Assembly (NCBI GenBank): GCA_003598085.1 | Contig: QZKU01000048.1 | Coordinates: 1-47,767, forward strand | Direction of reading: 5' to 3' | Length of the DNA stretch: 47,767 nt | Source of the DNA: Candidatus Abyssobacteria bacterium SURF_5 | Lineage (GTDB): Bacteria > Abyssobacteria > SURF-5 | Part shown: positions 1-47,767 of the stretch, in pieces | How positions within the stretch are numbered: position 1 is the stretch's first letter | Layout: each line of letters opens with the position of its first letter | Notes under the pieces: model-generated | What the model saw: only the letters and a program-made list of their open reading frames with translations | What the model was told of the DNA's origin: nothing | The model's database searches: none | Made by a program: the position numbers and the translations under genes

Positions 1-1
1 G

Positions 2-85
2 GACTACTGGTCGAGCGGAAGCACGACCTATATCGTCCTTGCCGGCTTTACACCCGGATCGGGCGAAACGCCTCCGGAAGAGTGA
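2..85 (+). CDS. dsrD: DsrD, C-terminal end (partial)
   Basis: Only the last 27 codons are in the window; the gene starts upstream. The reading frame contains DYWSSGSTT, which matches the conserved EYWSSGSTT segment near the end of DsrD, the small (about 78-residue) winged-helix protein encoded beside dsrAB. DsrD is reported to activate the sulfite reductase DsrAB and is characteristic of organisms that run the pathway reductively. The tail after the motif (GFTPGSGETPPEE) is poorly conserved, as is usual for the family. The position, directly upstream of dsrN and dsrC, supports the call and implies that dsrAB lies just to the left of the window. Confidence 0.85.
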   Translation, partial: DYWSSGSTTYIVLAGFTPGSGETPPEE

Positions 86-124
86 GAACCCTCTTCCCAG
101 TTCCCCGTTAGCTGGTAAGACGAG

Positions 125-1582
125 TTGAAAACTGCCATGGTTTCGTTTGAAACAAATATAACGTGCCCCCGCGTTGTAATAAGCGGGTTGAGCGGTGGGT
201 CGGGCAAAACTGTTATTGCTCTCGGCCTCATTGAACTATGTCGGCGGAAGGGCCTTGTGGTAGCGCCGTTCAAAAAGGGGCCCGACTATATCGACGTTGC
301 GTGGCACGCTCTGTCGGCCGGCCGCCCCAGTTATAACTTGGACACCTTCTTAATGGATTCTGAGGATATCCTTCTTAAGGTTGAGGCGCGTACTCGCCTC
401 GCGGATATCGCTATTATCGAAGGGAACCGGGGCCTGTTTGACGGGATGGATGCCAGCGGAACTCACAGCACGGCCGAGCTCGCGAAACTGATCGGCGCCC
501 CCGTCCTTTTGGTGTTGAATTGCACCAAGATCACGCGAACGGTTGCGGCGATCGTGCTGGGATGCAAACTGATGGATACGCAGGTGAATCTGGCGGGCGT
601 AATCCTCAATCAGGTGGCTAATATCCGGCAGGAATCGCTTATTCGAGCCGCCGTCGAACAGGAAACGGGAATACCTGTTGTTGGGGCGATCCCTCGAATC
701 AAGGATTTTTCGCTCTCGGAGCGTCATCTCGGTCTGTTGCCGCCCGAGGAACATCCTCTCGCAAAAATGACGCTCGAGCGGCTTCATGACGTAATTGCGC
801 CGAATCTTGATTCGGATGCCGTATTTCGAATTGCAACGTCGTCGCTGCCGCTTGCAATTCCGGCCCTGAGGAGCAACGGCTGCGGAGGCGCTGTTGAAGG
901 GGCGCCACGCATCGGGGTGTTCAGAGATTCGGCATTTACCTTTTACTATCCGGAAAACCTTGAGGCACTCGAGCGTTGTGGAGCGCGGCTGGTTGAGATC
1001 AGTGGGCTCCATGACAGAAAACTGCCGCAGGTTGATGCTATATATATCGGTGGTGGGTTCCCTGAGACCCACGCACGCGAGCTGGCTCAAAATGAGTCGT
1101 TGCGGGCGGCGGTCAAGCAGGAGGTTGAAAACGGGTTGCCGGTTTATGCCGAGTGCGGCGGCTTGATCTATCTGGGAGAGACGCTTGAATTCGGCGGTGA
1201 AACGTATCCCATGGCAGGCGTTTTTCCGGTTGGATTCAGCATAAAGCGCAAGCCCCAGGGGCATGGATATGTTGTCGTTGAAATCGACAAACCGAATCCG
1301 TATTTTTCAGTGGGAACAATCCTTCGAGGGCACGAATTCCATTATGCAGCCGTGCAGAAATATGATCCAGCCGAGGTGGGAACGATTTTCCAGGTGAAAC
1401 GCGGCTATGGCTTCGACTGCGGTCGCGACGGCCTGCTTTACAAGAATGTCCTCGCTTCCTTCTGCCATATCCATGCGACGGGTGAGAAGAAATGGGCCGA
1501 GGCCGTGGTTCGACTGGCTGCGCGCAGGATGCTGAGCGGCGGCCGCTTGGAAAATACGATGGAGGTAAATCGCGCTTTCTGA
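125..1582 (+). CDS. dsrN: DsrN: cobyrinate a,c-diamide synthase-like sirohaem amidase
   Basis: CobB/CbiA-family glutamine amidotransferase of 485 residues. The N-terminal ATP-binding domain has a P-loop GLSGGSGKT at residues 21-29 and the FKKGPDYIDVAWH motif. The C-terminal class I glutaminase-like domain has GGGFPE, the nucleophile Cys344 in AECGGLIYLG, and a later FHYAAV histidine. In dsr loci this protein is DsrN, proposed to amidate the sirohaem of DsrAB to siroamide; true cobalamin biosynthesis cannot be excluded from sequence, but no other cob/cbi genes are nearby. The start is uncertain: 125 is TTG, and the ATG at 137 is an alternative that keeps the P-loop; neither has a strong Shine-Dalgarno site. 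It lies 39 nt after dsrD. Confidence 0.88.
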   Translation: MKTAMVSFETNITCPRVVISGLSGGSGKTVIALGLIELCRRKGLVVAPFKKGPDYIDVAWHALSAGRPSYNLDTFLMDSEDILLKVEARTRLADIAIIEGNRGLFDGMDASGTHSTAELAKLIGAPVLLVLNCTKITRTVAAIVLGCKLMDTQVNLAGVILNQVANIRQESLIRAAVEQETGIPVVGAIPRIKDFSLSERHLGLLPPEEHPLAKMTLERLHDVIAPNLDSDAVFRIATSSLPLAIPALRSNGCGGAVEGAPRIGVFRDSAFTFYYPENLEALERCGARLVEISGLHDRKLPQVDAIYIGGGFPETHARELAQNESLRAAVKQEVENGLPVYAECGGLIYLGETLEFGGETYPMAGVFPVGFSIKRKPQGHGYVVVEIDKPNPYFSVGTILRGHEFHYAAVQKYDPAEVGTIFQVKRGYGFDCGRDGLLYKNVLASFCHIHATGEKKWAEAVVRLAARRMLSGGRLENTMEVNRAF

Positions 1583-1597
1583 GGAATTGGCTGGAGA

Positions 1598-2461
1598 ATG
1601 AACGACCTGCGCATTGCAGCGGTTGTTATGCAGTCCGGGTTCGGAGAAGTTGATGCAAACCTGGAAAAGATGAGACAGTTCGTGAGACAGGCATCGGCAT
1701 GTGACGCCGATCTTGTCTGTTTTCCAGAAATGAACATTACCGGATATGCATTGACGAAGAAAATGGAGCAATATGCCGAGCCGATCCCGGGGCCAAGCAC
1801 TCGACAAGTGCAGCGGATGGCCAGAGAATTCGGGATCGTCATCCTCGCCGGCTTGCCCGAGAAGACGGCGCGGGGATCTGTCGCGATCACGCAGGTTGTC
1901 GTGACACCGAATGGCCGTATGGGGAAGTACTGTAAACTTCATCTTTCGCGGGGCGAGCGGAAGTTTTTTGAGGGTGGCAACCGGATTCCGACATTCAGGC
2001 TCGGCAGGACCACTTTCGGGGTGCAGTTATGTTACGATGCGCATTTCCCGGAACTCAGCACACTGCTTGCGTTGAAGGGGGCGGAGGTCCTGTTTGTGCC
2101 GCATGCGTCGCCGCCTCCGGAATCGCCCGATCAGAAGCGCGGCCGGTGGCTGCGTTACCTTGCGGCCCGGGCATACGATAACAGCGTGTATCTGGTTGCC
2201 TGTAACCAGACTGGAGACGGCGGCGCAGGCATTAAATTCACCGGTGTCGCGCTGGTGCTGGACCCGCGCGGGGAAGTCCTGGGAGAGACTTCGGGCGAGG
2301 AAGAAAGAATGCTGATTGCGGACCTCAAAGCTGACGCTCTGGCAAAAGTGCGCAAGGCGAGAGTCGGCTTTTTCCTGGCCAATCGCAGGCCGGAACTGTA
2401 TGAGGGGCTTTCCGCTCACGCTATCAGGAAAATGGTCTGGAGAAAAGGGAGAAAAGTGTAG
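1598..2461 (+). CDS. Carbon-nitrogen hydrolase (nitrilase superfamily)
   Basis: A 287-residue protein with the complete nitrilase-superfamily triad: Glu44 in CFPEMNITGY, Lys113 in YCKLHLSRGE and Cys145 in VQLCYDAHFPE. Family members hydrolyse amides, nitriles or carbamoyl groups, or supply ammonia as the glutaminase part of synthetases. The substrate cannot be read from sequence. No signal peptide is visible, so it is probably cytoplasmic. It begins 15 nt after the dsrN stop, behind a GGAG-like site (1592-1596), and precedes dsrC by about 80 nt, so it is probably cotranscribed with the dsr genes. A role with DsrN in amide chemistry on sirohaem, or in ammonia handling, is inference from position only. 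Confidence 0.85.
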   Translation: MNDLRIAAVVMQSGFGEVDANLEKMRQFVRQASACDADLVCFPEMNITGYALTKKMEQYAEPIPGPSTRQVQRMAREFGIVILAGLPEKTARGSVAITQVVVTPNGRMGKYCKLHLSRGERKFFEGGNRIPTFRLGRTTFGVQLCYDAHFPELSTLLALKGAEVLFVPHASPPPESPDQKRGRWLRYLAARAYDNSVYLVACNQTGDGGAGIKFTGVALVLDPRGEVLGETSGEEERMLIADLKADALAKVRKARVGFFLANRRPELYEGLSAHAIRKMVWRKGRKV

Positions 2462-2542
2462 GGTGAAGGCAATTACGGACTGATATGGGATATTTTTCCC
2501 ATGAGGCAATGAAGGTGCTCATTTTCAGAAAGGAAAGAGAGA

Positions 2543-2860
2543 ATGGGATCAATCGTATTAGCGGGGAAAACATTTGACGTCGACGAAGATGGATTTCTTC
2601 AGAACCCGGAGCTGTGGGATGACGAGGTCGCCGCAGCTTTCGCACCCACTGAGGGAATTCAGGCTATGACGGACGAACATTGGAAAGTAGTCCATTACAT
2701 CCGCGACTACTACCTGAAATTCGGGGTTGCCCCTATGATTCGCAAGCTCTGCAAGGAGACCGGCTGCAATTTGAAGAAGATTTACGAGTTGTTCCCGTCA
2801 GGGCCGGCGAAAGGCGCTTGCAAGATTGCAGGTCTTCCCAAGCCGACGGGTTGCGTATAG
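2543..2860 (+). CDS. dsrC: DsrC: sulfur carrier / DsrAB trisulfide partner
   Basis: 105 residues, the usual DsrC length. It carries both functional cysteines of the swinging C-terminal arm: Cys93 and the penultimate Cys104 (ending TGCV), separated by ten residues as in genuine DsrC (TusE-type homologues lack Cys93). In sulfate reducers DsrC takes up sulfur during sulfite reduction by DsrAB to form a trisulfide between the two cysteines, which is then reduced through the DsrMKJOP complex. The motif MIRKLCKETG in the middle is typical. An AGGAAAGAGAG ribosome-binding region lies just upstream of the ATG. DsrK, encoded 2 kb downstream, is the expected redox partner. Confidence 0.97.
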   Translation: MGSIVLAGKTFDVDEDGFLQNPELWDDEVAAAFAPTEGIQAMTDEHWKVVHYIRDYYLKFGVAPMIRKLCKETGCNLKKIYELFPSGPAKGACKIAGLPKPTGCV

Positions 2861-3214
2861 GCGAAAGACTTATTGCTGGGATGCCGCGTTTCGAACAAGC
2901 GCGGTATCCCGGTGGTGCACCATCTTCCGCATGCCCCTTCTCTCCGGTGGCCAAGTTGCATACGGAGCAGCTCATCGGCTGCTGATTCATGATAACCCGG
3001 GAAGGGGTTATGCGGCGCCCCAAAGATGGAAAGGCGGCAGCTTCTGCGGCAGCCTTCGCAAAAGAGGTATCCTTATTGGGAGGTATTCCAGCCAAAAGGA
3101 ATTTTTCATCCCTTTAGGGGCAATTTGTACGACACGTTACTGCCGTGGTAACACACTGCGCGAAATACCAGTGGGAGGATTCTATGCCCCTGGTCGCAGC
3201 CGGTGACACATTTT
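2861..3214 (+). other. Intergenic region dsrC-RsbRD gene, with inverted repeats
   Basis: A 354-nt gap in an otherwise tight cluster. It holds a hairpin with 7-bp arms ATAACCC (2992-2998) and GGGTTAT (3005-3011) around a 6-nt loop, not followed by a U-tract, and a smaller inverted repeat GTTAC/GTAAC (3136-3140, 3148-3152). A strong GGGAGG (3173-3178) precedes an ATG at 3183 that opens a 22-codon frame overlapping the start of the next gene, a possible leader peptide. No convincing -35/-10 pair was found. It may hold the promoter or a processing site for dsrMKJOP. Confidence 0.4.
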
Positions 3215-3781
3215 ATGGATCTGAGAACGCTCCTCACGGAGAAACGCTCTGAAATCGTCGCAAAGTGGGCGCGACTGGTTTTTGAGACATATGCGCCGGA
3301 GACGTCTCGTTTTCTGAAAGGAGAAAAAGACCGGTTCGCTAACCCCGTGGGCGATGCTCTTACGCGGGGAGTGGAAGCGGTATACGATTATCTCCTAAGC
3401 GGAACTGATTCGGAGCAAGTATTACGGCATCTGGATGACATCATTCGGATAAAGGCGGTTCAGGATTTTACCCCGGCCGAGGCGCTTGATTTTCTCTTCA
3501 GATTGAAAGCGGTTGTGAGAGAGGAAGCAGATCCTTTTCTCCGGGAGAACGCGCTTTCCGTGCGGGAGTTGCTTGAATTTGAAACCAGGCTGGACAATCT
3601 GGCTCTTCAGGGATTTACGCTCTTTATGAAGTGTCGGGAGAAAATTTACGATCTGAAAGCAAGCCAGGTGAAGGACCGGACGTTTCGGCTGTTGAAAAGA
3701 GCGAATCTTGTCGTGGAGATCCCCGACCCCGAGGAGGGTCCCGGCGACGTGGAGAATATAAAGCGAGGTAAGGGTTCATGA
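3215..3781 (+). CDS. RsbRD N-terminal-like sensor domain protein upstream of dsrM
   Basis: A 188-residue soluble protein that resembles the RsbRD (RsbT co-antagonist) N-terminal domain, a helical globin-like sensor fold; a gene of this type directly precedes dsrM in several sulfate reducers. The diagnostic stretch is LLTEKRSEIVAKWARLVFET followed by FLKGEKDRFANPVGDAL. No catalytic motif or transmembrane helix is visible. I prefer the ATG at 3215 because homologues begin at this MDL; an in-frame GTG at 3203 is possible, and the nearest strong ribosome-binding site (3173-3178) is too far from either. The stop overlaps the dsrM ATG (ATGA at 3778), implying translational coupling. Function is unknown; a regulatory or assembly role for the Dsr membrane complex is inference. 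Confidence 0.75.
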   Translation: MDLRTLLTEKRSEIVAKWARLVFETYAPETSRFLKGEKDRFANPVGDALTRGVEAVYDYLLSGTDSEQVLRHLDDIIRIKAVQDFTPAEALDFLFRLKAVVREEADPFLRENALSVRELLEFETRLDNLALQGFTLFMKCREKIYDLKASQVKDRTFRLLKRANLVVEIPDPEEGPGDVENIKRGKGS

Positions 3782-4815
3782 AAATCTTCCTTCCCCTCAT
3801 CGCGGTTTTGGCGCTGGTAGGTATTGCACTCGCGGGGGTGGAACTGGCGAATCTGCAAGTATTTTTCGGGATTGTCATTCCCTATGCGGCGCTCGCCGTC
3901 TTTCTCGGCGGACTCGTATATCGGGTCTTGAAATGGGCGCGCTCGCCTGTTCCTTTCCGCATCACACTGTCGTGTGGTCAACAGAAAACGCATCCGTGGA
4001 TAAAGTCGAGCACCCTTGATAATCCGCACTCAACCGCAGGAGTCATCGGGCGGATGGCGCTTGAAATTCTTTTCTTCAGGTCGCTGTTCAGAAACACTCG
4101 GCTCGAGCTCAGGAAAGGGCCAAAGCTTTCCTATGAATGGGAGAAGTGGCTGTGGCTGGCGGCGCTCGCCTTCCACTACGCGTTCCTGATGATCCTTCTC
4201 AGGCATTTGCGCTTTTTTACCGTGCCGGTGCCCTTCTTCGTTAATGCGCTGGATCAGTTGGACGGATTCTTCCAGATCAGTGTGCCCGCACTGTATTTGA
4301 GTGATATCATTCTCGTGGCTGCGGCCACCTATCTGTTCCTGCGAAGAATCGTCATACCGCAGATCAAGTATATTTCGCTGCCGGCGGATTACTTCCCCCT
4401 GTTTCTGATTCTTGGGCTGGCGACTTCCGGCATCTTGATGCGCTATTTGCTGAGAGTGGATGTTGAAGCGATCAAGGAGCTCACGATAGGACTGGCTGCA
4501 TTCAGACCGGTTGTTCCCGCCGGAATCGGTTCGCTGTTCTACGTTCATCTGTTTCTCGTCAGCGTGCTGTTTGCATATTTCCCTTTCAGCAAGCTGATGC
4601 ATTTGGGGGGCATCTTCCTGAGCCCGACCCGGAACCTGGCGAACAATAACCGCATGCGCAGGCATATCAATCCCTGGAATTATCCTGTCAAGGTTCACAC
4701 TTATGATGAGTATGAGGAAGAGTTCAGGGACAAGATGCAGGCTGCCGGACTGCCTCTGGAAAGAGAGGCTTCCGGTGATTTGAAACCGGCCGGGCTGCCT
4801 TTGGAAAAGGAGTGA
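3778..4815 (+). CDS. dsrM: DsrM: cytochrome b subunit of DsrMKJOP
   Basis: A 345-residue integral membrane protein of the NarI-like dihaem cytochrome b family. Hydrophobic segments lie at the N-terminus (LPLIAVLALVGIALAGV), around residues 30-50 and in four further helices, including WLWLAALAFHYAFLMILL and SLFYVHLFLVSVLFAYFPFSKLMH, whose histidines are likely haem ligands. DsrM exchanges electrons between the menaquinone pool and DsrK. The cytoplasmic tail ends with an imperfect duplication (AAGLPLERE and PAGLPLEKE, 14 residues apart), which looks like a short local repeat unique to this copy. It is coupled to the preceding gene by ATGA; dsrK begins 2 nt after its stop. Confidence 0.95.
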   Translation: MKIFLPLIAVLALVGIALAGVELANLQVFFGIVIPYAALAVFLGGLVYRVLKWARSPVPFRITLSCGQQKTHPWIKSSTLDNPHSTAGVIGRMALEILFFRSLFRNTRLELRKGPKLSYEWEKWLWLAALAFHYAFLMILLRHLRFFTVPVPFFVNALDQLDGFFQISVPALYLSDIILVAAATYLFLRRIVIPQIKYISLPADYFPLFLILGLATSGILMRYLLRVDVEAIKELTIGLAAFRPVVPAGIGSLFYVHLFLVSVLFAYFPFSKLMHLGGIFLSPTRNLANNNRMRRHINPWNYPVKVHTYDEYEEEFRDKMQAAGLPLEREASGDLKPAGLPLEKE

Positions 4816-4817
4816 CA

Positions 4818-6446
4818 ATGTCAGATATTCCAGAAAGCATTCCAAAACCGGAACAGCTGGGAGTGATCGATCAGCAGTTGCCTCGCAGCGACTGGATGGA
4901 TACGCCTGTTGTATTCAAACACGGCAGCTACTGCTACAGCGCAAAATCCAAATTCATGAGCTATCTGGACCTGCCGAACCCGCGGGACTGGTCGCCGATG
5001 GATAAGGATTGGAAACTGCCGAATGACTGGCAAAGGATTATCCACGAGGGCCTTCGCGAGAGACTGTCCAAGTATCGTTCGCTCAAGGTGTTCATGGACA
5101 TCTGCGTAAGGTGCGGCGCGTGTGCCGATAAATGTCACTTCTTCATCGGTTCAGGCGACCCCAAGAACATGCCGGTCCTCAGGGCCGAGCTTCTGAGGTC
5201 CGTCTATCGAAAAGATTTCACTACCGCCGGAAAGATTCTCGGGAAGATTGCGGGCGCACGGGAACTGACGGTGGACGTGCTGAAGGAATGGTACTACTAC
5301 TTCTATCAGTGCACGGAATGCCGCCGCTGCTCTGTTTTCTGCCCATACGGGATCGATACCGCCGAGATCACCATGCTCGCGCGCGAGCTGCTGAATCTGG
5401 TCGGCCTGAACATCGGGTGGACGATCGAGCCGTGCGCCAACTGCTTCCGCACCGGCAATCATCTTGGCATCCAGCCGCACGGATTCGCAGACAGTATTGA
5501 GTTTGCCGTTGACGAGCTCGAGGAGATCACTGGGATTCGGGTCGACGCCCCGATAAACAAGAAGGGCGCGGAGATCCTCTTTATCACGCCCTCAGCCGAT
5601 TATTTTGCCTCTCCGCATTATTACACGCTGCTGGGGTATCTCGCCCTGTTCCACGAGATCGGACTCGACTACACGTGGAGCACGTTTGCCTCCGAGGGCG
5701 GCAACTTCGGCTTGTTCACCTCGCACGAGATGATCAAGCGCTTGAACGCAAAAATGTATGCAGAGGCGAAGCGACTGGGCGTGAAATGGATTCTGGGCGG
5801 AGAGTGCGGCCACATGTGGAGGGTCGTGCACCAGTACATGGATACGATGAACGGCCCGGCCGATTTCCTCCAGGAGCCGGTTTCGCCTATTACCGGGACG
5901 AGGTTCGAGAATGCGCGGTCCACGAAAATGGTCCACATTACGGAATTCACGTCGGACCTGATCCGGAATAACAAACTGAAACTCGATCCCAGCCGGAACA
6001 ATCACTGGAGAGCCACATTCCACGATTCCTGCAATCCGGCCCGAGCGCTCGGCCTGTTCGAGGAGCCAAGATACGTTATCCGCAACGTCTGCAACAACTT
6101 CTTCGAGATGCCCGACAATACCATCCGCGAACAAACCTTCTGCTGCGGCAGCGGCGCGGGTCTGGGCAACGATGAAAACATGGAGATGCGCCTGCGGGGC
6201 GGGCTTCCGCGCGCGAACGCCGTCAGGCACGTGCACGAGAAGCACGGCGTCAATATTCTGCTCTGCATGTGCGCCATCGATAAAGCGACCCTGCCGCCGT
6301 TGATGGAGTATTGGGTGCCAGGAGTCGAGGTGGGCGGTATTCATGAGCTGGTGGCAAATGCGCTGGTGTTAACGGGCGAAAAGGAGAGGACGACCGACGT
6401 ACGCGGCGAGCCCCTCATGAAGGAGGAGGACACGAAGGATGTATGA
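4818..6446 (+). CDS. dsrK: DsrK: HdrD-like catalytic iron-sulfur subunit
   Basis: A 542-residue cytoplasmic-face protein related to heterodisulfide reductase HdrD. Two [4Fe-4S] ferredoxin motifs are seen: CVRCGACADKC (Cys 96, 99, 102, 106) and CTECRRCSVFC (Cys 165, 168, 171, 175). The CCG-type site for the special catalytic [4Fe-4S] cluster includes Cys405 in HDSCNPAR, Cys442-Cys443 in CCGSGAG and the later CMC. DsrK is the proposed site of DsrC trisulfide reduction. I choose the ATG at 4818 because AAAAGGAG ends 5 nt before it; the GTG at 4812 overlaps that site. Its end overlaps dsrJ by 8 nt. Confidence 0.96.
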   Translation: MSDIPESIPKPEQLGVIDQQLPRSDWMDTPVVFKHGSYCYSAKSKFMSYLDLPNPRDWSPMDKDWKLPNDWQRIIHEGLRERLSKYRSLKVFMDICVRCGACADKCHFFIGSGDPKNMPVLRAELLRSVYRKDFTTAGKILGKIAGARELTVDVLKEWYYYFYQCTECRRCSVFCPYGIDTAEITMLARELLNLVGLNIGWTIEPCANCFRTGNHLGIQPHGFADSIEFAVDELEEITGIRVDAPINKKGAEILFITPSADYFASPHYYTLLGYLALFHEIGLDYTWSTFASEGGNFGLFTSHEMIKRLNAKMYAEAKRLGVKWILGGECGHMWRVVHQYMDTMNGPADFLQEPVSPITGTRFENARSTKMVHITEFTSDLIRNNKLKLDPSRNNHWRATFHDSCNPARALGLFEEPRYVIRNVCNNFFEMPDNTIREQTFCCGSGAGLGNDENMEMRLRGGLPRANAVRHVHEKHGVNILLCMCAIDKATLPPLMEYWVPGVEVGGIHELVANALVLTGEKERTTDVRGEPLMKEEDTKDV

Positions 6447-6825
6447 CGGCGGAAAAATCATTGCCGGGTTGGTCATCTTCCTCGGTGTGGTGACTTTCCC
6501 GTTCTGGTACACTCAAGCAAATGAAGAAGCCATTGAGAAACCGCAGTTATTGCTTCCGGCAGACGAGACCGAATGCGTGGAACCCACCGCTTACATGCGG
6601 GCATCTCACATGCAGATGCTCAACGAATGGAGAGACTTCGTCGTTCGGGAGGGACAGGCGACGTACCTGTCCAGCACCGGAAAGATGTACGAGATGAGCC
6701 TCACCCGCACCTGCATGAAGTGCCACACGAGCCGGCAGGAGTTCTGCAACAAGTGTCATGCGTATTCCGGCGTGAGCACTCCGTACTGCTGGGATTGTCA
6801 TGTTGAGCCGAAGGAGAGTGCCTGA
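6439..6825 (+). CDS. dsrJ: DsrJ: triheme cytochrome c
   Basis: 128 residues with one N-terminal membrane anchor (residues about 7-23) and a periplasmic domain with three CXXCH haem c motifs at residues 92-96 (CMKCH), 103-107 (CNKCH) and 117-121 (CWDCH). Cys46, in DETECVEP, is the conserved extra cysteine that in the Allochromatium DsrJ has been implicated as an unusual haem ligand. DsrJ is the periplasmic electron-transfer part of DsrMKJOP. The ATG sits 8 nt inside the dsrK end, after an AAGGAGGAGG ribosome-binding region. The stop overlaps the dsrO ATG. Confidence 0.96.
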   Translation: MYDGGKIIAGLVIFLGVVTFPFWYTQANEEAIEKPQLLLPADETECVEPTAYMRASHMQMLNEWRDFVVREGQATYLSSTGKMYEMSLTRTCMKCHTSRQEFCNKCHAYSGVSTPYCWDCHVEPKESA

Positions 6826-7595
6826 TGAAGAGCCGAAGGAGCTTTCTGAAGATATCCGGGGCCTGCCTTCTCGGGTTGGGAGTGAAACCCGTGCTCAATG
6901 CCTTCGCGCAGGCGGAGCGGATGGAGATCGCGCCGAATCCGAACGCGCTTCGCGCCGGGCGCTGGGCTCTGGTGGTCGATATCACAAAGTGCCGGGACGA
7001 TTGCACCGACTGCATAAACGCCTGCAATCGCGCTCACAATATTCCCGATCTTGGAAGAACGAAAGAGGAAGTGAAATGGATATGGAATGAATCCTACGAG
7101 CACGCTTTCCCGGGCGTTGAGCACGAGTTCGTCGAGGAGCGCGTCAAGCATCAGCCGTTCATGGTGCTGTGCAACCATTGCGATAATCCGCCGTGCGTGC
7201 GCGTGTGCCCGGTTCAGGCCACCTGGAAGCGCGAGGACGGCATCGTAATGATGGACTTCCATCGCTGTATCGGGTGCAGGTGTTGTATGGCCGCGTGCCC
7301 GTATGGATCGAGGAGCTTCAACTGGACCGATCCGCGCCCGTATATTCCCGAGGGGAGGATGAATCCGGACTTCCCGACGAGAACCAAGGGAGTTGTCGAG
7401 AAATGCAATTTCTGCGTCGAGAGGCTCGCAAAGGGACTTCAGCCGGCATGCGTCGAAAGCTGCAGCTCGGGCGTGCTCACCTTCGGAGATCTGGATGATC
7501 CCAATTCTGAGGTGAGGAAAGTCCTTGGAGAGCGTTACTCCATTCAGCGCAAACCCGAGCTTGGAACCAGGCCGAGAGTGTACTATATCCTGTGA
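6825..7595 (+). CDS. dsrO: DsrO: periplasmic ferredoxin-like iron-sulfur subunit
   Basis: 256 residues. The N-terminus is a Tat signal, SRRSFLK followed by a hydrophobic run ([10 protein letters not shown]), so the folded protein is exported with its clusters. Cysteine groups typical of DMSO-reductase B-type subunits follow: [40 protein letters not shown] and [11 protein letters not shown] with a final CVESC. DsrO passes electrons between DsrP in the membrane and DsrJ. Its ATG overlaps the dsrJ TGA (6823-6825); dsrP follows after 7 nt. Confidence 0.96.
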
Positions 7596-7602
7596 GGGAG
7601 CC

Positions 7603-8757
7603 ATGTTGGAAAAAGCTTTTTACGGAAGTCGAAGTTATTACGCGTGGATTCTGTTCTTGCTCATTGTAATCGGGGCGGGCGCCGGCTGCTACGCATATCA
7701 GTTGGTTGACGGCCTTCGCATCACCGGCATGGGCAGAGACATCTCGTGGGGGCTGTACATCGCCCAACTCACCTTCCTGGTTGGCGTGGCGGCGTCGGCG
7801 GTGATGGTCGTCATTCCGTATTATCTGCATAATTACAAAGCATTCGGCAAGATCACCGTTCTGGGAGAATTTCTGGCGGTTTCGGCCGTCACCATGTGCG
7901 GGCTCTTTGTTATCGTCGACCTCGGCACGCCGGCGCGCGCCTTCAACCTGATCCTGTATCCGACCCCCAACTCGATCCTGTTCTGGGATATGATCGTGTT
8001 GAATATGTATCTTGTGCTCAACATCGTGATCGCCTGGAACGTTCTTTCGGCGGAGCGCAAGTCGACGCCGCCTCCCGGATGGGTGAAGCCGCTCATCTAC
8101 CTGTCGATCCCCTGGGCCGTGAGCATTCACACCGTGACCGCTTTTCTCTATGCGGGTCTTCCGGGAAGGCATCTGTGGCTGACCGCAATTTTGGCCGTCC
8201 GCTTCCTGGGATCGGCATTTGCCGCAGGTCCTTCGCTCCTCATACTCCTGTGTCTGCTCGTGAGGAAGGTGAGCAAGTTCGATCCGGGCCGCGAGGCCAT
8301 CCAGAGCCTGGCAAAGATCGTGACGTACGCGCTTATCGCCAGCATATTCTTTGTCGGACTCGAATTCTTTACCGCATACTACAGTCAGGTTCCCGGCCAT
8401 ATACACAGCCTCGAGTACCTGTACTTCGGTCTTGAGGGCCACGCGAAGCTGGTCCCCTGGATGAGGATCTCGGCGCTGCTCGCGATTGTCGCGCTTGTTT
8501 TCCTCGTGAATCCTGCAACGCGGCGGAATGAGAAAACGCTGGCTGTCGCTGCCGCACTCACCTTCATTTCGCTCTGGATCGAGAAAGGGCTTGGCTTGGT
8601 ACTGGCCGGCTTCATTCCCAACCCATTCGAGCATATTACCGAATATTCGCCGACGGCGCCGGAACTCATGATCACGTTCGCTATCTATGCAATTGGATTG
8701 CTGATCCTGACGGTGCTGTATAAGGTGGCCATCTCCGTAAAGGAAGAAGCCGCTTAA
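7603..8757 (+). CDS. dsrP: DsrP: NrfD-family integral membrane quinone-interacting subunit
   Basis: 384 residues, about ten transmembrane helices, NrfD/PsrC family. The early signature [17 protein letters not shown] is typical of DsrP. With DsrO it forms the second quinone-linked module of the complex. The ATG at 7603 is chosen because GAGGGA lies 3-8 nt before it and the protein then starts MLEKAFYGS, as in homologues; the longer in-frame reading from 7525 would lie inside dsrO. It is the last gene of the dsr string: a strong terminator begins 14 nt after the stop. Confidence 0.96.
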
Positions 8758-8771
8758 GCTGAAAGGAATTG

Positions 8772-8810
8772 GCCCCGCCTGTTTTTTCGCAACCGGCGGG
8801 GCTTTCTCTT
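8772..8810 (+). terminator. Rho-independent terminator after dsrP
   Basis: Perfect 8-bp arms GCCCCGCC (8772-8779) and GGCGGGGC (8795-8802) around a 15-nt loop, followed by TTTCTCTTT. It closes the dsr transcription unit and separates it from the signalling operon. Confidence 0.88.
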
Positions 8811-8865
8811 TGTTTGCTGGGGGTCCCAAGCAACCGCTGGCAACCGCACATACTTTTAAATGCTG

Positions 8866-8874
8866 TGATATAAT
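8866..8874 (+). promoter_or_regulatory. Candidate extended -10 promoter of the sensor operon
   Basis: TGA-TATAAT (8866-8874) is a perfect extended -10 element 45 nt before the GTG at 8920. No good -35 hexamer lies 16-18 nt upstream (around 8846-8852). It follows the dsrP terminator, which fits an independent promoter for the three-gene signalling operon. Confidence 0.5.
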
Positions 8875-8919
8875 CCATTTTGAGAAGGAAACGCTCGATC
8901 GGCCTTTTAGGGGACATCT

Positions 8920-9930
8920 GTGAGCGCCAGGAGTCGGATGGGTAAGGTTCTCGGTGAAAAATCTCGAGATTGGCTGTGCCGGCGCGCCGCCGAGTTTTCA
9001 AGCATTCCGGTGGAAGACCTGAAGGTTGTCAGCGACACAACCGAATTCATGAATATCCACCGGGGACACATCCTCGAATTGGACGGGCGGCATTTCCTGG
9101 TGACAGGCTACATCTACGAGGCTCGCTTCGGTCTCAGTGACGAGCCGAAATACTGGGTGAAAAAGGCGATAGATCTGGAAGCGGGGAGCCAGCAGATCGT
9201 CAAGCTTTCGCACCGTGAGGAGTTTCACATGCGTATCGGCCGCCTCAGGATTCGCTGCTACCGGAATCCGCACAAGGAAGCGCAGGTGCTTGAACTTGTC
9301 CGCGGGAACCCCAACTTCATGCAGGGGTATTCTCTGTTCGACGGGCGCGGGAACGAGGTGAGAGTGGTCGATATTATCCGCGGGAAAAGCATTTACGACG
9401 TCATCTTGAACATGAATACGACTCATGAGGAATACTTCTATGGCCCGTTTCCCGGAATTCTCAGAAAAGTCGCGGGCTGCATCGCATCTCTGCAGTTCCT
9501 GCACGATCACAATCTTTGCCACGGCGATATCCGGAACGACCATATCCTGATCGAGCAGGACACCGGGTTGTACCGGTGGATCGATTTCGACCTGACTCAG
9601 GATTTCTCCGACCTCGATATCTGGAGCGTCGGCAATATCCTGCAATTCTGTGTGGGAATGGGGATGAAGACGTTCCGGGAAGTTCTCCAATCAGATGATT
9701 ATCCGGCATCTGTAAAAAATGATCTGTGCGCCGATGACGCCTCGGCCTTTTACGAGCACAGGATCATGAACCTGCAGAAACTTTTCCCATATATTCCCGA
9801 CAGCCTTAACGACATCCTGCTTCACTTCGCAGTGAATACCAACCGATTTTACACCTCGATTTCTCAGATCGTTTCGGATATCGACGCTACGCTCGAGGAA
9901 ATGTCCTCTCCGACGGATACCAGGCCATGA
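8920..9930 (+). CDS. Protein-kinase/aminoglycoside-phosphotransferase-fold protein
   Basis: 336 residues. The catalytic loop reads HGDIRNDHIL (His201, Asp203), and IDFD a little later serves as the metal-binding DFG/DFD segment, so the protein has the ATP-grasping kinase fold of the APH/RIO/Ser-Thr kinase clan. A glycine-rich loop is not obvious, and the N-lobe lysine (VKKAIDLE or IVKLSHRE) is uncertain. The substrate is unknown. The GTG start at 8920 has AGGGGA 5 nt upstream. The stop overlaps the ATG of the histidine kinase gene (ATGA at 9927), so the two are translationally coupled, which suggests that it acts in the same signalling pathway. No transmembrane segment is visible. Confidence 0.75.
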   Translation: MSARSRMGKVLGEKSRDWLCRRAAEFSSIPVEDLKVVSDTTEFMNIHRGHILELDGRHFLVTGYIYEARFGLSDEPKYWVKKAIDLEAGSQQIVKLSHREEFHMRIGRLRIRCYRNPHKEAQVLELVRGNPNFMQGYSLFDGRGNEVRVVDIIRGKSIYDVILNMNTTHEEYFYGPFPGILRKVAGCIASLQFLHDHNLCHGDIRNDHILIEQDTGLYRWIDFDLTQDFSDLDIWSVGNILQFCVGMGMKTFREVLQSDDYPASVKNDLCADDASAFYEHRIMNLQKLFPYIPDSLNDILLHFAVNTNRFYTSISQIVSDIDATLEEMSSPTDTRP

Positions 9931-11450
9931 AACTGCTGAAGCTGAAGAAGAGAATCGGAATCGGTGTCCGCCTGGCTATTATGGTGGCGGTGCTGATCGT
10001 GCTTTCCACCGGTTCCTTTGCATTCTTCAGCCTGATGAAGCAGCGCAGCGAAGCGATGGAACTGTTTGTCCACAACTCGATCAATATGTGCCGGTCACTC
10101 GAGCGCATCCTGCGGTTCAGCATGCTCGAAAACCGTCGCGACGAGATACAAGCGGCAATCCAGCAGATCGCCAAAGAAGACGATATCGACGGCGTGACGC
10201 TGGTGAGCCATCGCGGAGATATTGTTTACGGGGATGCGTTACAGGACCCCGAAAAAGTGACTATCGGGGACAACCGCTGTTCCGGCTGCCACGGCAACGG
10301 CTCGGAGCAGCCGCTTCCGCGGCTGGCTGAGCCGGCAGAGGTTCGGCTGCTGCATGATGCGAAGGTGGCGGAAGTGAGCCTGCCGATCTATAATGATCCG
10401 GCCTGCGCGAATGCGGCCTGTCATGCTCATACGCCGGCCGAAAGCGTGTTGGGCATCATGCAAATGAACATTTCCTATGCGCAAACAAACGAGATGTTGA
10501 ACCGCTCGTATTTTCAGCTCATGGCGCTTTCCATCGTGATCGCCCTGGTCACTTCGCTCATCGTCATGGCGCTCATCCGGCGCTGGGTGTCCAACCCGGT
10601 GAAGGACCTGCTCGACGGCACCCGCCGTGTTGCCGAAGGCGAGATCGGCCATATCATTCCGGTCGGCGAGGCCGAGCTCGGCGGGCTGGCGCGTGCTTTC
10701 AACAAGATGCAGGAGAAACTGCTCTCCAGCCAGCGACAACTTGTCACCGCCGAGAAGCTCGCGTCGATTGGAAAACTCGCTGCGTCGGTCGCGCACGAGA
10801 TCAACAATCCCTTGACCGGCATCTTGACGTTTGCGGAGGATCTGGCGGAGAATGCCGATCACAGCGATCCGCGCCGGTCCGATTTCGAAGTGATCCGGCG
10901 GCAGGCCGTCCGCTGCCGGGAGATCGTTCGGCAGTTGCTGGATTTCTCGCGCCAGGAGAAACCGAATCTGCGGCCGGTGAATGTCAACGAGGTCCTGGTG
11001 CATACGATCGAGTTTATCTCCAAACAGGCGATCTTCAGGAACATCGTGATCACGACTGACCTTGAGAACGATCTGCCTCCGGTGATCGCGGACCCGATTC
11101 AGATAGAGCAGGTGATGCTCGATCTGCTTGTGAATGCCGCTGAGGCCATGTCCGACGGCGGAAACATATTCATTTCTTCGCTGTCGCATCAACGTTCGCA
11201 TGAGGTCGAGGTGGTCGTGCGGGATACCGGGCCGGGCATTGCGGAGGAGAATCTTCCGAGAATATTCGAGCCCTTTTTCTCCACGAAGGGCGGCAAATCA
11301 ATGGGAATCGGCCTCGCAGTCAGTTGGAACATAATTAATCAACATGGCGGCAGGCTCGAGGTCGAGTCGAAGCTGGGTGAGGGAGTCACTTTCCACATCA
11401 TGATGCCTTGGGGAAAGGCGGCGCCGGCCTCGGCCGACGCGGTCGTATGA
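9927..11450 (+). CDS. Membrane sensor histidine kinase with haem c-type sensor domain
   Basis: 507 residues. Order: transmembrane helix (about 14-36); extracytoplasmic domain with a canonical CSGCH haem c motif at 118-122 and a second, spaced variant CANAACH (CX4CH) at 160-166; second helix (about 195-213); HAMP domain; dimerisation/phosphoacceptor domain with His290 in VAHEINNPLTG; and a HATPase domain with DLLVNAAEAM, DTGPGI, FEPFFSTK and GIGLA. The haem motifs suggest sensing of redox state, NO, CO or another haem ligand outside the membrane. It lies just downstream of dsrMKJOP and is coupled to the kinase-fold gene before it; the response regulator follows. Control of the dsr or related energy genes is inference. 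Confidence 0.93.
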   Translation: MKLLKLKKRIGIGVRLAIMVAVLIVLSTGSFAFFSLMKQRSEAMELFVHNSINMCRSLERILRFSMLENRRDEIQAAIQQIAKEDDIDGVTLVSHRGDIVYGDALQDPEKVTIGDNRCSGCHGNGSEQPLPRLAEPAEVRLLHDAKVAEVSLPIYNDPACANAACHAHTPAESVLGIMQMNISYAQTNEMLNRSYFQLMALSIVIALVTSLIVMALIRRWVSNPVKDLLDGTRRVAEGEIGHIIPVGEAELGGLARAFNKMQEKLLSSQRQLVTAEKLASIGKLAASVAHEINNPLTGILTFAEDLAENADHSDPRRSDFEVIRRQAVRCREIVRQLLDFSRQEKPNLRPVNVNEVLVHTIEFISKQAIFRNIVITTDLENDLPPVIADPIQIEQVMLDLLVNAAEAMSDGGNIFISSLSHQRSHEVEVVVRDTGPGIAEENLPRIFEPFFSTKGGKSMGIGLAVSWNIINQHGGRLEVESKLGEGVTFHIMMPWGKAAPASADAVV

Positions 11451-11463
11451 GACGGAGATGCGT

Positions 11464-12243
11464 ATGGCTGAACGCGTGAAAGTGCTCGTCGTTGACGATG
11501 AAGAGATCGTTCTTCAAAGCGTGCGGAAAGTGCTGAAGTCGGATGAGGAGCATGAGTTCGTGATAGATTCGGTGCTCTCGCCGGATGAGGGACTGCGCCT
11601 GCTGGATGCAGGGAAGTATGATGTTGTGGTGACCGACCTGATGATGCCGGGAATCGACGGCCTCCAGCTTATCGACCGCGTTCGGCAGGTCGACCGCGAC
11701 GCGCGGATCATCATGATCACCGGCTATGCCACGATGCGAACCGCCCTGCAGGCATTGCGCAAGGGCGCATTCGATTACATCGCGAAGCCGTTCACGAAAG
11801 AGGAGCTGCGGACCGTTGTGAAGAACGCGGCACAAGTGAAGAAGGTGTCTGAGGGCGCCGAAGAACCGGTCGAGGTCGCGGCCACCGACGAGATTCGCAG
11901 CTTCTTCAACCAGACCTACGCGCGGATGCTTCCCGATGGCACCATGTATTTCGGCGTTGAACCCGGTTTTCTTGCCACGATTGGCGCGCCGTTGAGCATC
12001 GAGATATCAAAAATCGGGGAGACCGTTCCCCAAGGGTTGCCCTTTGCCACCATAACCGGCTCGAATATGCGCGTGTTCAATCTGCGCGCTCCGTTCAGCG
12101 CGAGAATCGTCGAAATCAATGAAAAGGCTGTGCGAGATTTCTCGATCGTCCGCGAGGACCCTCGCGGCGAGGGCTGGCTGCTGCATGTGATCCCGACGGA
12201 TTTCCAGAATGAGTTGGAAAATATCACGCCGCTTCAAGAATAA
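11464..12243 (+). CDS. Response regulator with a GcvH-like (lipoyl-lysine-less) output domain
   Basis: 259 residues from the ATG at 11464; GGAG at 11454-11457 is 6 nt away, whereas the ATG at 11458 touches it. Residues 1-120 are a receiver domain: DDEE acidic pocket, phosphoacceptor Asp58 in VVTDLMMPGID, and the lysine in IAKPFTKEEL. Residues about 145-250 match glycine-cleavage H protein: a DGTMYFGVEPGFLATIGAPL segment, then RAPFSARIVEINE and REDPRGEGWLLHVIPTD. In GcvH the lipoylated lysine sits in ESVKAAS before APVSG; here that segment reads TGSNMRVFN, so the lysine is absent. No DNA-binding or AAA+ domain is present, so the output is probably protein-protein interaction or ligand binding. 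Confidence 0.88.
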   Translation: MAERVKVLVVDDEEIVLQSVRKVLKSDEEHEFVIDSVLSPDEGLRLLDAGKYDVVVTDLMMPGIDGLQLIDRVRQVDRDARIIMITGYATMRTALQALRKGAFDYIAKPFTKEELRTVVKNAAQVKKVSEGAEEPVEVAATDEIRSFFNQTYARMLPDGTMYFGVEPGFLATIGAPLSIEISKIGETVPQGLPFATITGSNMRVFNLRAPFSARIVEINEKAVRDFSIVREDPRGEGWLLHVIPTDFQNELENITPLQE

Positions 12244-12259
12244 GAATCAATGGCAGGGT

Positions 12260-14629
12260 CTACCGCCCATAGATCAGCGACATGCTCATGATCTCGTCGT
12301 ACGGCTTGACGTGAAACAGCGGAAATTCGATCAAGGGGAGATCATCGGTTAATACCGGTGCGCCCTGCACATAGTATTTCGCGGAATCCTCATCGAGCAG
12401 GAGCAGCGAGAACATGTCTTTTGCGCCGGGCGCTTCCTTCATGTACAGAGAGAGGTCGTCCCTGACTTCCGGCCTGAGGAAGTAGGCGGCAAAAGCGCCT
12501 CTGTCGATATCAAGCCTTTCCGGCGTCGCCAGCAGATAAGTGCCCAGCCGGTTGACCGATCCCCAGACCGACGTGTGCGGGAACACCTCCATGAACGTCC
12601 GCACCAGCATCTTGTATTGCGCCTCCGTGGATGCCGGTATTGGAATCCATTGGCAGACGATGCCGCCAGGCGACAGCCGCCGCTTGCACAATTCATAGAA
12701 CTCCTTGGTATACAGATTGACCGTGCCCGCGCTGTAGGGCGGCGGCGGCGGGTCTATGGTGATAAGATCATATTTCTTGTCTGAAAGCAAAAGGTAGTTG
12801 CGCCCGTCGGCAATGATTCCGCGCGCGCCGGGTTCGGTCAGCATCGATGGGTCTTCCTGATAATATTGAAAGGAGTCCACGACGTCCGGACACAACTCGA
12901 CGAAATCGACGTCCATGCCCGCGTGTCTGGCCGAAACGAACGTCGTCCCCATCCCGAAACATATGATCAGGACTTTCTTCGGATTCTGCATCATCGCGAG
13001 CGGGAGGTGCGCCATCAACTGCGTCTCGGCGTGGCGATACGTCATCGAGATGCCGTTGACCGTCAGCAGGCGCGTGCCTTCTTCATCCTCCGCAACGGCG
13101 ACGGCGGCCGTGGCATCCTCATTAAACGCGATTACCTTCCAATCTCGATTCGTTCGCTGTTGCATCAGGCGGACCGAAAGCGTCTCCATCAGATCGTTGC
13201 CGATGGGAAAACCGGCCATGGGAAGGACAACGAGAACGGCGGCCGCATAATTCAACGCGCCGGATTCGCGCTCCCTGACCGCGAGAAACAGCAGACCGAG
13301 TCCGCAGCAGATGCTCAACAGGATGAGCGCAAGCATGCTGTTCTTGGAGCCGAACAGCGGGATCAGGATGAATCCGGCAATGAATGAGCCGATGATTGCC
13401 CCGACCGTGTTGACGGCGTATACCGTACCCGTCTGTCTTCCGAGCGTGCCGAGCCGCCGCGCATAAATCTTCACCACGAGCGGAAACACCGCCCCCATCA
13501 AGAGGGTCGGTGGCAAGACGACAATTGCGGTGCTGAAGAAGTTGATGGCGATGAAGGCGACGGGATTGGACTTCAGCGAATAGGGGCTGAACGGCAGCCG
13601 CTGGAAAAGCACGAGGCCGGCGAGCACGGTCAGACCGATGAGTATCTCAAGCCATCCGAAAACCGTCAGCGGTTTCTTTATGCCATCTACATGTCGTGAG
13701 AAAAGGAAGCTTCCGCCGGTGATGCCCAGCAGATACACCGTGAGAATCATGGAAAAAGAGTAGATGGAGCTTCCGAGCAAAAACACCAGGATTCGTGACC
13801 ATAAGACCTCGTATGCCAGCGCCGCCATCCCGGAAAGGCCGAAGATCAGGAGAATAAGCCGCAGGTTTGCCGGATGATACGTGCTGTCTTCGGCTTCGCG
13901 GGCCGGGAGCTCTTCAGGATCGTCTGCGGGAAGGTTCGGGCCGATCATGTAATATATTATCAGGGCCGCTATTCCGATCAGGATATTTATGGAGACGGCG
14001 AGCCATTCCGAGCGGCTGACCCCGATCCATCCCAATAAGACGAAGCCGGCGAGGAAACATCCTGAGAGCGCGCCCAAAGTGTTGACGGCGTACAAAGAGC
14101 CGACTGCGGCGCCTGACCGGTCCATCTGTTTCACGATGAACTTCGAGAGTACCGGCAACGTAGCTCCCATCATGGTTGTGGGGACGATGAGGACTCCGGC
14201 CGACATGAGAAATTTCGCGAGGCTCATCAGATAGGGGGACGCTTCCATCGTCTGGTAAAGGAACCGGTAAGCCGGGTTCAGTGCCGAGAGCGCGAACGGG
14301 AGCAGCAATGCGCAAATACCGATCCCGATTTCAAAAAAAGCATAGACGCGGAGCGGGTCTCGCCTTTTATCTATCCGGCTGCCGACGAGGATGCTGCCGA
14401 GGGCCAGGCCGCCCATAAACGCAACGAGCACCGTGCTGATGGAATAGACGGTGATCCCGAAAATGAGCGTGAGCCTGCGCGTCCATACGATCTCGTAAAT
14501 CAGCGCCGACATCCCGGACAAGAAGAAGAGTACGTAGTAGATGCTGCCTTTGATGGAATCGCGGGAGTGGACGAGGAGAACGCTATCAGCAGGTTTCTCG
14601 CAGAGTTGCGATGAACTTCCTTCCATCAT
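12260..14629 (-). CDS. Fused MFS-type membrane / spermidine synthase-like protein
   Basis: 789 residues. The N-terminal two thirds hold about 12-14 helices in two related halves, each opening with the same motif (SGMSALIYEIVWTRRL and SGMAALAYEVLWSRIL). The C-terminal domain is a Rossmann methyltransferase-like polyamine synthase domain with ICFGMGTTFVSAR, IIADGRNYLL and TIDPPPPPYSAGT. This fused family is common in bacteria, but its substrate is unestablished and it need not make spermidine. Two adjacent ATGs (14629 and 14626) follow AAAGGA, and the second has the better spacing. It converges on the response regulator gene with a 16-nt gap. Confidence 0.9.
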   Translation of the reverse strand: MMEGSSSQLCEKPADSVLLVHSRDSIKGSIYYVLFFLSGMSALIYEIVWTRRLTLIFGITVYSISTVLVAFMGGLALGSILVGSRIDKRRDPLRVYAFFEIGIGICALLLPFALSALNPAYRFLYQTMEASPYLMSLAKFLMSAGVLIVPTTMMGATLPVLSKFIVKQMDRSGAAVGSLYAVNTLGALSGCFLAGFVLLGWIGVSRSEWLAVSINILIGIAALIIYYMIGPNLPADDPEELPAREAEDSTYHPANLRLILLIFGLSGMAALAYEVLWSRILVFLLGSSIYSFSMILTVYLLGITGGSFLFSRHVDGIKKPLTVFGWLEILIGLTVLAGLVLFQRLPFSPYSLKSNPVAFIAINFFSTAIVVLPPTLLMGAVFPLVVKIYARRLGTLGRQTGTVYAVNTVGAIIGSFIAGFILIPLFGSKNSMLALILLSICCGLGLLFLAVRERESGALNYAAAVLVVLPMAGFPIGNDLMETLSVRLMQQRTNRDWKVIAFNEDATAAVAVAEDEEGTRLLTVNGISMTYRHAETQLMAHLPLAMMQNPKKVLIICFGMGTTFVSARHAGMDVDFVELCPDVVDSFQYYQEDPSMLTEPGARGIIADGRNYLLLSDKKYDLITIDPPPPPYSAGTVNLYTKEFYELCKRRLSPGGIVCQWIPIPASTEAQYKMLVRTFMEVFPHTSVWGSVNRLGTYLLATPERLDIDRGAFAAYFLRPEVRDDLSLYMKEAPGAKDMFSLLLLDEDSAKYYVQGAPVLTDDLPLIEFPLFHVKPYDEIMSMSLIYGR

Positions 14630-14710
14630 AAATCCTTTTGAGAACGTCTGTGTTCAACTCGACCTCCCGCCACCTGCGAAAGGGACATGAAAATGTAGAA
14701 ACTCCGCATC

Positions 14711-14740
14711 ATTTTATGCGATACACCATAATAAAGTCAA
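14711..14740 (-). promoter_or_regulatory. Candidate sigma70-type promoter of the MFS/spermidine synthase-like gene
   Basis: On the minus strand TTGACT (14740-14735) and TAAAAT (14716-14711) are separated by 18 bp and lie about 80 nt upstream of the ATG at 14629. The rest of the gap 14630-14898 shows no gene or clear repeat. Confidence 0.55.
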
Positions 14741-14898
14741 ACCCGCGCATGAGGCGAAATCAGGAGAATGCGGTCTCTTTGAGATTTAAATATTGGAGCG
14801 TGGTGCAGGAAAATCCCGGATGCTCAATGAGGGCGAAATTTTGATGGGCGGTGAAAGTTGGGCTAATCATGATTCCGGAGAGCATGATTGACGTATCG

Positions 14899-16482
14899 TT
14901 ATGTCGCAGCCTTGTCGCTCTTTTCCGGTGTCGCTTCTGCACGACGTTCAAGAGAAGCTCTTGAAAAACCTAATAATCCCAGTATCTTCCGGAGCCTGCG
15001 CTTGAAAGTTCTGAAGCTGGAAAAATCTCGGAGTGTTGACCGGATGAACGGGAAGGTGAAGAAATACTTCGGATTGAAAACAAATGCCGTTATCAGGGCC
15101 GTAAGGTAAATACCTGTTTTGGCTCTGAGAAGACTGTGTCCGCTCAAGGTTGGACCGTCAATCAGCGGCCTCATTTCGGCGATGACGAGATAGTCCGTTG
15201 CCTGCAGAGGATGAGCTATGAAGCCATTAGTAAGAGCATGTTCATACATTTCAGTGCCTGGCATCGGCATCGCGATGTTTAGCTGAGGCAGCATCCCGAT
15301 CTTTGCCAGTTTGAGCGCCATTTTCCAGGTCGCCCACAGGGTTTGCTTTGTCTCGGGAGGGATGCCGAGAATAAAGAACCCGCTTACCGGAATGCCCTTC
15401 CTGCGAACGCGCCGAACGCTTTCGACAACTCCTTTCAACTTCAGCCGTTTCTTTATCACGCTATCGAGAAACTCCTGGTCCCCATGCTCGATGGCGACCG
15501 TCACTTCCGAGCAATTGGCCCGCGCCAGCGCATCAACGAGTTCCTGAGGTATCCTGTCGGCTCTGATTCCATTTGGAAGCGAGAAGGTCGCCTCCGGAAG
15601 GCGTTGGGCTATTAGCTCGCATATTTGAACTGCCCTCTTGATATCAAACGTGAAATTGCTGTCTTCGATCGTAAAGACGCTTATCCCATAATTCTCGTGT
15701 AACTGTTCCATTTCAGCGACTATATGCTGAGGCGGTCTGCCGCGCCATTTTCTGCCTTCCAGAAGATGAACGCTGCAGAAATTGCATCTGTATGGGCATC
15801 CTCGACTTGTCAGGATCGGCGCCCAGCGGCGGCCATGTCCTCCCCGCACCGTAGTGTCCAGTGCGGCCGCCTCAAAATAACGCTCCATTGGAAGCAGATG
15901 GTATGCAGGCACTAATGACGTCAACTCGAATGCCCTCGCAAGAGGATTGCTGCAGACTTTCCCATTTGCTTTCCACAAGAGTGAGCCGACTTCAGAAAGG
16001 GGTCGCGTTCCTCCCAGTGCTTCACATAACTCAACTGCCGGTATTTCTCCCTCACCACGCACAACAAAATCCACTGCCTCTTCCGAAATGGCCTCCTGCG
16101 GAACACTTGAAGGGTGCACGCCCCCCATCACCACAGGGACTTTGGGCAATACGCGTTTCGCCAGGCGAGCGACTCGAAGAGCGCTTGGAAACTGAGGAGT
16201 CGAGGAGTTTGAGATTCCGATAAGATCGGGGCGGAAATCATTGAATATTTCTACTACTGCTTCTTCGGGCATTCCCTCATCGCTCAGATCGGGATGCACG
16301 CTCGAAGGCAGTAACGTGCTCCATCCTTCGGCTGCAATATCCAGCAAGCGGACCTCGCGACCTGCTTGCTCAAGCGCAGCGGCCACATACCCGATTCCCA
16401 GCGGCGGTATCACTGTAAAATATGCCGACATGCGTGGCGAAACAATCATCCATGGCCGTATCAAGAGCACTTTTTGAGTCAT
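14899..16482 (-). CDS. B12-binding-domain radical SAM protein
   Basis: 527 residues. The N-terminal cobalamin-binding-like domain (about 1-140) has PPLGIGYVAAALEQAG and a VVMGGVHPS strand. The radical SAM core has the cluster-binding CX3CX2C in CPYRCNFC (Cys229, 233, 236), followed by EDSNFTFD and GFFILGIPPET motifs. Such enzymes carry out methylations, ring rearrangements and C-C bond formation; the substrate cannot be told. It is transcribed alone on the minus strand, divergently from the envelope cluster. The ATG at 16482 has only a weak upstream site. The C-terminus has a hydrophobic run (YLTALITAFVFN) that may touch the membrane. Confidence 0.88.
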   Translation of the reverse strand: MTQKVLLIRPWMIVSPRMSAYFTVIPPLGIGYVAAALEQAGREVRLLDIAAEGWSTLLPSSVHPDLSDEGMPEEAVVEIFNDFRPDLIGISNSSTPQFPSALRVARLAKRVLPKVPVVMGGVHPSSVPQEAISEEAVDFVVRGEGEIPAVELCEALGGTRPLSEVGSLLWKANGKVCSNPLARAFELTSLVPAYHLLPMERYFEAAALDTTVRGGHGRRWAPILTSRGCPYRCNFCSVHLLEGRKWRGRPPQHIVAEMEQLHENYGISVFTIEDSNFTFDIKRAVQICELIAQRLPEATFSLPNGIRADRIPQELVDALARANCSEVTVAIEHGDQEFLDSVIKKRLKLKGVVESVRRVRRKGIPVSGFFILGIPPETKQTLWATWKMALKLAKIGMLPQLNIAMPMPGTEMYEHALTNGFIAHPLQATDYLVIAEMRPLIDGPTLSGHSLLRAKTGIYLTALITAFVFNPKYFFTFPFIRSTLRDFSSFRTFKRRLRKILGLLGFSRASLERRAEATPEKSDKAAT

Positions 16483-16930
16483 GTTCGAGAGGTCTTACTG
16501 GGGAGCGTTAAGATATAAGCTTGCAAGGCCTTTTCGTGTATGCGAATGGTTGTTATTTTTTCCCGGCGGCTATTCCTCAGTCTCCGGATATTCTATTCAA
16601 GAATGCAGTTAAAGTCAACCGTGCCCTCTTCGCTTCGATGCGAGAATCAGCTAGTGACGACGAGCCGGCTGCTTGACTTTTTCTCTGCGAACTCTGTATA
16701 GTTAAATCAAATTGTGATAAAGCTTTAAAGAGCAGAGCGGGTGAAATTGTCCGAGCGCCGAAGTTACATTTTTTTCTTTACTGCGAGTGTCGTATCTTTC
16801 CCAACCTCCTGTCGAAATAATCCGCCATCCTCCAGAAAACCAGGAGTATTTCCTCGTCTCTTTTGCTTTGCTTCAGTCCTCTGTTGGCGGGCTGAATTCC
16901 CTTTGTTCAAAAGCGGGAACAATTGGTTCA
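16483..16930 (+). other. Divergent intergenic region
   Basis: About 450 nt between the divergent radical SAM and YfhO-like genes. It contains the candidate forward promoter at 16673-16702. An open frame extends upstream from 16931 to a GTG at 16787, but it has no ribosome-binding site and would put a polar extension before the first membrane helix, so I leave it out. No RNA gene or repeat was recognised. Confidence 0.4.
16673..16702 (+). promoter_or_regulatory. Candidate sigma70-type promoter of the envelope cluster
   Basis: TTGACT (16673-16678), an 18-bp spacer and TATAGT (16697-16702) lie about 230 nt upstream of the YfhO-like gene start at 16931. Confidence 0.55.
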
Positions 16931-19285
16931 ATGAGAAAAGCTGAACATTATTTGCCGCCTCTGGTGCTGATCTGCGTGCTCTTTCTTTTTTGGCTTTTCA
17001 ACTATGGGCCGCTGCAGTTGACGACTCGCTCGGTGGAGGATTGCGGGCTGTGGGCCCATAACATGTACAACTACTACCTGCCGGAGTACGATTATGTCTT
17101 CCGGCGGTTGGCGAGTGGGAGATTCCCCTTGTGGAACTCGTTTCAGGGGTGCGGGTTTCCGACGCTGGCGGGTTTGCAGGGAGGGGCGCTCTATCCTCCC
17201 AACGTGCTGTTCCTGCTCATGTCCGCGGAAGCGGCGATAAGCTATTCCACGTTGTTTCACCTCTGCCTGGCCGCGGTCTTTCTCTACCTTTTCGTCAAAC
17301 GCATTTTTCCCGATGCTCATTTTGCCGGAGCGCTGGTCGCGGCCCTCGCTTTTGTCTTCAACCCGAGGATGTATGAATTTGTCCTGTTCCCCGGAAACTT
17401 CATGACGATATGCTGGCTGCCCGCCGGAATGTATTTCTCCGAGAGGATTGTGGAGAAACCGACGCTTGCCCGAGTCGGCTGGCTGGCCCTCTCGGTTTCA
17501 ATGATCTTCCTGGCAGGCTTCGCACAGGCGACGGCGTATGTTTACGAAGTTATGGCGGCATTTCTTCTCTTTCGCCTGCTGCAGCACAACTGGAAAGACA
17601 AGAATCCGAGGGCGACGCTCAAGGTTTTGGCGATGTTGCTTTTGGCCGGAGTAACGGCGGCAATGCTTGCGGGGCCGCAACTTCTACCGACTTATGAGCT
17701 CGTCGGTCTCAGCGCGCGCTCGCTCGGGACGCTCACACCGCAGATGTCCGAGGTGTACGGTCCCCAAGCCAACGCTTTTCTTCCGTGGCTGAAGGGAATG
17801 GTCGATTATTCCGGAGCCTTTACGTTGGTTGACGGCCGCAATCCGATCCCGCCGTGGTCTCTCTTTCTTATTGTGGTTCCGCTTGCATTCCTTCGGAAGC
17901 AGGATCGGGGCATATCCCTCTTTTTCCTGTTGATTGGACTTCTTTCTTTCGTTCTCTCCTTGGGCACAAATGCACCTTTTTACCGATTTTATTGGGATTA
18001 TTTCCCCTCCGGAAACTGGTTCACCACTCCCATTCGTTTACGGATTCTTTTCTATTTCAGCTTGTCGTTGTTGGCTGGAGCCGGCTTGAGCGCGGCGATT
18101 GATTCCGAGGTCGCGGGAAAATTAAAGCGTCTCGACGTGCTTCGACTGTGTGGGCTCCTTATAATAATCTCAGCGGTCTTCGCCGGCGCCGGTATCTTTT
18201 TGGTGAAGGATTGGTTCTTTCTTGTTCTCGGGTTGATTGTCATTCACCTTGCGCTCATCTCAGCGCTTATCATGGCCACGAGAAACGGAAGGAGATTTGA
18301 GCGGAAATATCTGACGCTCTTGCTCATTCTTGTTATTCTCGGAGAAAGCGGATTCTGGTACAGGAACCTGCTGCCGTTTCCAATGAAGGTGAAGCCCAAA
18401 GAAAAGCTGTATAACCGGGCCGTTGCCGCAGTTTTATCTCCCGCAGGGCGCGCGCACATAGAGAACGGCTGGGGGATGGGGTTTTACGGTTCGCCGGAAG
18501 TTCCCGAGAAATTCGGATCGCTCTTTGAACGGCCCGTCACCACCAATTGGGAGCCGCTGAGCCTGCGGCATTACCAGGAATTCTGCAATTATCTGACCGG
18601 CAGGAACTGGTATTACGGGAGGTTTCAACTTGCCGGACGCCCTTTTAATGAAAAGATGTTCGACATGCTTTCCGCAAGGTATATTGTCTTTTCCGATGGG
18701 GCCGCCGATTGGATCGAAGGGCGCCTTCGAAAAGATCCAATAGAGCCGCGGTATCGCCTGGTAAAGGATTTGGGAGCAGCAAAAGTTTATGAAAACCTGC
18801 GCGCGCTCGAAATCGCCGGTTTCGCGCCTCAGTGGGATTTAATAAATGGCCCGGCCGACCTTCTGAGCAAAGTCGAGGGGGCGGATTTCAATGCGAGCTC
18901 GACTGTGTTTCTGCAAGAAAGGCCCAGTGGCGGAACGGAACAGAAGCTGATTGATGTCGCTCTTCCAGGAAATGATCCCATACGGTCGGTGAAACTTGAT
19001 CATGAGAATATCGAAATTGATGTCGAGGCCCCTCAGGCCGGGATCGTATGGGTCTCGGATTGCCATTATCCCGGCTGGCAGGCATGGGTCGACGGAACCA
19101 AGTCGGACGTGCTGCGCGTGAATCATGCTTTCAAGGGGGTGTTCGTCGAAGCCGGGCCCCACAAGATCAGAATAAAGTTCATGCCGGCAAGCTTTCGCTG
19201 GGGGATCGGGCTTGGCATTGCTGGCTTGATACTGTTAGTTGCCGAGCTGCTCTGGGGCCGATTGAAACAAAGGGGTCGGGCATGA
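16931..19285 (+). CDS. YfhO-family multi-pass membrane protein
   Basis: 784 residues with about a dozen hydrophobic helices in the first 500 residues and a soluble extracytoplasmic C-terminal part. The end has the family hallmark CHYPGWQAWVDG, about residue 712, then VNHAFKGVFVEAGPHKI and a final transmembrane helix. YfhO proteins are GT-C-like proteins linked in some bacteria to glycosylation of lipoteichoic acids or other envelope polymers, using polyprenyl-linked sugars. The first loop has the acidic segment SVEDCGLWAHNM. The ATG at 16931 directly precedes the first helix and is preferred. The stop overlaps the next gene's ATG (ATGA at 19282), so the pair is coupled. Confidence 0.82.
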   Translation: MRKAEHYLPPLVLICVLFLFWLFNYGPLQLTTRSVEDCGLWAHNMYNYYLPEYDYVFRRLASGRFPLWNSFQGCGFPTLAGLQGGALYPPNVLFLLMSAEAAISYSTLFHLCLAAVFLYLFVKRIFPDAHFAGALVAALAFVFNPRMYEFVLFPGNFMTICWLPAGMYFSERIVEKPTLARVGWLALSVSMIFLAGFAQATAYVYEVMAAFLLFRLLQHNWKDKNPRATLKVLAMLLLAGVTAAMLAGPQLLPTYELVGLSARSLGTLTPQMSEVYGPQANAFLPWLKGMVDYSGAFTLVDGRNPIPPWSLFLIVVPLAFLRKQDRGISLFFLLIGLLSFVLSLGTNAPFYRFYWDYFPSGNWFTTPIRLRILFYFSLSLLAGAGLSAAIDSEVAGKLKRLDVLRLCGLLIIISAVFAGAGIFLVKDWFFLVLGLIVIHLALISALIMATRNGRRFERKYLTLLLILVILGESGFWYRNLLPFPMKVKPKEKLYNRAVAAVLSPAGRAHIENGWGMGFYGSPEVPEKFGSLFERPVTTNWEPLSLRHYQEFCNYLTGRNWYYGRFQLAGRPFNEKMFDMLSARYIVFSDGAADWIEGRLRKDPIEPRYRLVKDLGAAKVYENLRALEIAGFAPQWDLINGPADLLSKVEGADFNASSTVFLQERPSGGTEQKLIDVALPGNDPIRSVKLDHENIEIDVEAPQAGIVWVSDCHYPGWQAWVDGTKSDVLRVNHAFKGVFVEAGPHKIRIKFMPASFRWGIGLGIAGLILLVAELLWGRLKQRGRA

Positions 19286-21384
19286 AGGCAGAGATCTCGC
19301 CCAATTCTCTCACGTTGAGATCATCCAGCTTCTTAAAGCGCCACATCCATCTCCTTGTAATCATCGCATCGAGTCTGCTATTTTATCTCACAATCTCGAT
19401 GATCGATCTCGATTTTTACCGCGCTTTTGCCGATCTCGGCTCTCATATGTACGTCTTCGAAAGGGTGCTGATGGGAGATGTTCCATATCGCGATCTCTGG
19501 CAGAATGACACCCCTGGCCTCTTTTATGCCGGAGCGATTGCACTCAAACTGTTTGGAATGAATCTCTATTCAATGAAGCTTCTCCTTGCGCTGGTACTGA
19601 CGCTTTCCACAGCTATCCTGTTTCTGATTGCAAAGAAAATTATGCCTGTACCTTTCGCCATGGCTGTCGCGTTTGTGTCAGTTCTCTGGGGAAATCTAAT
19701 CCTGAACATTCCATACGGCGGGTGGTTTTCAAACTGTTTTGGACTGCTTGCTCTGCTGGCGTTTCTCGAGTACCAGGAAACGATGAAAAACAACACGTTG
19801 TTGCTCCTTCTTTGCGGGGCGGCCTTGGGTATGGCTTTCACTTTCAGACAACATATAGGACTGTTCTATCTTATTGCGGTGGCGCTTTTGGTCGCCATAG
19901 CCGTTTTGTTCTTTGAGAATTGGCAGGTTGAAGCCAAACCACGGTCCGGTTACTTCAAATTGCTTGTGTTCCTCTCGTATGCAGTACTTTTTGTCATTAG
20001 CGCCGTTCTCATGCCGCTTGTTTTTCTCAGGCGAACAATGGCAACAACTGAAGGCCTCTCAATAAAAAATTTTCTTGTCTTCTTCTTGCCCGTCTTCGCT
20101 TTCAACCTGCTGATTATCATGATTTTTCTTCGGCGGATCGAAAGAGATGATACAACTACCGATTACCGCCGGTTATTCATGCTCCTCCTTAAACGGGAAG
20201 CGGGGCTGGGCATAGGCTTTTTAGTTCCGATTCTCCCATGGTATATTCATTTTTCGACGATAATTGGATGGAAGACTTTCTTTCAGATAATCACGATCAC
20301 ACATCCGGAGCAGCAAAGTTTTCAGCAGGGCTATTTCCAGGCTCTTCGACTGCCTTCTTTATCAGCTCACTCTGTTTTGCTTGCCGCAGTGATGTGCGCG
20401 TTGTGCGGTGCAGTCATACTTCTTCTCATTTTCAGTGGTTCACGAAGGATGCTCTGTGCCAGCATCATAGCTGTCGCCTCGCTCCTCGTCATGTCTTACC
20501 TCATGTTTTTTCCGCTGGATTCGGGTTTCGTGCCTATGTATTATCTGCCGGTCGCTTTGGAAGCTGTCCTGTTCCCCATTATTTACAGGAGGATGTATTT
20601 CCAGGGCGACTTGCTCAACGAAAAAGAAGCGGCGGGCATTCTCGCGATTGCGGTTTATGGCGCTTTCAGTTACCTGAGCCTGATAATCCTCGTGGACAGG
20701 TATCATTACCAGATGCTGATATTCCCATGGCTTGCGGCTGCGGGATATCTGCTGTATATCGTGCACCATAAATCTTCATGCTCTTTCAGGAATGCCGGTT
20801 ATCTTGGAAAGACAAGACAACTGGCAATACTGACGGCAGCATCCTTGCCGCTGCTTCTCCTCGTTGTCGGAAAACCTCTCGCAATAGTCATGGATCAATA
20901 CCAATCGAATAAAGCTTATTCGAAAAGCGCGTTTCCTGCAGGCGGTAATGTCGTTTTCGGAAAGATGGAGATCGAGCGTGGCGGCATCTATATTAATGCT
21001 GCATTTCTCGAAGATATTGAGACGGTGGTTAGCTATCTGCGGGAGAATGCGGCACAAGGGGATTATCTTTTTGGCGGTCCCGCGATCAATATGTTCAATT
21101 TCCTCACCGGAATGCCTTTCCCCTCGAGGCACCGCTATTTTATTTTCGACGCCGTCTCCTCTCGACAGCAGTATGAGATGGCGGCTGCCTTGATTGAAAA
21201 GAAACCGAAGTACTACATTTACGACCATTATTATGATACAAATCCCGATCCGGTCATAGCTTTGGAGTTTTTCCGACAATTCCCGCCGATCGGCGAGTAT
21301 GTATCGAGCAACTACACGTTCGACTATAAAATTGGGCGGTTTTATTTGTATAAGCGGAAGGACGCCTTAAAGCCGTCGATGTAG
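19282..21384 (+). CDS. GT-C-type (GT39/PMT-like) membrane glycosyltransferase
   Basis: 700 residues, about 12 predicted helices. After the first helix comes an extracytoplasmic loop with acidic residues and a family-like pattern: FADLGSHMYVFERVLMGDVP followed by YRDLWQNDTPG. The same arrangement occurs in the gene at 30104 (KGKVIYRDFWVFYPPG), which marks the two as paralogues. GT-C enzymes transfer sugars from polyprenyl-phosphate donors to lipids, proteins or glycans at the outer face of the membrane. The acceptor is unknown. The ATG overlaps the preceding stop; GGGGTCGGG upstream may serve as ribosome-binding site. A weak hairpin GAAGC/GCTTC followed by TTTCTT (21435-21459) lies downstream. 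Confidence 0.78.
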   Translation: MKAEISPNSLTLRSSSFLKRHIHLLVIIASSLLFYLTISMIDLDFYRAFADLGSHMYVFERVLMGDVPYRDLWQNDTPGLFYAGAIALKLFGMNLYSMKLLLALVLTLSTAILFLIAKKIMPVPFAMAVAFVSVLWGNLILNIPYGGWFSNCFGLLALLAFLEYQETMKNNTLLLLLCGAALGMAFTFRQHIGLFYLIAVALLVAIAVLFFENWQVEAKPRSGYFKLLVFLSYAVLFVISAVLMPLVFLRRTMATTEGLSIKNFLVFFLPVFAFNLLIIMIFLRRIERDDTTTDYRRLFMLLLKREAGLGIGFLVPILPWYIHFSTIIGWKTFFQIITITHPEQQSFQQGYFQALRLPSLSAHSVLLAAVMCALCGAVILLLIFSGSRRMLCASIIAVASLLVMSYLMFFPLDSGFVPMYYLPVALEAVLFPIIYRRMYFQGDLLNEKEAAGILAIAVYGAFSYLSLIILVDRYHYQMLIFPWLAAAGYLLYIVHHKSSCSFRNAGYLGKTRQLAILTAASLPLLLLVVGKPLAIVMDQYQSNKAYSKSAFPAGGNVVFGKMEIERGGIYINAAFLEDIETVVSYLRENAAQGDYLFGGPAINMFNFLTGMPFPSRHRYFIFDAVSSRQQYEMAAALIEKKPKYYIYDHYYDTNPDPVIALEFFRQFPPIGEYVSSNYTFDYKIGRFYLYKRKDALKPSM

Positions 21385-21470
21385 CTGGGCAAACGGCAAA
21401 ACGGTGGCCGAAACCTCTTTGTTGAGCGACGCCTGAAGCGCCCTTTTAGCTTCTTTCTTGGGCAGTACTA

Positions 21471-21479
21471 TGATACAAT
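21471..21479 (+). promoter_or_regulatory. Candidate extended -10 promoter before the GT2 gene
   Basis: TGA-TACAAT at 21471-21479, with only a weak TTCTTT 17 bp upstream, in the 152-nt gap before the glycosyltransferase gene. It may start a second transcript inside the cluster. Confidence 0.35.
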
Positions 21480-21536
21480 AGAAACTCGGAAGTTGCGATT
21501 TAGGATGGATATTCGGCTGAATACGACGGTGTAGGC

Positions 21537-22730
21537 ATGTGGTTGCTTGAACTGCTTTTCTTCGGGCTCACCCTTTTTATCGGCTGGATGATGTTCGGCT
21601 ACTTCCTGTTTATCGCCTTCAAGGGACTCTTTCAGAACAGGAAGGAGCCGGCATTTCCTGAATCCTGGCCGATGATATCGGTCATCGTTCCCTGTTTCAA
21701 CGAGCAGAGCCAAATTCTGGACAAACTTAACGATTTAAGGGCTCTCGACTATCCGTCCGATTGCCTCGAGGTGGTATTCGCCGACGGCGGCTCGACCGAC
21801 GAAACCCTTGCTATATTGGAAAACGCTCTCAATCAGGAAGAGCCTTTCCGGGTCATCCGGTGCCCTCGCAAGGGCAAAATCAATCAAATCAACTTCGCGC
21901 TGCCGCAACTGCGCGGCGATCTCGTCATCAATACCGACGTAGACGCCCGCCTGAGCTCGGATGCACTGAAATGGATAGTTGCCGAGTTCGAAGCTTCGCC
22001 CGACATCCGTGTGGTCGGGGCCTATTCACACCCCCTCGACACGCTTGATCTTGAACATTATTATTGGGATGCCCAAAACAAAGGGCGCTTCCTCGAAAGC
22101 GAAGTGTGGACTGCGTCAATTGTCATCGCACAATGCTATGGGTTCCGGCGGAGCTTGTTGTCGGCCTTCCCCGAAGATGTCGTCGCCGATGATATTTACA
22201 TCGCCTATCTGGCAAATACTCTTGGTTACAGAACCGTTTATTCGCGGCACGCGATTTCCCGGGAGACACGAAGCCCGCAAACGTATGCCGAATTCCTTCA
22301 GCACAAATTCCGCAAAGGCAATGCCTTCTTGCGGGAATCCCTGCGTTTCCTGTATCGACTGCCGGAAATGGATACCTTTTGCAAGCTGATGCACGGCACC
22401 CGTATCGCTCAGCAACTGCTTTTGCCATGGATGCTCCTGGTGTGGGCATTAGTCGCCGGCTCACTGTTGACTCTCTTTCGGGTCGATCTCGTTTTCTTCG
22501 CCATTCTCTTCCTCCTGCTCCTCCTCCTTCTGACCAACCGGGTTTTCGCTTCGGTCAAACTCCCCGGTGACCCACGCCATTATTCTTTTTCCGCTGTTCT
22601 TAAGAGTTTTCTCATGACACTGCTGCTGTTGCTGATGACAGGGTTAAGCTATCCTTTTTTCCGGCAGAGCAGCTCATATGCCCGTTTGCCAGCCGGAATG
22701 ACCGCCTCCGACAAGCCGGAAACAGTGTGA
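21537..22730 (+). CDS. Family 2 glycosyltransferase, membrane-anchored processive type
   Basis: 397 residues. One N-terminal helix, a GT-A domain, and two to three C-terminal helices. The nucleotide-binding strand SVIVPCFNE, the DxD motif (Asp134-Val-Asp136 in INTDVDARL), the acceptor-site acidic pair in VVADDIYIA and QHKFRKG in place of the QxxRW motif are all present. This is the layout of membrane GT2 enzymes that build polysaccharide or glycolipid from nucleotide sugars on the cytoplasmic side. Together with the GT-C neighbours it could supply or extend a lipid-linked glycan. The ribosome-binding site is weak. Confidence 0.88.
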   Translation: MWLLELLFFGLTLFIGWMMFGYFLFIAFKGLFQNRKEPAFPESWPMISVIVPCFNEQSQILDKLNDLRALDYPSDCLEVVFADGGSTDETLAILENALNQEEPFRVIRCPRKGKINQINFALPQLRGDLVINTDVDARLSSDALKWIVAEFEASPDIRVVGAYSHPLDTLDLEHYYWDAQNKGRFLESEVWTASIVIAQCYGFRRSLLSAFPEDVVADDIYIAYLANTLGYRTVYSRHAISRETRSPQTYAEFLQHKFRKGNAFLRESLRFLYRLPEMDTFCKLMHGTRIAQQLLLPWMLLVWALVAGSLLTLFRVDLVFFAILFLLLLLLLTNRVFASVKLPGDPRHYSFSAVLKSFLMTLLLLLMTGLSYPFFRQSSSYARLPAGMTASDKPETV

Positions 22731-22870
22731 TGCCGAACTCGAAGCTTTCGTCATTCTCATACATGTTCGCGGCTTTCATGCGCCGGGATTTCCACAAGCT
22801 AAATAGAGCGCGGCAAAGCCGCAACCGACATGTTGGAACACGAATTAGATGTATTTGACAAATTAGACGA

Positions 22871-23932
22871 ATGAATACCCAAAAATACCTCATGAACTTC
22901 AAGTACGCCTTCCGGCCTCATAAGCCGGTAATGATGGCGCGGCTTGCCCTGACTTTTTTCAAAATCCTGATCTTGAAGAAGAGCCCGCTTCGGTATGTGG
23001 ATTTCAATATCACCGATAAATGCAACCTCACGTGCAAGCACTGCTTTGCCACCGCCTTCACCTCCAGCGACCGCCGAAAAATGGAGCTTGACGATTATCG
23101 CCGGGTCATGAAGGAGGCTAACGAACTGGGCGCGGTCAACTTTTCTTTTCAGGGCGGGGAGCCGTTGCTCTTTCCGCAATTGGAGGATTTGATCCGGGCG
23201 GCAATGCCCTATAAAAACGTCATCTCCGTTACTACTAATGGGACGCTGCTTACGCCCGAGCGGGCTCGGTCGCTCAGAAGATTAGGCGTCGACATTTTCA
23301 CCATCAGCCTCGACAGCATGCAGGCTGAAGATCACGACAGTATCAGAAACAAGAAGGGAACCTTCGAGAAAACGATGAGGGGGATCGAGGCGGCACTTGC
23401 CAACGGATGCAATGTAACCGTTGGCACCGTCCTTTCCCATCAGAATATCAGATCGGAAGGAATCGAGGAGCTCTTCGAGTGGGTGTGCAGAAGAAAGCTC
23501 ACCCTTTGCCTTTCGCTAGCGGTTCCGGTCGGCGAGTGGGCGGGAAGCCCTGATGTGGTATTGACGGAAGACGACCTGGAATATCTCGAAAATCTTCAAA
23601 AGAAGTATCCGTATGTGCGCACTGATTTCGAGGCCAATTATCTGAAGTGGGGCTGCGGCGCGATCAAGGAAATCCTTTACATAACCCCTTACGGAGATGT
23701 GCTTCCCTGTCCTTATATTCATATTTCGTTCGGGAATGTTTTTGAGAATAGTCTCGATGAAATCAGAACGATCGCCCTGCAGAACCCTTACTTTGCCGAT
23801 TATTGGCAGAAATGCTTGTGTGCAACGGATAAAGATTTCATTCAACAGTTTCTCGCAAAAATTAGCAAGCATGAGGCGGCCCTGCCGGTTGGACATAAGG
23901 ATGTCTTCAAACAAGAACCGCCACGACCATAA
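22871..23932 (+). CDS. Radical SAM protein with SPASM-like C-terminal cysteines
   Basis: 353 residues. CNLTCKHC gives the radical SAM cluster ligands Cys51, Cys55 and Cys58; FQGGEPLL is the SAM-binding GGE motif. Towards the C-terminus WGCGAIKEILYITPYGDVLPCPY with a later CLCA resembles the SPASM/twitch auxiliary-cluster region. Enzymes of this group modify peptides or lipids; the substrate here is unknown. The gene follows a 140-nt gap with a small GCGGC-AAA-GCCGC hairpin (22810-22822), and its last 32 nt overlap the next methyltransferase gene. No clear ribosome-binding site precedes the ATG. Confidence 0.85.
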   Translation: MNTQKYLMNFKYAFRPHKPVMMARLALTFFKILILKKSPLRYVDFNITDKCNLTCKHCFATAFTSSDRRKMELDDYRRVMKEANELGAVNFSFQGGEPLLFPQLEDLIRAAMPYKNVISVTTNGTLLTPERARSLRRLGVDIFTISLDSMQAEDHDSIRNKKGTFEKTMRGIEAALANGCNVTVGTVLSHQNIRSEGIEELFEWVCRRKLTLCLSLAVPVGEWAGSPDVVLTEDDLEYLENLQKKYPYVRTDFEANYLKWGCGAIKEILYITPYGDVLPCPYIHISFGNVFENSLDEIRTIALQNPYFADYWQKCLCATDKDFIQQFLAKISKHEAALPVGHKDVFKQEPPRP

Positions 23933-24704
23933 GCAGGTTGCGGAAGCCAACAGGAATCTTTACAATATTTCGCCCGAGGTATCAATTGATTTTCAGCAAT
24001 TCGCAGATATCCCCTACGTGGCCTCTCGAGTTGCCACAACCATCGAAGACTGCTTCACCCGTTTACCAGCGCACCACTCCGTTCGCGTCCTGGATATTGG
24101 CACCGGAATAGGTCACCTGCTGGCTCATATCATGAGTCATGCCCTGGCGCAAAACATTTTCGCTATTGACATCGCGGAAAGGAACATCGAGGTCGCAAGA
24201 CAACGCTATCCGGGCGTCACCTTTTACATCGGCGACTTTCTGTCTGACTTCCCGCTTCCTGATAAAGTCGAGTTGATAACGGCGTACAGCGTCTTACACC
24301 ATTTCGCTGATTGGGCGGCATTCCTAAATAAGGCGGATCGATTGCTGAATGCCGGCGGCATCCTCTACCTGGATCACGAGCCTCTAGACAGCTTGCTTGC
24401 GCGGGCGTACATATCTCTTGCGCGCATCAAGAACCGTCGCCACCGCGACCTTCTCCTCGCGGAATATCACCAGTTCCATGGATATCTCGATTTGTTCGAG
24501 GTGAGTCGTCATCTGAAGGCGATGAATTATCAGGTCGACCTCTACTTCACGAACCTGTCTCTTATCGGCGACATTATAAAGAAGACGGGCATAAATCTCT
24601 CATCGATTATTGTTCAAGAGATGCTGGTAAATAGTAAACGTAAGAGAATCCTGAAACAGGCGTTTCTGTCATACAAAATTATAGCTCAGAAGCTGGATGC
24701 CTGA
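23901..24704 (+). CDS. Class I SAM-dependent methyltransferase
   Basis: 267 residues with the SAM-binding motif VLDIGTGIGHLL (Asp65 region), an acidic AIDIAERNIEVARQR strand end, and the post-motif AYSVLHHFADW followed by LNAGGILYLDHEPL. Start chosen at ATG 23901 (TAAGG just upstream), which overlaps the end of the radical SAM gene by 32 nt; the longer reading from 23697 lies fully inside that gene and is not credible. Substrate unknown; a second methyltransferase with a similar DHD/DHE motif is encoded at 25764. Confidence 0.85.
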   Translation: MSSNKNRHDHKQVAEANRNLYNISPEVSIDFQQFADIPYVASRVATTIEDCFTRLPAHHSVRVLDIGTGIGHLLAHIMSHALAQNIFAIDIAERNIEVARQRYPGVTFYIGDFLSDFPLPDKVELITAYSVLHHFADWAAFLNKADRLLNAGGILYLDHEPLDSLLARAYISLARIKNRRHRDLLLAEYHQFHGYLDLFEVSRHLKAMNYQVDLYFTNLSLIGDIIKKTGINLSSIIVQEMLVNSKRKRILKQAFLSYKIIAQKLDA

Positions 24705-24746
24705 GAGCGCGAAGAGGCGATTCCTGAAGAGGGTCCTTGAAATAAA

Positions 24747-25733
24747 ATGAATGTATTCGTTACAGGCGCCTCAGGTTTTATCGGAAGCAACCTGTGCAAA
24801 AGGCTTGTGGCGGACGGCAACCGGGTCTACGCTTTGGCGCGGAATCCGACGGAACAGTCGGGTGAGGGGCTATCGTATGTCAGGGGGGATATCCTGAATC
24901 CGAAAAGCTTTCAAGCGGTTCTTCACGACTGCGACCTCATTTTTCACTGTGCCGCCTGTGTTTCATTCGATAAAAAAGATTACCCACAAGCGTTCGAAGT
25001 GAACGTGGAAGGGACCGAGCGCATCCTGGAGGCTGCGCATCGGGCGGGCGTCAAGAAGGTGGTTCATCTGAGCGCATGTGCGGTGCTTGGGTTTTCGACC
25101 ACTTCGGAAAAGGTGCTCGATGAGGCTGCTGCACCTCCCATCTCGAAAGATAATGTTTATGCGTATACGAAGAAAATGGCGGAGGAAAAGGTTCTGGAGT
25201 ACGTCCGGAAGGGGCTTGATGTCTCAATCGCGAATATCGCCACCGTTTACGGCGCCGGCGATCGGAAGCTGAATTCCGGCTCGGTCATAAAGTCGGTATA
25301 CGAAGGAAAGATGCGGTTTGTTCCTCCAGGCGGAACAAGCTTTGTCTCGGTTGAGGATGTTGTGGAAGGGCTGATACTGATTGCGCGAAATGGTCGTCCC
25401 GGAGAACGGTACATCTTGTGCTCCGAGAATATGGAATACCGTCAGCTTGTAAATAGAATCAGCGCGGTTTTGCAGGTGAAGAGGCCGCTGATGACCCTGC
25501 CCTCGATCGCCTATTATCCCGCCGTTCTGGCGGTAACGGCGCTGAACCTGCTGGCTCCTGCCGGCGGCGACCAGGTCAATCTTGTCACTCCTCAAATAGT
25601 GAGAGAGACATTCGGCTATAAATATTTCAGTTCCGAAAAAGCGCGGCGCGAGCTGGGCTGGCATCCGGCTAGAACTTTCGAAGAAGCTGTAGGAAGCGCC
25701 TTCGAGTATTACAGGCGCGAGGGTCTTCTGTGA
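24747..25733 (+). CDS. Extended SDR: NAD(P)-dependent epimerase/dehydratase/reductase
   Basis: 328 residues. The N-terminal Rossmann motif GASGFIG (residues 7-13) and catalytic Tyr138-x3-Lys142 in YAYTKK mark an extended short-chain dehydrogenase. The overall pattern (LIFHCAACVSF, NVEGTERILEAAHRAGVKKVVHLS) resembles dihydroflavonol-reductase/HpnA-like proteins and nucleotide-sugar epimerases; which reaction it catalyses cannot be decided. It lies within the envelope cluster, 42 nt after one methyltransferase and 30 nt before another, so it may act on the same product. Confidence 0.87.
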   Translation: MNVFVTGASGFIGSNLCKRLVADGNRVYALARNPTEQSGEGLSYVRGDILNPKSFQAVLHDCDLIFHCAACVSFDKKDYPQAFEVNVEGTERILEAAHRAGVKKVVHLSACAVLGFSTTSEKVLDEAAAPPISKDNVYAYTKKMAEEKVLEYVRKGLDVSIANIATVYGAGDRKLNSGSVIKSVYEGKMRFVPPGGTSFVSVEDVVEGLILIARNGRPGERYILCSENMEYRQLVNRISAVLQVKRPLMTLPSIAYYPAVLAVTALNLLAPAGGDQVNLVTPQIVRETFGYKYFSSEKARRELGWHPARTFEEAVGSAFEYYRREGLL

Positions 25734-25763
25734 TTGAACCAATCAAGTTAGCGAAAGCGCATC

Positions 25764-26546
25764 ATGAACAGGCATAGCGGTCGGCAGGCAAAAGACCAGG
25801 ACACCCGTAGCAGGGTGAAAATGGCCAATCGGCGGTTGTACGATGCGATTGCGGGCGCGTATGAGGAAATCGATGGAAGACGCTCGCCCCGCTTGGAGAT
25901 GTGGCTGAGAGGCAAACTGGAAAACTTGCGCCGGAGCGCGCCGGGGGGGCGCCTCCTGGATATCGGCTCCGGAAGCGGCTTTGTCACTCGATGCGCGGAA
26001 AGTCTTTTTTCGCTTCGGGTGGGAACGGACATGTCGTCGGGAATCCTCGTTGCCAATTCCCAAGCTTTTGACGCCGGTGTCGCCGCCGATGTCGATCATC
26101 TCCCATTTTCCGATGGCAGCTTTGATGTGGTGACGTGTTTTGCGGTGCTTCATCACCTGTATTCTTTCGATGACTTGGTAATGGAAGCGGCTCGAGTCCT
26201 GAAGCCCGGCGGCTTGTTTTACTCCGATCATGATATAGACAGCCTCTTCTGCAGGCGGTTTAGATTGCCGTTGGCCGTCTACCGGCGCCTCCGCGATTCC
26301 GGCTCGAAATACCGGGAAGCCAGCGAGCAAATCACGGACGAGCTGTACCACCTGGCTGAATGGCAGGAGAAGGGTATCAACGCTTCAAGCCTGGCGAGCT
26401 TATTTGCGAATGCAGGTTTCTCAGTTGAATCGAGTTTCCACTGGTTCGGGCTTGCCAGCATAACCGATCGTGTTTTCGGCGAAAGGCTCTCCCGCCACGG
26501 CTGGGCGCCCCTCGTGTCGCTCACCTGCAGGAAGAACGGAGAATAG
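25764..26546 (+). CDS. Class I SAM-dependent methyltransferase
   Basis: 260 residues. SAM motif LLDIGSGSGFVTRCAE (Asp66 region), acidic VGTDMSSGIL, DVDHLPFSDGSFDVVTCF and ARVLKPGGLFYSDHDID are typical of UbiE/COQ5-like methyltransferases (Methyltransf_11). Start uncertain: ATG 25764 has no clear ribosome-binding site, while ATG 25821 follows GCAGG and would remove a polar N-terminal tail of 19 residues. The next gene starts 3 nt after its stop, so the two are cotranscribed. Confidence 0.85.
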   Translation: MNRHSGRQAKDQDTRSRVKMANRRLYDAIAGAYEEIDGRRSPRLEMWLRGKLENLRRSAPGGRLLDIGSGSGFVTRCAESLFSLRVGTDMSSGILVANSQAFDAGVAADVDHLPFSDGSFDVVTCFAVLHHLYSFDDLVMEAARVLKPGGLFYSDHDIDSLFCRRFRLPLAVYRRLRDSGSKYREASEQITDELYHLAEWQEKGINASSLASLFANAGFSVESSFHWFGLASITDRVFGERLSRHGWAPLVSLTCRKNGE

Positions 26547-26549
26547 ATC

Positions 26550-28565
26550 ATGGATTACGTGCTGGTCATTCTCCAGGGGCTATTCGGTATCTTCATCCTC
26601 ATCGTTCCCGCTCTTGAATTGCTGGCTTTGTTTTCCGAGAGGAAGCTGCCGCACTGGCCTGCCGCTTTCCTGTTTGCAGGCGCTTTTCTCGTGTCTTCCG
26701 TTTTCATTGCCGGACTACAGATGATTTCCCTGTCATTGCCGAGTCCATTTGCTTCCCGCATTCTCGCTTATCTCTTGCTCGCCTCCATTGCCGCAATTGC
26801 GTGGCAGACCAAGGTTAACGCATTTAGAGAATTGATTGCGCGCTTTGGTGTCTGGGAGCGCCGCTCGCTCATGTTCCTTGCAATCGTGACCGCATTTTGG
26901 CTTGTGTCGATGCCGCTCTCGCCGTACCCCAGCCATCTGAACGTGCAGTTGGGAGATACGCCGGTATACTATCATACGGCTGCAAATCTGGTTAGCGGTA
27001 AGGGATGGGCCGCCGATTATTTCAGCGCCGACTACGTCGGCGGGACGCTTTCTTATGTGGAAAAGCATCCCATTCTGATTCTGATCACAAGCTATTTCTT
27101 TTTGATCTTTGGTCCAAACTTCTACTCGTTATACGTCTATAATACGATAGCTGCGGCGATTCTGATCTATCTGATCGTTTCGGTGGCATGTAACATGACG
27201 GACAAGAGCTTCAGAGATGGCCCGCATATCTTTTTGCTGGGCGCAATCGTCGCTCTTCTGCCGGCCCATTTCCTGCTGTTCGGACTCGGCGCGATAACTG
27301 TTCCCGGCGGGTTGGCCTTTTTGACTCTGGCTGCTTCCGTTCTTGTGCAGGATATCAGGCGGAACTTGAGAATTCTTCTCGTTTTGACTTCACTGGCGTT
27401 CATGTTCTGGAGCCGGCCCGAATCGGCGCTTCTCGCTCTGATTGTTATAGGCATGGCCGCAATGCGATTTCTGTTCGTGCATAAACTGCGAAGCTTCCAC
27501 GTTCGGGCAGGCGTAGCCGCTGCGTGCTTGTTTCTGGCGGTCCTGGTTTGGCGGATTCTGCCCAATCTGCTTCCTGCTTTGCCCGATAGTCTGAGCAATC
27601 TTTCAATCTTGTATTCGAGATACCATGCGAGTTCAGGAATTTTTCTTCCTGTTCCGCACGGCTCATATGTCGAAGTCGAAGGAGAGCCCCTACTGGGCGA
27701 TATAAAATGGTGGGAGTTGAGCCGCTTGTTCTGCAGGCTCACGTTATCGGGCGTAGGCCCAAAAACCCTTGTTAATCCTGAAATCGGGGATGAAATACAG
27801 GCGCACCCGTGGGCGTTTTTTCGCATGCTGTTGTACAATTCAGGCTCGAGCGCATTCGGTTTTGTACATGCGCTCGGCTCTGCCCAGTCGCAGTTCGAGT
27901 GGCTGAGGGGATTTCCCTCATTTGGCATTCTTGCGGTATTCCTGGTGCTCATGAGCCTCACCCCGGGAGGGGCATTCTTTGCTGCGGCAATAGCGATTTT
28001 TCTCTTCGTTATTCCGGCATTCAATTACGGCATCGAAATCAGGCATATGCTCGCCGTTACGCCGACCGCCTTGGCTTTTGCGCTCCGGCCCTTTTTCAAA
28101 TCCTGGCAGCCGCTTTCCTTCGAGTCTCGCTCAAACCGCTGGCTTTTGGCCGTCGGAGGTTGCCTCGTGCTGACGCTTACCGGCGCCAACGCGTGGAATC
28201 TGCTTCGAATCAGGTCGGCTCCTGAGAATACGAGTTACGTCAAAATTCTCGAAGATATCGAGGAAATGAGCGACGCTGACGATCTGATCGCGTCCAGTTA
28301 CCCGCAGCTTATTTCCTGTATGACTGGCCGAAAGAGCGTTGGCGGAACGTGGTTGACCGAAAACATCGATTTTATCGTGAATCGGTACCATCCGGATTTT
28401 ATCCTCATTGATGACGCGCGTGACGGGCCGAAAAACTACGCCGAGTTTGAGCGAAATGGCTCGTCGATTCCCGGCTATGCCCCTATCAAACATAATGCGA
28501 ATGAACGTTACATTATTTTACGCTCGATATGGTATGCAAGCTCAAAGACAAAGGAAACGAATTGA
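26550..28565 (+). CDS. Multi-pass membrane protein, GT-C-like glycosyltransferase candidate
   Basis: 671 residues with roughly 12-13 hydrophobic helices and a soluble C-terminal region after about residue 560. The first large loop carries GDTPVYYHTAANLVSGKG, the kind of acidic motif followed by a short amphipathic stretch seen in GT-C enzymes, then KHPILILITSYFFLIFGPNF. Sequence similarity to a named family is not clear to me, so the transferase call is an inference from architecture and neighbours. A GGAG (26538-26541) lies 8 nt before the ATG. It is followed after 22 nt by a radical SAM gene. Confidence 0.65.
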   Translation: MDYVLVILQGLFGIFILIVPALELLALFSERKLPHWPAAFLFAGAFLVSSVFIAGLQMISLSLPSPFASRILAYLLLASIAAIAWQTKVNAFRELIARFGVWERRSLMFLAIVTAFWLVSMPLSPYPSHLNVQLGDTPVYYHTAANLVSGKGWAADYFSADYVGGTLSYVEKHPILILITSYFFLIFGPNFYSLYVYNTIAAAILIYLIVSVACNMTDKSFRDGPHIFLLGAIVALLPAHFLLFGLGAITVPGGLAFLTLAASVLVQDIRRNLRILLVLTSLAFMFWSRPESALLALIVIGMAAMRFLFVHKLRSFHVRAGVAAACLFLAVLVWRILPNLLPALPDSLSNLSILYSRYHASSGIFLPVPHGSYVEVEGEPLLGDIKWWELSRLFCRLTLSGVGPKTLVNPEIGDEIQAHPWAFFRMLLYNSGSSAFGFVHALGSAQSQFEWLRGFPSFGILAVFLVLMSLTPGGAFFAAAIAIFLFVIPAFNYGIEIRHMLAVTPTALAFALRPFFKSWQPLSFESRSNRWLLAVGGCLVLTLTGANAWNLLRIRSAPENTSYVKILEDIEEMSDADDLIASSYPQLISCMTGRKSVGGTWLTENIDFIVNRYHPDFILIDDARDGPKNYAEFERNGSSIPGYAPIKHNANERYIILRSIWYASSKTKETN

Positions 28566-28587
28566 ATTCTCATATTAGAGGTAAAGC

Positions 28588-30075
28588 ATGAAAATCCTGT
28601 TGCTCTCGCCGCCCTACCTCCCCGAGTATATGCGCAATGCGCGCTGTGACTTCGTGTCTCTGTCCGCGACGCAATGGTATCCGATCCTGCTCGGCTATTG
28701 CGGCGCTTACTTGGAAGGACAGGGGCACGATGTTAAGCTCGTCGATGCTCCCGCCAACTACCTGAGTCACGACGAAACCCGGCGGATCATTCAGGAATAC
28801 AAGCCCGACCTCCTCGTCCTGTACAGTGGCCGCATGAGCGAGACAAACGACATCGAGTTTGCCGATCCCATCGTTCAAGCGCTCGGATGCGAGGCTGTCA
28901 TAGTCGGCCCCTACGCATCGATAGCGCCGGAAAAGACGCTTGGGAGGACGAAGGTGATCGACAAGCTAATTCGAGGAGAATTCGATCACCCGGTCGGCGA
29001 ACTTGCCGAAGGCCGTCAGCCGGGCGAGATTCAGAATTTGGTTTGGAAGAATGGCGACGCGATCGTTTCCAACCCGGTCCGCCCGAATCTCTCGGGGGCC
29101 GACCTCGATGCGATCCCATTCGTATCGCGCTTCTTCCGCGATCATGTCAATATCCGCTCGTATAAGGCGCCCTCCGAATACTATCCTTTTATCGATATCA
29201 TGACCGGCAGAGGCTGCAAGTGGGGCCGATGCACTTATTGCCTCTGGGTCTATACGTATATAAAAGGCCCCGCTTATAACGTGCGAAGTATTCCGAGCGT
29301 GGTGGAGGAATTCCAAGTTATCTCCAAAGAGATGCCGCAGATTCGCTCGGTGATGATACAGGACGATACGTTTGTGGGGGAGCGCGCCCGCGCTTTTAGC
29401 GAGGCGAAGCTCAGCGCCGGGATTACATTACCCTGGTCGTGTTATGCGCGGGCCGATGTGAGCTACGAAACACTCCGCTTGATGAAACGAGCCGGATGTC
29501 GAAATCTACACGTCGGCTACGAGTCTGCCGATCCCGATGTTCTAAAGCGGATCAAGAAAGGGCTGTCCGTGGACCGGATGACCCGTTTCACCGAAGACGC
29601 GAAACGGGTCGGACTGAGAATCCATGGAGATTTCGCGATCGGGTTCCCTGGGGAGACGCCCGAATCGGCAATGAAAACGATTCTTTGGGCTCGCAAACTC
29701 AACCCCCACACGGCTCAGTTCCAGTTGATGATTCCGTTTCCGGGAACGGAATACTACCAGGACATGCTCGAGAGCGGATGGCTTAATTCGAACGGGGAGC
29801 CCGACATGCCACAGTTTTCCAATGAGCAGATCCGTTCCATGGCAAAGAAAGCATATCGCACGTTTTACTTGAGCCCGTCCTACTTGTGGAAATGCATTTG
29901 TCATCCGTATGAACATTTCTTCGGCCGCTTGAAAACCATCAGCCGCGCCATCCCCGCGGTCTTCTGGAAGCGGTGGGGAACCTCGATCTCCTCCGCAAGC
30001 GCGCAGGGGTCGGCAGCCTGTCCGCAAACCAAGGCGGAAACTGCTGCTTCCCGAAAAGGGGTGCAGGAGAAATAG
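28588..30075 (+). CDS. B12-binding radical SAM protein with CX4CX2C motif
   Basis: 495 residues. The N-terminal B12-binding-like domain has LLSPPYLPEYM and LLGYCGAYLEGQGHDVKLVD. The radical SAM cluster motif is GCKWGRCTYC, where Cys210 and Cys215 are separated by four residues instead of the usual three, then Cys218. Later motifs IQDDTFVGE, HVGYESADPDVLKRIKKG and HGDFAIGFPGET fit the HpnJ/BchE-like group of cobalamin-dependent radical SAM enzymes. The substrate is unknown. AGAGG (28576-28580) lies 7 nt before the ATG. A possible partner of the 22871 radical SAM enzyme and the two methyltransferases. Confidence 0.85.
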   Translation: MKILLLSPPYLPEYMRNARCDFVSLSATQWYPILLGYCGAYLEGQGHDVKLVDAPANYLSHDETRRIIQEYKPDLLVLYSGRMSETNDIEFADPIVQALGCEAVIVGPYASIAPEKTLGRTKVIDKLIRGEFDHPVGELAEGRQPGEIQNLVWKNGDAIVSNPVRPNLSGADLDAIPFVSRFFRDHVNIRSYKAPSEYYPFIDIMTGRGCKWGRCTYCLWVYTYIKGPAYNVRSIPSVVEEFQVISKEMPQIRSVMIQDDTFVGERARAFSEAKLSAGITLPWSCYARADVSYETLRLMKRAGCRNLHVGYESADPDVLKRIKKGLSVDRMTRFTEDAKRVGLRIHGDFAIGFPGETPESAMKTILWARKLNPHTAQFQLMIPFPGTEYYQDMLESGWLNSNGEPDMPQFSNEQIRSMAKKAYRTFYLSPSYLWKCICHPYEHFFGRLKTISRAIPAVFWKRWGTSISSASAQGSAACPQTKAETAASRKGVQEK

Positions 30076-30103
30076 TACGGGGGCTGAAAAACTCCCGCTC
30101 CCT

Positions 30104-31789
30104 ATGCAAAACGCACTGCAAAAGCCTGAAACCACAAACACGATTCTCACCAGGGTCTTCTCCGACATCGTGATCGCTCTCGTCTTGTCTTTGATAAACC
30201 TTGGGGTGCTGCTGGTTTGCTGGAAAACGCAAGGGGTTCAGGCGGACGAATCAATATATATCTATGGCGCTCTTCAGATGATGAAGGGAAAAGTCATTTA
30301 CCGGGATTTTTGGGTCTTTTATCCGCCGGGTATCTTTCTTCTCGTCATATCATCGTTTGTGCTGCTGGGAAAGTCGTTGTTCTCGCTGAGGCTGGTATTG
30401 ATAGCGGGCGCCTCTGTTACAACCTTAATGATATATTTGCTGGGCCGCACGTTCATGTCGAAATTCTATTCGGCTGTTGCATGCCTGCTCTTTATCGCAG
30501 TCGGAGTCAACCTGTGGCCGGTTTTCGGCCACCATTGGACCAGCACGTTTTCCGTCGTAGCCGGCGCCCTCTTCATGGCTTATTTCCTGAAGGAACGAAA
30601 ATACATCTTCCTGGGCTTAAGTGGTTTTTTCGCCGGAACGACATTACTGCTCCAACTCCATAAGGGACTTCCCCTTCTCGTGGGAGGGCTGCTGGTGTTG
30701 GGGCTTGCAGTCATCTCGGCGCCGCCCGATGGACGGTCGCGCAAAAGAGAATTCGTCAGCCAGGCTTCCATCTATTCTTTGTGCCCGATCCTGTTCGTGG
30801 GAGCAACGTTTGCATGTTTGGCCGCAATGGGTCTGTTGAAGGACGCCTGGGACGCGATCATCGTTTTTCCTTCCGAAGAATTGGCCGGCATCGCGAATCC
30901 GAACTACAGCGCCCCCTACGGCGCGTACTCGCTTGGTTTGCTTGCAAGAACTACGGATATCTTCGGAACCCCGATAATCAATGCCATCTCTACGCAAGTG
31001 GTGTACGCTTTTATGGCTTTCGCGGCTCCCGTATCCGCCGTCTTGCTTCCGCTCGGACTGATCATCAGAAAAACATCGCCGGCAAAGCCGGAATTTCAAA
31101 TCCCATTCTTTGCATCGGTGGCGGCTCTCTCATGTTTTGCGGCCTCGCTTGGCAGGCCGGATTTCCACCATCTCCTCACTGCGCTCCCGCCGGCGTTGCT
31201 GACGTTCAGCTATTGCATTTCGTCATTTGGGTCCGGCCGCTTATCTCGATATTCCGGAAGGCTGCTTTCCGCAGTCGTGCTCGTTCCGGCCCTGTGGATT
31301 GGAATCGCAAGCATTGCGTCCGCGTCTCTCGTAAGGGTCGTTGAATTGGGTTCTCCGCTGGGTCTGCTAGCCGCGCGTTCAGGCGAAGTAGAGAGATCGA
31401 TGGCGCTCGCTCCCATGGAAAAGCTGCTGCTCTTCCTGAAAACCTCCACCGACGAGAGCGAAAAAATCTTTGTTATGCCTTCGTCCCCTTTCTTGTATTA
31501 TCTGAGCGAACGGGAGAACGCGACAAAATTCCCGATGCTCATGTCGAGCCTCAATGATGAAGATCAGATGGCGGAGGTGATCGAGGAGTTGCGGAGGGAG
31601 AACCCCCGAATAATCATTCTTGATCCGCTGGCCGATTGGCAACAATATCAGGCGGCGCTACCATATGCCCGCCTCCAGGATTTCGAGCGGAATCCTTTGC
31701 TGAACTATATTTCTGAGAACTACAAAGCAAAAGGAAGTTACGGCGGATTCGAGGTGCTCGAGCGCGACGACGAGGTAAATCGACGCTGA
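30104..31789 (+). CDS. GT39/ArnT-like membrane glycosyltransferase (GT-C)
   Basis: 561 residues with about ten helices. The first loop has VQADESIYIYGALQMMKGK followed by YRDFWVFYPPG, where the Asp-Glu pair is the typical catalytic acidic motif of GT39/PMT_2-type enzymes that use polyprenyl-phosphate sugars. The C-terminal part is an extracytoplasmic soluble domain. It is a paralogue of the gene at 19282. It is the last gene of the envelope cluster; its final 52 nt overlap the 3' end of rlmB on the other strand. The ATG at 30104 lacks a strong ribosome-binding site. Confidence 0.82.
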   Translation: MQNALQKPETTNTILTRVFSDIVIALVLSLINLGVLLVCWKTQGVQADESIYIYGALQMMKGKVIYRDFWVFYPPGIFLLVISSFVLLGKSLFSLRLVLIAGASVTTLMIYLLGRTFMSKFYSAVACLLFIAVGVNLWPVFGHHWTSTFSVVAGALFMAYFLKERKYIFLGLSGFFAGTTLLLQLHKGLPLLVGGLLVLGLAVISAPPDGRSRKREFVSQASIYSLCPILFVGATFACLAAMGLLKDAWDAIIVFPSEELAGIANPNYSAPYGAYSLGLLARTTDIFGTPIINAISTQVVYAFMAFAAPVSAVLLPLGLIIRKTSPAKPEFQIPFFASVAALSCFAASLGRPDFHHLLTALPPALLTFSYCISSFGSGRLSRYSGRLLSAVVLVPALWIGIASIASASLVRVVELGSPLGLLAARSGEVERSMALAPMEKLLLFLKTSTDESEKIFVMPSSPFLYYLSERENATKFPMLMSSLNDEDQMAEVIEELRRENPRIIILDPLADWQQYQAALPYARLQDFERNPLLNYISENYKAKGSYGGFEVLERDDEVNRR

Positions 31790-32517
31790 CGAAAGGCCTC
31801 GTAAAGGAAGACAGCGGCCGCGACGCTTGCATTCAGCGATTCGATTTTCCCCACCATCGGGATGCGGGCCAGTTCGCTGCATTGGCGGCGGACAAGCGGC
31901 CTCAAACCCGCCCCTTCGCTCCCAATCACGATCGCAGTCGGTACGGCGAAATCCATCTCATAAAGGGTCTTTTCGGCGTCGCCGGCGGCCCCCACCGTTG
32001 ATACTTCGCTCTCATTCAAGGCATCGATGGTCTGAGCGAGGTTCGTCACCCGCGCAACCGGCACGTACTGTGAGGCGCCCGCGGAATGCTTTGCAACAAC
32101 GGGCGTGAGCCCTGCCGATCGGTGGCGCGGAATCAACACTCCGGAAACTCCGACGGCCTCGGCCGTCCTCAGGATCGCTCCCAGATTCTGCGGATCGGAT
32201 ATCTCGTCGAGCACCACGATCAGCGCGGGAGTAGTTCCTTTGAATGGCTGCATGATACCTTCAGGATCGGCGTATTCGACGGGAGCGACCGACGCGACTA
32301 TCCCCTGATGCGCGCTTCCGTGTGGAACATATTTCTCTAAAGCGCGCCTCGGGACAAACTTCAAAACGATGTGATGCTGTTTGGCCAGTTCGCGAATCTC
32401 GCTGATAATGCGGCCGTGGTCTCCTTCAGCAAGAAATATCTTGTTTATTCGCTCGGGCGAAGAGGTCAGCACTTCCATGACCGCTCGCCGTCCATACACG
32501 TATCCCGTCTCTTCCAT
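31738..32517 (-). CDS. rlmB: RlmB-type 23S rRNA (guanosine 2'-O) methyltransferase
   Basis: 259 residues, SpoU/TrmH (SPOUT) family. An N-terminal substrate-binding domain (YVYGRRAVMEVL) is followed by the SPOUT motifs: LDEISDPQNLGAILRTAEA, IGSEGAGLRPLVRRQC and PMVGKIESLNASVAAAV. These correspond to motifs 1-3 for SAM binding in a trefoil knot. RlmB methylates G2251 (E. coli numbering) in the ribosomal P loop; paralogues in the same family act on tRNA, so the exact target is by similarity. It starts 12 nt after the recD2 stop, probably one operon. GAGG is 10 nt before the ATG. Confidence 0.92.
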   Translation of the reverse strand: MEETGYVYGRRAVMEVLTSSPERINKIFLAEGDHGRIISEIRELAKQHHIVLKFVPRRALEKYVPHGSAHQGIVASVAPVEYADPEGIMQPFKGTTPALIVVLDEISDPQNLGAILRTAEAVGVSGVLIPRHRSAGLTPVVAKHSAGASQYVPVARVTNLAQTIDALNESEVSTVGAAGDAEKTLYEMDFAVPTAIVIGSEGAGLRPLVRRQCSELARIPMVGKIESLNASVAAAVFLYEAFRQRRFTSSSRSSTSNPP

Positions 32518-32529
32518 ATCCGTTTCGCC

Positions 32530-34713
32530 TCATCCGCCCGAATGTGATTTCAATCTCGAGGCCAGACCCGAATTCCGATACTGCACATTCGCGTTCTTCA
32601 CGGCCTGAGAGAGCGCCTGGATTGAGCCGACCAGAACAACCAGCTCCTTCGCCCGCGTGATGGCCGTGTAGAGCAGATTCCTCTGGAGCAGCATATAATG
32701 CTGATTCACCATCGGCATCACCACTGCGCGGTACTCCGACCCCTGCGACTTGTGCACCGATATCGCGTAGGCCAGTTCAAGGTCATCGAGCTCGTTCTGT
32801 TCATAATCCACAATTCTTCCATCGAAATCGACCCCCACCTGCCCGGCCTCCGGATCGATCTCGGAAACCAGACCGATATCGCCGTTAAACACCTCTTTCT
32901 CATAATTGTTCCGTATCTGCATGACCTTGTCGCGCAGCCTGAATCCGCGGGCGCCATGTTTGATTTCATGATTTGAAGGATTAAGCAGGTGCTGAAGCCG
33001 CAGATTCAGATTCGCAACGCCTGCCGGCCCTCTATGCATCGGGCTGAGAACCTGAATGTCGAGGAGCGGGTCCAGATGAAACGCATTGGGTATCCTTTGA
33101 CTCACGAGGTTTTCGATGGTGGCGACAACCTCATCGGGATTCGAGCGCTCGATGAAGTGAAAATCGCTCTTCGGCGACGCCTCGCCGCGCGGCATCATCG
33201 GAATTTCCCCGCGATTGACTTTGTGCGCATTAGCTATGATGAGGCTGTCCGCCTCCTGCCGGAAAATCTCCGTCAGACGGACCACTTCGGCAATATGCGA
33301 CTCGATCAGGTCCTTGAGCACATTTCCCGGGCCCACCGATGGAAGCTGATCGATATCTCCGATCAAAATGACTCCGGCCTCAGAAGGGACCGCTTTCAGC
33401 AGATGGTACAGGAGGACGATATCCAGCATCGAAGCCTCATCTATGATCAGGACGTCACACTCGATCGGGTTCGCCTGATCGCGCAAGAAGCCCGAAAACA
33501 GCGGGCTGTATTCGAGCAGTCGATGAATCGTCATAGCTGTCGCTCCGGCACTTTCCTCCATCTTCTTGGCGGCGCGTCCGGTAGGCGCCGCCAAAACCAC
33601 TTTTTGATCTTTCGCGCGGAATATCTCGACCAGCGCCTGGATGATCGTGGTCTTTCCGGTGCCCGGACCACCCGTGATGATGAGGAGCTTGCTGCTGACC
33701 GCCTTGGCGAGCGCCTCCCGCTGTCGCGCGTTCAGCGTCATCCGGTGTCGCTTCTCAAACCAGGTCGTCGCTTTGCCCGCATGAATCGGCGGCATCAGCC
33801 TCAGCGTTTCCCGCAGGCTTCGCAGGAAATCGGCGGCGCCGGTTTCCGCCGTGTAAAGCGCAACCAGATACGCCGCGTCTTGAGAATTCATCCTGTCGAT
33901 AACAACCTTTCGTTCGGTAACCAGAGCGGCAACTCCCGACTCGATCACGGCAGGCGGCGCCGCCAAAAGCCGCTGGCAGCGCTCGCGGACAACGTGCAGC
34001 GGGCAAAAGACGTGTCCCTCGGCCGCCGCCCCTGAGAGAACATGCGCGACCGCCGCCGCCGCTCGCTCCGGCGAATCCGGCGCGATACCCATGTGCATCG
34101 CGATGGCGTCAGCCTGCTTGAAACCGATGCCGTAGACGTCATAGGTCAGCCGGTAAGGATTCTCCCGCACGATGCGTGATGCATCTCCGCCATACTGCTT
34201 GATGATTTTCCCGGCATATGCGGCGGAAATACCCAGCGACTGCAGGAAGATCATTGTATCGCGCAGGTCTTTGTGCTGCTCCCATGCTGCAAGTATCTTC
34301 TTTAAGGTTTTCCTCCCGATTCCGGGAACTTCCTTGAGCCGTTGCGGGCTCTCTTCCATAACATGGAGCGTCTTCATGCCGAATCGGTGTACGATCCGCT
34401 CGGCCATCACCGGCCCAATTCCGGGAATCACCCCCGACGCAAGATATTTCTCGATGCCCTCCGTTGTCGATGGAGGGATGATTTGGCAACTGTGGACCCT
34501 GAATTGCTCGCCGAACTTCTGGTTGGTCTCCCAACTGCCGAGCGCCTGCAGTTGCTCGCCCTCGCGCACACCGCTCAAATGGCCGACGATTGTGACGGCT
34601 CCTCCCTTTCGGCTCACGTTCAAAAGGGCTACGGTAAAGCCGTCTTCAGCGTTCATGTAAATGATCTTTTCGAGTGTTCCCCGAAGACTTATTTCATTTT
34701 CTTTAGTAGTCAT
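32530..34713 (-). CDS. recD2: RecD2-type DNA helicase (RecBC-independent)
   Basis: 727 residues from the ATG at 34713. An N-terminal OB-like region (SLRGTLEKIIYMNAEDGFTV), tandem helix-hairpin-helix motifs (GVIPGIGPVMAERIV, EVPGIGRKTLKKIL), then a superfamily 1B helicase with Walker A GGPGTGKTT (about 348), Walker B IIDEASM, GDIDQLPSVGPG, and the C-terminal VHKSQGSEYRAVVMP and TAITRAKELVVLVG. RecD2 unwinds DNA 5' to 3' and acts in repair without RecBC. Longer starts exist: GTG 34737, and GTG 34731, which lies 5 nt after AGAGG. I keep the ATG because homologues start near it, but GTG 34731 is a real alternative. Confidence 0.93.
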   Translation of the reverse strand: MTTKENEISLRGTLEKIIYMNAEDGFTVALLNVSRKGGAVTIVGHLSGVREGEQLQALGSWETNQKFGEQFRVHSCQIIPPSTTEGIEKYLASGVIPGIGPVMAERIVHRFGMKTLHVMEESPQRLKEVPGIGRKTLKKILAAWEQHKDLRDTMIFLQSLGISAAYAGKIIKQYGGDASRIVRENPYRLTYDVYGIGFKQADAIAMHMGIAPDSPERAAAAVAHVLSGAAAEGHVFCPLHVVRERCQRLLAAPPAVIESGVAALVTERKVVIDRMNSQDAAYLVALYTAETGAADFLRSLRETLRLMPPIHAGKATTWFEKRHRMTLNARQREALAKAVSSKLLIITGGPGTGKTTIIQALVEIFRAKDQKVVLAAPTGRAAKKMEESAGATAMTIHRLLEYSPLFSGFLRDQANPIECDVLIIDEASMLDIVLLYHLLKAVPSEAGVILIGDIDQLPSVGPGNVLKDLIESHIAEVVRLTEIFRQEADSLIIANAHKVNRGEIPMMPRGEASPKSDFHFIERSNPDEVVATIENLVSQRIPNAFHLDPLLDIQVLSPMHRGPAGVANLNLRLQHLLNPSNHEIKHGARGFRLRDKVMQIRNNYEKEVFNGDIGLVSEIDPEAGQVGVDFDGRIVDYEQNELDDLELAYAISVHKSQGSEYRAVVMPMVNQHYMLLQRNLLYTAITRAKELVVLVGSIQALSQAVKNANVQYRNSGLASRLKSHSGG

Positions 34714-34907
34714 GGAAATGATCCACTTCACAAACACCTCTACGCAAATTCATTATAAGACATCGCAATCTCCTCCTTCAACCAATTTACGGTGCGCTGA
34801 TGCGGGGCGGAGATTTTTCAGGATTGGGATAAACGGCGGTAAGAAAGCCCCCCTAACACAGCACGTCCCGGGGCACCCGGAGCTGGTTGTTAAACAATAA
34901 TGAATAA

Positions 34908-34935
34908 TTGCACTGAAGAGTTAACAGAGTAATAC
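34908..34935 (+). promoter_or_regulatory. Candidate hsp20 promoter
   Basis: TTGCAC (34908-34913), 16-bp spacer and TAATAC (34930-34935), about 80 nt before the hsp20 ATG. It does not match the sigma32 consensus, and no CIRCE element was found. Confidence 0.4.
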
Positions 34936-34942
34936 TAGTATT
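34931..34942. promoter_or_regulatory. 12-bp perfect palindrome, possible operator
   Basis: AATACTAGTATT is a perfect palindrome that overlaps the candidate -10 element of hsp20 and covers its start region. This is the classic position for a repressor site, but no known operator family is recognised. Confidence 0.35.
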
Positions 34943-35015
34943 GAGGGAAGAAGAGACAAACAAATACGTCGCAAGAGGATTTAGGCGAACTCTTTTTTGA
35001 AAGGAGGGATAAAAC

Positions 35016-35474
35016 ATGGCACTGGTCAGATGGCGTCCCGGTTTTGAGCTTGAACCGTTTCGGAACCTGATGAGGATTCAGGACGAGATCAACCGTTTGT
35101 TCGATCTCTCGCTCGGATTTCCTGAACGACGGGGGATCGAGGCCGAATGGGCTCCTGCTGTCGATGTATACGAGGACGAAAATAATATCTTTGTGAAAGC
35201 GGAATTACCGGGACTGACCGACAAGGATATCGACGTGAATGTCATTGACAGCAATCTGGTCATCAAGGGTGAGAAAAAGAAAGAGGAAGAAAGAAAAGAA
35301 AAGAATTATTACCGGATCGAGCGGACATATGGCGCTTTTCAGCGGTCGATTCCGCTGCCGACTGCGGTTGATACAGAAAAAGTGAAAGCCTCCTTCAAGA
35401 GCGGCATCCTGGAAATAGAGATGCCGAAAAAGGAAGAGGCAAAACCAAAACAGATAAAAGTAAAGACTGAATGA
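35016..35474 (+). CDS. Small heat-shock protein, Hsp20/alpha-crystallin family
   Basis: 152 residues, the usual length. The N-terminal arm MALVRWRPGFELEPFRNLMR is followed by the alpha-crystallin domain: WAPAVDVYEDENNIFVKAEL, PGLTDKDIDVNV, LVIKGEKK and the closing SGILEIEMPKKEE. The ATP-independent chaperone holds unfolding proteins as oligomers in the cytoplasm. A perfect AAAGGAGGG ribosome-binding site lies 8 nt before the ATG, so translation is expected to be strong. It sits next to a DUF2267 gene, with 57 nt between, and diverges from recD2. Confidence 0.95.
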   Translation: MALVRWRPGFELEPFRNLMRIQDEINRLFDLSLGFPERRGIEAEWAPAVDVYEDENNIFVKAELPGLTDKDIDVNVIDSNLVIKGEKKKEEERKEKNYYRIERTYGAFQRSIPLPTAVDTEKVKASFKSGILEIEMPKKEEAKPKQIKVKTE

Positions 35475-35531
35475 TTTCTTTCAGATTCTCTTGCGCGCCC
35501 CTTCTCCCTGCTTACCGGAAGGAGGATGGGA

Positions 35532-35912
35532 ATGGAATATGATCGTTTCATAGAGGAAGTCAAGAATCTGGAGTTTATTCCTAATCGCGACACTGCCGAT
35601 GCCGCCGTCAAGGCAGTCTTGGGCATTTTGGCGAGCCGGCTCGAAGAGGCGGAGGCGCAAAAACTGGTCGAGAAGCTTCCGGGCCCGTTGACCCTCGAGC
35701 GGCTGCGGGGCCATCAGGTGCGGCCAGAGAAGATTTCCGTTGAAGAATACATCATCGAGATCGCTCAGCAGTTCCGCATAGCGGGCGATCAGGCCGAAAC
35801 CCTTATTAAGACTGTTCTGCATCTGGCTAAAGATTTGCTTGGCGACGAGACGATGTCTGAGCTGGAGCACGCGCTCCCATCGGACTGGAAAGCAACGATC
35901 GAGAGCGCCTGA
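35532..35912 (+). CDS. DUF2267 protein
   Basis: 126 residues, mainly helical, soluble. The pattern MEYDRFIEEVKNLEFIPNRD, then AVLGILASRLEEAEAQKLVE, LPGPL and the second repeat-like helix block matches DUF2267, whose function is unknown; members occur beside stress genes. Start set at ATG 35532 because GGAGG (35521-35525) is 6 nt upstream; the ATG at 35526 abuts it. Probably cotranscribed with hsp20. Confidence 0.82.
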   Translation: MEYDRFIEEVKNLEFIPNRDTADAAVKAVLGILASRLEEAEAQKLVEKLPGPLTLERLRGHQVRPEKISVEEYIIEIAQQFRIAGDQAETLIKTVLHLAKDLLGDETMSELEHALPSDWKATIESA

Positions 35913-35962
35913 AAAAAAGGGAAATGGCTGCAGAAACTACCTTTTTGAATACGGAGTTTCCG

Positions 35963-38398
35963 TTATCCTTCGACGGGGCTTTCCGCCTTCTGTCCTTGCA
36001 GGATTCGCTGTGTTTCGGCTATCTCCTCGGGTGTAACGGCTTTGCGCAGGCGCTCCATGCGCTGCATCACTTCCTGGAACCGCACGCCTTCGGCGGCGCT
36101 GATCCACTCGAGCGCCAGTCGTTCCTTGCGGATTCCGAGCTTGTCCATCTTCTTCCACAACTTGCCGATGCGGCGCTCCGTCCAATGGTTCGCATTTATA
36201 TAATGGCAGTCGCCGATATGGCAGCCGGAAACCAGAACGACCGGCGCCCCTTTCTCGAAGGCGCGCCACACGAATTTCTCATGAACGCGTCCCGAGCACA
36301 TCGTGCGGATCAACCGGCCGTTGGACGGATACTGAAGCCGCGACACTCCGGCGAAATCGGCGCCCGCGTATGAGCACCAGTTACAGGCGAAAACCGGGAT
36401 CCGCTCCGCCGGCTGCTCTTCAAGGATGGCATCGATCTGCGCCTCGATCTGATCGTCGGTAAAATGATGCATCTCGATGGCGCCAGCCGGACATTCGGCC
36501 GCGCACGTCCCGCAGCCCGCACAGGCGGCGGTCGTGACAACAGCGGGCTTTTTCGCGCGCGTATCGACATCGATGGCATTATACGGGCATACTTTCGCGC
36601 ACAGGCCGCACGAGGTGCACAAATCCGGATTGACTTCCGCCGTGATCGACTCGACCTTCAGGCGTCCTGGATTCATCAGCCGCATCGACCGGGCCGCCGC
36701 GGCGGACGCCTGCGTCACCGATTCGCGGATATCCTTCGGTCCGTCGGCGCAGCCGGCGAAAAAGACGCCGCGCGTGGCGGAATCGACCGGCTGAAGCTTG
36801 GGATGCGCTTCGAGGAAGAACCCTTCGGACGTGCGCTGCAGCGTCAGCATCTCCTGCACAATGTTCATGTCCTCCGGCGGCTGGAGGGCAACCGCCAGCA
36901 CCACCATTTCCACCCGGTGTGTTTCGAGTTCGTTGCTTGCGGTATTCTCGACGGTCAGAATCAGGTCGCGCGTCTTCGGGTCTTCCTTGATTGAGCCGGG
37001 AAGCCCGCGTATGTAGCGCACGCCCGTCCCTTTACTCCGCCGGAACAACTCCTCGAACCCCTTGCCGAACGCCCGAATATCGATATAAAACACTTTCACC
37101 TCGATATCGGGATAGTGCTCCTTCAACATGAGCGTGCTCTTGATCGTGTTCATGCAGCAGATGTTCGAGCAATAGGGACGCCCGCGCGTCTGCGAGCGCG
37201 AGCCGACGCATTGGATGAACGCGATAGATTTCGGTTGTCGGCGATCCGTGAGGCGAACTACCTCTCCCTTGGTCGGGCCCCCCGCATTGATCAGACGTTC
37301 CAACTCGATACTCGTGACGACGTTCTCATACCTGGTGTATCCGTACTCGTCAAGGATCGTCGGATCATAAATATCGATGCCGGTGGCGACAATTATTGTG
37401 CCGACGTCGAATTCGAGCATTTCATCATTCATGTTGAAGTCGATGCAGTGTTTCTCGCACTTCAAGATGCATTTGCCGCAGATTATCGGATTGTGGCCGA
37501 GACAATTCTTCATGTCGACGACATATGCGGAAGGAACCGCCTGGGGAAACGGAGAATAGATCGCCCGGCGCGTGTTCAGCCCCATGTTGAATTCATCCGG
37601 AACGGTGACAGGGCAATCCTTAATACAGTCGCCGCAGGCGGTGCATTCGCCTTCCTTTACGTACCGCGCCCGTTTGAGCACCTGCACGTGGAAGTTGCCG
37701 ACGTACCCCGTGACCTTCTTGACTTCGCTCAGGGTGAGCAGCGTTATGTTTGGATGCCGACCGGCATCAGTCATCTTCGGACCGAGTATTCATATGGAGC
37801 AGTCCATGGTTGGAAACGTCTTATCCAACCTGGCCATGATCCCTCCAATGCTCGGCTCCTTCTCCACGAGGATGACCTTATAGCCGGAATCGGCCAGATC
37901 GAGCGCGGCCTGTATGCCGGCGATTCCGCCGCCGATCACCAGCGTCGAGCGCCGGATCGGGACTTCGGTCTCCGCCCGCGTCTTCAAGCGGCGCGCGCGC
38001 GCGACCGCCGATCGGACGAGGTCGCCCGCCTTGAGGGTTGCGCCTTCCCGATCGTGGCCGTGGACCCAGGAACACTGCTCGCGCAGGTTCGCCATTTCGA
38101 GCAGGTACGGATTGAGGCCGGCCTCGCTGATGCACTGCCGGAACGTCGGCTCGTGCAGTCTCGGAGAGCATGAGGCGACCACGATCCGGTTCAAGCCCTC
38201 TTCCTGAATGTCCTTCTTAATCAGGTTCTGGCCCGGCTCCGAACACAGGTAGCCGTCATGTCGCGCGAGAACGACGTCGGGAAGCTGTTTTGCACGCTCG
38301 GCCACAGCCTCGCAATCGACCACGCCCGCAATATTCAACCCGCAGTGGCACACGTACACGCCGATTCGGCACGTCTCATTTGTTCCCGTTTCTTGCAT
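35963..38398 (-). CDS. hdrA: HdrA-MvhD fusion flavoprotein, selenoprotein (Sec203 at TGA)
   Basis: Read through one in-frame TGA (37792-37790) this is an 811-residue protein; without it there are two pieces with 15 nt between them in the same frame. The N-terminus [18 protein letters not shown] and REQCSWVH are HdrA hallmarks; [19 protein letters not shown] binds FAD. The TGA falls in [19 protein letters not shown], where HdrA normally has Cys. Iron-sulfur motifs follow at 252 ([11 protein letters not shown]), 594 ([11 protein letters not shown]) and 626 ([11 protein letters not shown]). From about 665 an MvhD domain is fused: [21 protein letters not shown] and GCHIGDCHY. HdrA carries the flavin that bifurcates or confurcates electrons. 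The ATG at 38398 has AAGGAG upstream; HdrD lies 14 nt before. Confidence 0.9.
37753..37768 (-). promoter_or_regulatory. Putative bacterial SECIS hairpin
   Basis: On the minus strand GATGCC-GGTC-GGCATC forms a perfect 6-bp stem with a GGUC loop; the loop starts 28 nt after the TGA. E. coli fdhF SECIS also has a GGUC apical loop, and bacterial SECIS loops lie about 16-37 nt downstream of the UGA. SelB would bind here to insert selenocysteine. Confidence 0.75.
37790..37792 (-). other. Recoded UGA: selenocysteine codon 203 of hdrA
   Basis: In-frame TGA at the place of a conserved HdrA cysteine; both sides align continuously to HdrA without a frame change. selA, selB, selC and selD are not in the window. 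Confidence 0.85.
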
Positions 38399-38412
38399 TC
38401 CGCTCCTTCCCC

Positions 38413-39582
38413 CTATTTCCCCGACCATTCGATATGGTCCGCCAGCACCGACACCAAATCCCGTATCTCCAACTTCAACGAACCGCGGCTGTAAGGGTCC
38501 CGCATCGTGCACGTCAGGTGGATCATGCATTTCGGACAGGCGGTAATCAATGTCTCGGCTCCTGTCGATTTCGCCTCCTTCAGGCGCTGAACCTGGACCC
38601 GCTTGGAATAGGCGTCGCAGTTTATGAACGCGTTGTTGCCGCAGCAGAGCGCGCTGTGTTTTGAATTCTCCATTTCCCGAAGCCTCGCCTGCGGAATCAA
38701 CGACAGCAGCGTGCGCGGCGTATCATAACATCCGGATATCCTGCCAAGGCGGCACGGATCCTGGAACGTCAGCTTGCGCTTGAACGGCTTGAACGCGACG
38801 CCACCCTTCTTTATTTCTCGCTCGAGGAGGTGAATCAGCAACGTTACTTTTATGTCGAAGCCCGAAATGACCTTCGGCATGTATGTGCCGAGCGTATGGT
38901 AGCATTCAGGACACGTCACCACGACTTCTTCAACACCTGCCGCTTTGAATTCCTCATAGTTGAGGCGGCACAAGGTTTCAAAGTTTTCCTGGTCGCCAGT
39001 CCACAGCAGATCATGACCGCAGCATCGCTCATTTGCAAGAAGCACCGGTTCTATTGAGAGAAAATTCAGAAGACGCACGCTGTCGCGGATGATTGAAAGC
39101 GTGTCAACCTCGATCCCGGAGAAAAAAACGTCGAAATACGGGGCGCAGCCGGTAAAAAAGGCGATAGGCCCATGAGTCGCCGTCTTTACCCGCGGATCCA
39201 CCCATCCCAGTCTCTCCTGCTGAAGTTCGGGCGACGTCATCATTCGCATCCACGAGTGAAGCGCGCCGTCATGAGCGCGATATCCTCTCAGCCCCTTCGA
39301 TTTTGCCAGCAGCGTGCGCATCTCCAGGATCAGATGACTGATATCGACGCCCGAGGGGCAGCGCTCTTCGCACAGTCCGCACGTCAGGCATTCCCACACG
39401 GAGCTCTCGATAAAGGTCTCGTCCTCGCGCTCGGCGATCAGTTTGTGCGCCAGGAGCCGAGGCGAATACTCTTTTCCTGCAATCAGGCGCGGACACGACG
39501 CGGAACATTTCCCGCACTCCAGACACTGGTGGAGCGAGTGCTTGCGGATTATTTCGTCTATTCTTTTATCGAAGTCGTCCAC
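38413..39582 (-). CDS. HdrD-type (HdrC-HdrB fused) heterodisulfide reductase-like subunit
   Basis: 389 residues. N-terminal HdrC-like part: two [4Fe-4S] motifs, [13 protein letters not shown] (from residue 20) and [14 protein letters not shown]. The C-terminal HdrB-like part has two CCG domains: [18 protein letters not shown] and CPECYHT in the first; [18 protein letters not shown] and CPKCMIHL in the second, sites for noncubane [4Fe-4S] clusters that split disulfides. The natural disulfide is unknown; DsrC trisulfide or CoM-like thiols are possible. Start is GTG at 39582, inside the end of the MvhD-like gene (25 nt overlap), with a weak AGGA site. It ends 14 nt before hdrA, so it probably forms a complex with HdrA. 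Confidence 0.88.
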
Positions 39583-40007
39583 GATGCTTCTCTTTCCTGG
39601 CGTGGTTTCGCTTCATTCGGGCCCAGCGCTTCTATCCGGGCGGCAAAATCCCAAAGAGCCTTTACAAATTCCTCTTTTTCGTGCGTGGCAAAATTCCGCT
39701 CAACAAGCCGCTTTTGTCTGATCCCCAGAAGACGAAGGAGCTTGCGCACTCGCTCTACGTTGACATGCCCGACTTCCGGTCCCGGTCCATACCGGCAATC
39801 CTCATCCTTGCATTCGAGCAAAATGACGCCATCGGCGCCGTATTCGAACGCCCGGAGAATGAGCGCCTGATTGATTCGGCCGATACACATCACCCGCACC
39901 AATCGGAAATTGCGGGGGATCTCCAGCTTGGCCATGCCGGCGGCATTATAGCAGGCATATGGGCTCCAGTTGCAGCAGATTCCCAGCAGATTGACCTGTC
40001 CCATCAT
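39558..40007 (-). CDS. MvhD-like iron-sulfur (delta) subunit
   Basis: 149 residues of the MvhD/FlpD family, which holds a [2Fe-2S] cluster and connects an electron input module to HdrA. Motifs: LGICCNWSPYACYNAAGMAK, RVMCIGRINQALILRAFEYG and LLECKDEDCRYGPG. Compared with the MvhD domain fused to HdrA(Sec) ([19 protein letters not shown]), the first motif has lost the second Cys of CNWC and gained another in YAC, and GCH has become ECK; the cluster ligands are therefore partly moved. Two ATGs (40007, 40004) follow GGAG; the first overlaps the upstream stop (ATGA). Located between the two HdrA-like proteins, it may couple them. Confidence 0.87.
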   Translation of the reverse strand: MMGQVNLLGICCNWSPYACYNAAGMAKLEIPRNFRLVRVMCIGRINQALILRAFEYGADGVILLECKDEDCRYGPGPEVGHVNVERVRKLLRLLGIRQKRLVERNFATHEKEEFVKALWDFAARIEALGPNEAKPRQEREASWTTSIKE

Positions 40008-43000
40008 CGTTCTCCGGAAAACGTCTTCATGACGATATCTTCGAGAAGCTGGTTCGAAAAATAGGGAATATCCATCGCCGTAACGGGGCATCGGCCGACG
40101 CACCCGCCGCAGCCGACGCAGTTGTGACGGATGACCTCCGCGGTATAGATGCCGTGCTGGCTTGATACCATCTTGATCGCGTTAAATGGGCAGATTTCGG
40201 CACACCGCCCGCACCCGCGGCACAGCTCCGGATCAACGCGCGGACTCAGCTCGTGATCCTTCAAGAACGCTTCCGCCGTCACCGTCGCCACTTCCGCGGC
40301 AAGCGCCGTGCCGGCCTCGAACGCGTTCACCCGCTTTAACGTGCGCGGCAATACCCGATAGAGCCCGAGTTGGGGCGTATGGAAAAAGGCAAAATTGTAC
40401 CGGTACAGTTTCTTCAGTCCCATCATGTTCTCCTGGATCGCGAGCGGAAGCACGTTCTCATCCGTCAAACAGATCACGCTCGCGCGCCAGGTGTGATGAA
40501 CGCCGCCGGAAACAAGGGAAACCCTGAAATCGCCCAGATGGCCGCTGATTTCCTGTATCTCCGCTTCTTCCACATGAGTGATGGACCGGCCGATCTTCCC
40601 ATCAATCGGCCTTCGTGCGATGAAATCGGGAAGTCTCGCACCGCCGGCAGTGGTACATTTGTGGATCAGGCGCACGTGAAATCCCTGCAGGCTCAAGTTC
40701 ATCGCGCAACTGATTCCCACTTCGGAGCCTCCAAGGATCATGATGTTCTTGCCGATCTCGGTGATACCCTGTCGCAGACGGCCGAGCAAATGCACTCGGA
40801 TCAAGGCTCCCTTTAATATTTCACGGGCCTTCTCGAATATCTCATCGTCCGTCTGTCCTCCCGGCAGCAGATGATCCTTGATGTTGATCATCTCGAAGTG
40901 ATTCCGCGGCAAACCAAGCCGGTCGAACAGATGAATGCGGGCGCGCGTTCTCTGATCGTTGCACGAGATGCATTGAAATTCGAGCGGACAGCAGACGCAA
41001 GAGCCGAGAATCACGCGATTCAGCCGTTTTTCACGAACCGAGCGCGCGATTTGATCGGCCCCACGCGGATGACATGCGGAGAAAATGATCTCGCTATGGG
41101 CGACCGACGGCACGCGCGCCGCCAGGTCCATGATGCGATCCATTACCGCCTTCGGGGCCATCGCGCCATTGCAGTTGCAGATGAAGATTCCCAGGCGTTC
41201 GTCCCCCGCAGGTTCGGGCGGCTCGACTTCATTCGGAATGGCGGTCACTCTCAAAGGAGCGGCCTCTGTCATCGCCCGGCCCGCGGCCGAGCTTCCGGAT
41301 ACCAGCACATCGACCAGATCGATTTCCGCCTTGAGATCGCTCAGATGGAAAATCCTTTTGCCCTCGACATGATCAATGCTGCCGATTTCCTGCGAATCCG
41401 CGATAATGACGCTGGGACACGAAAATTCGAATCGTCTTCCTTCGCGAAAATGGTCGATCGCTCCGATATCGGTGCAGACGCTCTCGCAAACCCTGCACTC
41501 GCAGCACGCGCCGCACTGCAGGCACCGTTTTGCCTCGGCCACTGCCTGTTCCGGCGTCAGCCCGAAATCGACCTCTTCAAAATCGCGCCGCCTCACTTTC
41601 GGCTGGCGCTGAGCCATCTCCGGCCGGGACTGCTTCGGAATGTCTTCAGATATCTCAACATATTCGCCGACGCCTCTGCTCTCGGCCGTCAGCTCGGAAA
41701 ATTGAGACCGGTTTCTTGTGAGATGTTCGATCATGAACGCCGCGGCCTTCCGGCCGGAGGCCATCGAGCCGATGACCGTAGACGGACCGGTCACGACGTC
41801 GCCGGCCGCGAAAACGCCGGGGATCGAGGTTGAAAAATCATCGCCCGCCTGAATACGGCCTGCCTTGTCGGTTAAAAAACCTTCCTGCGCCAAGCCGAAT
41901 TCCTTCAAATGGGGCCGCTGTCCGATCGCGACGATCACCGTCTCCGCCTCGATTGCAAAAGTCTCGTCTGAATCGTATGCTATCCGCCGCGCACCTTGAG
42001 AGTCGGGTTCCGACCAGTGAGCCGGCCTGCAGATGATCTTGTTAACCTGATTTGCCGCGCCTTCGAATTCCACCGGCGCCGCCCCCAGAACGAACTTGAC
42101 GCCCTCTTCGCGCGCCTCCCGGATCTCGCGTGGATGGGCGGGCATCTCATTCTCTCTTTCTATTGCCAGGATAGTGACTTCTTCAGCCCCCAGCCGCAAA
42201 GCGGTCCGCGCGGCATCCATTGCGGAATTGCCCGCTCCGATCACGACGGTTCGCGCTTTCACTCTTCCTTCTTTATAAAGGTTCATTCTGCTGAGAAACG
42301 CGACGCAGTGCTCGATGCCCTCGAAATCTTCGCCCGGTATATTCAGCCGCAAGTCCTCATGCGTGCCTGTCGCAAGCAGGATGGCTTTGAATCCCTGCTT
42401 GAGAAGAGCGGCAGCCGAATCTATCTTGTGGCCGGTTCGGATTTCGACGCCGGAACCCGCAATGGCCAGTACTTCCGCATCGAGCACTTTCCGCGGCAAC
42501 CGGAACGAGTTGATGCCGGCTCGCAGCATGCCGCCCGCTTCCGGCAGCGCCTCGAAAACGGTGACCGAGAAGCCGGCCCGGTTGAGAAAATGCGCCGCCG
42601 TCAGGCCGGCGGGTCCGGACCCGATGATTGCCACGCGCTCTCCATTATGGTCGCTTTTCGCACTGTCGAGTTTCACCGGGCCGTGTTCCGCCTCGTAGTC
42701 GGCAAGGAATCGTTTCACGTCGCGAATGGCGATCGGCTCATCCAGTTCCTTCCTGCGGCACGAGGCCTCGCACGGATGATGGCAAACTCTGCCGCAGATG
42801 CCGGGAAGCGGGTTATCCTCCTTTATTACACGCAACGCTTCCTCGAAACGCGAGGCTGCCGCTAGAGCCATGTACGCCTGCACGTTGACTCCGAGCGGAC
42901 AGTTCACGCGGCATTCTGCGAGCTTGCGTTTATTCAACTCTAACGCTCGCGAGGGACAGTATGCGGGACTCCTGCTGAGGGGAGGATGATCGGAATTGTT

Positions 43001-43378
43001 GAGCGGGCAGACCTCCATGCAGCGGCCGCAGCCGGTGCAGAGATCATAATCAATGTACTGCGGATTCTGCGTGACAACCGCCCGGATGCCGACCGGCGAT
43101 TGTTCGAGCGATTCCAGCCGGGCGCCGGTCAGCGGCGTGACCAGCGGATGGCGCGTGACGCGCAAATAGAGCGGGCGAAACTGGAAGTTGATGTCGTCCG
43201 GCCATTCGGAAAAGGTCTCGGTTCCGCCCGGCAACTTCAGAAAATGCGGCGCGTTCGTCACCCACACGACCGGAATGCCCGATTGCGCCAGGTCTTCGGC
43301 CGCTTTGAGCGCGCCGTAGCCCGAGCCGACGAGCAGGATCGCCTTCTTCGGCTGTTTCGATGCTTTCCGCGGCGTCAT
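40004..43378 (-). CDS. HdrA-like / GltD-type flavoprotein fusion with ferredoxin domains
   Basis: 1124 residues. Order: short nucleotide-binding start (LLVGSGYGALKAAEDLAQSG); ferredoxin motif CTGCGRCMEVCP; Fer4_20-like region with CRVNCPLGVNVQAYM and CGRVCHHPCEASC; GltD/NfnB-type FAD and NAD(P) domains (VAIIGSGPAGLTAAHFLNRA, VVIGAGNSAMDAARTALRLG, FAAGDVVTGPSTV); an HdrA-like half with FICNCNGAM and a second, degenerate flavin site (ILGGSEVGIS, Ser in place of Gly); and two C-terminal [4Fe-4S] motifs, CRGCGRCAEICPFNAI and CVGCGGCVGRCPVTAM. It could move electrons between NAD(P)H, ferredoxin and the Hdr subunits. ATGA couplings link it to korC (43378) and the MvhD-like gene. Confidence 0.88.
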   Translation of the reverse strand: MTPRKASKQPKKAILLVGSGYGALKAAEDLAQSGIPVVWVTNAPHFLKLPGGTETFSEWPDDINFQFRPLYLRVTRHPLVTPLTGARLESLEQSPVGIRAVVTQNPQYIDYDLCTGCGRCMEVCPLNNSDHPPLSRSPAYCPSRALELNKRKLAECRVNCPLGVNVQAYMALAAASRFEEALRVIKEDNPLPGICGRVCHHPCEASCRRKELDEPIAIRDVKRFLADYEAEHGPVKLDSAKSDHNGERVAIIGSGPAGLTAAHFLNRAGFSVTVFEALPEAGGMLRAGINSFRLPRKVLDAEVLAIAGSGVEIRTGHKIDSAAALLKQGFKAILLATGTHEDLRLNIPGEDFEGIEHCVAFLSRMNLYKEGRVKARTVVIGAGNSAMDAARTALRLGAEEVTILAIERENEMPAHPREIREAREEGVKFVLGAAPVEFEGAANQVNKIICRPAHWSEPDSQGARRIAYDSDETFAIEAETVIVAIGQRPHLKEFGLAQEGFLTDKAGRIQAGDDFSTSIPGVFAAGDVVTGPSTVIGSMASGRKAAAFMIEHLTRNRSQFSELTAESRGVGEYVEISEDIPKQSRPEMAQRQPKVRRRDFEEVDFGLTPEQAVAEAKRCLQCGACCECRVCESVCTDIGAIDHFREGRRFEFSCPSVIIADSQEIGSIDHVEGKRIFHLSDLKAEIDLVDVLVSGSSAAGRAMTEAAPLRVTAIPNEVEPPEPAGDERLGIFICNCNGAMAPKAVMDRIMDLAARVPSVAHSEIIFSACHPRGADQIARSVREKRLNRVILGSCVCCPLEFQCISCNDQRTRARIHLFDRLGLPRNHFEMINIKDHLLPGGQTDDEIFEKAREILKGALIRVHLLGRLRQGITEIGKNIMILGGSEVGISCAMNLSLQGFHVRLIHKCTTAGGARLPDFIARRPIDGKIGRSITHVEEAEIQEISGHLGDFRVSLVSGGVHHTWRASVICLTDENVLPLAIQENMMGLKKLYRYNFAFFHTPQLGLYRVLPRTLKRVNAFEAGTALAAEVATVTAEAFLKDHELSPRVDPELCRGCGRCAEICPFNAIKMVSSQHGIYTAEVIRHNCVGCGGCVGRCPVTAMDIPYFSNQLLEDIVMKTFSGER

Positions 43379-43965
43379 ATTCCATTCCGGATTTCATCTT
43401 GTTTCGAGAGGCTTCTTAAAATGGCCTCGCCATACTCGCGGCCGCGTTCGAATGCCTTCTGGTTTTTCTCCTTCGTCTGTGGTGGCACCGAACTCAGAAC
43501 CGCCTTCAGAAGCGAATCAGGGTTTACCAGGTCGCTCACCGCCGAAAGAAATCCGAGCATGACGATGTTCGCCATCATCTCGTTTCCCAGCTCCCCCGCG
43601 AATCGGGTGGCCGGAATGTTGTATGTGACCAGGCTCGGATCAAGCTCGCCGACCTGAATCAAATCCGAATCCCAGATGAACAGGCCTCCCGGGATCAGCA
43701 AGTCTATATTCTTCGTGTAGGCTTCCTGGCTCATGCATACCAGAACCTGCGGCTCCTCAACGTATGGAAACAGAATTTCCTCATCGCTGATCATCACCTG
43801 AGCCGAACACGAGCCGCCGCGCGCCTCGGGCCCATACGATTGGGTGAGGGTCGAATGCCTGCCGTCATACAATGCGGCGGCCTTCCCCAATATGTTGCCG
43901 GCCAGCACAATGCCCTGCCCGCCAAAACCGCTGATAAGGATTTCCCTTTCCTTCTTATCCTGCAT
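43375..43965 (-). CDS. korC: 2-oxoacid:ferredoxin oxidoreductase, gamma subunit
   Basis: 196 residues. SGFGGQGIVLAGNILGKAA is the signature of the gamma (KorC/PorG-type) subunit, followed by SYGPEARGGSCSAQVMIS. It joins the alpha and beta subunits in the CoA-dependent oxidation of a 2-oxoacid with reduction of ferredoxin. The ATG at 43965 is inside the last 11 nt of korB; longer frames upstream would lie wholly in korB. Stop overlaps the next ATG. Confidence 0.92.
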   Translation of the reverse strand: MQDKKEREILISGFGGQGIVLAGNILGKAAALYDGRHSTLTQSYGPEARGGSCSAQVMISDEEILFPYVEEPQVLVCMSQEAYTKNIDLLIPGGLFIWDSDLIQVGELDPSLVTYNIPATRFAGELGNEMMANIVMLGFLSAVSDLVNPDSLLKAVLSSVPPQTKEKNQKAFERGREYGEAILRSLSKQDEIRNGI

Positions 43966-44866
43966 GAGTTTTCGCCTCTTTCGCAGGCTCGCGTTTCGCC
44001 GCCGGCTTTTCGCCCGCCGGCCAGGCGGGCGCCTCGCGTCTGCTGACAAGCTGATAATTATCGAGGAACGTCGGCCGCTCGATATCGATGAATTTGCCTA
44101 CCACAAGGTTCTTATTGAAATCGAGCGTCGCCTCCTTCGGGTCCACGTCATTTCGAATCACCGACTTCTCGTGATAATACTTCACGATGTCGATGCCTTT
44201 TCCCATCTTATTGCGGCGGCCAAACGACGTCGGGCACGGCGAGAGAACTTCGACAAAACTGAATCCCCTCTTGTTCATCGCTTCGGTAATCGAGTCGGTC
44301 AGCCGCCTGATGTGAAGCGCCGTCCACCTCGCAACATAAACCGCTCCCGCTGCGGCCGCCATGTAACAGAAATTGAAGGGTTCTTCCGGACATCCGATGA
44401 TGCTGGTAGTCGTCTTCGCCCCGAACGGAGTGCTCGGAGCAAGCTGGCCACCGGTCATGCCGTAGTTGAAGTTGTTCACGCAGATGACCGTGAGGTCCAT
44501 GTTCCGTCTTGCCGCATGAATGAAATGGTTGCCGCCGATCGCCAGCAGGTCGCCGTCACCCGAACACACGAGCACGCGCGACTGCGGCCGCGCCAGCTTC
44601 AGGCCCGTGGCAAACGGAATCGCGCGCCCGTGAGTCGTATGATATGAGTCGACCTTTATGTAACCCGCCATTCGGCCCGTGCAGCCGATGCCGGATACCA
44701 TCGCGACATCGTCAAGCGGCGCCGTAGATTTTTTTATTGCCGAGAGGACGCAGCCGAAAACGGTGCCAATGCCGCAGCCCGAGCACCAGATGTGCGGGAT
44801 GCGATCGGTGCGCAGTATCTCATCCTGAGGATGCACCGGCGCATGTTGCTTCGTTTTCTTTGTCAT
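43955..44866 (-). CDS. korB: 2-oxoacid:ferredoxin oxidoreductase, beta (TPP) subunit
   Basis: 303 residues. CSGCGIGTVF near the start, a TPP motif around CSGDGDLLAIGGNHFIHAAR and VNNFNYGMTGGQ are diagnostic of KorB-type beta subunits. Like other 2-oxoglutarate-type enzymes this subunit relies on a separate ferredoxin (korD). The substrate is most likely 2-oxoglutarate, but other 2-oxoacids are possible. GGAGGAGCG precedes the ATG; the start overlaps the korA stop (ATGA, 44863). Confidence 0.92.
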   Translation of the reverse strand: MTKKTKQHAPVHPQDEILRTDRIPHIWCSGCGIGTVFGCVLSAIKKSTAPLDDVAMVSGIGCTGRMAGYIKVDSYHTTHGRAIPFATGLKLARPQSRVLVCSGDGDLLAIGGNHFIHAARRNMDLTVICVNNFNYGMTGGQLAPSTPFGAKTTTSIIGCPEEPFNFCYMAAAAGAVYVARWTALHIRRLTDSITEAMNKRGFSFVEVLSPCPTSFGRRNKMGKGIDIVKYYHEKSVIRNDVDPKEATLDFNKNLVVGKFIDIERPTFLDNYQLVSRREAPAWPAGEKPAAKREPAKEAKTHAG

Positions 44867-46035
44867 TTACGCTCCTCCAGCACCGCCTCGACAGCGGCAA
44901 CAATCGTGCGCGGGCTGAGAATCGAGCCGCCCGCATGCGGCACCAGCCGCACATCGCACTTGCCGCGCGCGCACCGCTCGAGTTCCAACACCATCTGCCC
45001 CATGTTGATTTCCGGCATGATCATTGCCTTTACCCGGCCGGCAAGGTCCTCGATCGCCTTTTCCGGGAACGGCCAAACAGTGTTCAGCTTCAGTAAGCCG
45101 GCGCGCATCCCCTTCGCGCGCGCCTCGCAGACCGCGCGCCGGGCCGACCTCGCGCTTATGCCGTAAGCGACCACCGCCACCTCGGCATCATCCAAAGCCG
45201 CCGTCTCATACCGAATGATCTTATCGGCGTTGTTCTTGATCTTGTTGACGAGCCGCTCTATCATCTGCTTCTGTGTCGCGTCATCCATCACCGGATATCC
45301 GCGCTCGTCGTGAGTCAGGCCGGTTACGTGGATGCGGTAGCCGTCGCCGAAATTTGCCATCGGAGCGACTCCGTCGGAATCCGGCTTGTACGGAAGAAAT
45401 TGAGCAGGCGCGACAGTCGGCTTCGGGCGCGAGACGATCTCGATCTCATCCTCCGCCGGAATCACCACTTTCTCCGTCATGTGGCCGACCACTTCGTCCG
45501 CCATTATCATCACGGGCAAGCGGTATTTCTCGCTCAAATTGAACGCCCAGACGGTGAAGTCGAACATCTCCTGCGGGCTTGAGGGCGCAACCGCGATAAT
45601 CTCGTACGGCCCGTGCGAGCCCCATCGAGCCTGCATCATGTCGGCCTGGCCGACCAGCGTCGGCAACCCTGTGCTCGGGCCGGCTCTCTGAACATTGCAC
45701 ACCACGCACGGCGTCTCGGTGCACAGGCCGAGCCCGATATTTTCCATCATCAGCGAGAAACCGGGACCGGAGGTGCTTGTCATCGCTTTCATGCCGCCCC
45801 AGCTTGCGCCGAGGACCGCCGCAATCGAAGCAAGCTCATCCTCCATCTGAATATAGATGCCGCCGATATCCGGCAGGCGCGCCGACATCCGCTCGGCAAC
45901 CTCGGTAGCCGGCGTGATCGGATATCCGCCGAAGAAGCGACAGCCGGCCGCAAGCGCGCCCTCGCAGCACGCGTAGTCGCCGTTCATGAAATGTGTACCC
46001 ATAAGGACCGCCTTCGCCGCCACGGTATTCGTCAC
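44863..46035 (-). CDS. korA: 2-oxoacid:ferredoxin oxidoreductase, alpha subunit
   Basis: 390 residues. FFGGYPITPATEVAERMSAR, MEDELASIAAVLGASWGG, TSTSGPGFSLMMENIGLG and QRAGPSTGLPT are hallmark KorA motifs (pyrimidine-binding and domain II of the PFOR superfamily). The start codon is uncertain: the frame opens with GTG at 46035, which touches a GGAG; GTG 46023 or ATG 46002 are alternatives and still retain the conserved core. The korD gene lies upstream across a 171-nt gap with a hairpin. Confidence 0.92.
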   Translation of the reverse strand: MTNTVAAKAVLMGTHFMNGDYACCEGALAAGCRFFGGYPITPATEVAERMSARLPDIGGIYIQMEDELASIAAVLGASWGGMKAMTSTSGPGFSLMMENIGLGLCTETPCVVCNVQRAGPSTGLPTLVGQADMMQARWGSHGPYEIIAVAPSSPQEMFDFTVWAFNLSEKYRLPVMIMADEVVGHMTEKVVIPAEDEIEIVSRPKPTVAPAQFLPYKPDSDGVAPMANFGDGYRIHVTGLTHDERGYPVMDDATQKQMIERLVNKIKNNADKIIRYETAALDDAEVAVVAYGISARSARRAVCEARAKGMRAGLLKLNTVWPFPEKAIEDLAGRVKAMIMPEINMGQMVLELERCARGKCDVRLVPHAGGSILSPRTIVAAVEAVLEERK

Positions 46036-46170
46036 TCCAATTGTGTTAATTTCATCTTCATCTGCAGATTCGATCCGCCGGGGGGTACGTCATCGATCCC
46101 CCTGCGGGACCGCGGATCCTAATCTTTTTCCGTAGTCCTTGTTAAACCCTGGGTATCTCCTATTCAATCC

Positions 46171-46191
46171 AATCCCGCGAAGAGCGGGATT
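46171..46191. repeat. Hairpin between korD and korA
   Basis: Perfect 8-bp arms AATCCCGC (46171-46178) and GCGGGATT (46184-46191) with a 5-nt loop. On the minus strand no U-run follows, so it is not a classic terminator; it may stabilise or process the mRNA, or be a copy of a REP-like repeat. Confidence 0.5.
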
Positions 46192-46206
46192 AAAATTCAA
46201 AATGGG

Positions 46207-46473
46207 TCAGGGTTTGGAGGGAGCTTCAACGGAATATATGGCGAAATCGGGGCAGATGACTTCGCAGAAATGGCAGTTGACACACTGCGATTCGTCCTCC
46301 ACCTCAGGGTAATGGTATCCTTTGAGATTGAACGCTTTCGAAAGGACCAGCACGTTGCGCGGGCAGTACTCGATGCAGTACTGGCACCCCTTGCATCGTT
46401 CCCGCAGAACGACAACCTTTCCCTTGCTCGTCTGGATGGTATGCAGGTCCAGTGGAGTCCGCCAATATTTCAT
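46207..46473 (-). CDS. korD: KorD-type ferredoxin (2 x [4Fe-4S])
   Basis: 88 residues. Two [4Fe-4S] motifs: CKGCQYCIEYCPRNVL and CVNCHFCEVICPDFAI; in between, KGYHYPEVED is typical of the delta subunit of 2-oxoglutarate:ferredoxin oxidoreductase. It passes electrons from KorB to the acceptor. Start set at ATG 46473 (GAGGGA 8 nt upstream); a longer frame goes to 46503. First gene of the kor-hdr string. Confidence 0.9.
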   Translation of the reverse strand: MKYWRTPLDLHTIQTSKGKVVVLRERCKGCQYCIEYCPRNVLVLSKAFNLKGYHYPEVEDESQCVNCHFCEVICPDFAIYSVEAPSKP

Positions 46474-46811
46474 ATATACACTTCCCTCACCGTTGCTGAA
46501 CATCGGATTTCATACTGCGCGAGGAACTCATTCGCTTACCGCAGAGGATATTGGCGATGCAGCGAGAAATCGAGGTCGAAGTGGCGATATTTTACCATGA
46601 AAGCGGGCGAAAAGTAAACCCAAAAATGGCCAAACGAGCACTTAAAGAATCGGGTCGGATTCAAGAGGGGGGGAGGAAAGGCCTTGATCCTTTGCGAGCT
46701 GAACGGCCTCCCGGTTATGCCGAAGGTGCTTGGAAGGGATTGTAAGGCGTCCGTAAACATCATAGGGCAGACCTCATCCATGTTATCTCTGAAACCGGCT
46801 CTTTCGGAAAT
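46474..46811. other. Intergenic region between korD and the S23-type gene
   Basis: About 340 nt. Besides the candidate korD promoter (46589-46618) I see only a purine-rich stretch near 46666-46679 and a 64-codon frame on the + strand (46551-46745) without a ribosome-binding site or recognisable similarity. Confidence 0.4.
46589..46618 (-). promoter_or_regulatory. Candidate promoter of the kor-hdr gene string
   Basis: On the minus strand TTTACT (46618-46613), 18-bp spacer and TGG-TAAAAT (extended -10, hexamer 46594-46589), leaving a leader of about 110 nt before korD. Confidence 0.4.
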
Positions 46812-47576
46812 TCATTTGCCTCGCTTTCTGCTTGTCCGCCTTTGGTAGAGTCGTTCTGTGAAACCGCCTTCATCTTCGAAAGCCTTGGCTTGTGCCGCGA
46901 TCTGGCGGTCAAGGAAATAGACGCAGAGATTCAGCAGTGAGAGGGCCGCATTGGCCACCAGCGCCGAAGATGGCACGGACTGACAAGGACTTTCACGGAC
47001 GGATAAGGACACGCGAGATTCTCTGCTGCCTTCTCTACCCATATTTGTCCGAACCACGGCCTGTTGAGCGACTTTTTCTGTGCGATTTGAAACGGTCCCG
47101 CCATCTGTGTCGGTCTGTGTTCGTCTGTGTTCTTCGATCGTATTCGGAAGTTTTCGTCCTTTCTCATTTTTTGGTCTTCGTCTTTCTTCCTCGACCCATG
47201 CCCTGACCTCATCCAGCGTTGCCCAGCGCCTTTTCCTGAAACGCACCAGAACTGCATGGCCTGGCGTCCATACCTCCAGCCCCCGCTGCCGAAGGAAGTC
47301 CTCATAGTCCAGCCGGAACTCCTCCAGACTTGCCCGCGCCACGTTTGTCAGTTTCAGTTCCATCTTCTTTGACGTTCCTGACGCTTGGCTGCCTTCAGCG
47401 ATGTTTTGAGTTCCGCTCCGCGCCGCCTGGATCATTTGGTCGCGCGTCCGGCTGTTCTTATCGACGTAGCGGTTACAAAAACGAACCGTAAGATCATAAA
47501 TCAACTGCGCAAGCTGAAAGCTCTTCAGTTTTCGATATCCGCCGTGCTTCGGAATCAGTGTGTTATCGCCAGACAT
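46812..47576 (-). CDS. Four-helix-bundle (S23/intervening-sequence type) protein with inserted segment
   Basis: 254 residues. Residues about 15-125 match the four-helix-bundle family named after proteins encoded in 23S rRNA intervening sequences (YRKLKSFQLAQLIYDLTVRF, RSGTQNIAEGSQASGTSKKM, ELKLTNVARASLEEFRLDYE). The C-terminal part (LVANAALSLLNLCVYFLDRQ and after) resembles the suffix domain of such proteins. Between them, about 130-190, is low-complexity sequence (HRRTQTDTDGG; SLSVRESPCQSVPSS) encoded by short tandem DNA repeats at 46974-47010 and 47104-47130, so the linker looks like an in-frame insertion. Function unknown. No rRNA gene is near. Confidence 0.75.
   Translation of the reverse strand: MSGDNTLIPKHGGYRKLKSFQLAQLIYDLTVRFCNRYVDKNSRTRDQMIQAARSGTQNIAEGSQASGTSKKMELKLTNVARASLEEFRLDYEDFLRQRGLEVWTPGHAVLVRFRKRRWATLDEVRAWVEEERRRPKNEKGRKLPNTIEEHRRTQTDTDGGTVSNRTEKVAQQAVVRTNMGREGSRESRVSLSVRESPCQSVPSSALVANAALSLLNLCVYFLDRQIAAQAKAFEDEGGFTERLYQRRTSRKRGK
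46974..47010. repeat. Two 20-bp tandem units
   Basis: CACGGAC begins at 46974 and 46994; each is followed by a GAYAAGGAC-type half (TGACAAGGAC at 46981, GGATAAGGAC at 47001). The period is exactly 20 bp. Lies inside the S23-type gene. Confidence 0.7.
47104..47130. repeat. Three 10-bp tandem units
   Basis: TCTGTGT occurs at 47104, 47114 and 47124, with a 3-nt variable spacer, period 10 bp. Lies inside the S23-type gene and encodes the TQTDTDGG-like linker on the minus strand. Confidence 0.7.
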
Positions 47577-47767
47577 TTGCTTGTCCTAATCCTTTTTCTT
47601 CCATTCCGCCTCTTGAATTCTTGCGTCCGCTTTAGGAGCGGCTGAAGAACCTGCTAAACATGCTTTATGAGGCTGTCCCATAATTATGTTTTTCAAGATG
47701 CTCAGACCTGTTAAGGCATTGCATGCTGAGGGAAATTGAGCATCAGCGTTATGATTCTTCCGAATTG
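47577..47767. other. Right edge, no gene recognised
   Basis: About 190 nt upstream of the S23-type gene; no coding frame, RNA gene or clear promoter was recognised. Confidence 0.4.

Follow-up and report, generated by a model that had tools for sequence, protein, structure and literature searches.

Downstream of the dsrMKJOP genes of Candidatus Abyssobacteria bacterium SURF_5, a sensor histidine kinase, which judging by its sequence probably holds two covalently bound haems, is paired with a response regulator whose receiver is joined to a domain resembling GcvH, the H protein of the glycine cleavage system (PF01597). A search with Pfam found no DNA-binding domain in this regulator, and the circuit formed by the kinase and its receiver-GcvH partner is new. 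The motifs, the fold, the homology to haem-c sensors, the gene order and the architecture of the partner were established by computation in the window, i.e., the whole stretch of DNA that was analysed (47,767 nucleotides of contig QZKU01000048.1), and in related genomes. For the question of how sulfate and sulfite respirers sense redox state and tune DsrMKJOP, the locus offers a sensor with two predicted haems whose partner is defined and whose gene order is conserved. In listings of open papers, a literature search on dsrMKJOP with two-component regulation returned general genome papers only, and no paper turned up on a receiver fused to GcvH or to an NADH dehydrogenase part, or on GcvH in connection with NrfD complexes.

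Gene order around the dsr genes

The following genes, from dsrC to the regulator, are all on the forward strand:
2543 to 2860, forward strand, dsrC-like gene (PF04358, E 3e-39)
3778 to 8757, forward strand, dsrM, dsrK, dsrJ, dsrO and dsrP (NCBIfam NF038037, NF045796, NF038038, NF045797 and NF045798, each above cut-off)
8920 to 9930, forward strand, protein-kinase-like protein of 336 aa (PF00069, E 1.2e-6, 28.6 bits, missing the curated cut-off of 31.7)
9927 to 11450, forward strand, sensor histidine kinase of 507 aa (ORF with ATG start, Pfam)
11458 to 12243, forward strand, response regulator of 261 aa, receiver plus GcvH-like domain (PF00072, E 3.3e-29; PF01597, E 7.8e-9)

DsrO is an Fe-S protein and DsrP an NrfD protein according to Pfam. 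A first-pass annotation of this DNA had placed the kinase right after dsrMKJOP. The neighbourhood is as described, but the immediate adjacency is not, since the protein-kinase-like gene sits between dsrP and the kinase, which it overlaps by 4 bases. The regulator gene starts seven bases 3′ of the kinase. The order from dsrC to the regulator is identical in all three genomes of the phylum set (the window genome, L016 and L017), all of which carry the sensor, and the nearest named relative is Candidatus Abyssobacteria SURF_17, with 60% identity over the sensor. L017 is titled Candidatus Poribacteria and carries the same operon, and the matching genome is placed in the family of the window genome.

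The peptides HGDIRNDH and WIDFD of the protein-kinase-like gene are kept in the same three genomes. The former has a His at the place of the usual catalytic-loop Asn, which is the residue of the protein kinase consensus. Immediately 5′ of dsrM, an RsbRD_N domain protein (window 3203-3781) is also kept in L016 and L017. Further along the window, on the reverse strand (35963-46035), lies a cluster of Hdr-like Fe-S flavoproteins and 2-oxoacid oxidoreductase-like genes, as read from the ORFs alone.

Two haem c motifs in the sensor kinase

The following features were located in the kinase:
10122 to 10124, forward strand, Met66, candidate distal ligand of the core haem (aligns with GSU0935 Met60; Met in 59 of 62 homologues)
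10278 to 10292, forward strand, first haem c motif CSGCH, additional site (aa 118-122; in 39 of 62 homologues)
10404 to 10424, forward strand, second haem c motif CANAACH (CX4CH), core site (aa 160-166; aligns with the single CXXCH of 3b42)
10428 to 10430, forward strand, His168 of the CHxH signature, candidate axial ligand (CHxH is linked to core spacing)
10572 to 10721, forward strand, HAMP domain (aa 216-265; PF00672, E 2.1e-10)
10770 to 11408, forward strand, HisKA and HATPase_c kinase core (PF00512, E 1.6e-15; PF02518, E 2.3e-22)

The protein is a complete HAMP sensor histidine kinase, with a first transmembrane segment, a periplasmic sCache-type domain, a second transmembrane segment, HAMP, HisKA with its phospho-acceptor His (aa 282-344) and HATPase_c (aa 389-494), the last three all above the Pfam cut-offs. 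The two haem c motifs lie between the two transmembrane segments and before the HAMP-kinase part, as in GSU0599-like two-haem sensor kinases. No Pfam family matched the periplasmic part, neither PF11845 (threshold E 0.1) nor PF21563, and with NCBIfam the kinase gave only equivalogs of kinases below cut-off. A search of the window genome with the whole protein gave 87 matches, mostly to the kinase core of unrelated kinases, hence the sensor domain alone was used.

Only six of the 507 residues are Cys, four of which sit in the two motifs, and with the kinase's own composition a CXXCH is expected by chance about 0.002 times per protein. An alignment of 24 sensor domains (A2) shows no variation, in any row, at Met66 or at any haem residue of the two motifs; because the rows were found with two peptide patterns covering Met66 and C160, these two residues are partly selected, while C118, C121, H122, C165 and H166 were left untouched by the patterns. 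The alignment was drawn from 27 loci, excluding L036 and L039 (near copies of L038) and L041 and L042 (partial, with one motif each). Since the motifs are conserved across homologues, they are not a product of chance, and the initial reading of one CXXCH and one CX4CH in the periplasmic domain of this ORF is thereby confirmed.

A second set comprised 62 homologues, namely those matches that came with loci: 30 loci from 118 Nitrospirota genomes and 32 loci from 60 Desulfobacterota-type genomes (two overlapping draws), in both cases part of longer match lists. The phylum names are those suggested by named records at the sample centres, and at least three homologues (L043, L157 and L185) come from places that A2 also covers. 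All 61 readable homologues have the core motif, C-X2to5-CH, L049 being left out of this count because it ends at a contig end. The first CXXCH is found in 39 of the 62 (Nitrospirota 12/30, Desulfobacterota-type 27/32). Conservation of both motifs in homologues, proposed beforehand as a check, thus holds for the core and in part for the first motif, and homologues that keep the domain while losing a motif do exist for the first (23 of 62) and in no readable case for the second.

The two sites are linked through the spacing of the core. Its cysteines are separated by three to five residues in 36 of 38 members with the first motif vs 1 of 23 without it (Fisher p 2.7e-13, kinship ignored), and CX4CH is the spacing in 31 of the 38 readable two-motif members, so that the attachment signal described at first as uncommon is the usual one inside this sensor family. 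Other spacings were seen as well, CX5CH in L047 and L165 and CX3CH in L031, L051, L161 and L171. The CHxH signature accompanies 35 of the 37 core motifs with spacing X3-X5 and none of the 24 with X2. His168 had been considered as a ligand of the added haem, an assignment that was dropped: the residue tracks the widened core spacing, and since L050, which lacks the first motif, also has a widened core of the CHxH type, His168 cannot be assigned to the added haem. On a tree of the family, the first-motif label needs 3 changes vs 18.6 with shuffled labels, the tree having been built with the motif columns included and with a long branch leading to the window sequence. Because of motif conservation, spacing linkage and the tree, predicted one-haem and two-haem sensors are best described as two parts of one family, the window kinase being of the two-haem sort.

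The A2 profile also matches the pentahaem cytochrome c nitrite reductase NrfA (E 1e-5) over positions 50-135, which include the first motif; the match may be chance or the trace of a cytochrome-derived insert. For haem attachment, the genome has two Cytochrom_C_asm genes above cut-off, and it encodes DsrJ as well as haem proteins with 11 and 5 motifs beside a paralogue of the kinase. CX4CH is matured by the ordinary Ccm machinery, as in cytochrome c3.

Fold of the sensor domain and its solved relatives

An AlphaFold2 model of aa 1-223 of the kinase (pLDDT 80.9) has the sCache fold, with helices at aa 12-67 and 185-222. The sensor domains of WalK, CitA, KinD and DctB match it at Z 10-14, as expected of a Cache fold (WalK, Z 13.8, 2.1 Å over 133 residues; CitA, Z 11.3, 3.3 Å over 118). 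With Foldseek, the haem-c sensors GSU0935 and GSU0582 were retrieved at E 3.3e-3 and E 0.064 with poor superposition, which may be because both crystal forms are swapped dimers, as stated in the accessible part of PMC8396549. In profile searches, the 24 sensor domains of A2 match the same two haem-c structures, GSU0935 (3b42) at E 0.0028 and GSU0582 (3b47) at E 0.0092.

The alignment to 3b42 shows which site is the core one. Chain His110 is the haem His, i.e., His144 in the numbering of PMC8396549, and chain Met26 corresponds to Met60 and aligns with Met66 of the window. Since the single haem motif of GSU0935 aligns with the CX4CH, the latter is the core and the CXXCH the addition, and the idea that CX4CH is the odd, added site was overturned. 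In the available sections of PMC8396549, Met60 and His144 ligate the haem of GSU0935, Met60 taking the distal position on one haem of the crystal and held to bind in the reduced form. Two haem sites in the window kinase, as had been suggested, are therefore well supported by homology, through 3b42 and 3b47, the core alignment, the first-motif subgroup and the cytochrome c assembly genes. A shared core at CX4CH and an addition at CXXCH also give a guide for the design of mutants.

A receiver fused to a GcvH-like domain

The first-pass annotation had passed over the partner of the kinase, which is the unusual part of the system. A structural model of the regulator matches receivers and H proteins, and its C-terminal domain was delimited as follows:
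11917 to 12213, forward strand, GcvH-like domain with Met replacing the lipoyl lysine (alignment, profile)

In a profile comparison, this domain matches the H protein 3tzu at E 1.7e-15. The lysine that accepts the lipoyl group in H proteins is replaced by Met in the window and by Gly in L079, and Lys is absent from the lipoyl position in all receiver-GcvH fusions inspected. Because the regulator has no recognised DNA-binding domain, docking is its likely output, and because the GcvH-like domain lacks the lipoyl lysine, a docking role is suggested rather than that of a carrier. The regulator may thus exert direct control of respiration.

Receiver-GcvH fusions in other genomes

Strong GcvH-like matches (E <= 1.2e-22) were found in 17 of the 118 Nitrospirota genomes, all of them receiver fusions without Lys at the lipoyl position. 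All 17 genomes fall among the 54 with DsrK (hypergeometric 3.4e-7), a link confounded by lineage because DsrK is encoded in 45 of 47 sensor-positive Nitrospirota genomes irrespective of haem number, including 17 of 18 whose locus lacks the first motif. Among the 198 Desulfobacterota-type genomes, receiver fusions were found in two, G160 and G197, among the best matches fetched; both adjoin haem-motif kinases and both genomes lack DsrK. The idea that the whole system depends on DsrK was consequently dropped, given the lineage confounding and these two fusions.

NADH- or hydrogenase-type genes (NuoF/HndC or NuoG/HndD) are present in 16 of the 17 Nitrospirota stretches fetched around fusions. In 14 of the 17, there is a second fusion, of a receiver with a 2Fe-2S thioredoxin-like domain of the NuoE/HndA type (PF01257, E 2e-48 in L038, which is the same place as L074 and L151); one such fusion is L038:14533-15471, and in the 14 stretches HndB/HndC/HndD-type genes mostly follow. 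A two-motif haem kinase accompanies the fusion in four stretches (G125, G016, G113 and G003) and is seen in none of the other 13. In G003, dsrK and the two-motif kinase share a contig at a distance of about 10 kb, and in the genome of L020 (a Kryptoniota record, G008) about 21 kb separate dsrK from the two-motif kinase.

Haem kinases near NrfD-type complexes

The window genome carries a paralogous two-motif kinase (G000:C86, L193:8309-15940), next to which it encodes an NrfD protein, the 11-motif cytochrome and three proteins of the GcvH-like type. In five Desulfobacterota-type genomes (G132, G139, G153, G156 and G177), a two-motif kinase, a sigma-54 regulator, an NrfD protein and GcvH-like proteins occur together; these five and G160 were chosen for having both search matches on one contig and at most 7 kb apart, which gives at least 6 of the 24 sensor-positive genomes among 59. 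The stand-alone GcvH-like proteins appear to be membrane-anchored, as read from hydrophobic N-termini in L024 and L030, and were not called dead because a Lys is often found one place off the lipoyl position. A rule that fits these loci places a two-haem sCache kinase and a GcvH-like protein beside a membrane complex of the NrfD type. This complex is DsrMKJOP in the window, where the GcvH-like part is the output domain of the regulator.

The family also reaches loci of another kind. In L032 (Geobacteraceae; 2168-10729), cytochromes with 7 and 12 motifs and a probable b-type cytochrome lie between a two-motif kinase and a two-motif protein of 282 aa, a layout resembling that of the cbcBA-omcQ region, where the neighbouring regulator is called BccR. 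L032 showed neither dsr genes nor a regulator fused to GcvH. For CbcBA, the part of PMC12307469 that was available gives a working potential near -0.2 V.

Proposed mechanism and alternatives

The explanation that we favour, and that seems to us slightly more probable than not, is that the two-haem sCache kinase reads redox state or NO and that the GcvH-like domain of the regulator docks on an enzyme of energy metabolism. The core haem would be attached at the CX4CH, with His166 as proximal and Met66 as likely distal ligand, and a second haem at the CXXCH. The redox state and the distal ligand of the haem would depend on the pool of periplasmic electron carriers that DsrMKJOP serves, or on NO, and the departure or binding of Met66 would move the rod formed by the second transmembrane segment and HAMP and so change the autophosphorylation of the kinase. 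Phosphate would then pass to the receiver of the 11458 product, and the lipoyl-less GcvH-like domain of the phosphorylated regulator would bind or leave an enzyme of energy metabolism, for which the Dsr/Hdr-type machinery nearby is the first candidate. If the regulator acts by docking, a periplasmic redox signal would be linked directly to a respiratory enzyme.

We put forward tentatively, with distinctly less than even confidence, that the two-component system steers respiration without transcription: the two-haem sensor would read the carrier pool of an NrfD-type quinone/cytochrome complex, here DsrMKJOP, and the disabled H-protein domain of the phosphorylated regulator would dock at the cytoplasmic face of Dsr, Hdr or electron-bifurcating enzymes. 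In the Nitrospirota the same idea might be found twice in a row, the second receiver being fused to a NuoE-type 2Fe-2S subunit, a proposal we regard as possible and somewhat doubtful. A class of response regulators with output domains borrowed from redox enzymes would follow if this non-transcriptional reading were true.

As to the signal, redox state and nitrogen oxides, both named in the first-pass annotation, are plausible from the characterised relatives, while sulfur oxides, named with them, found no support. The kinase could be a sensor of NO proper, its core haem binding periplasmic NO and guarding the sulfite-reduction machinery against nitrosative stress. In the accessible text of PMC12889525, the sCache_heme-HAMP protein of P. 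azotoformans releases NO slowly and has spectra like those of NO sensors, and GSU0582 and GSU0935 bind NO with loss of Met60 in what is available of PMC8396549. However, the NO-binding sCache_heme domains have one haem, the same portion of PMC8396549 proposes that the Met-ligated relatives switch by redox-linked ligand change, and no NO-related gene was recognised with Pfam among the ten window proteins between 2543 and 12243, hence we consider a dedicated NO sensor unlikely.

Docking, the output that we prefer, has to be weighed against ordinary two-component control of gene expression, in which the GcvH-like domain would only stabilise the protein passively, or another regulator would have the receiver as its phosphate sink. 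At other loci, kinases of the family are paired with CheY-like and sigma-54 regulators, and the frequent adjacency of the latter, an ordinary transcriptional output, counts against docking. On the other hand, the cognate regulator has no DNA-binding domain that Pfam could find, and receiver-GcvH fusions recur beside respiratory genes in three groups of genomes, which leaves control through transcription with perhaps one chance in four. That a single haem is held, with the CXXCH or the CX4CH empty or occupied by an Fe-S cluster or zinc, is improbable: the homologues without the first motif would manage with the core haem alone, but where the first motif occurs it is complete in its three haem residues and its carriers cluster coherently on the tree, and the Cys-Cys-His order is that used by the solved relatives 3b42 and 3b47.

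Comparison with known systems

The closest solved relatives, GSU0935 and GSU0582 (3b42 and 3b47; PF21563, Mcp40H-20_sensor), resemble the kinase in having a periplasmic sCache-like domain before HAMP, with a haem c motif at the same place. They differ from it in having one haem, a CX2CH motif and a chemotaxis output. We infer from the family name that PF21563 was built on these two proteins; the window kinase has no match to it, while among its relatives L028 and L032 fall below the cut-off and L041 above it. The sCache_heme/DUF3365/Tll0287 family (PF11845) shares the Cache fold, into which a haem c motif is inserted, and is defined by one canonical CXXCH, unlike the kinase with its CX4CH core and one extra CXXCH. 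In the accessible part of the preprint that gives this one-haem group its present name, sCache_heme (PMC12889525), the HAMP-linked member is NO-sensor-like and the stand-alone member redox-like, and a word search of that part found no two-haem terms.

Sensors with two haem c motifs are already on record, and the kinase joins that known type. The available sections of PMC8396549 describe GSU0591 and GSU0599, with the signature CX2-4CH, and those of PMC3831638 describe Adeh_2011 and Adeh_3383; going by these descriptions, all four are like the kinase in carrying two c-haem motifs in a signal protein. The output domain of its partner resembles GcvH in both fold and sequence and is set apart from it by the loss of the lipoyl lysine and by its fusion to a receiver.

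Follow-up and report, generated by a model that had tools for sequence, protein, structure and literature searches.

A response regulator with a lipoyl-less GcvH-like output domain, encoded beside dsrMKJOP in Candidatus Abyssobacteria bacterium SURF_5

Described relatives and the window locus

The protein described here resembles H-proteins (GcvH, PF01597) in its fold and in the signature motifs APxSG and DPxGxGWL. GcvH-like as well are the LbpA proteins, which bind lipoate in the sHdr pathway of sulfur oxidation and whose genes lie beside those of Hdr-type sulfur enzymes (PMC6067878). LbpA is defined by a strictly conserved lipoyl lysine; this residue was present in all 95 LbpA proteins studied, their genes were found within or beside hdr-like clusters, and the sHdr cluster contains its own lipoate ligase (PMC6067878). 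Like LbpA, our protein is GcvH-like and encoded near genes of sulfur enzymes, in this case dsrMKJOP. It differs from both families in the absence of the lysine and in its fusion to a receiver domain, from GcvH moreover in not being encoded together with gcvT and gcvP, and from LbpA in the lack of an sHdr cluster and of LplA or LipB homologues in the neighbourhoods. Because the lysine was tested for and is absent, the protein is neither a GcvH nor an LbpA. With an intact receiver and an output that is not a DNA-binding one, it is comparable to those response regulators whose output domain binds proteins or has enzymatic activity.

A second point of reference is the regulation of membrane-bound redox complexes. 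Rrf1 is a response regulator. The genes rrf1 and rrf2 adjoin the hmc operon of Desulfovibrio (PMC10924467), i.e. regulator genes are linked to the Hmc complex, and the relatives of our protein are likewise linked to complexes with HmcB- and HmcC-like subunits. For one type of Fe-S/NrfD/multihaem module, a survey reported no conserved flanking genes (PMC10924467); the loci described below provide some of the Fe-S/NrfD/multihaem modules with conserved partners, namely a kinase and lipoyl-less GcvH proteins. In the openly accessible literature, we found neither a lipoyl-less H-protein as output domain, nor a fusion of receiver and GcvH, nor a GcvH linked to NrfD or DsrMKJOP.

The window, which is the whole stretch of 47,767 nucleotides that was analysed, belongs to a genome of 5.10 Mb in 145 contigs, that of a sulfur bacterium from the deep subsurface. 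It contains a co-directional run of genes, which consists of a DsrC/TusE-like gene, two unknowns, dsrM, K, J, O and P, a protein-kinase-like gene, a histidine kinase gene and, in last position, the gene of the regulator, which we call REC-GcvH. The features are as follows.

3778..4815, +, DsrM (NF038037, 6.9e-168)
4812..6446, +, DsrK (NF045796, 4e-225)
6439..6825, +, DsrJ, triheme (NF038038, 5.9e-50)
6825..7595, +, DsrO, Fe-S (NF045797, 1.3e-95)
7525..8757, +, DsrP, NrfD-type membrane subunit (NF045798, 3.9e-142)
8920..9930, +, gene resembling protein kinases, located after dsrP and before the histidine kinase (Pfam Pkinase at 1.2e-6, which is below cut-off)
9927..11450, +, cognate sensor histidine kinase (HAMP, HisKA, HATPase_c), ending 7-13 bp upstream of the regulator
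10278..10292, +, CSGCH (CxxCH) motif in the kinase region N-terminal to HAMP
10404-10424, CANAACH (CX4CH), second motif of the histidine kinase
11464..12243, +, REC-GcvH response regulator, 259 aa (P0001; ATG at 11464, alternative in-frame ATG at 11458)
11464..11838, +, receiver domain, residues 1-125 (Pfam Response_reg, 3.3e-29), with the acidic pair D11/D12, the phospho-acceptor D58 (codon 11635-11637), T86 and K108
11893..12240, +, lipoyl-less GcvH-like output domain, residues 144-259 (Pfam GCV_H; Foldseek 3a7a_B)
12067..12069, +, codon of Met202, which aligns with the lysine that bears the lipoyl group in H-proteins (profile alignment)

The genome of the window shares the order dsrMKJOP, kinase-like gene, histidine kinase and REC-GcvH with G001 and G002 (SURF_17), the only two others from its phylum; their orthologues have 66 and 63 percent identity to the regulator of the window. 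The CxxCH/CX4CH motif pair of the kinase also occurs in kinases of other phyla.

The initial annotation had described the regulator as ending in a GcvH-like domain that has lost its lipoyl lysine and as being devoid of a DNA-binding domain, and the closer analysis bears this out. Pfam assigns Response_reg to residues 7-119 and GCV_H to residues 152-250, the latter with 7.7e-9 and 35.9 bits, which exceeds the gathering score of 22.2. Among 14 matches of the C-terminal part to PDB sequences, 13 are H-proteins (best value 9e-11), and the remaining one is a marginal match to a designed beta-trefoil. The AlphaFold2 model, built from ten relatives, has a pLDDT of 87 and a pTM of 0.77. Among the Foldseek matches to this model, the E. 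coli apo-H-protein 3a7a_B ranks first with a TM-score by target of 0.83 and an rmsd of 1.9, ahead of receiver domains and other H-proteins; a chance match to the GCV_H profile is ruled out by this structure search. Neither Pfam nor the predicted structure contains a DNA-binding domain of the kinds found in OmpR, NarL or NtrC type outputs, and no domain besides Response_reg and GCV_H was detected. In the hairpin 'TITGSNMRVFNLRAPFSA', Met202 takes the place of the lipoyl lysine; the hairpin is free of lysine, the closest ones being K183 and K221.

Among 55 REC domains, every readable member has the receiver residues D12, D58, T86 and K108 (one reads X), and D11 is retained in 53 of these. Thus, the cofactor site was lost and the switch was retained. 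A pseudogene or decayed protein can be rejected in view of the invariant REC residues and the maintenance of the GcvH-like domain across phyla. As expected of a response regulator, REC-GcvH has the phosphorylation residues, and in 32 of 33 loci of soluble REC-GcvH a histidine kinase gene related to that of the window is located on the same strand at a distance of at most 212 bp. In kind, REC-GcvH is a response regulator whose output is unusual and of the protein type.

Distribution and gene neighbourhoods

Relatives were classified with a full-length profile (A3), for which true REC-GcvH proteins score above about 190 bits over both domains and receiver-only matches reach at most 163 bits; G262 is borderline at 168 bits and was left out of the REC-GcvH count. 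A scan of contigs with a three-member alignment gave only the two relatives from the phylum and one ordinary GcvH; the profile of the GcvH-like part extended to other phyla. Positive are all 3 genomes from the own phylum, 15 of the 40 that represent the phylum of G345, 4 of 10 in that of G131, 5 of 9 in that of G054, both G242 and G106 (2/2), 1 of 5 in the phylum of G208 (with two copies), as well as G321 and G145. Soluble REC-GcvH proteins are therefore present in at least six phyla, i.e. in at least five besides the own one, as the genome sets listed for these phyla do not overlap. In a domain-wide spread of 386 genomes, a two-domain match was found in 12, including G262.

A tree of GcvH domains was computed from 80 rows and 147 columns; the placement of its root and of the deep branches carries no weight. 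Here, the soluble REC-GcvH domains form one clade (100/95), and the lysine-type GcvH proteins form another (100/96). A separate clade (100/96) consists of TM-REC-GcvH proteins, which possess an N-terminal membrane anchor with positive charges after the helix, and is nested among TM-GcvH proteins (99/91), which are anchored GcvH-like proteins without a receiver. The GcvH domain of the window clusters with hydrogenase-linked domains (98/85).

The neighbours of 33 soluble REC-GcvH genes were surveyed; many of these loci stem from one phylum and are hence not independent, the linkage pattern nevertheless recurs in several phyla. On the same strand and within 9 kb, an NrfD-type gene was found in 24, an Fe-S gene in 23 and a [NiFe]-hydrogenase gene in 5 of the 33 cases. 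The NrfD and Fe-S partners are typically accompanied by a multihaem cytochrome with up to 14 CxxCH motifs, and by profile name the partner genes are HmcB/HybA-like, HmcC/HybB-like and HmcA-like. The next gene, at less than 400 bp, encodes a TM-REC-GcvH in 21 of 33 loci; the most frequent order is Fe-S protein, NrfD, 13-haem cytochrome, histidine kinase, REC-GcvH and TM-REC-GcvH. The hydrogenase in the phylum of G131 is of the Vhu type with HdrA2 and VhuD pieces, and that of G321 is sulfhydrogenase-like. It had been suggested to look for further proteins of this kind near dsr or hdr genes, and this proved productive: besides the window with its dsrMKJOP genes, relatives in G426 and G432 adjoin HdrA2/VhuD-like genes and a [NiFe]-hydrogenase. 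In G145, the REC-GcvH pair is part of a longer protein of 527 residues (L186, 8470-10050), and neither an adjacent kinase nor a related complex was found nearby.

Nearly all kinases from complex-linked loci possess a CxxCH motif followed some 40 residues later by CX4CH, both located before HAMP, and these motifs suggest haem attachment to the sensor part. The pair is missing from the hydrogenase-linked kinases and from the G208a kinase; the kinase of G131 has Cache domains in its place. As the sensor parts vary and the H-type output is the same, the input follows the partner and the output is constant.

TM-GcvH proteins occur in clusters with Fe-S, NrfD and CxxCH-kinase genes in G043, in G307 and on contig C86 of the genome studied here; that of G036 lies outside such a cluster. 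On C86 (G000; L007, 11308-19644), three consecutive genes encode TM-anchored lipoyl-less GcvH proteins, and the cluster also comprises an HmcB-like Fe-S protein, an HmcC-like NrfD protein, a CxxCH kinase, two multihaem cytochromes and, later, an NtrC-type regulator.

Mode of action and alternatives

On balance, and with moderate confidence, REC-GcvH probably belongs to a dedicated two-component system and acts on co-encoded electron-transfer complexes by way of its output, a cofactor-less H-protein fold that docks onto proteins. The adjacent histidine kinase would sense a redox or ligand state and phosphorylate D58 of the receiver; this would change the binding of the GcvH-like domain to a protein partner or its release. 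The most likely partner would be the electron-transfer complex encoded at the same locus or a protein accessory to it such as a TM-GcvH, which means DsrMKJOP in the window and HmcBC/HybAB-like complexes or a [NiFe]-hydrogenase of the HdrA/Vhu type elsewhere. In this way, activity or assembly of the complex could be tuned without DNA binding.

Such docking is supported by the linkage of the genes, by the sibling with its membrane anchor and by the lack of a DNA-binding domain, which suggest that the switch acts on membrane electron-transfer complexes or hydrogenases, not on DNA. We infer action on a protein, and phosphotransfer, direct partner and direction of the effect are to be understood in the same manner. 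A target at the membrane is favoured, because the sibling REC-GcvH is tethered there. On the other hand, neighbourhood is not interaction, and the regulator could act elsewhere. Moreover, the partner complexes differ (DsrMKJOP, HmcABC-like modules, a cytoplasmic hydrogenase), and consequently no single binding surface is evident. By homology, the Fe-S and haem subunits of HmcABC-like modules are periplasmic, which leaves mainly the cytoplasmic face of the NrfD subunit as target.

Alternatively, REC-GcvH might control transcription indirectly by binding and sequestering another regulator, for example of the NtrC type, in place of a respiratory complex. NtrC-type regulators are indeed encoded near some TM-GcvH or REC-GcvH loci, namely on C86, in G043, in G307 and in G436-G438, where a separate CxxCH kinase and the NtrC-type regulator follow downstream and could serve transcription. 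However, in most REC-GcvH loci, that of the window included, no regulator of this type is adjacent, and the membrane anchor of the sibling protein speaks against this mode of action, which we consider unlikely.

Rather improbable is a role of the GcvH-like domain as a sensor of a small molecule or redox ligand, with a metabolite in the armless groove setting the output together with phosphorylation. The H-protein barrel is retained according to Foldseek, and in many soluble members a His is conserved and the tip is acidic where the lysine was lost, which could make a ligand site. Yet the window group has no conserved polar site in common, since Phe replaces the His found elsewhere, the protein of the window contains no Cys, and an output would still be required besides this input.

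The initial annotation had envisaged binding to lipoate-dependent or lipoate-assembling proteins, which would fit the H-protein-like fold, as the H-protein is known to interact with LplA and with the P-, T- and L-proteins and 3a7a is a complex of H-protein and LplA. This proposal is now very doubtful: homologues of LipA, LipB, LplA, GcvT and GcvP were absent from all 39 neighbourhoods in a search whose positive control, the own gcv locus, covers GcvP, GcvT and GcvH only, and the gcv operon of the genome itself, whose GcvH has the lysine, is located on another contig (C56).

With respect to the lysine itself, 17 of 19 lysine-type GcvH proteins carry it at the aligned site as compared to 4 of 65 REC-GcvH, TM-REC-GcvH and TM-GcvH proteins taken together; note that the 19 yardstick proteins were chosen partly by a motif allowing lysine at this site, so that their fraction is not unbiased and the contrast alone counts. 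Its absence is common to the three architectures, with lysine in 4/33 soluble REC-GcvH, 0/22 TM-REC-GcvH and 0/10 TM-GcvH proteins. For the REC-GcvH of the window, the loss is clear from the alignment; across the soluble family it is not absolute, because the hairpin frequently contains one extra residue and the G002 orthologue has a lysine adjoining the aligned Met (NSKMR). Continued lipoylation of some members on a shifted lysine, with a merely local loss in the window, would be consistent with the four lysine-bearing soluble proteins (three of the hydrogenase group and that of G002) but is hardly credible, as these do not retain the E-x-x-K context and the lysine is missing from 29/33 soluble, 22/22 TM-REC and 10/10 TM proteins.

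Returning to docking on electron-transfer complexes, a wider reading is possible, if more doubtful: in several phyla, respiratory and hydrogenase complexes may carry phosphorylation-switched, cofactor-less H-protein subunits, namely soluble REC-GcvH and membrane-tethered TM-REC-GcvH, and thus be under direct two-component control at the protein level. If true, two-component signalling would reach respiratory chains directly, beyond gene expression, and the H-protein fold would have been reused as a signalling module.

Further observations on hdr and dsr genes

On the minus strand of the window, an HdrA2-MvhD-type gene (35966-38530) contains an in-frame TGA at 37789-37791 within 'DCSI*ILGPKM', a position which we take to be the one where HdrA has Cys or Sec. 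Judged from this context, the gene probably encodes a selenoprotein HdrA and is not a pseudogene.

In all three MAGs of the phylum, two contigs per MAG break off only a few codons into a dsrA-like gene:

G000: C54 and C97 (L209, L210)
G001: C12 and C112 (L211, L212)
G002: C87 and C125 (L213, L214)

Within each genome, the two partial genes are identical from their start codon up to the contig end, which suggests that dsrA is duplicated and that the copies were lost where the assembly breaks. The absence of dsrAB published for SURF_5 and SURF_17 (PMC6121073) may be an artefact.

Follow-up and report, generated by a model that had tools for sequence, protein, structure and literature searches.

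Sequence evidence for selenocysteine in a fused HdrA-MvhD protein of Candidatus Abyssobacteria bacterium SURF_5

The gene at positions 35963-38398, on the minus strand of a 47,767-nucleotide stretch of Candidatus Abyssobacteria bacterium SURF_5 DNA (contig QZKU01000048.1; the whole stretch is called the window), is a genuine selenoprotein gene as judged by comparative sequence analysis, and its reading as a pseudogene is dismissed. The predicted product is an 811-residue flavoprotein, an HdrA-MvhD fusion of the HdrA2 type with selenocysteine (Sec) at residue 203, an identity to which we assign a probability of about 0.96. UGA codon 203 would be decoded as Sec by bacterial SelB and tRNA-Sec, directed by a GGUC-loop hairpin just downstream. 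HdrA with Sec and HdrA2 fusions have each been described before, and the window gene adds a further example, in a small phylum.

Reading frame, identity and orthologues

When TGA is translated as Sec (U), the minus-strand frame 38398..35963 contains exactly one recoded codon, U203, in 811 codons and then ends at a stop. The TGA (37790-37792, minus strand), placed by the frame and by orthologue conservation, lies in the motif DCSI-U-ILGPKM, where the CxxC column reads C200-S-I-U203. The initial annotation, whose coordinates for the gene are correct and whose strand was unstated, had described a single TGA inside a continuous HdrA frame and had expected automatic annotation to split the gene. 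The translation bears out the first point; as for the second, ORF calling with the standard code does yield two ORFs, at 37790-38530 and 35963-37774. Genes of this kind are overlooked or split by annotation pipelines, a difficulty also encountered with the HdrA of Methanocaldococcus in a published survey (PMC12054007). In a profile search with Cys at residue 203, the HdrA-MvhD protein scored 1225.5 bits against NF040770 (HdrA2; cut-off 1100), with the match covering residues 11-792 and profile positions 1-775 of 777. The fusion to MvhD described in the initial annotation is also real: an MvhD (FlpD, PF02662) domain occupies residues 668-782 at the HdrA C terminus in the same frame (36053-36397, minus strand; E 4.9e-44).

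The orthologue set comprised 24 genes, 19 with TGA (the window gene included) and five with Cys. Among 386 sampled genomes, 21 had a strong match, 19 with TGA at codon 203 and two with TGC; three further orthologues, that of Desulfobulbus rhabdoformis among them, came from named records, and all encode Cys. The 18 further TGA-bearing orthologues, from 17 families, all carry the TGA at codon 203, and the five Cys orthologues have TGT or TGC there. Two genes from genomes of the same phylum and family (G001 and G002, 86% and 84% identical) have TGA at the same codon; another genome, G041, was left out of site scoring because of a run of N at codon 203. With TGA at this codon in 19 of 24 orthologues and TGT or TGC in the other five, the UGA is more than a chance occurrence. 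The survey suggests that Sec in the fused HdrA-MvhD is the common state within one bacterial clade.

Because Cys orthologues have TGT or TGC at the site, and TGA is one nucleotide from either, the codon could be imagined as a nonsense mutation, real or produced by sequencing error, in an ordinary Cys-HdrA. The same TGA, however, occurs in 19 separately assembled genomes, and this conservation across genomes refutes a pseudogene or sequencing error, which we regard as extremely improbable.

Hairpin and selection around the TGA

A bacterial-type SECIS hairpin, GAUGCC-GGUC-GGCAUC, identified by conservation and covariation, starts 21 nt after the TGA (37753-37768, minus strand). Its GGUC apical loop starts 27 nt after the TGA and resembles that of the E. 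coli fdhF SECIS. The 16-mer GAUGYC-GGUC-GRCAUC is found 21 nt 3' of the TGA in 18 of the 19 Sec orthologues and in none of the five Cys orthologues; the nineteenth Sec orthologue (G385) keeps the loop and only four of the six pairs. Codon and RNA signal are thereby retained in many anaerobic bacteria that are not related to one another. When synonymous codons were resampled according to each gene's own usage, the share of trials in which both stem and loop reappeared ranged from 0 to 3.4% among genes. Hairpin cells were paired in 98.2% of cases, compared with 17 to 65% when the partner was slid. One pair swaps between U-A and C-G in eight cells, as high a value being reached in 0 of 500 shuffles; covariation is limited to this one of the six pairs. 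The fold energy of the 51-nt segment is ordinary relative to shuffles (z -0.63), and the case for the hairpin thus rests on conservation.

The coupling of this hairpin to the TGA is a further argument against a pseudogene or sequencing error, and so is the selection acting on the gene. Among three same-phylum genes (the phylum is small, and three species were compared), dN/dS was 0.04-0.11 upstream and 0.02-0.06 downstream of the TGA; purifying selection is equally strong on either side. Synonymous divergence among these genes is near saturation; in the hairpin codons, about 5 to 6 nucleotide differences would be expected and 0 or 1 are observed. Such strong downstream purifying selection, together with nearly unchanged hairpin codons, excludes decay. 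The initial annotation had named accumulating damage in close relatives as grounds for refutation, and no decay was seen 3' of the TGA.

The gene might instead encode two separate functional proteins, an HdrA N-terminal piece stopping at the TGA and a remainder restarting just downstream, as the ATG start of the ORF 35963-37774 shortly 3' of the TGA would allow. The break would nevertheless fall within the FAD/CxxC motif, and this motif is unbroken in the Cys orthologues and in solved structures; the hairpin with its GGUC loop would also be left unexplained. We consider this arrangement very unlikely and prefer a single protein with Sec at residue 203.

Selenocysteine machinery and other candidate selenoproteins

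The source genome (145 contigs, 98% complete) uses Sec, given the presence of tRNA-Sec, SelA, SelB and SelD and of TGA codons in selD and in an MvhD gene on contig C67; with HdrA-MvhD, these amount to at least three candidate selenoproteins. The tRNA-Sec, with anticodon UCA, is on contig C101 (67.5 bits; gathering score 47), selA and selB are adjacent on C41 (588 and 381 bits), and selD is on C42 (388 bits), the three proteins all scoring above cut-off. The initial annotation had proposed a search for exactly these components. In the window, no Rfam gathering-level match was obtained and no tRNA was found by ARAGORN; tRNA-Sec is encoded on a different contig, as stated. A full Sec machinery in the genome again speaks against a pseudogene or sequencing error. 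SelA was above cut-off in all 18 further Sec genomes and SelB in 17 of them, with a partial match of 227 bits in G166; in G258, one of the two genomes with TGC, no SelA reached the cut-off.

Since the frame is open when UGA is taken as a residue, readthrough or reassignment to another amino acid, such as Trp or Cys, may also be considered. Against this, the genome keeps SelA, SelB and tRNA-Sec(UCA), the TGA of selD sits at the established Sec position UxxK, and other window genes, for example in the rest of the Kor-Hdr cluster, use TGA as a stop. Decoding as another residue is therefore as improbable as a pseudogene, and Sec remains the preferred residue at codon 203.

The selD gene (L079, C42:20143-21069) has its own in-frame TGA at SGG-U-ACK, followed by a possible GGUC-loop hairpin. 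The MvhD paralogue on C67 (L037, 7794-8159) carries its TGA within the GCHIGDCHY motif (G-U-LEGQCHF) and is a second Hdr-linked selenoprotein candidate. In the HdrA paralogues of the same genome on C67, C145 and C97, Sec is absent at the equivalent site.

Gene cluster, role of residue 203 and related systems

HdrA-MvhD is the last gene of a Kor-HdrL-MvhD-HdrD-HdrA cluster in which all genes share the minus strand. The neighboring 2-oxoacid oxidoreductase genes reported in the initial annotation are corroborated by domain and NCBIfam matches upstream of HdrA-MvhD: the alpha subunit KorA (44863-46035; NF006412, 579.9 bits against a cut-off of 411), a KorB-like beta subunit (43955-44866; PF02775, with a best NCBIfam match of the 2-oxoglutarate type below cut-off) and a KorC-like gamma subunit (43375-44049; PF01558, below the NCBIfam cut-off), all belonging to a 2-oxoacid:acceptor oxidoreductase. 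A small 4Fe-4S ferredoxin (46207-46473) is a probable KorD on the strength of its CxxCxxCxxxCP motif, present twice. The HdrL-like protein (40004-43378) combines, according to domain and family searches, Fer4, a GltD-type NAD(P)H/FAD domain, the HdrA N-terminal domain and two 4Fe-4S clusters. It is followed by a separate MvhD (FlpD) assigned by domain match (39558-40103, the start probably being at about 40007) and by an HdrD-like (HdrC+HdrB-like) Fer4 and CCG iron-sulfur protein (38413-39582; PF02754 and Fer4 domains). G001 and G041 show the same order, as does G002 up to the contig end; G056, G059 and G008 have Kor with HdrL- or tandem HdrA-like genes in a similar general order. In the tandem HdrA paralogues of these clusters (L075, L076 and L077), the equivalent codon is likewise TGA, and the same hairpin lies downstream of it.

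Residues 9-214 of the query align without gaps to residues 3-208 of 5odc_A (M. thermolithotrophicus HdrA), so that residue 203 corresponds to chain residue 197, a Cys. The placement of the TGA at a conserved Cys, made in the initial annotation, is thus upheld: solved HdrA structures have Cys opposite U203, and CxxU is a listed form of HdrA (PMC13188914). In the HdrA dimer, Cys197 of the thioredoxin-reductase domain is reported to be a ligand to the partner protein's N-terminal Fe-S cluster (PMC9012536, which gives a different organism name for the 5odc structure). We moderately favor the view that Sec203 replaces Cys197 and would act as a selenolate ligand to the [4Fe-4S] cluster of the neighboring subunit; an HdrA2 trimer proposed without a partner HdrA (PMC12054007) would leave this trans-ligand role open. 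The HdrL-like protein of the window has the cysteines of the HdrA N-terminal domain and lacks the CxxC/U site, which is also absent in its orthologue L071; its cluster may therefore need a ligand from HdrA-MvhD. Heterodimers have been proposed for HdrA pairs with complementary losses (PMC9012536). More tentatively, and at less than even odds, Sec203 could provide a selenolate ligand in trans for an N-terminal [4Fe-4S] cluster, perhaps the one in HdrL, in a complex coupling 2-oxoacid oxidation directly to bifurcation, with some lineages (G059 and G139) having converted the whole motif to UxxU. If Sec does occupy an Fe-S ligand position between subunits, the reason for using selenium there could be tested by comparison of Sec, Cys and UxxU forms.

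A soluble bifurcating Kor-Hdr complex is the likeliest role of the cluster, considering its conserved order, the missing CxxC/U site of HdrL, and the heterodimer proposal. HdrA-MvhD, the HdrD-like protein, MvhD, HdrL (NAD(P)H-type) and Kor would together form a soluble electron-bifurcating or -confurcating complex, in which electrons may pass among ferredoxin reduced by 2-oxoacids, NAD(P)H and an acceptor of the disulfide or thiol type. We give such a complex about an even chance; its putative partners, its substrate and the direction of electron flow are read from gene order.

HdrA2 of Methanosarcina acetivorans (HdrA2B2C2; NF040770) has the same HdrA-MvhD fusion, the match being full-length and above the curated cut-off, and the HdrA2-type fusion is known in Bacteria and Archaea (PMC5296606). 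Residue 203 is Sec here, whereas no selenocysteine is mentioned in that study, and one HdrD-like protein stands here in place of HdrB and HdrC. As the HdrA2 fusion is a known class, its combination with Sec is less unusual than the initial annotation implied; its statement that Sec occurs at this HdrA site elsewhere agrees with the literature on the CxxU form (PMC13188914). Bacterial HdrA proteins with Sec were on record by 2006 at the latest (PMC1794560), and those of Methanocaldococcus earlier (PMC2933860). Sec is shared with the HdrA of Methanococcales, Asgard archaea, Syntrophobacter fumaroxidans and Desulfobacterium autotrophicum; for Sec-HdrA, the listed motif is CxxU, with repeated clustering with mvhD/frhD (PMC1794560, PMC2702500, PMC11227280, PMC13188914). 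In those groups, however, MvhD/FrhD is reported to have a gene of its own next to that for HdrA, whereas it is fused in the window gene, and archaea use another type of SECIS. One review files Sec-HdrA under NF040770 (PMC13188914); no detailed description of Sec and the MvhD fusion together in HdrA was found in the literature searched. The HdrL of D. autotrophicum (an Hdr/glutamate-synthase fusion) has the same mix of GltD and HdrA, followed by mvhD, as 40004-43378 (PMC2702500), although the latter sits between KorC and MvhD/HdrD and is without the CxxC/U site. Kor is likewise interleaved with bifurcating Hdr in the rTCA clusters of sulfur oxidizers, where flxABCD-hdrABC is interspersed with korABCD and a Kor-Hdr link has been proposed (PMC6315080); by comparison, no Flx genes were identified here, and the part of the NAD(P)H module is likely played by the GltD-type domain.

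The Cys-HdrA of D. rhabdoformis (L042, 8001-10397) falls inside the Sec clade with strong support in the tree, and it keeps a 5-bp remnant of the hairpin stem; this nesting and the stem remnant suggest a Sec-to-Cys reversion. Two orthologues, L051 (in G059, a single 5.0-Mb contig) and L086 (in G139), carry TGA at codon 200 as well as at codon 203, so that the motif reads U-A-I-U. This UxxU form of HdrA is absent from the two reviews searched, which list CxxU. G059 and G139 belong to different families and form one clade in the HdrA-MvhD tree. On contig C9 of G139, selB (5606-7423) lies directly beside the UxxU HdrA-MvhD gene (7725-10127).
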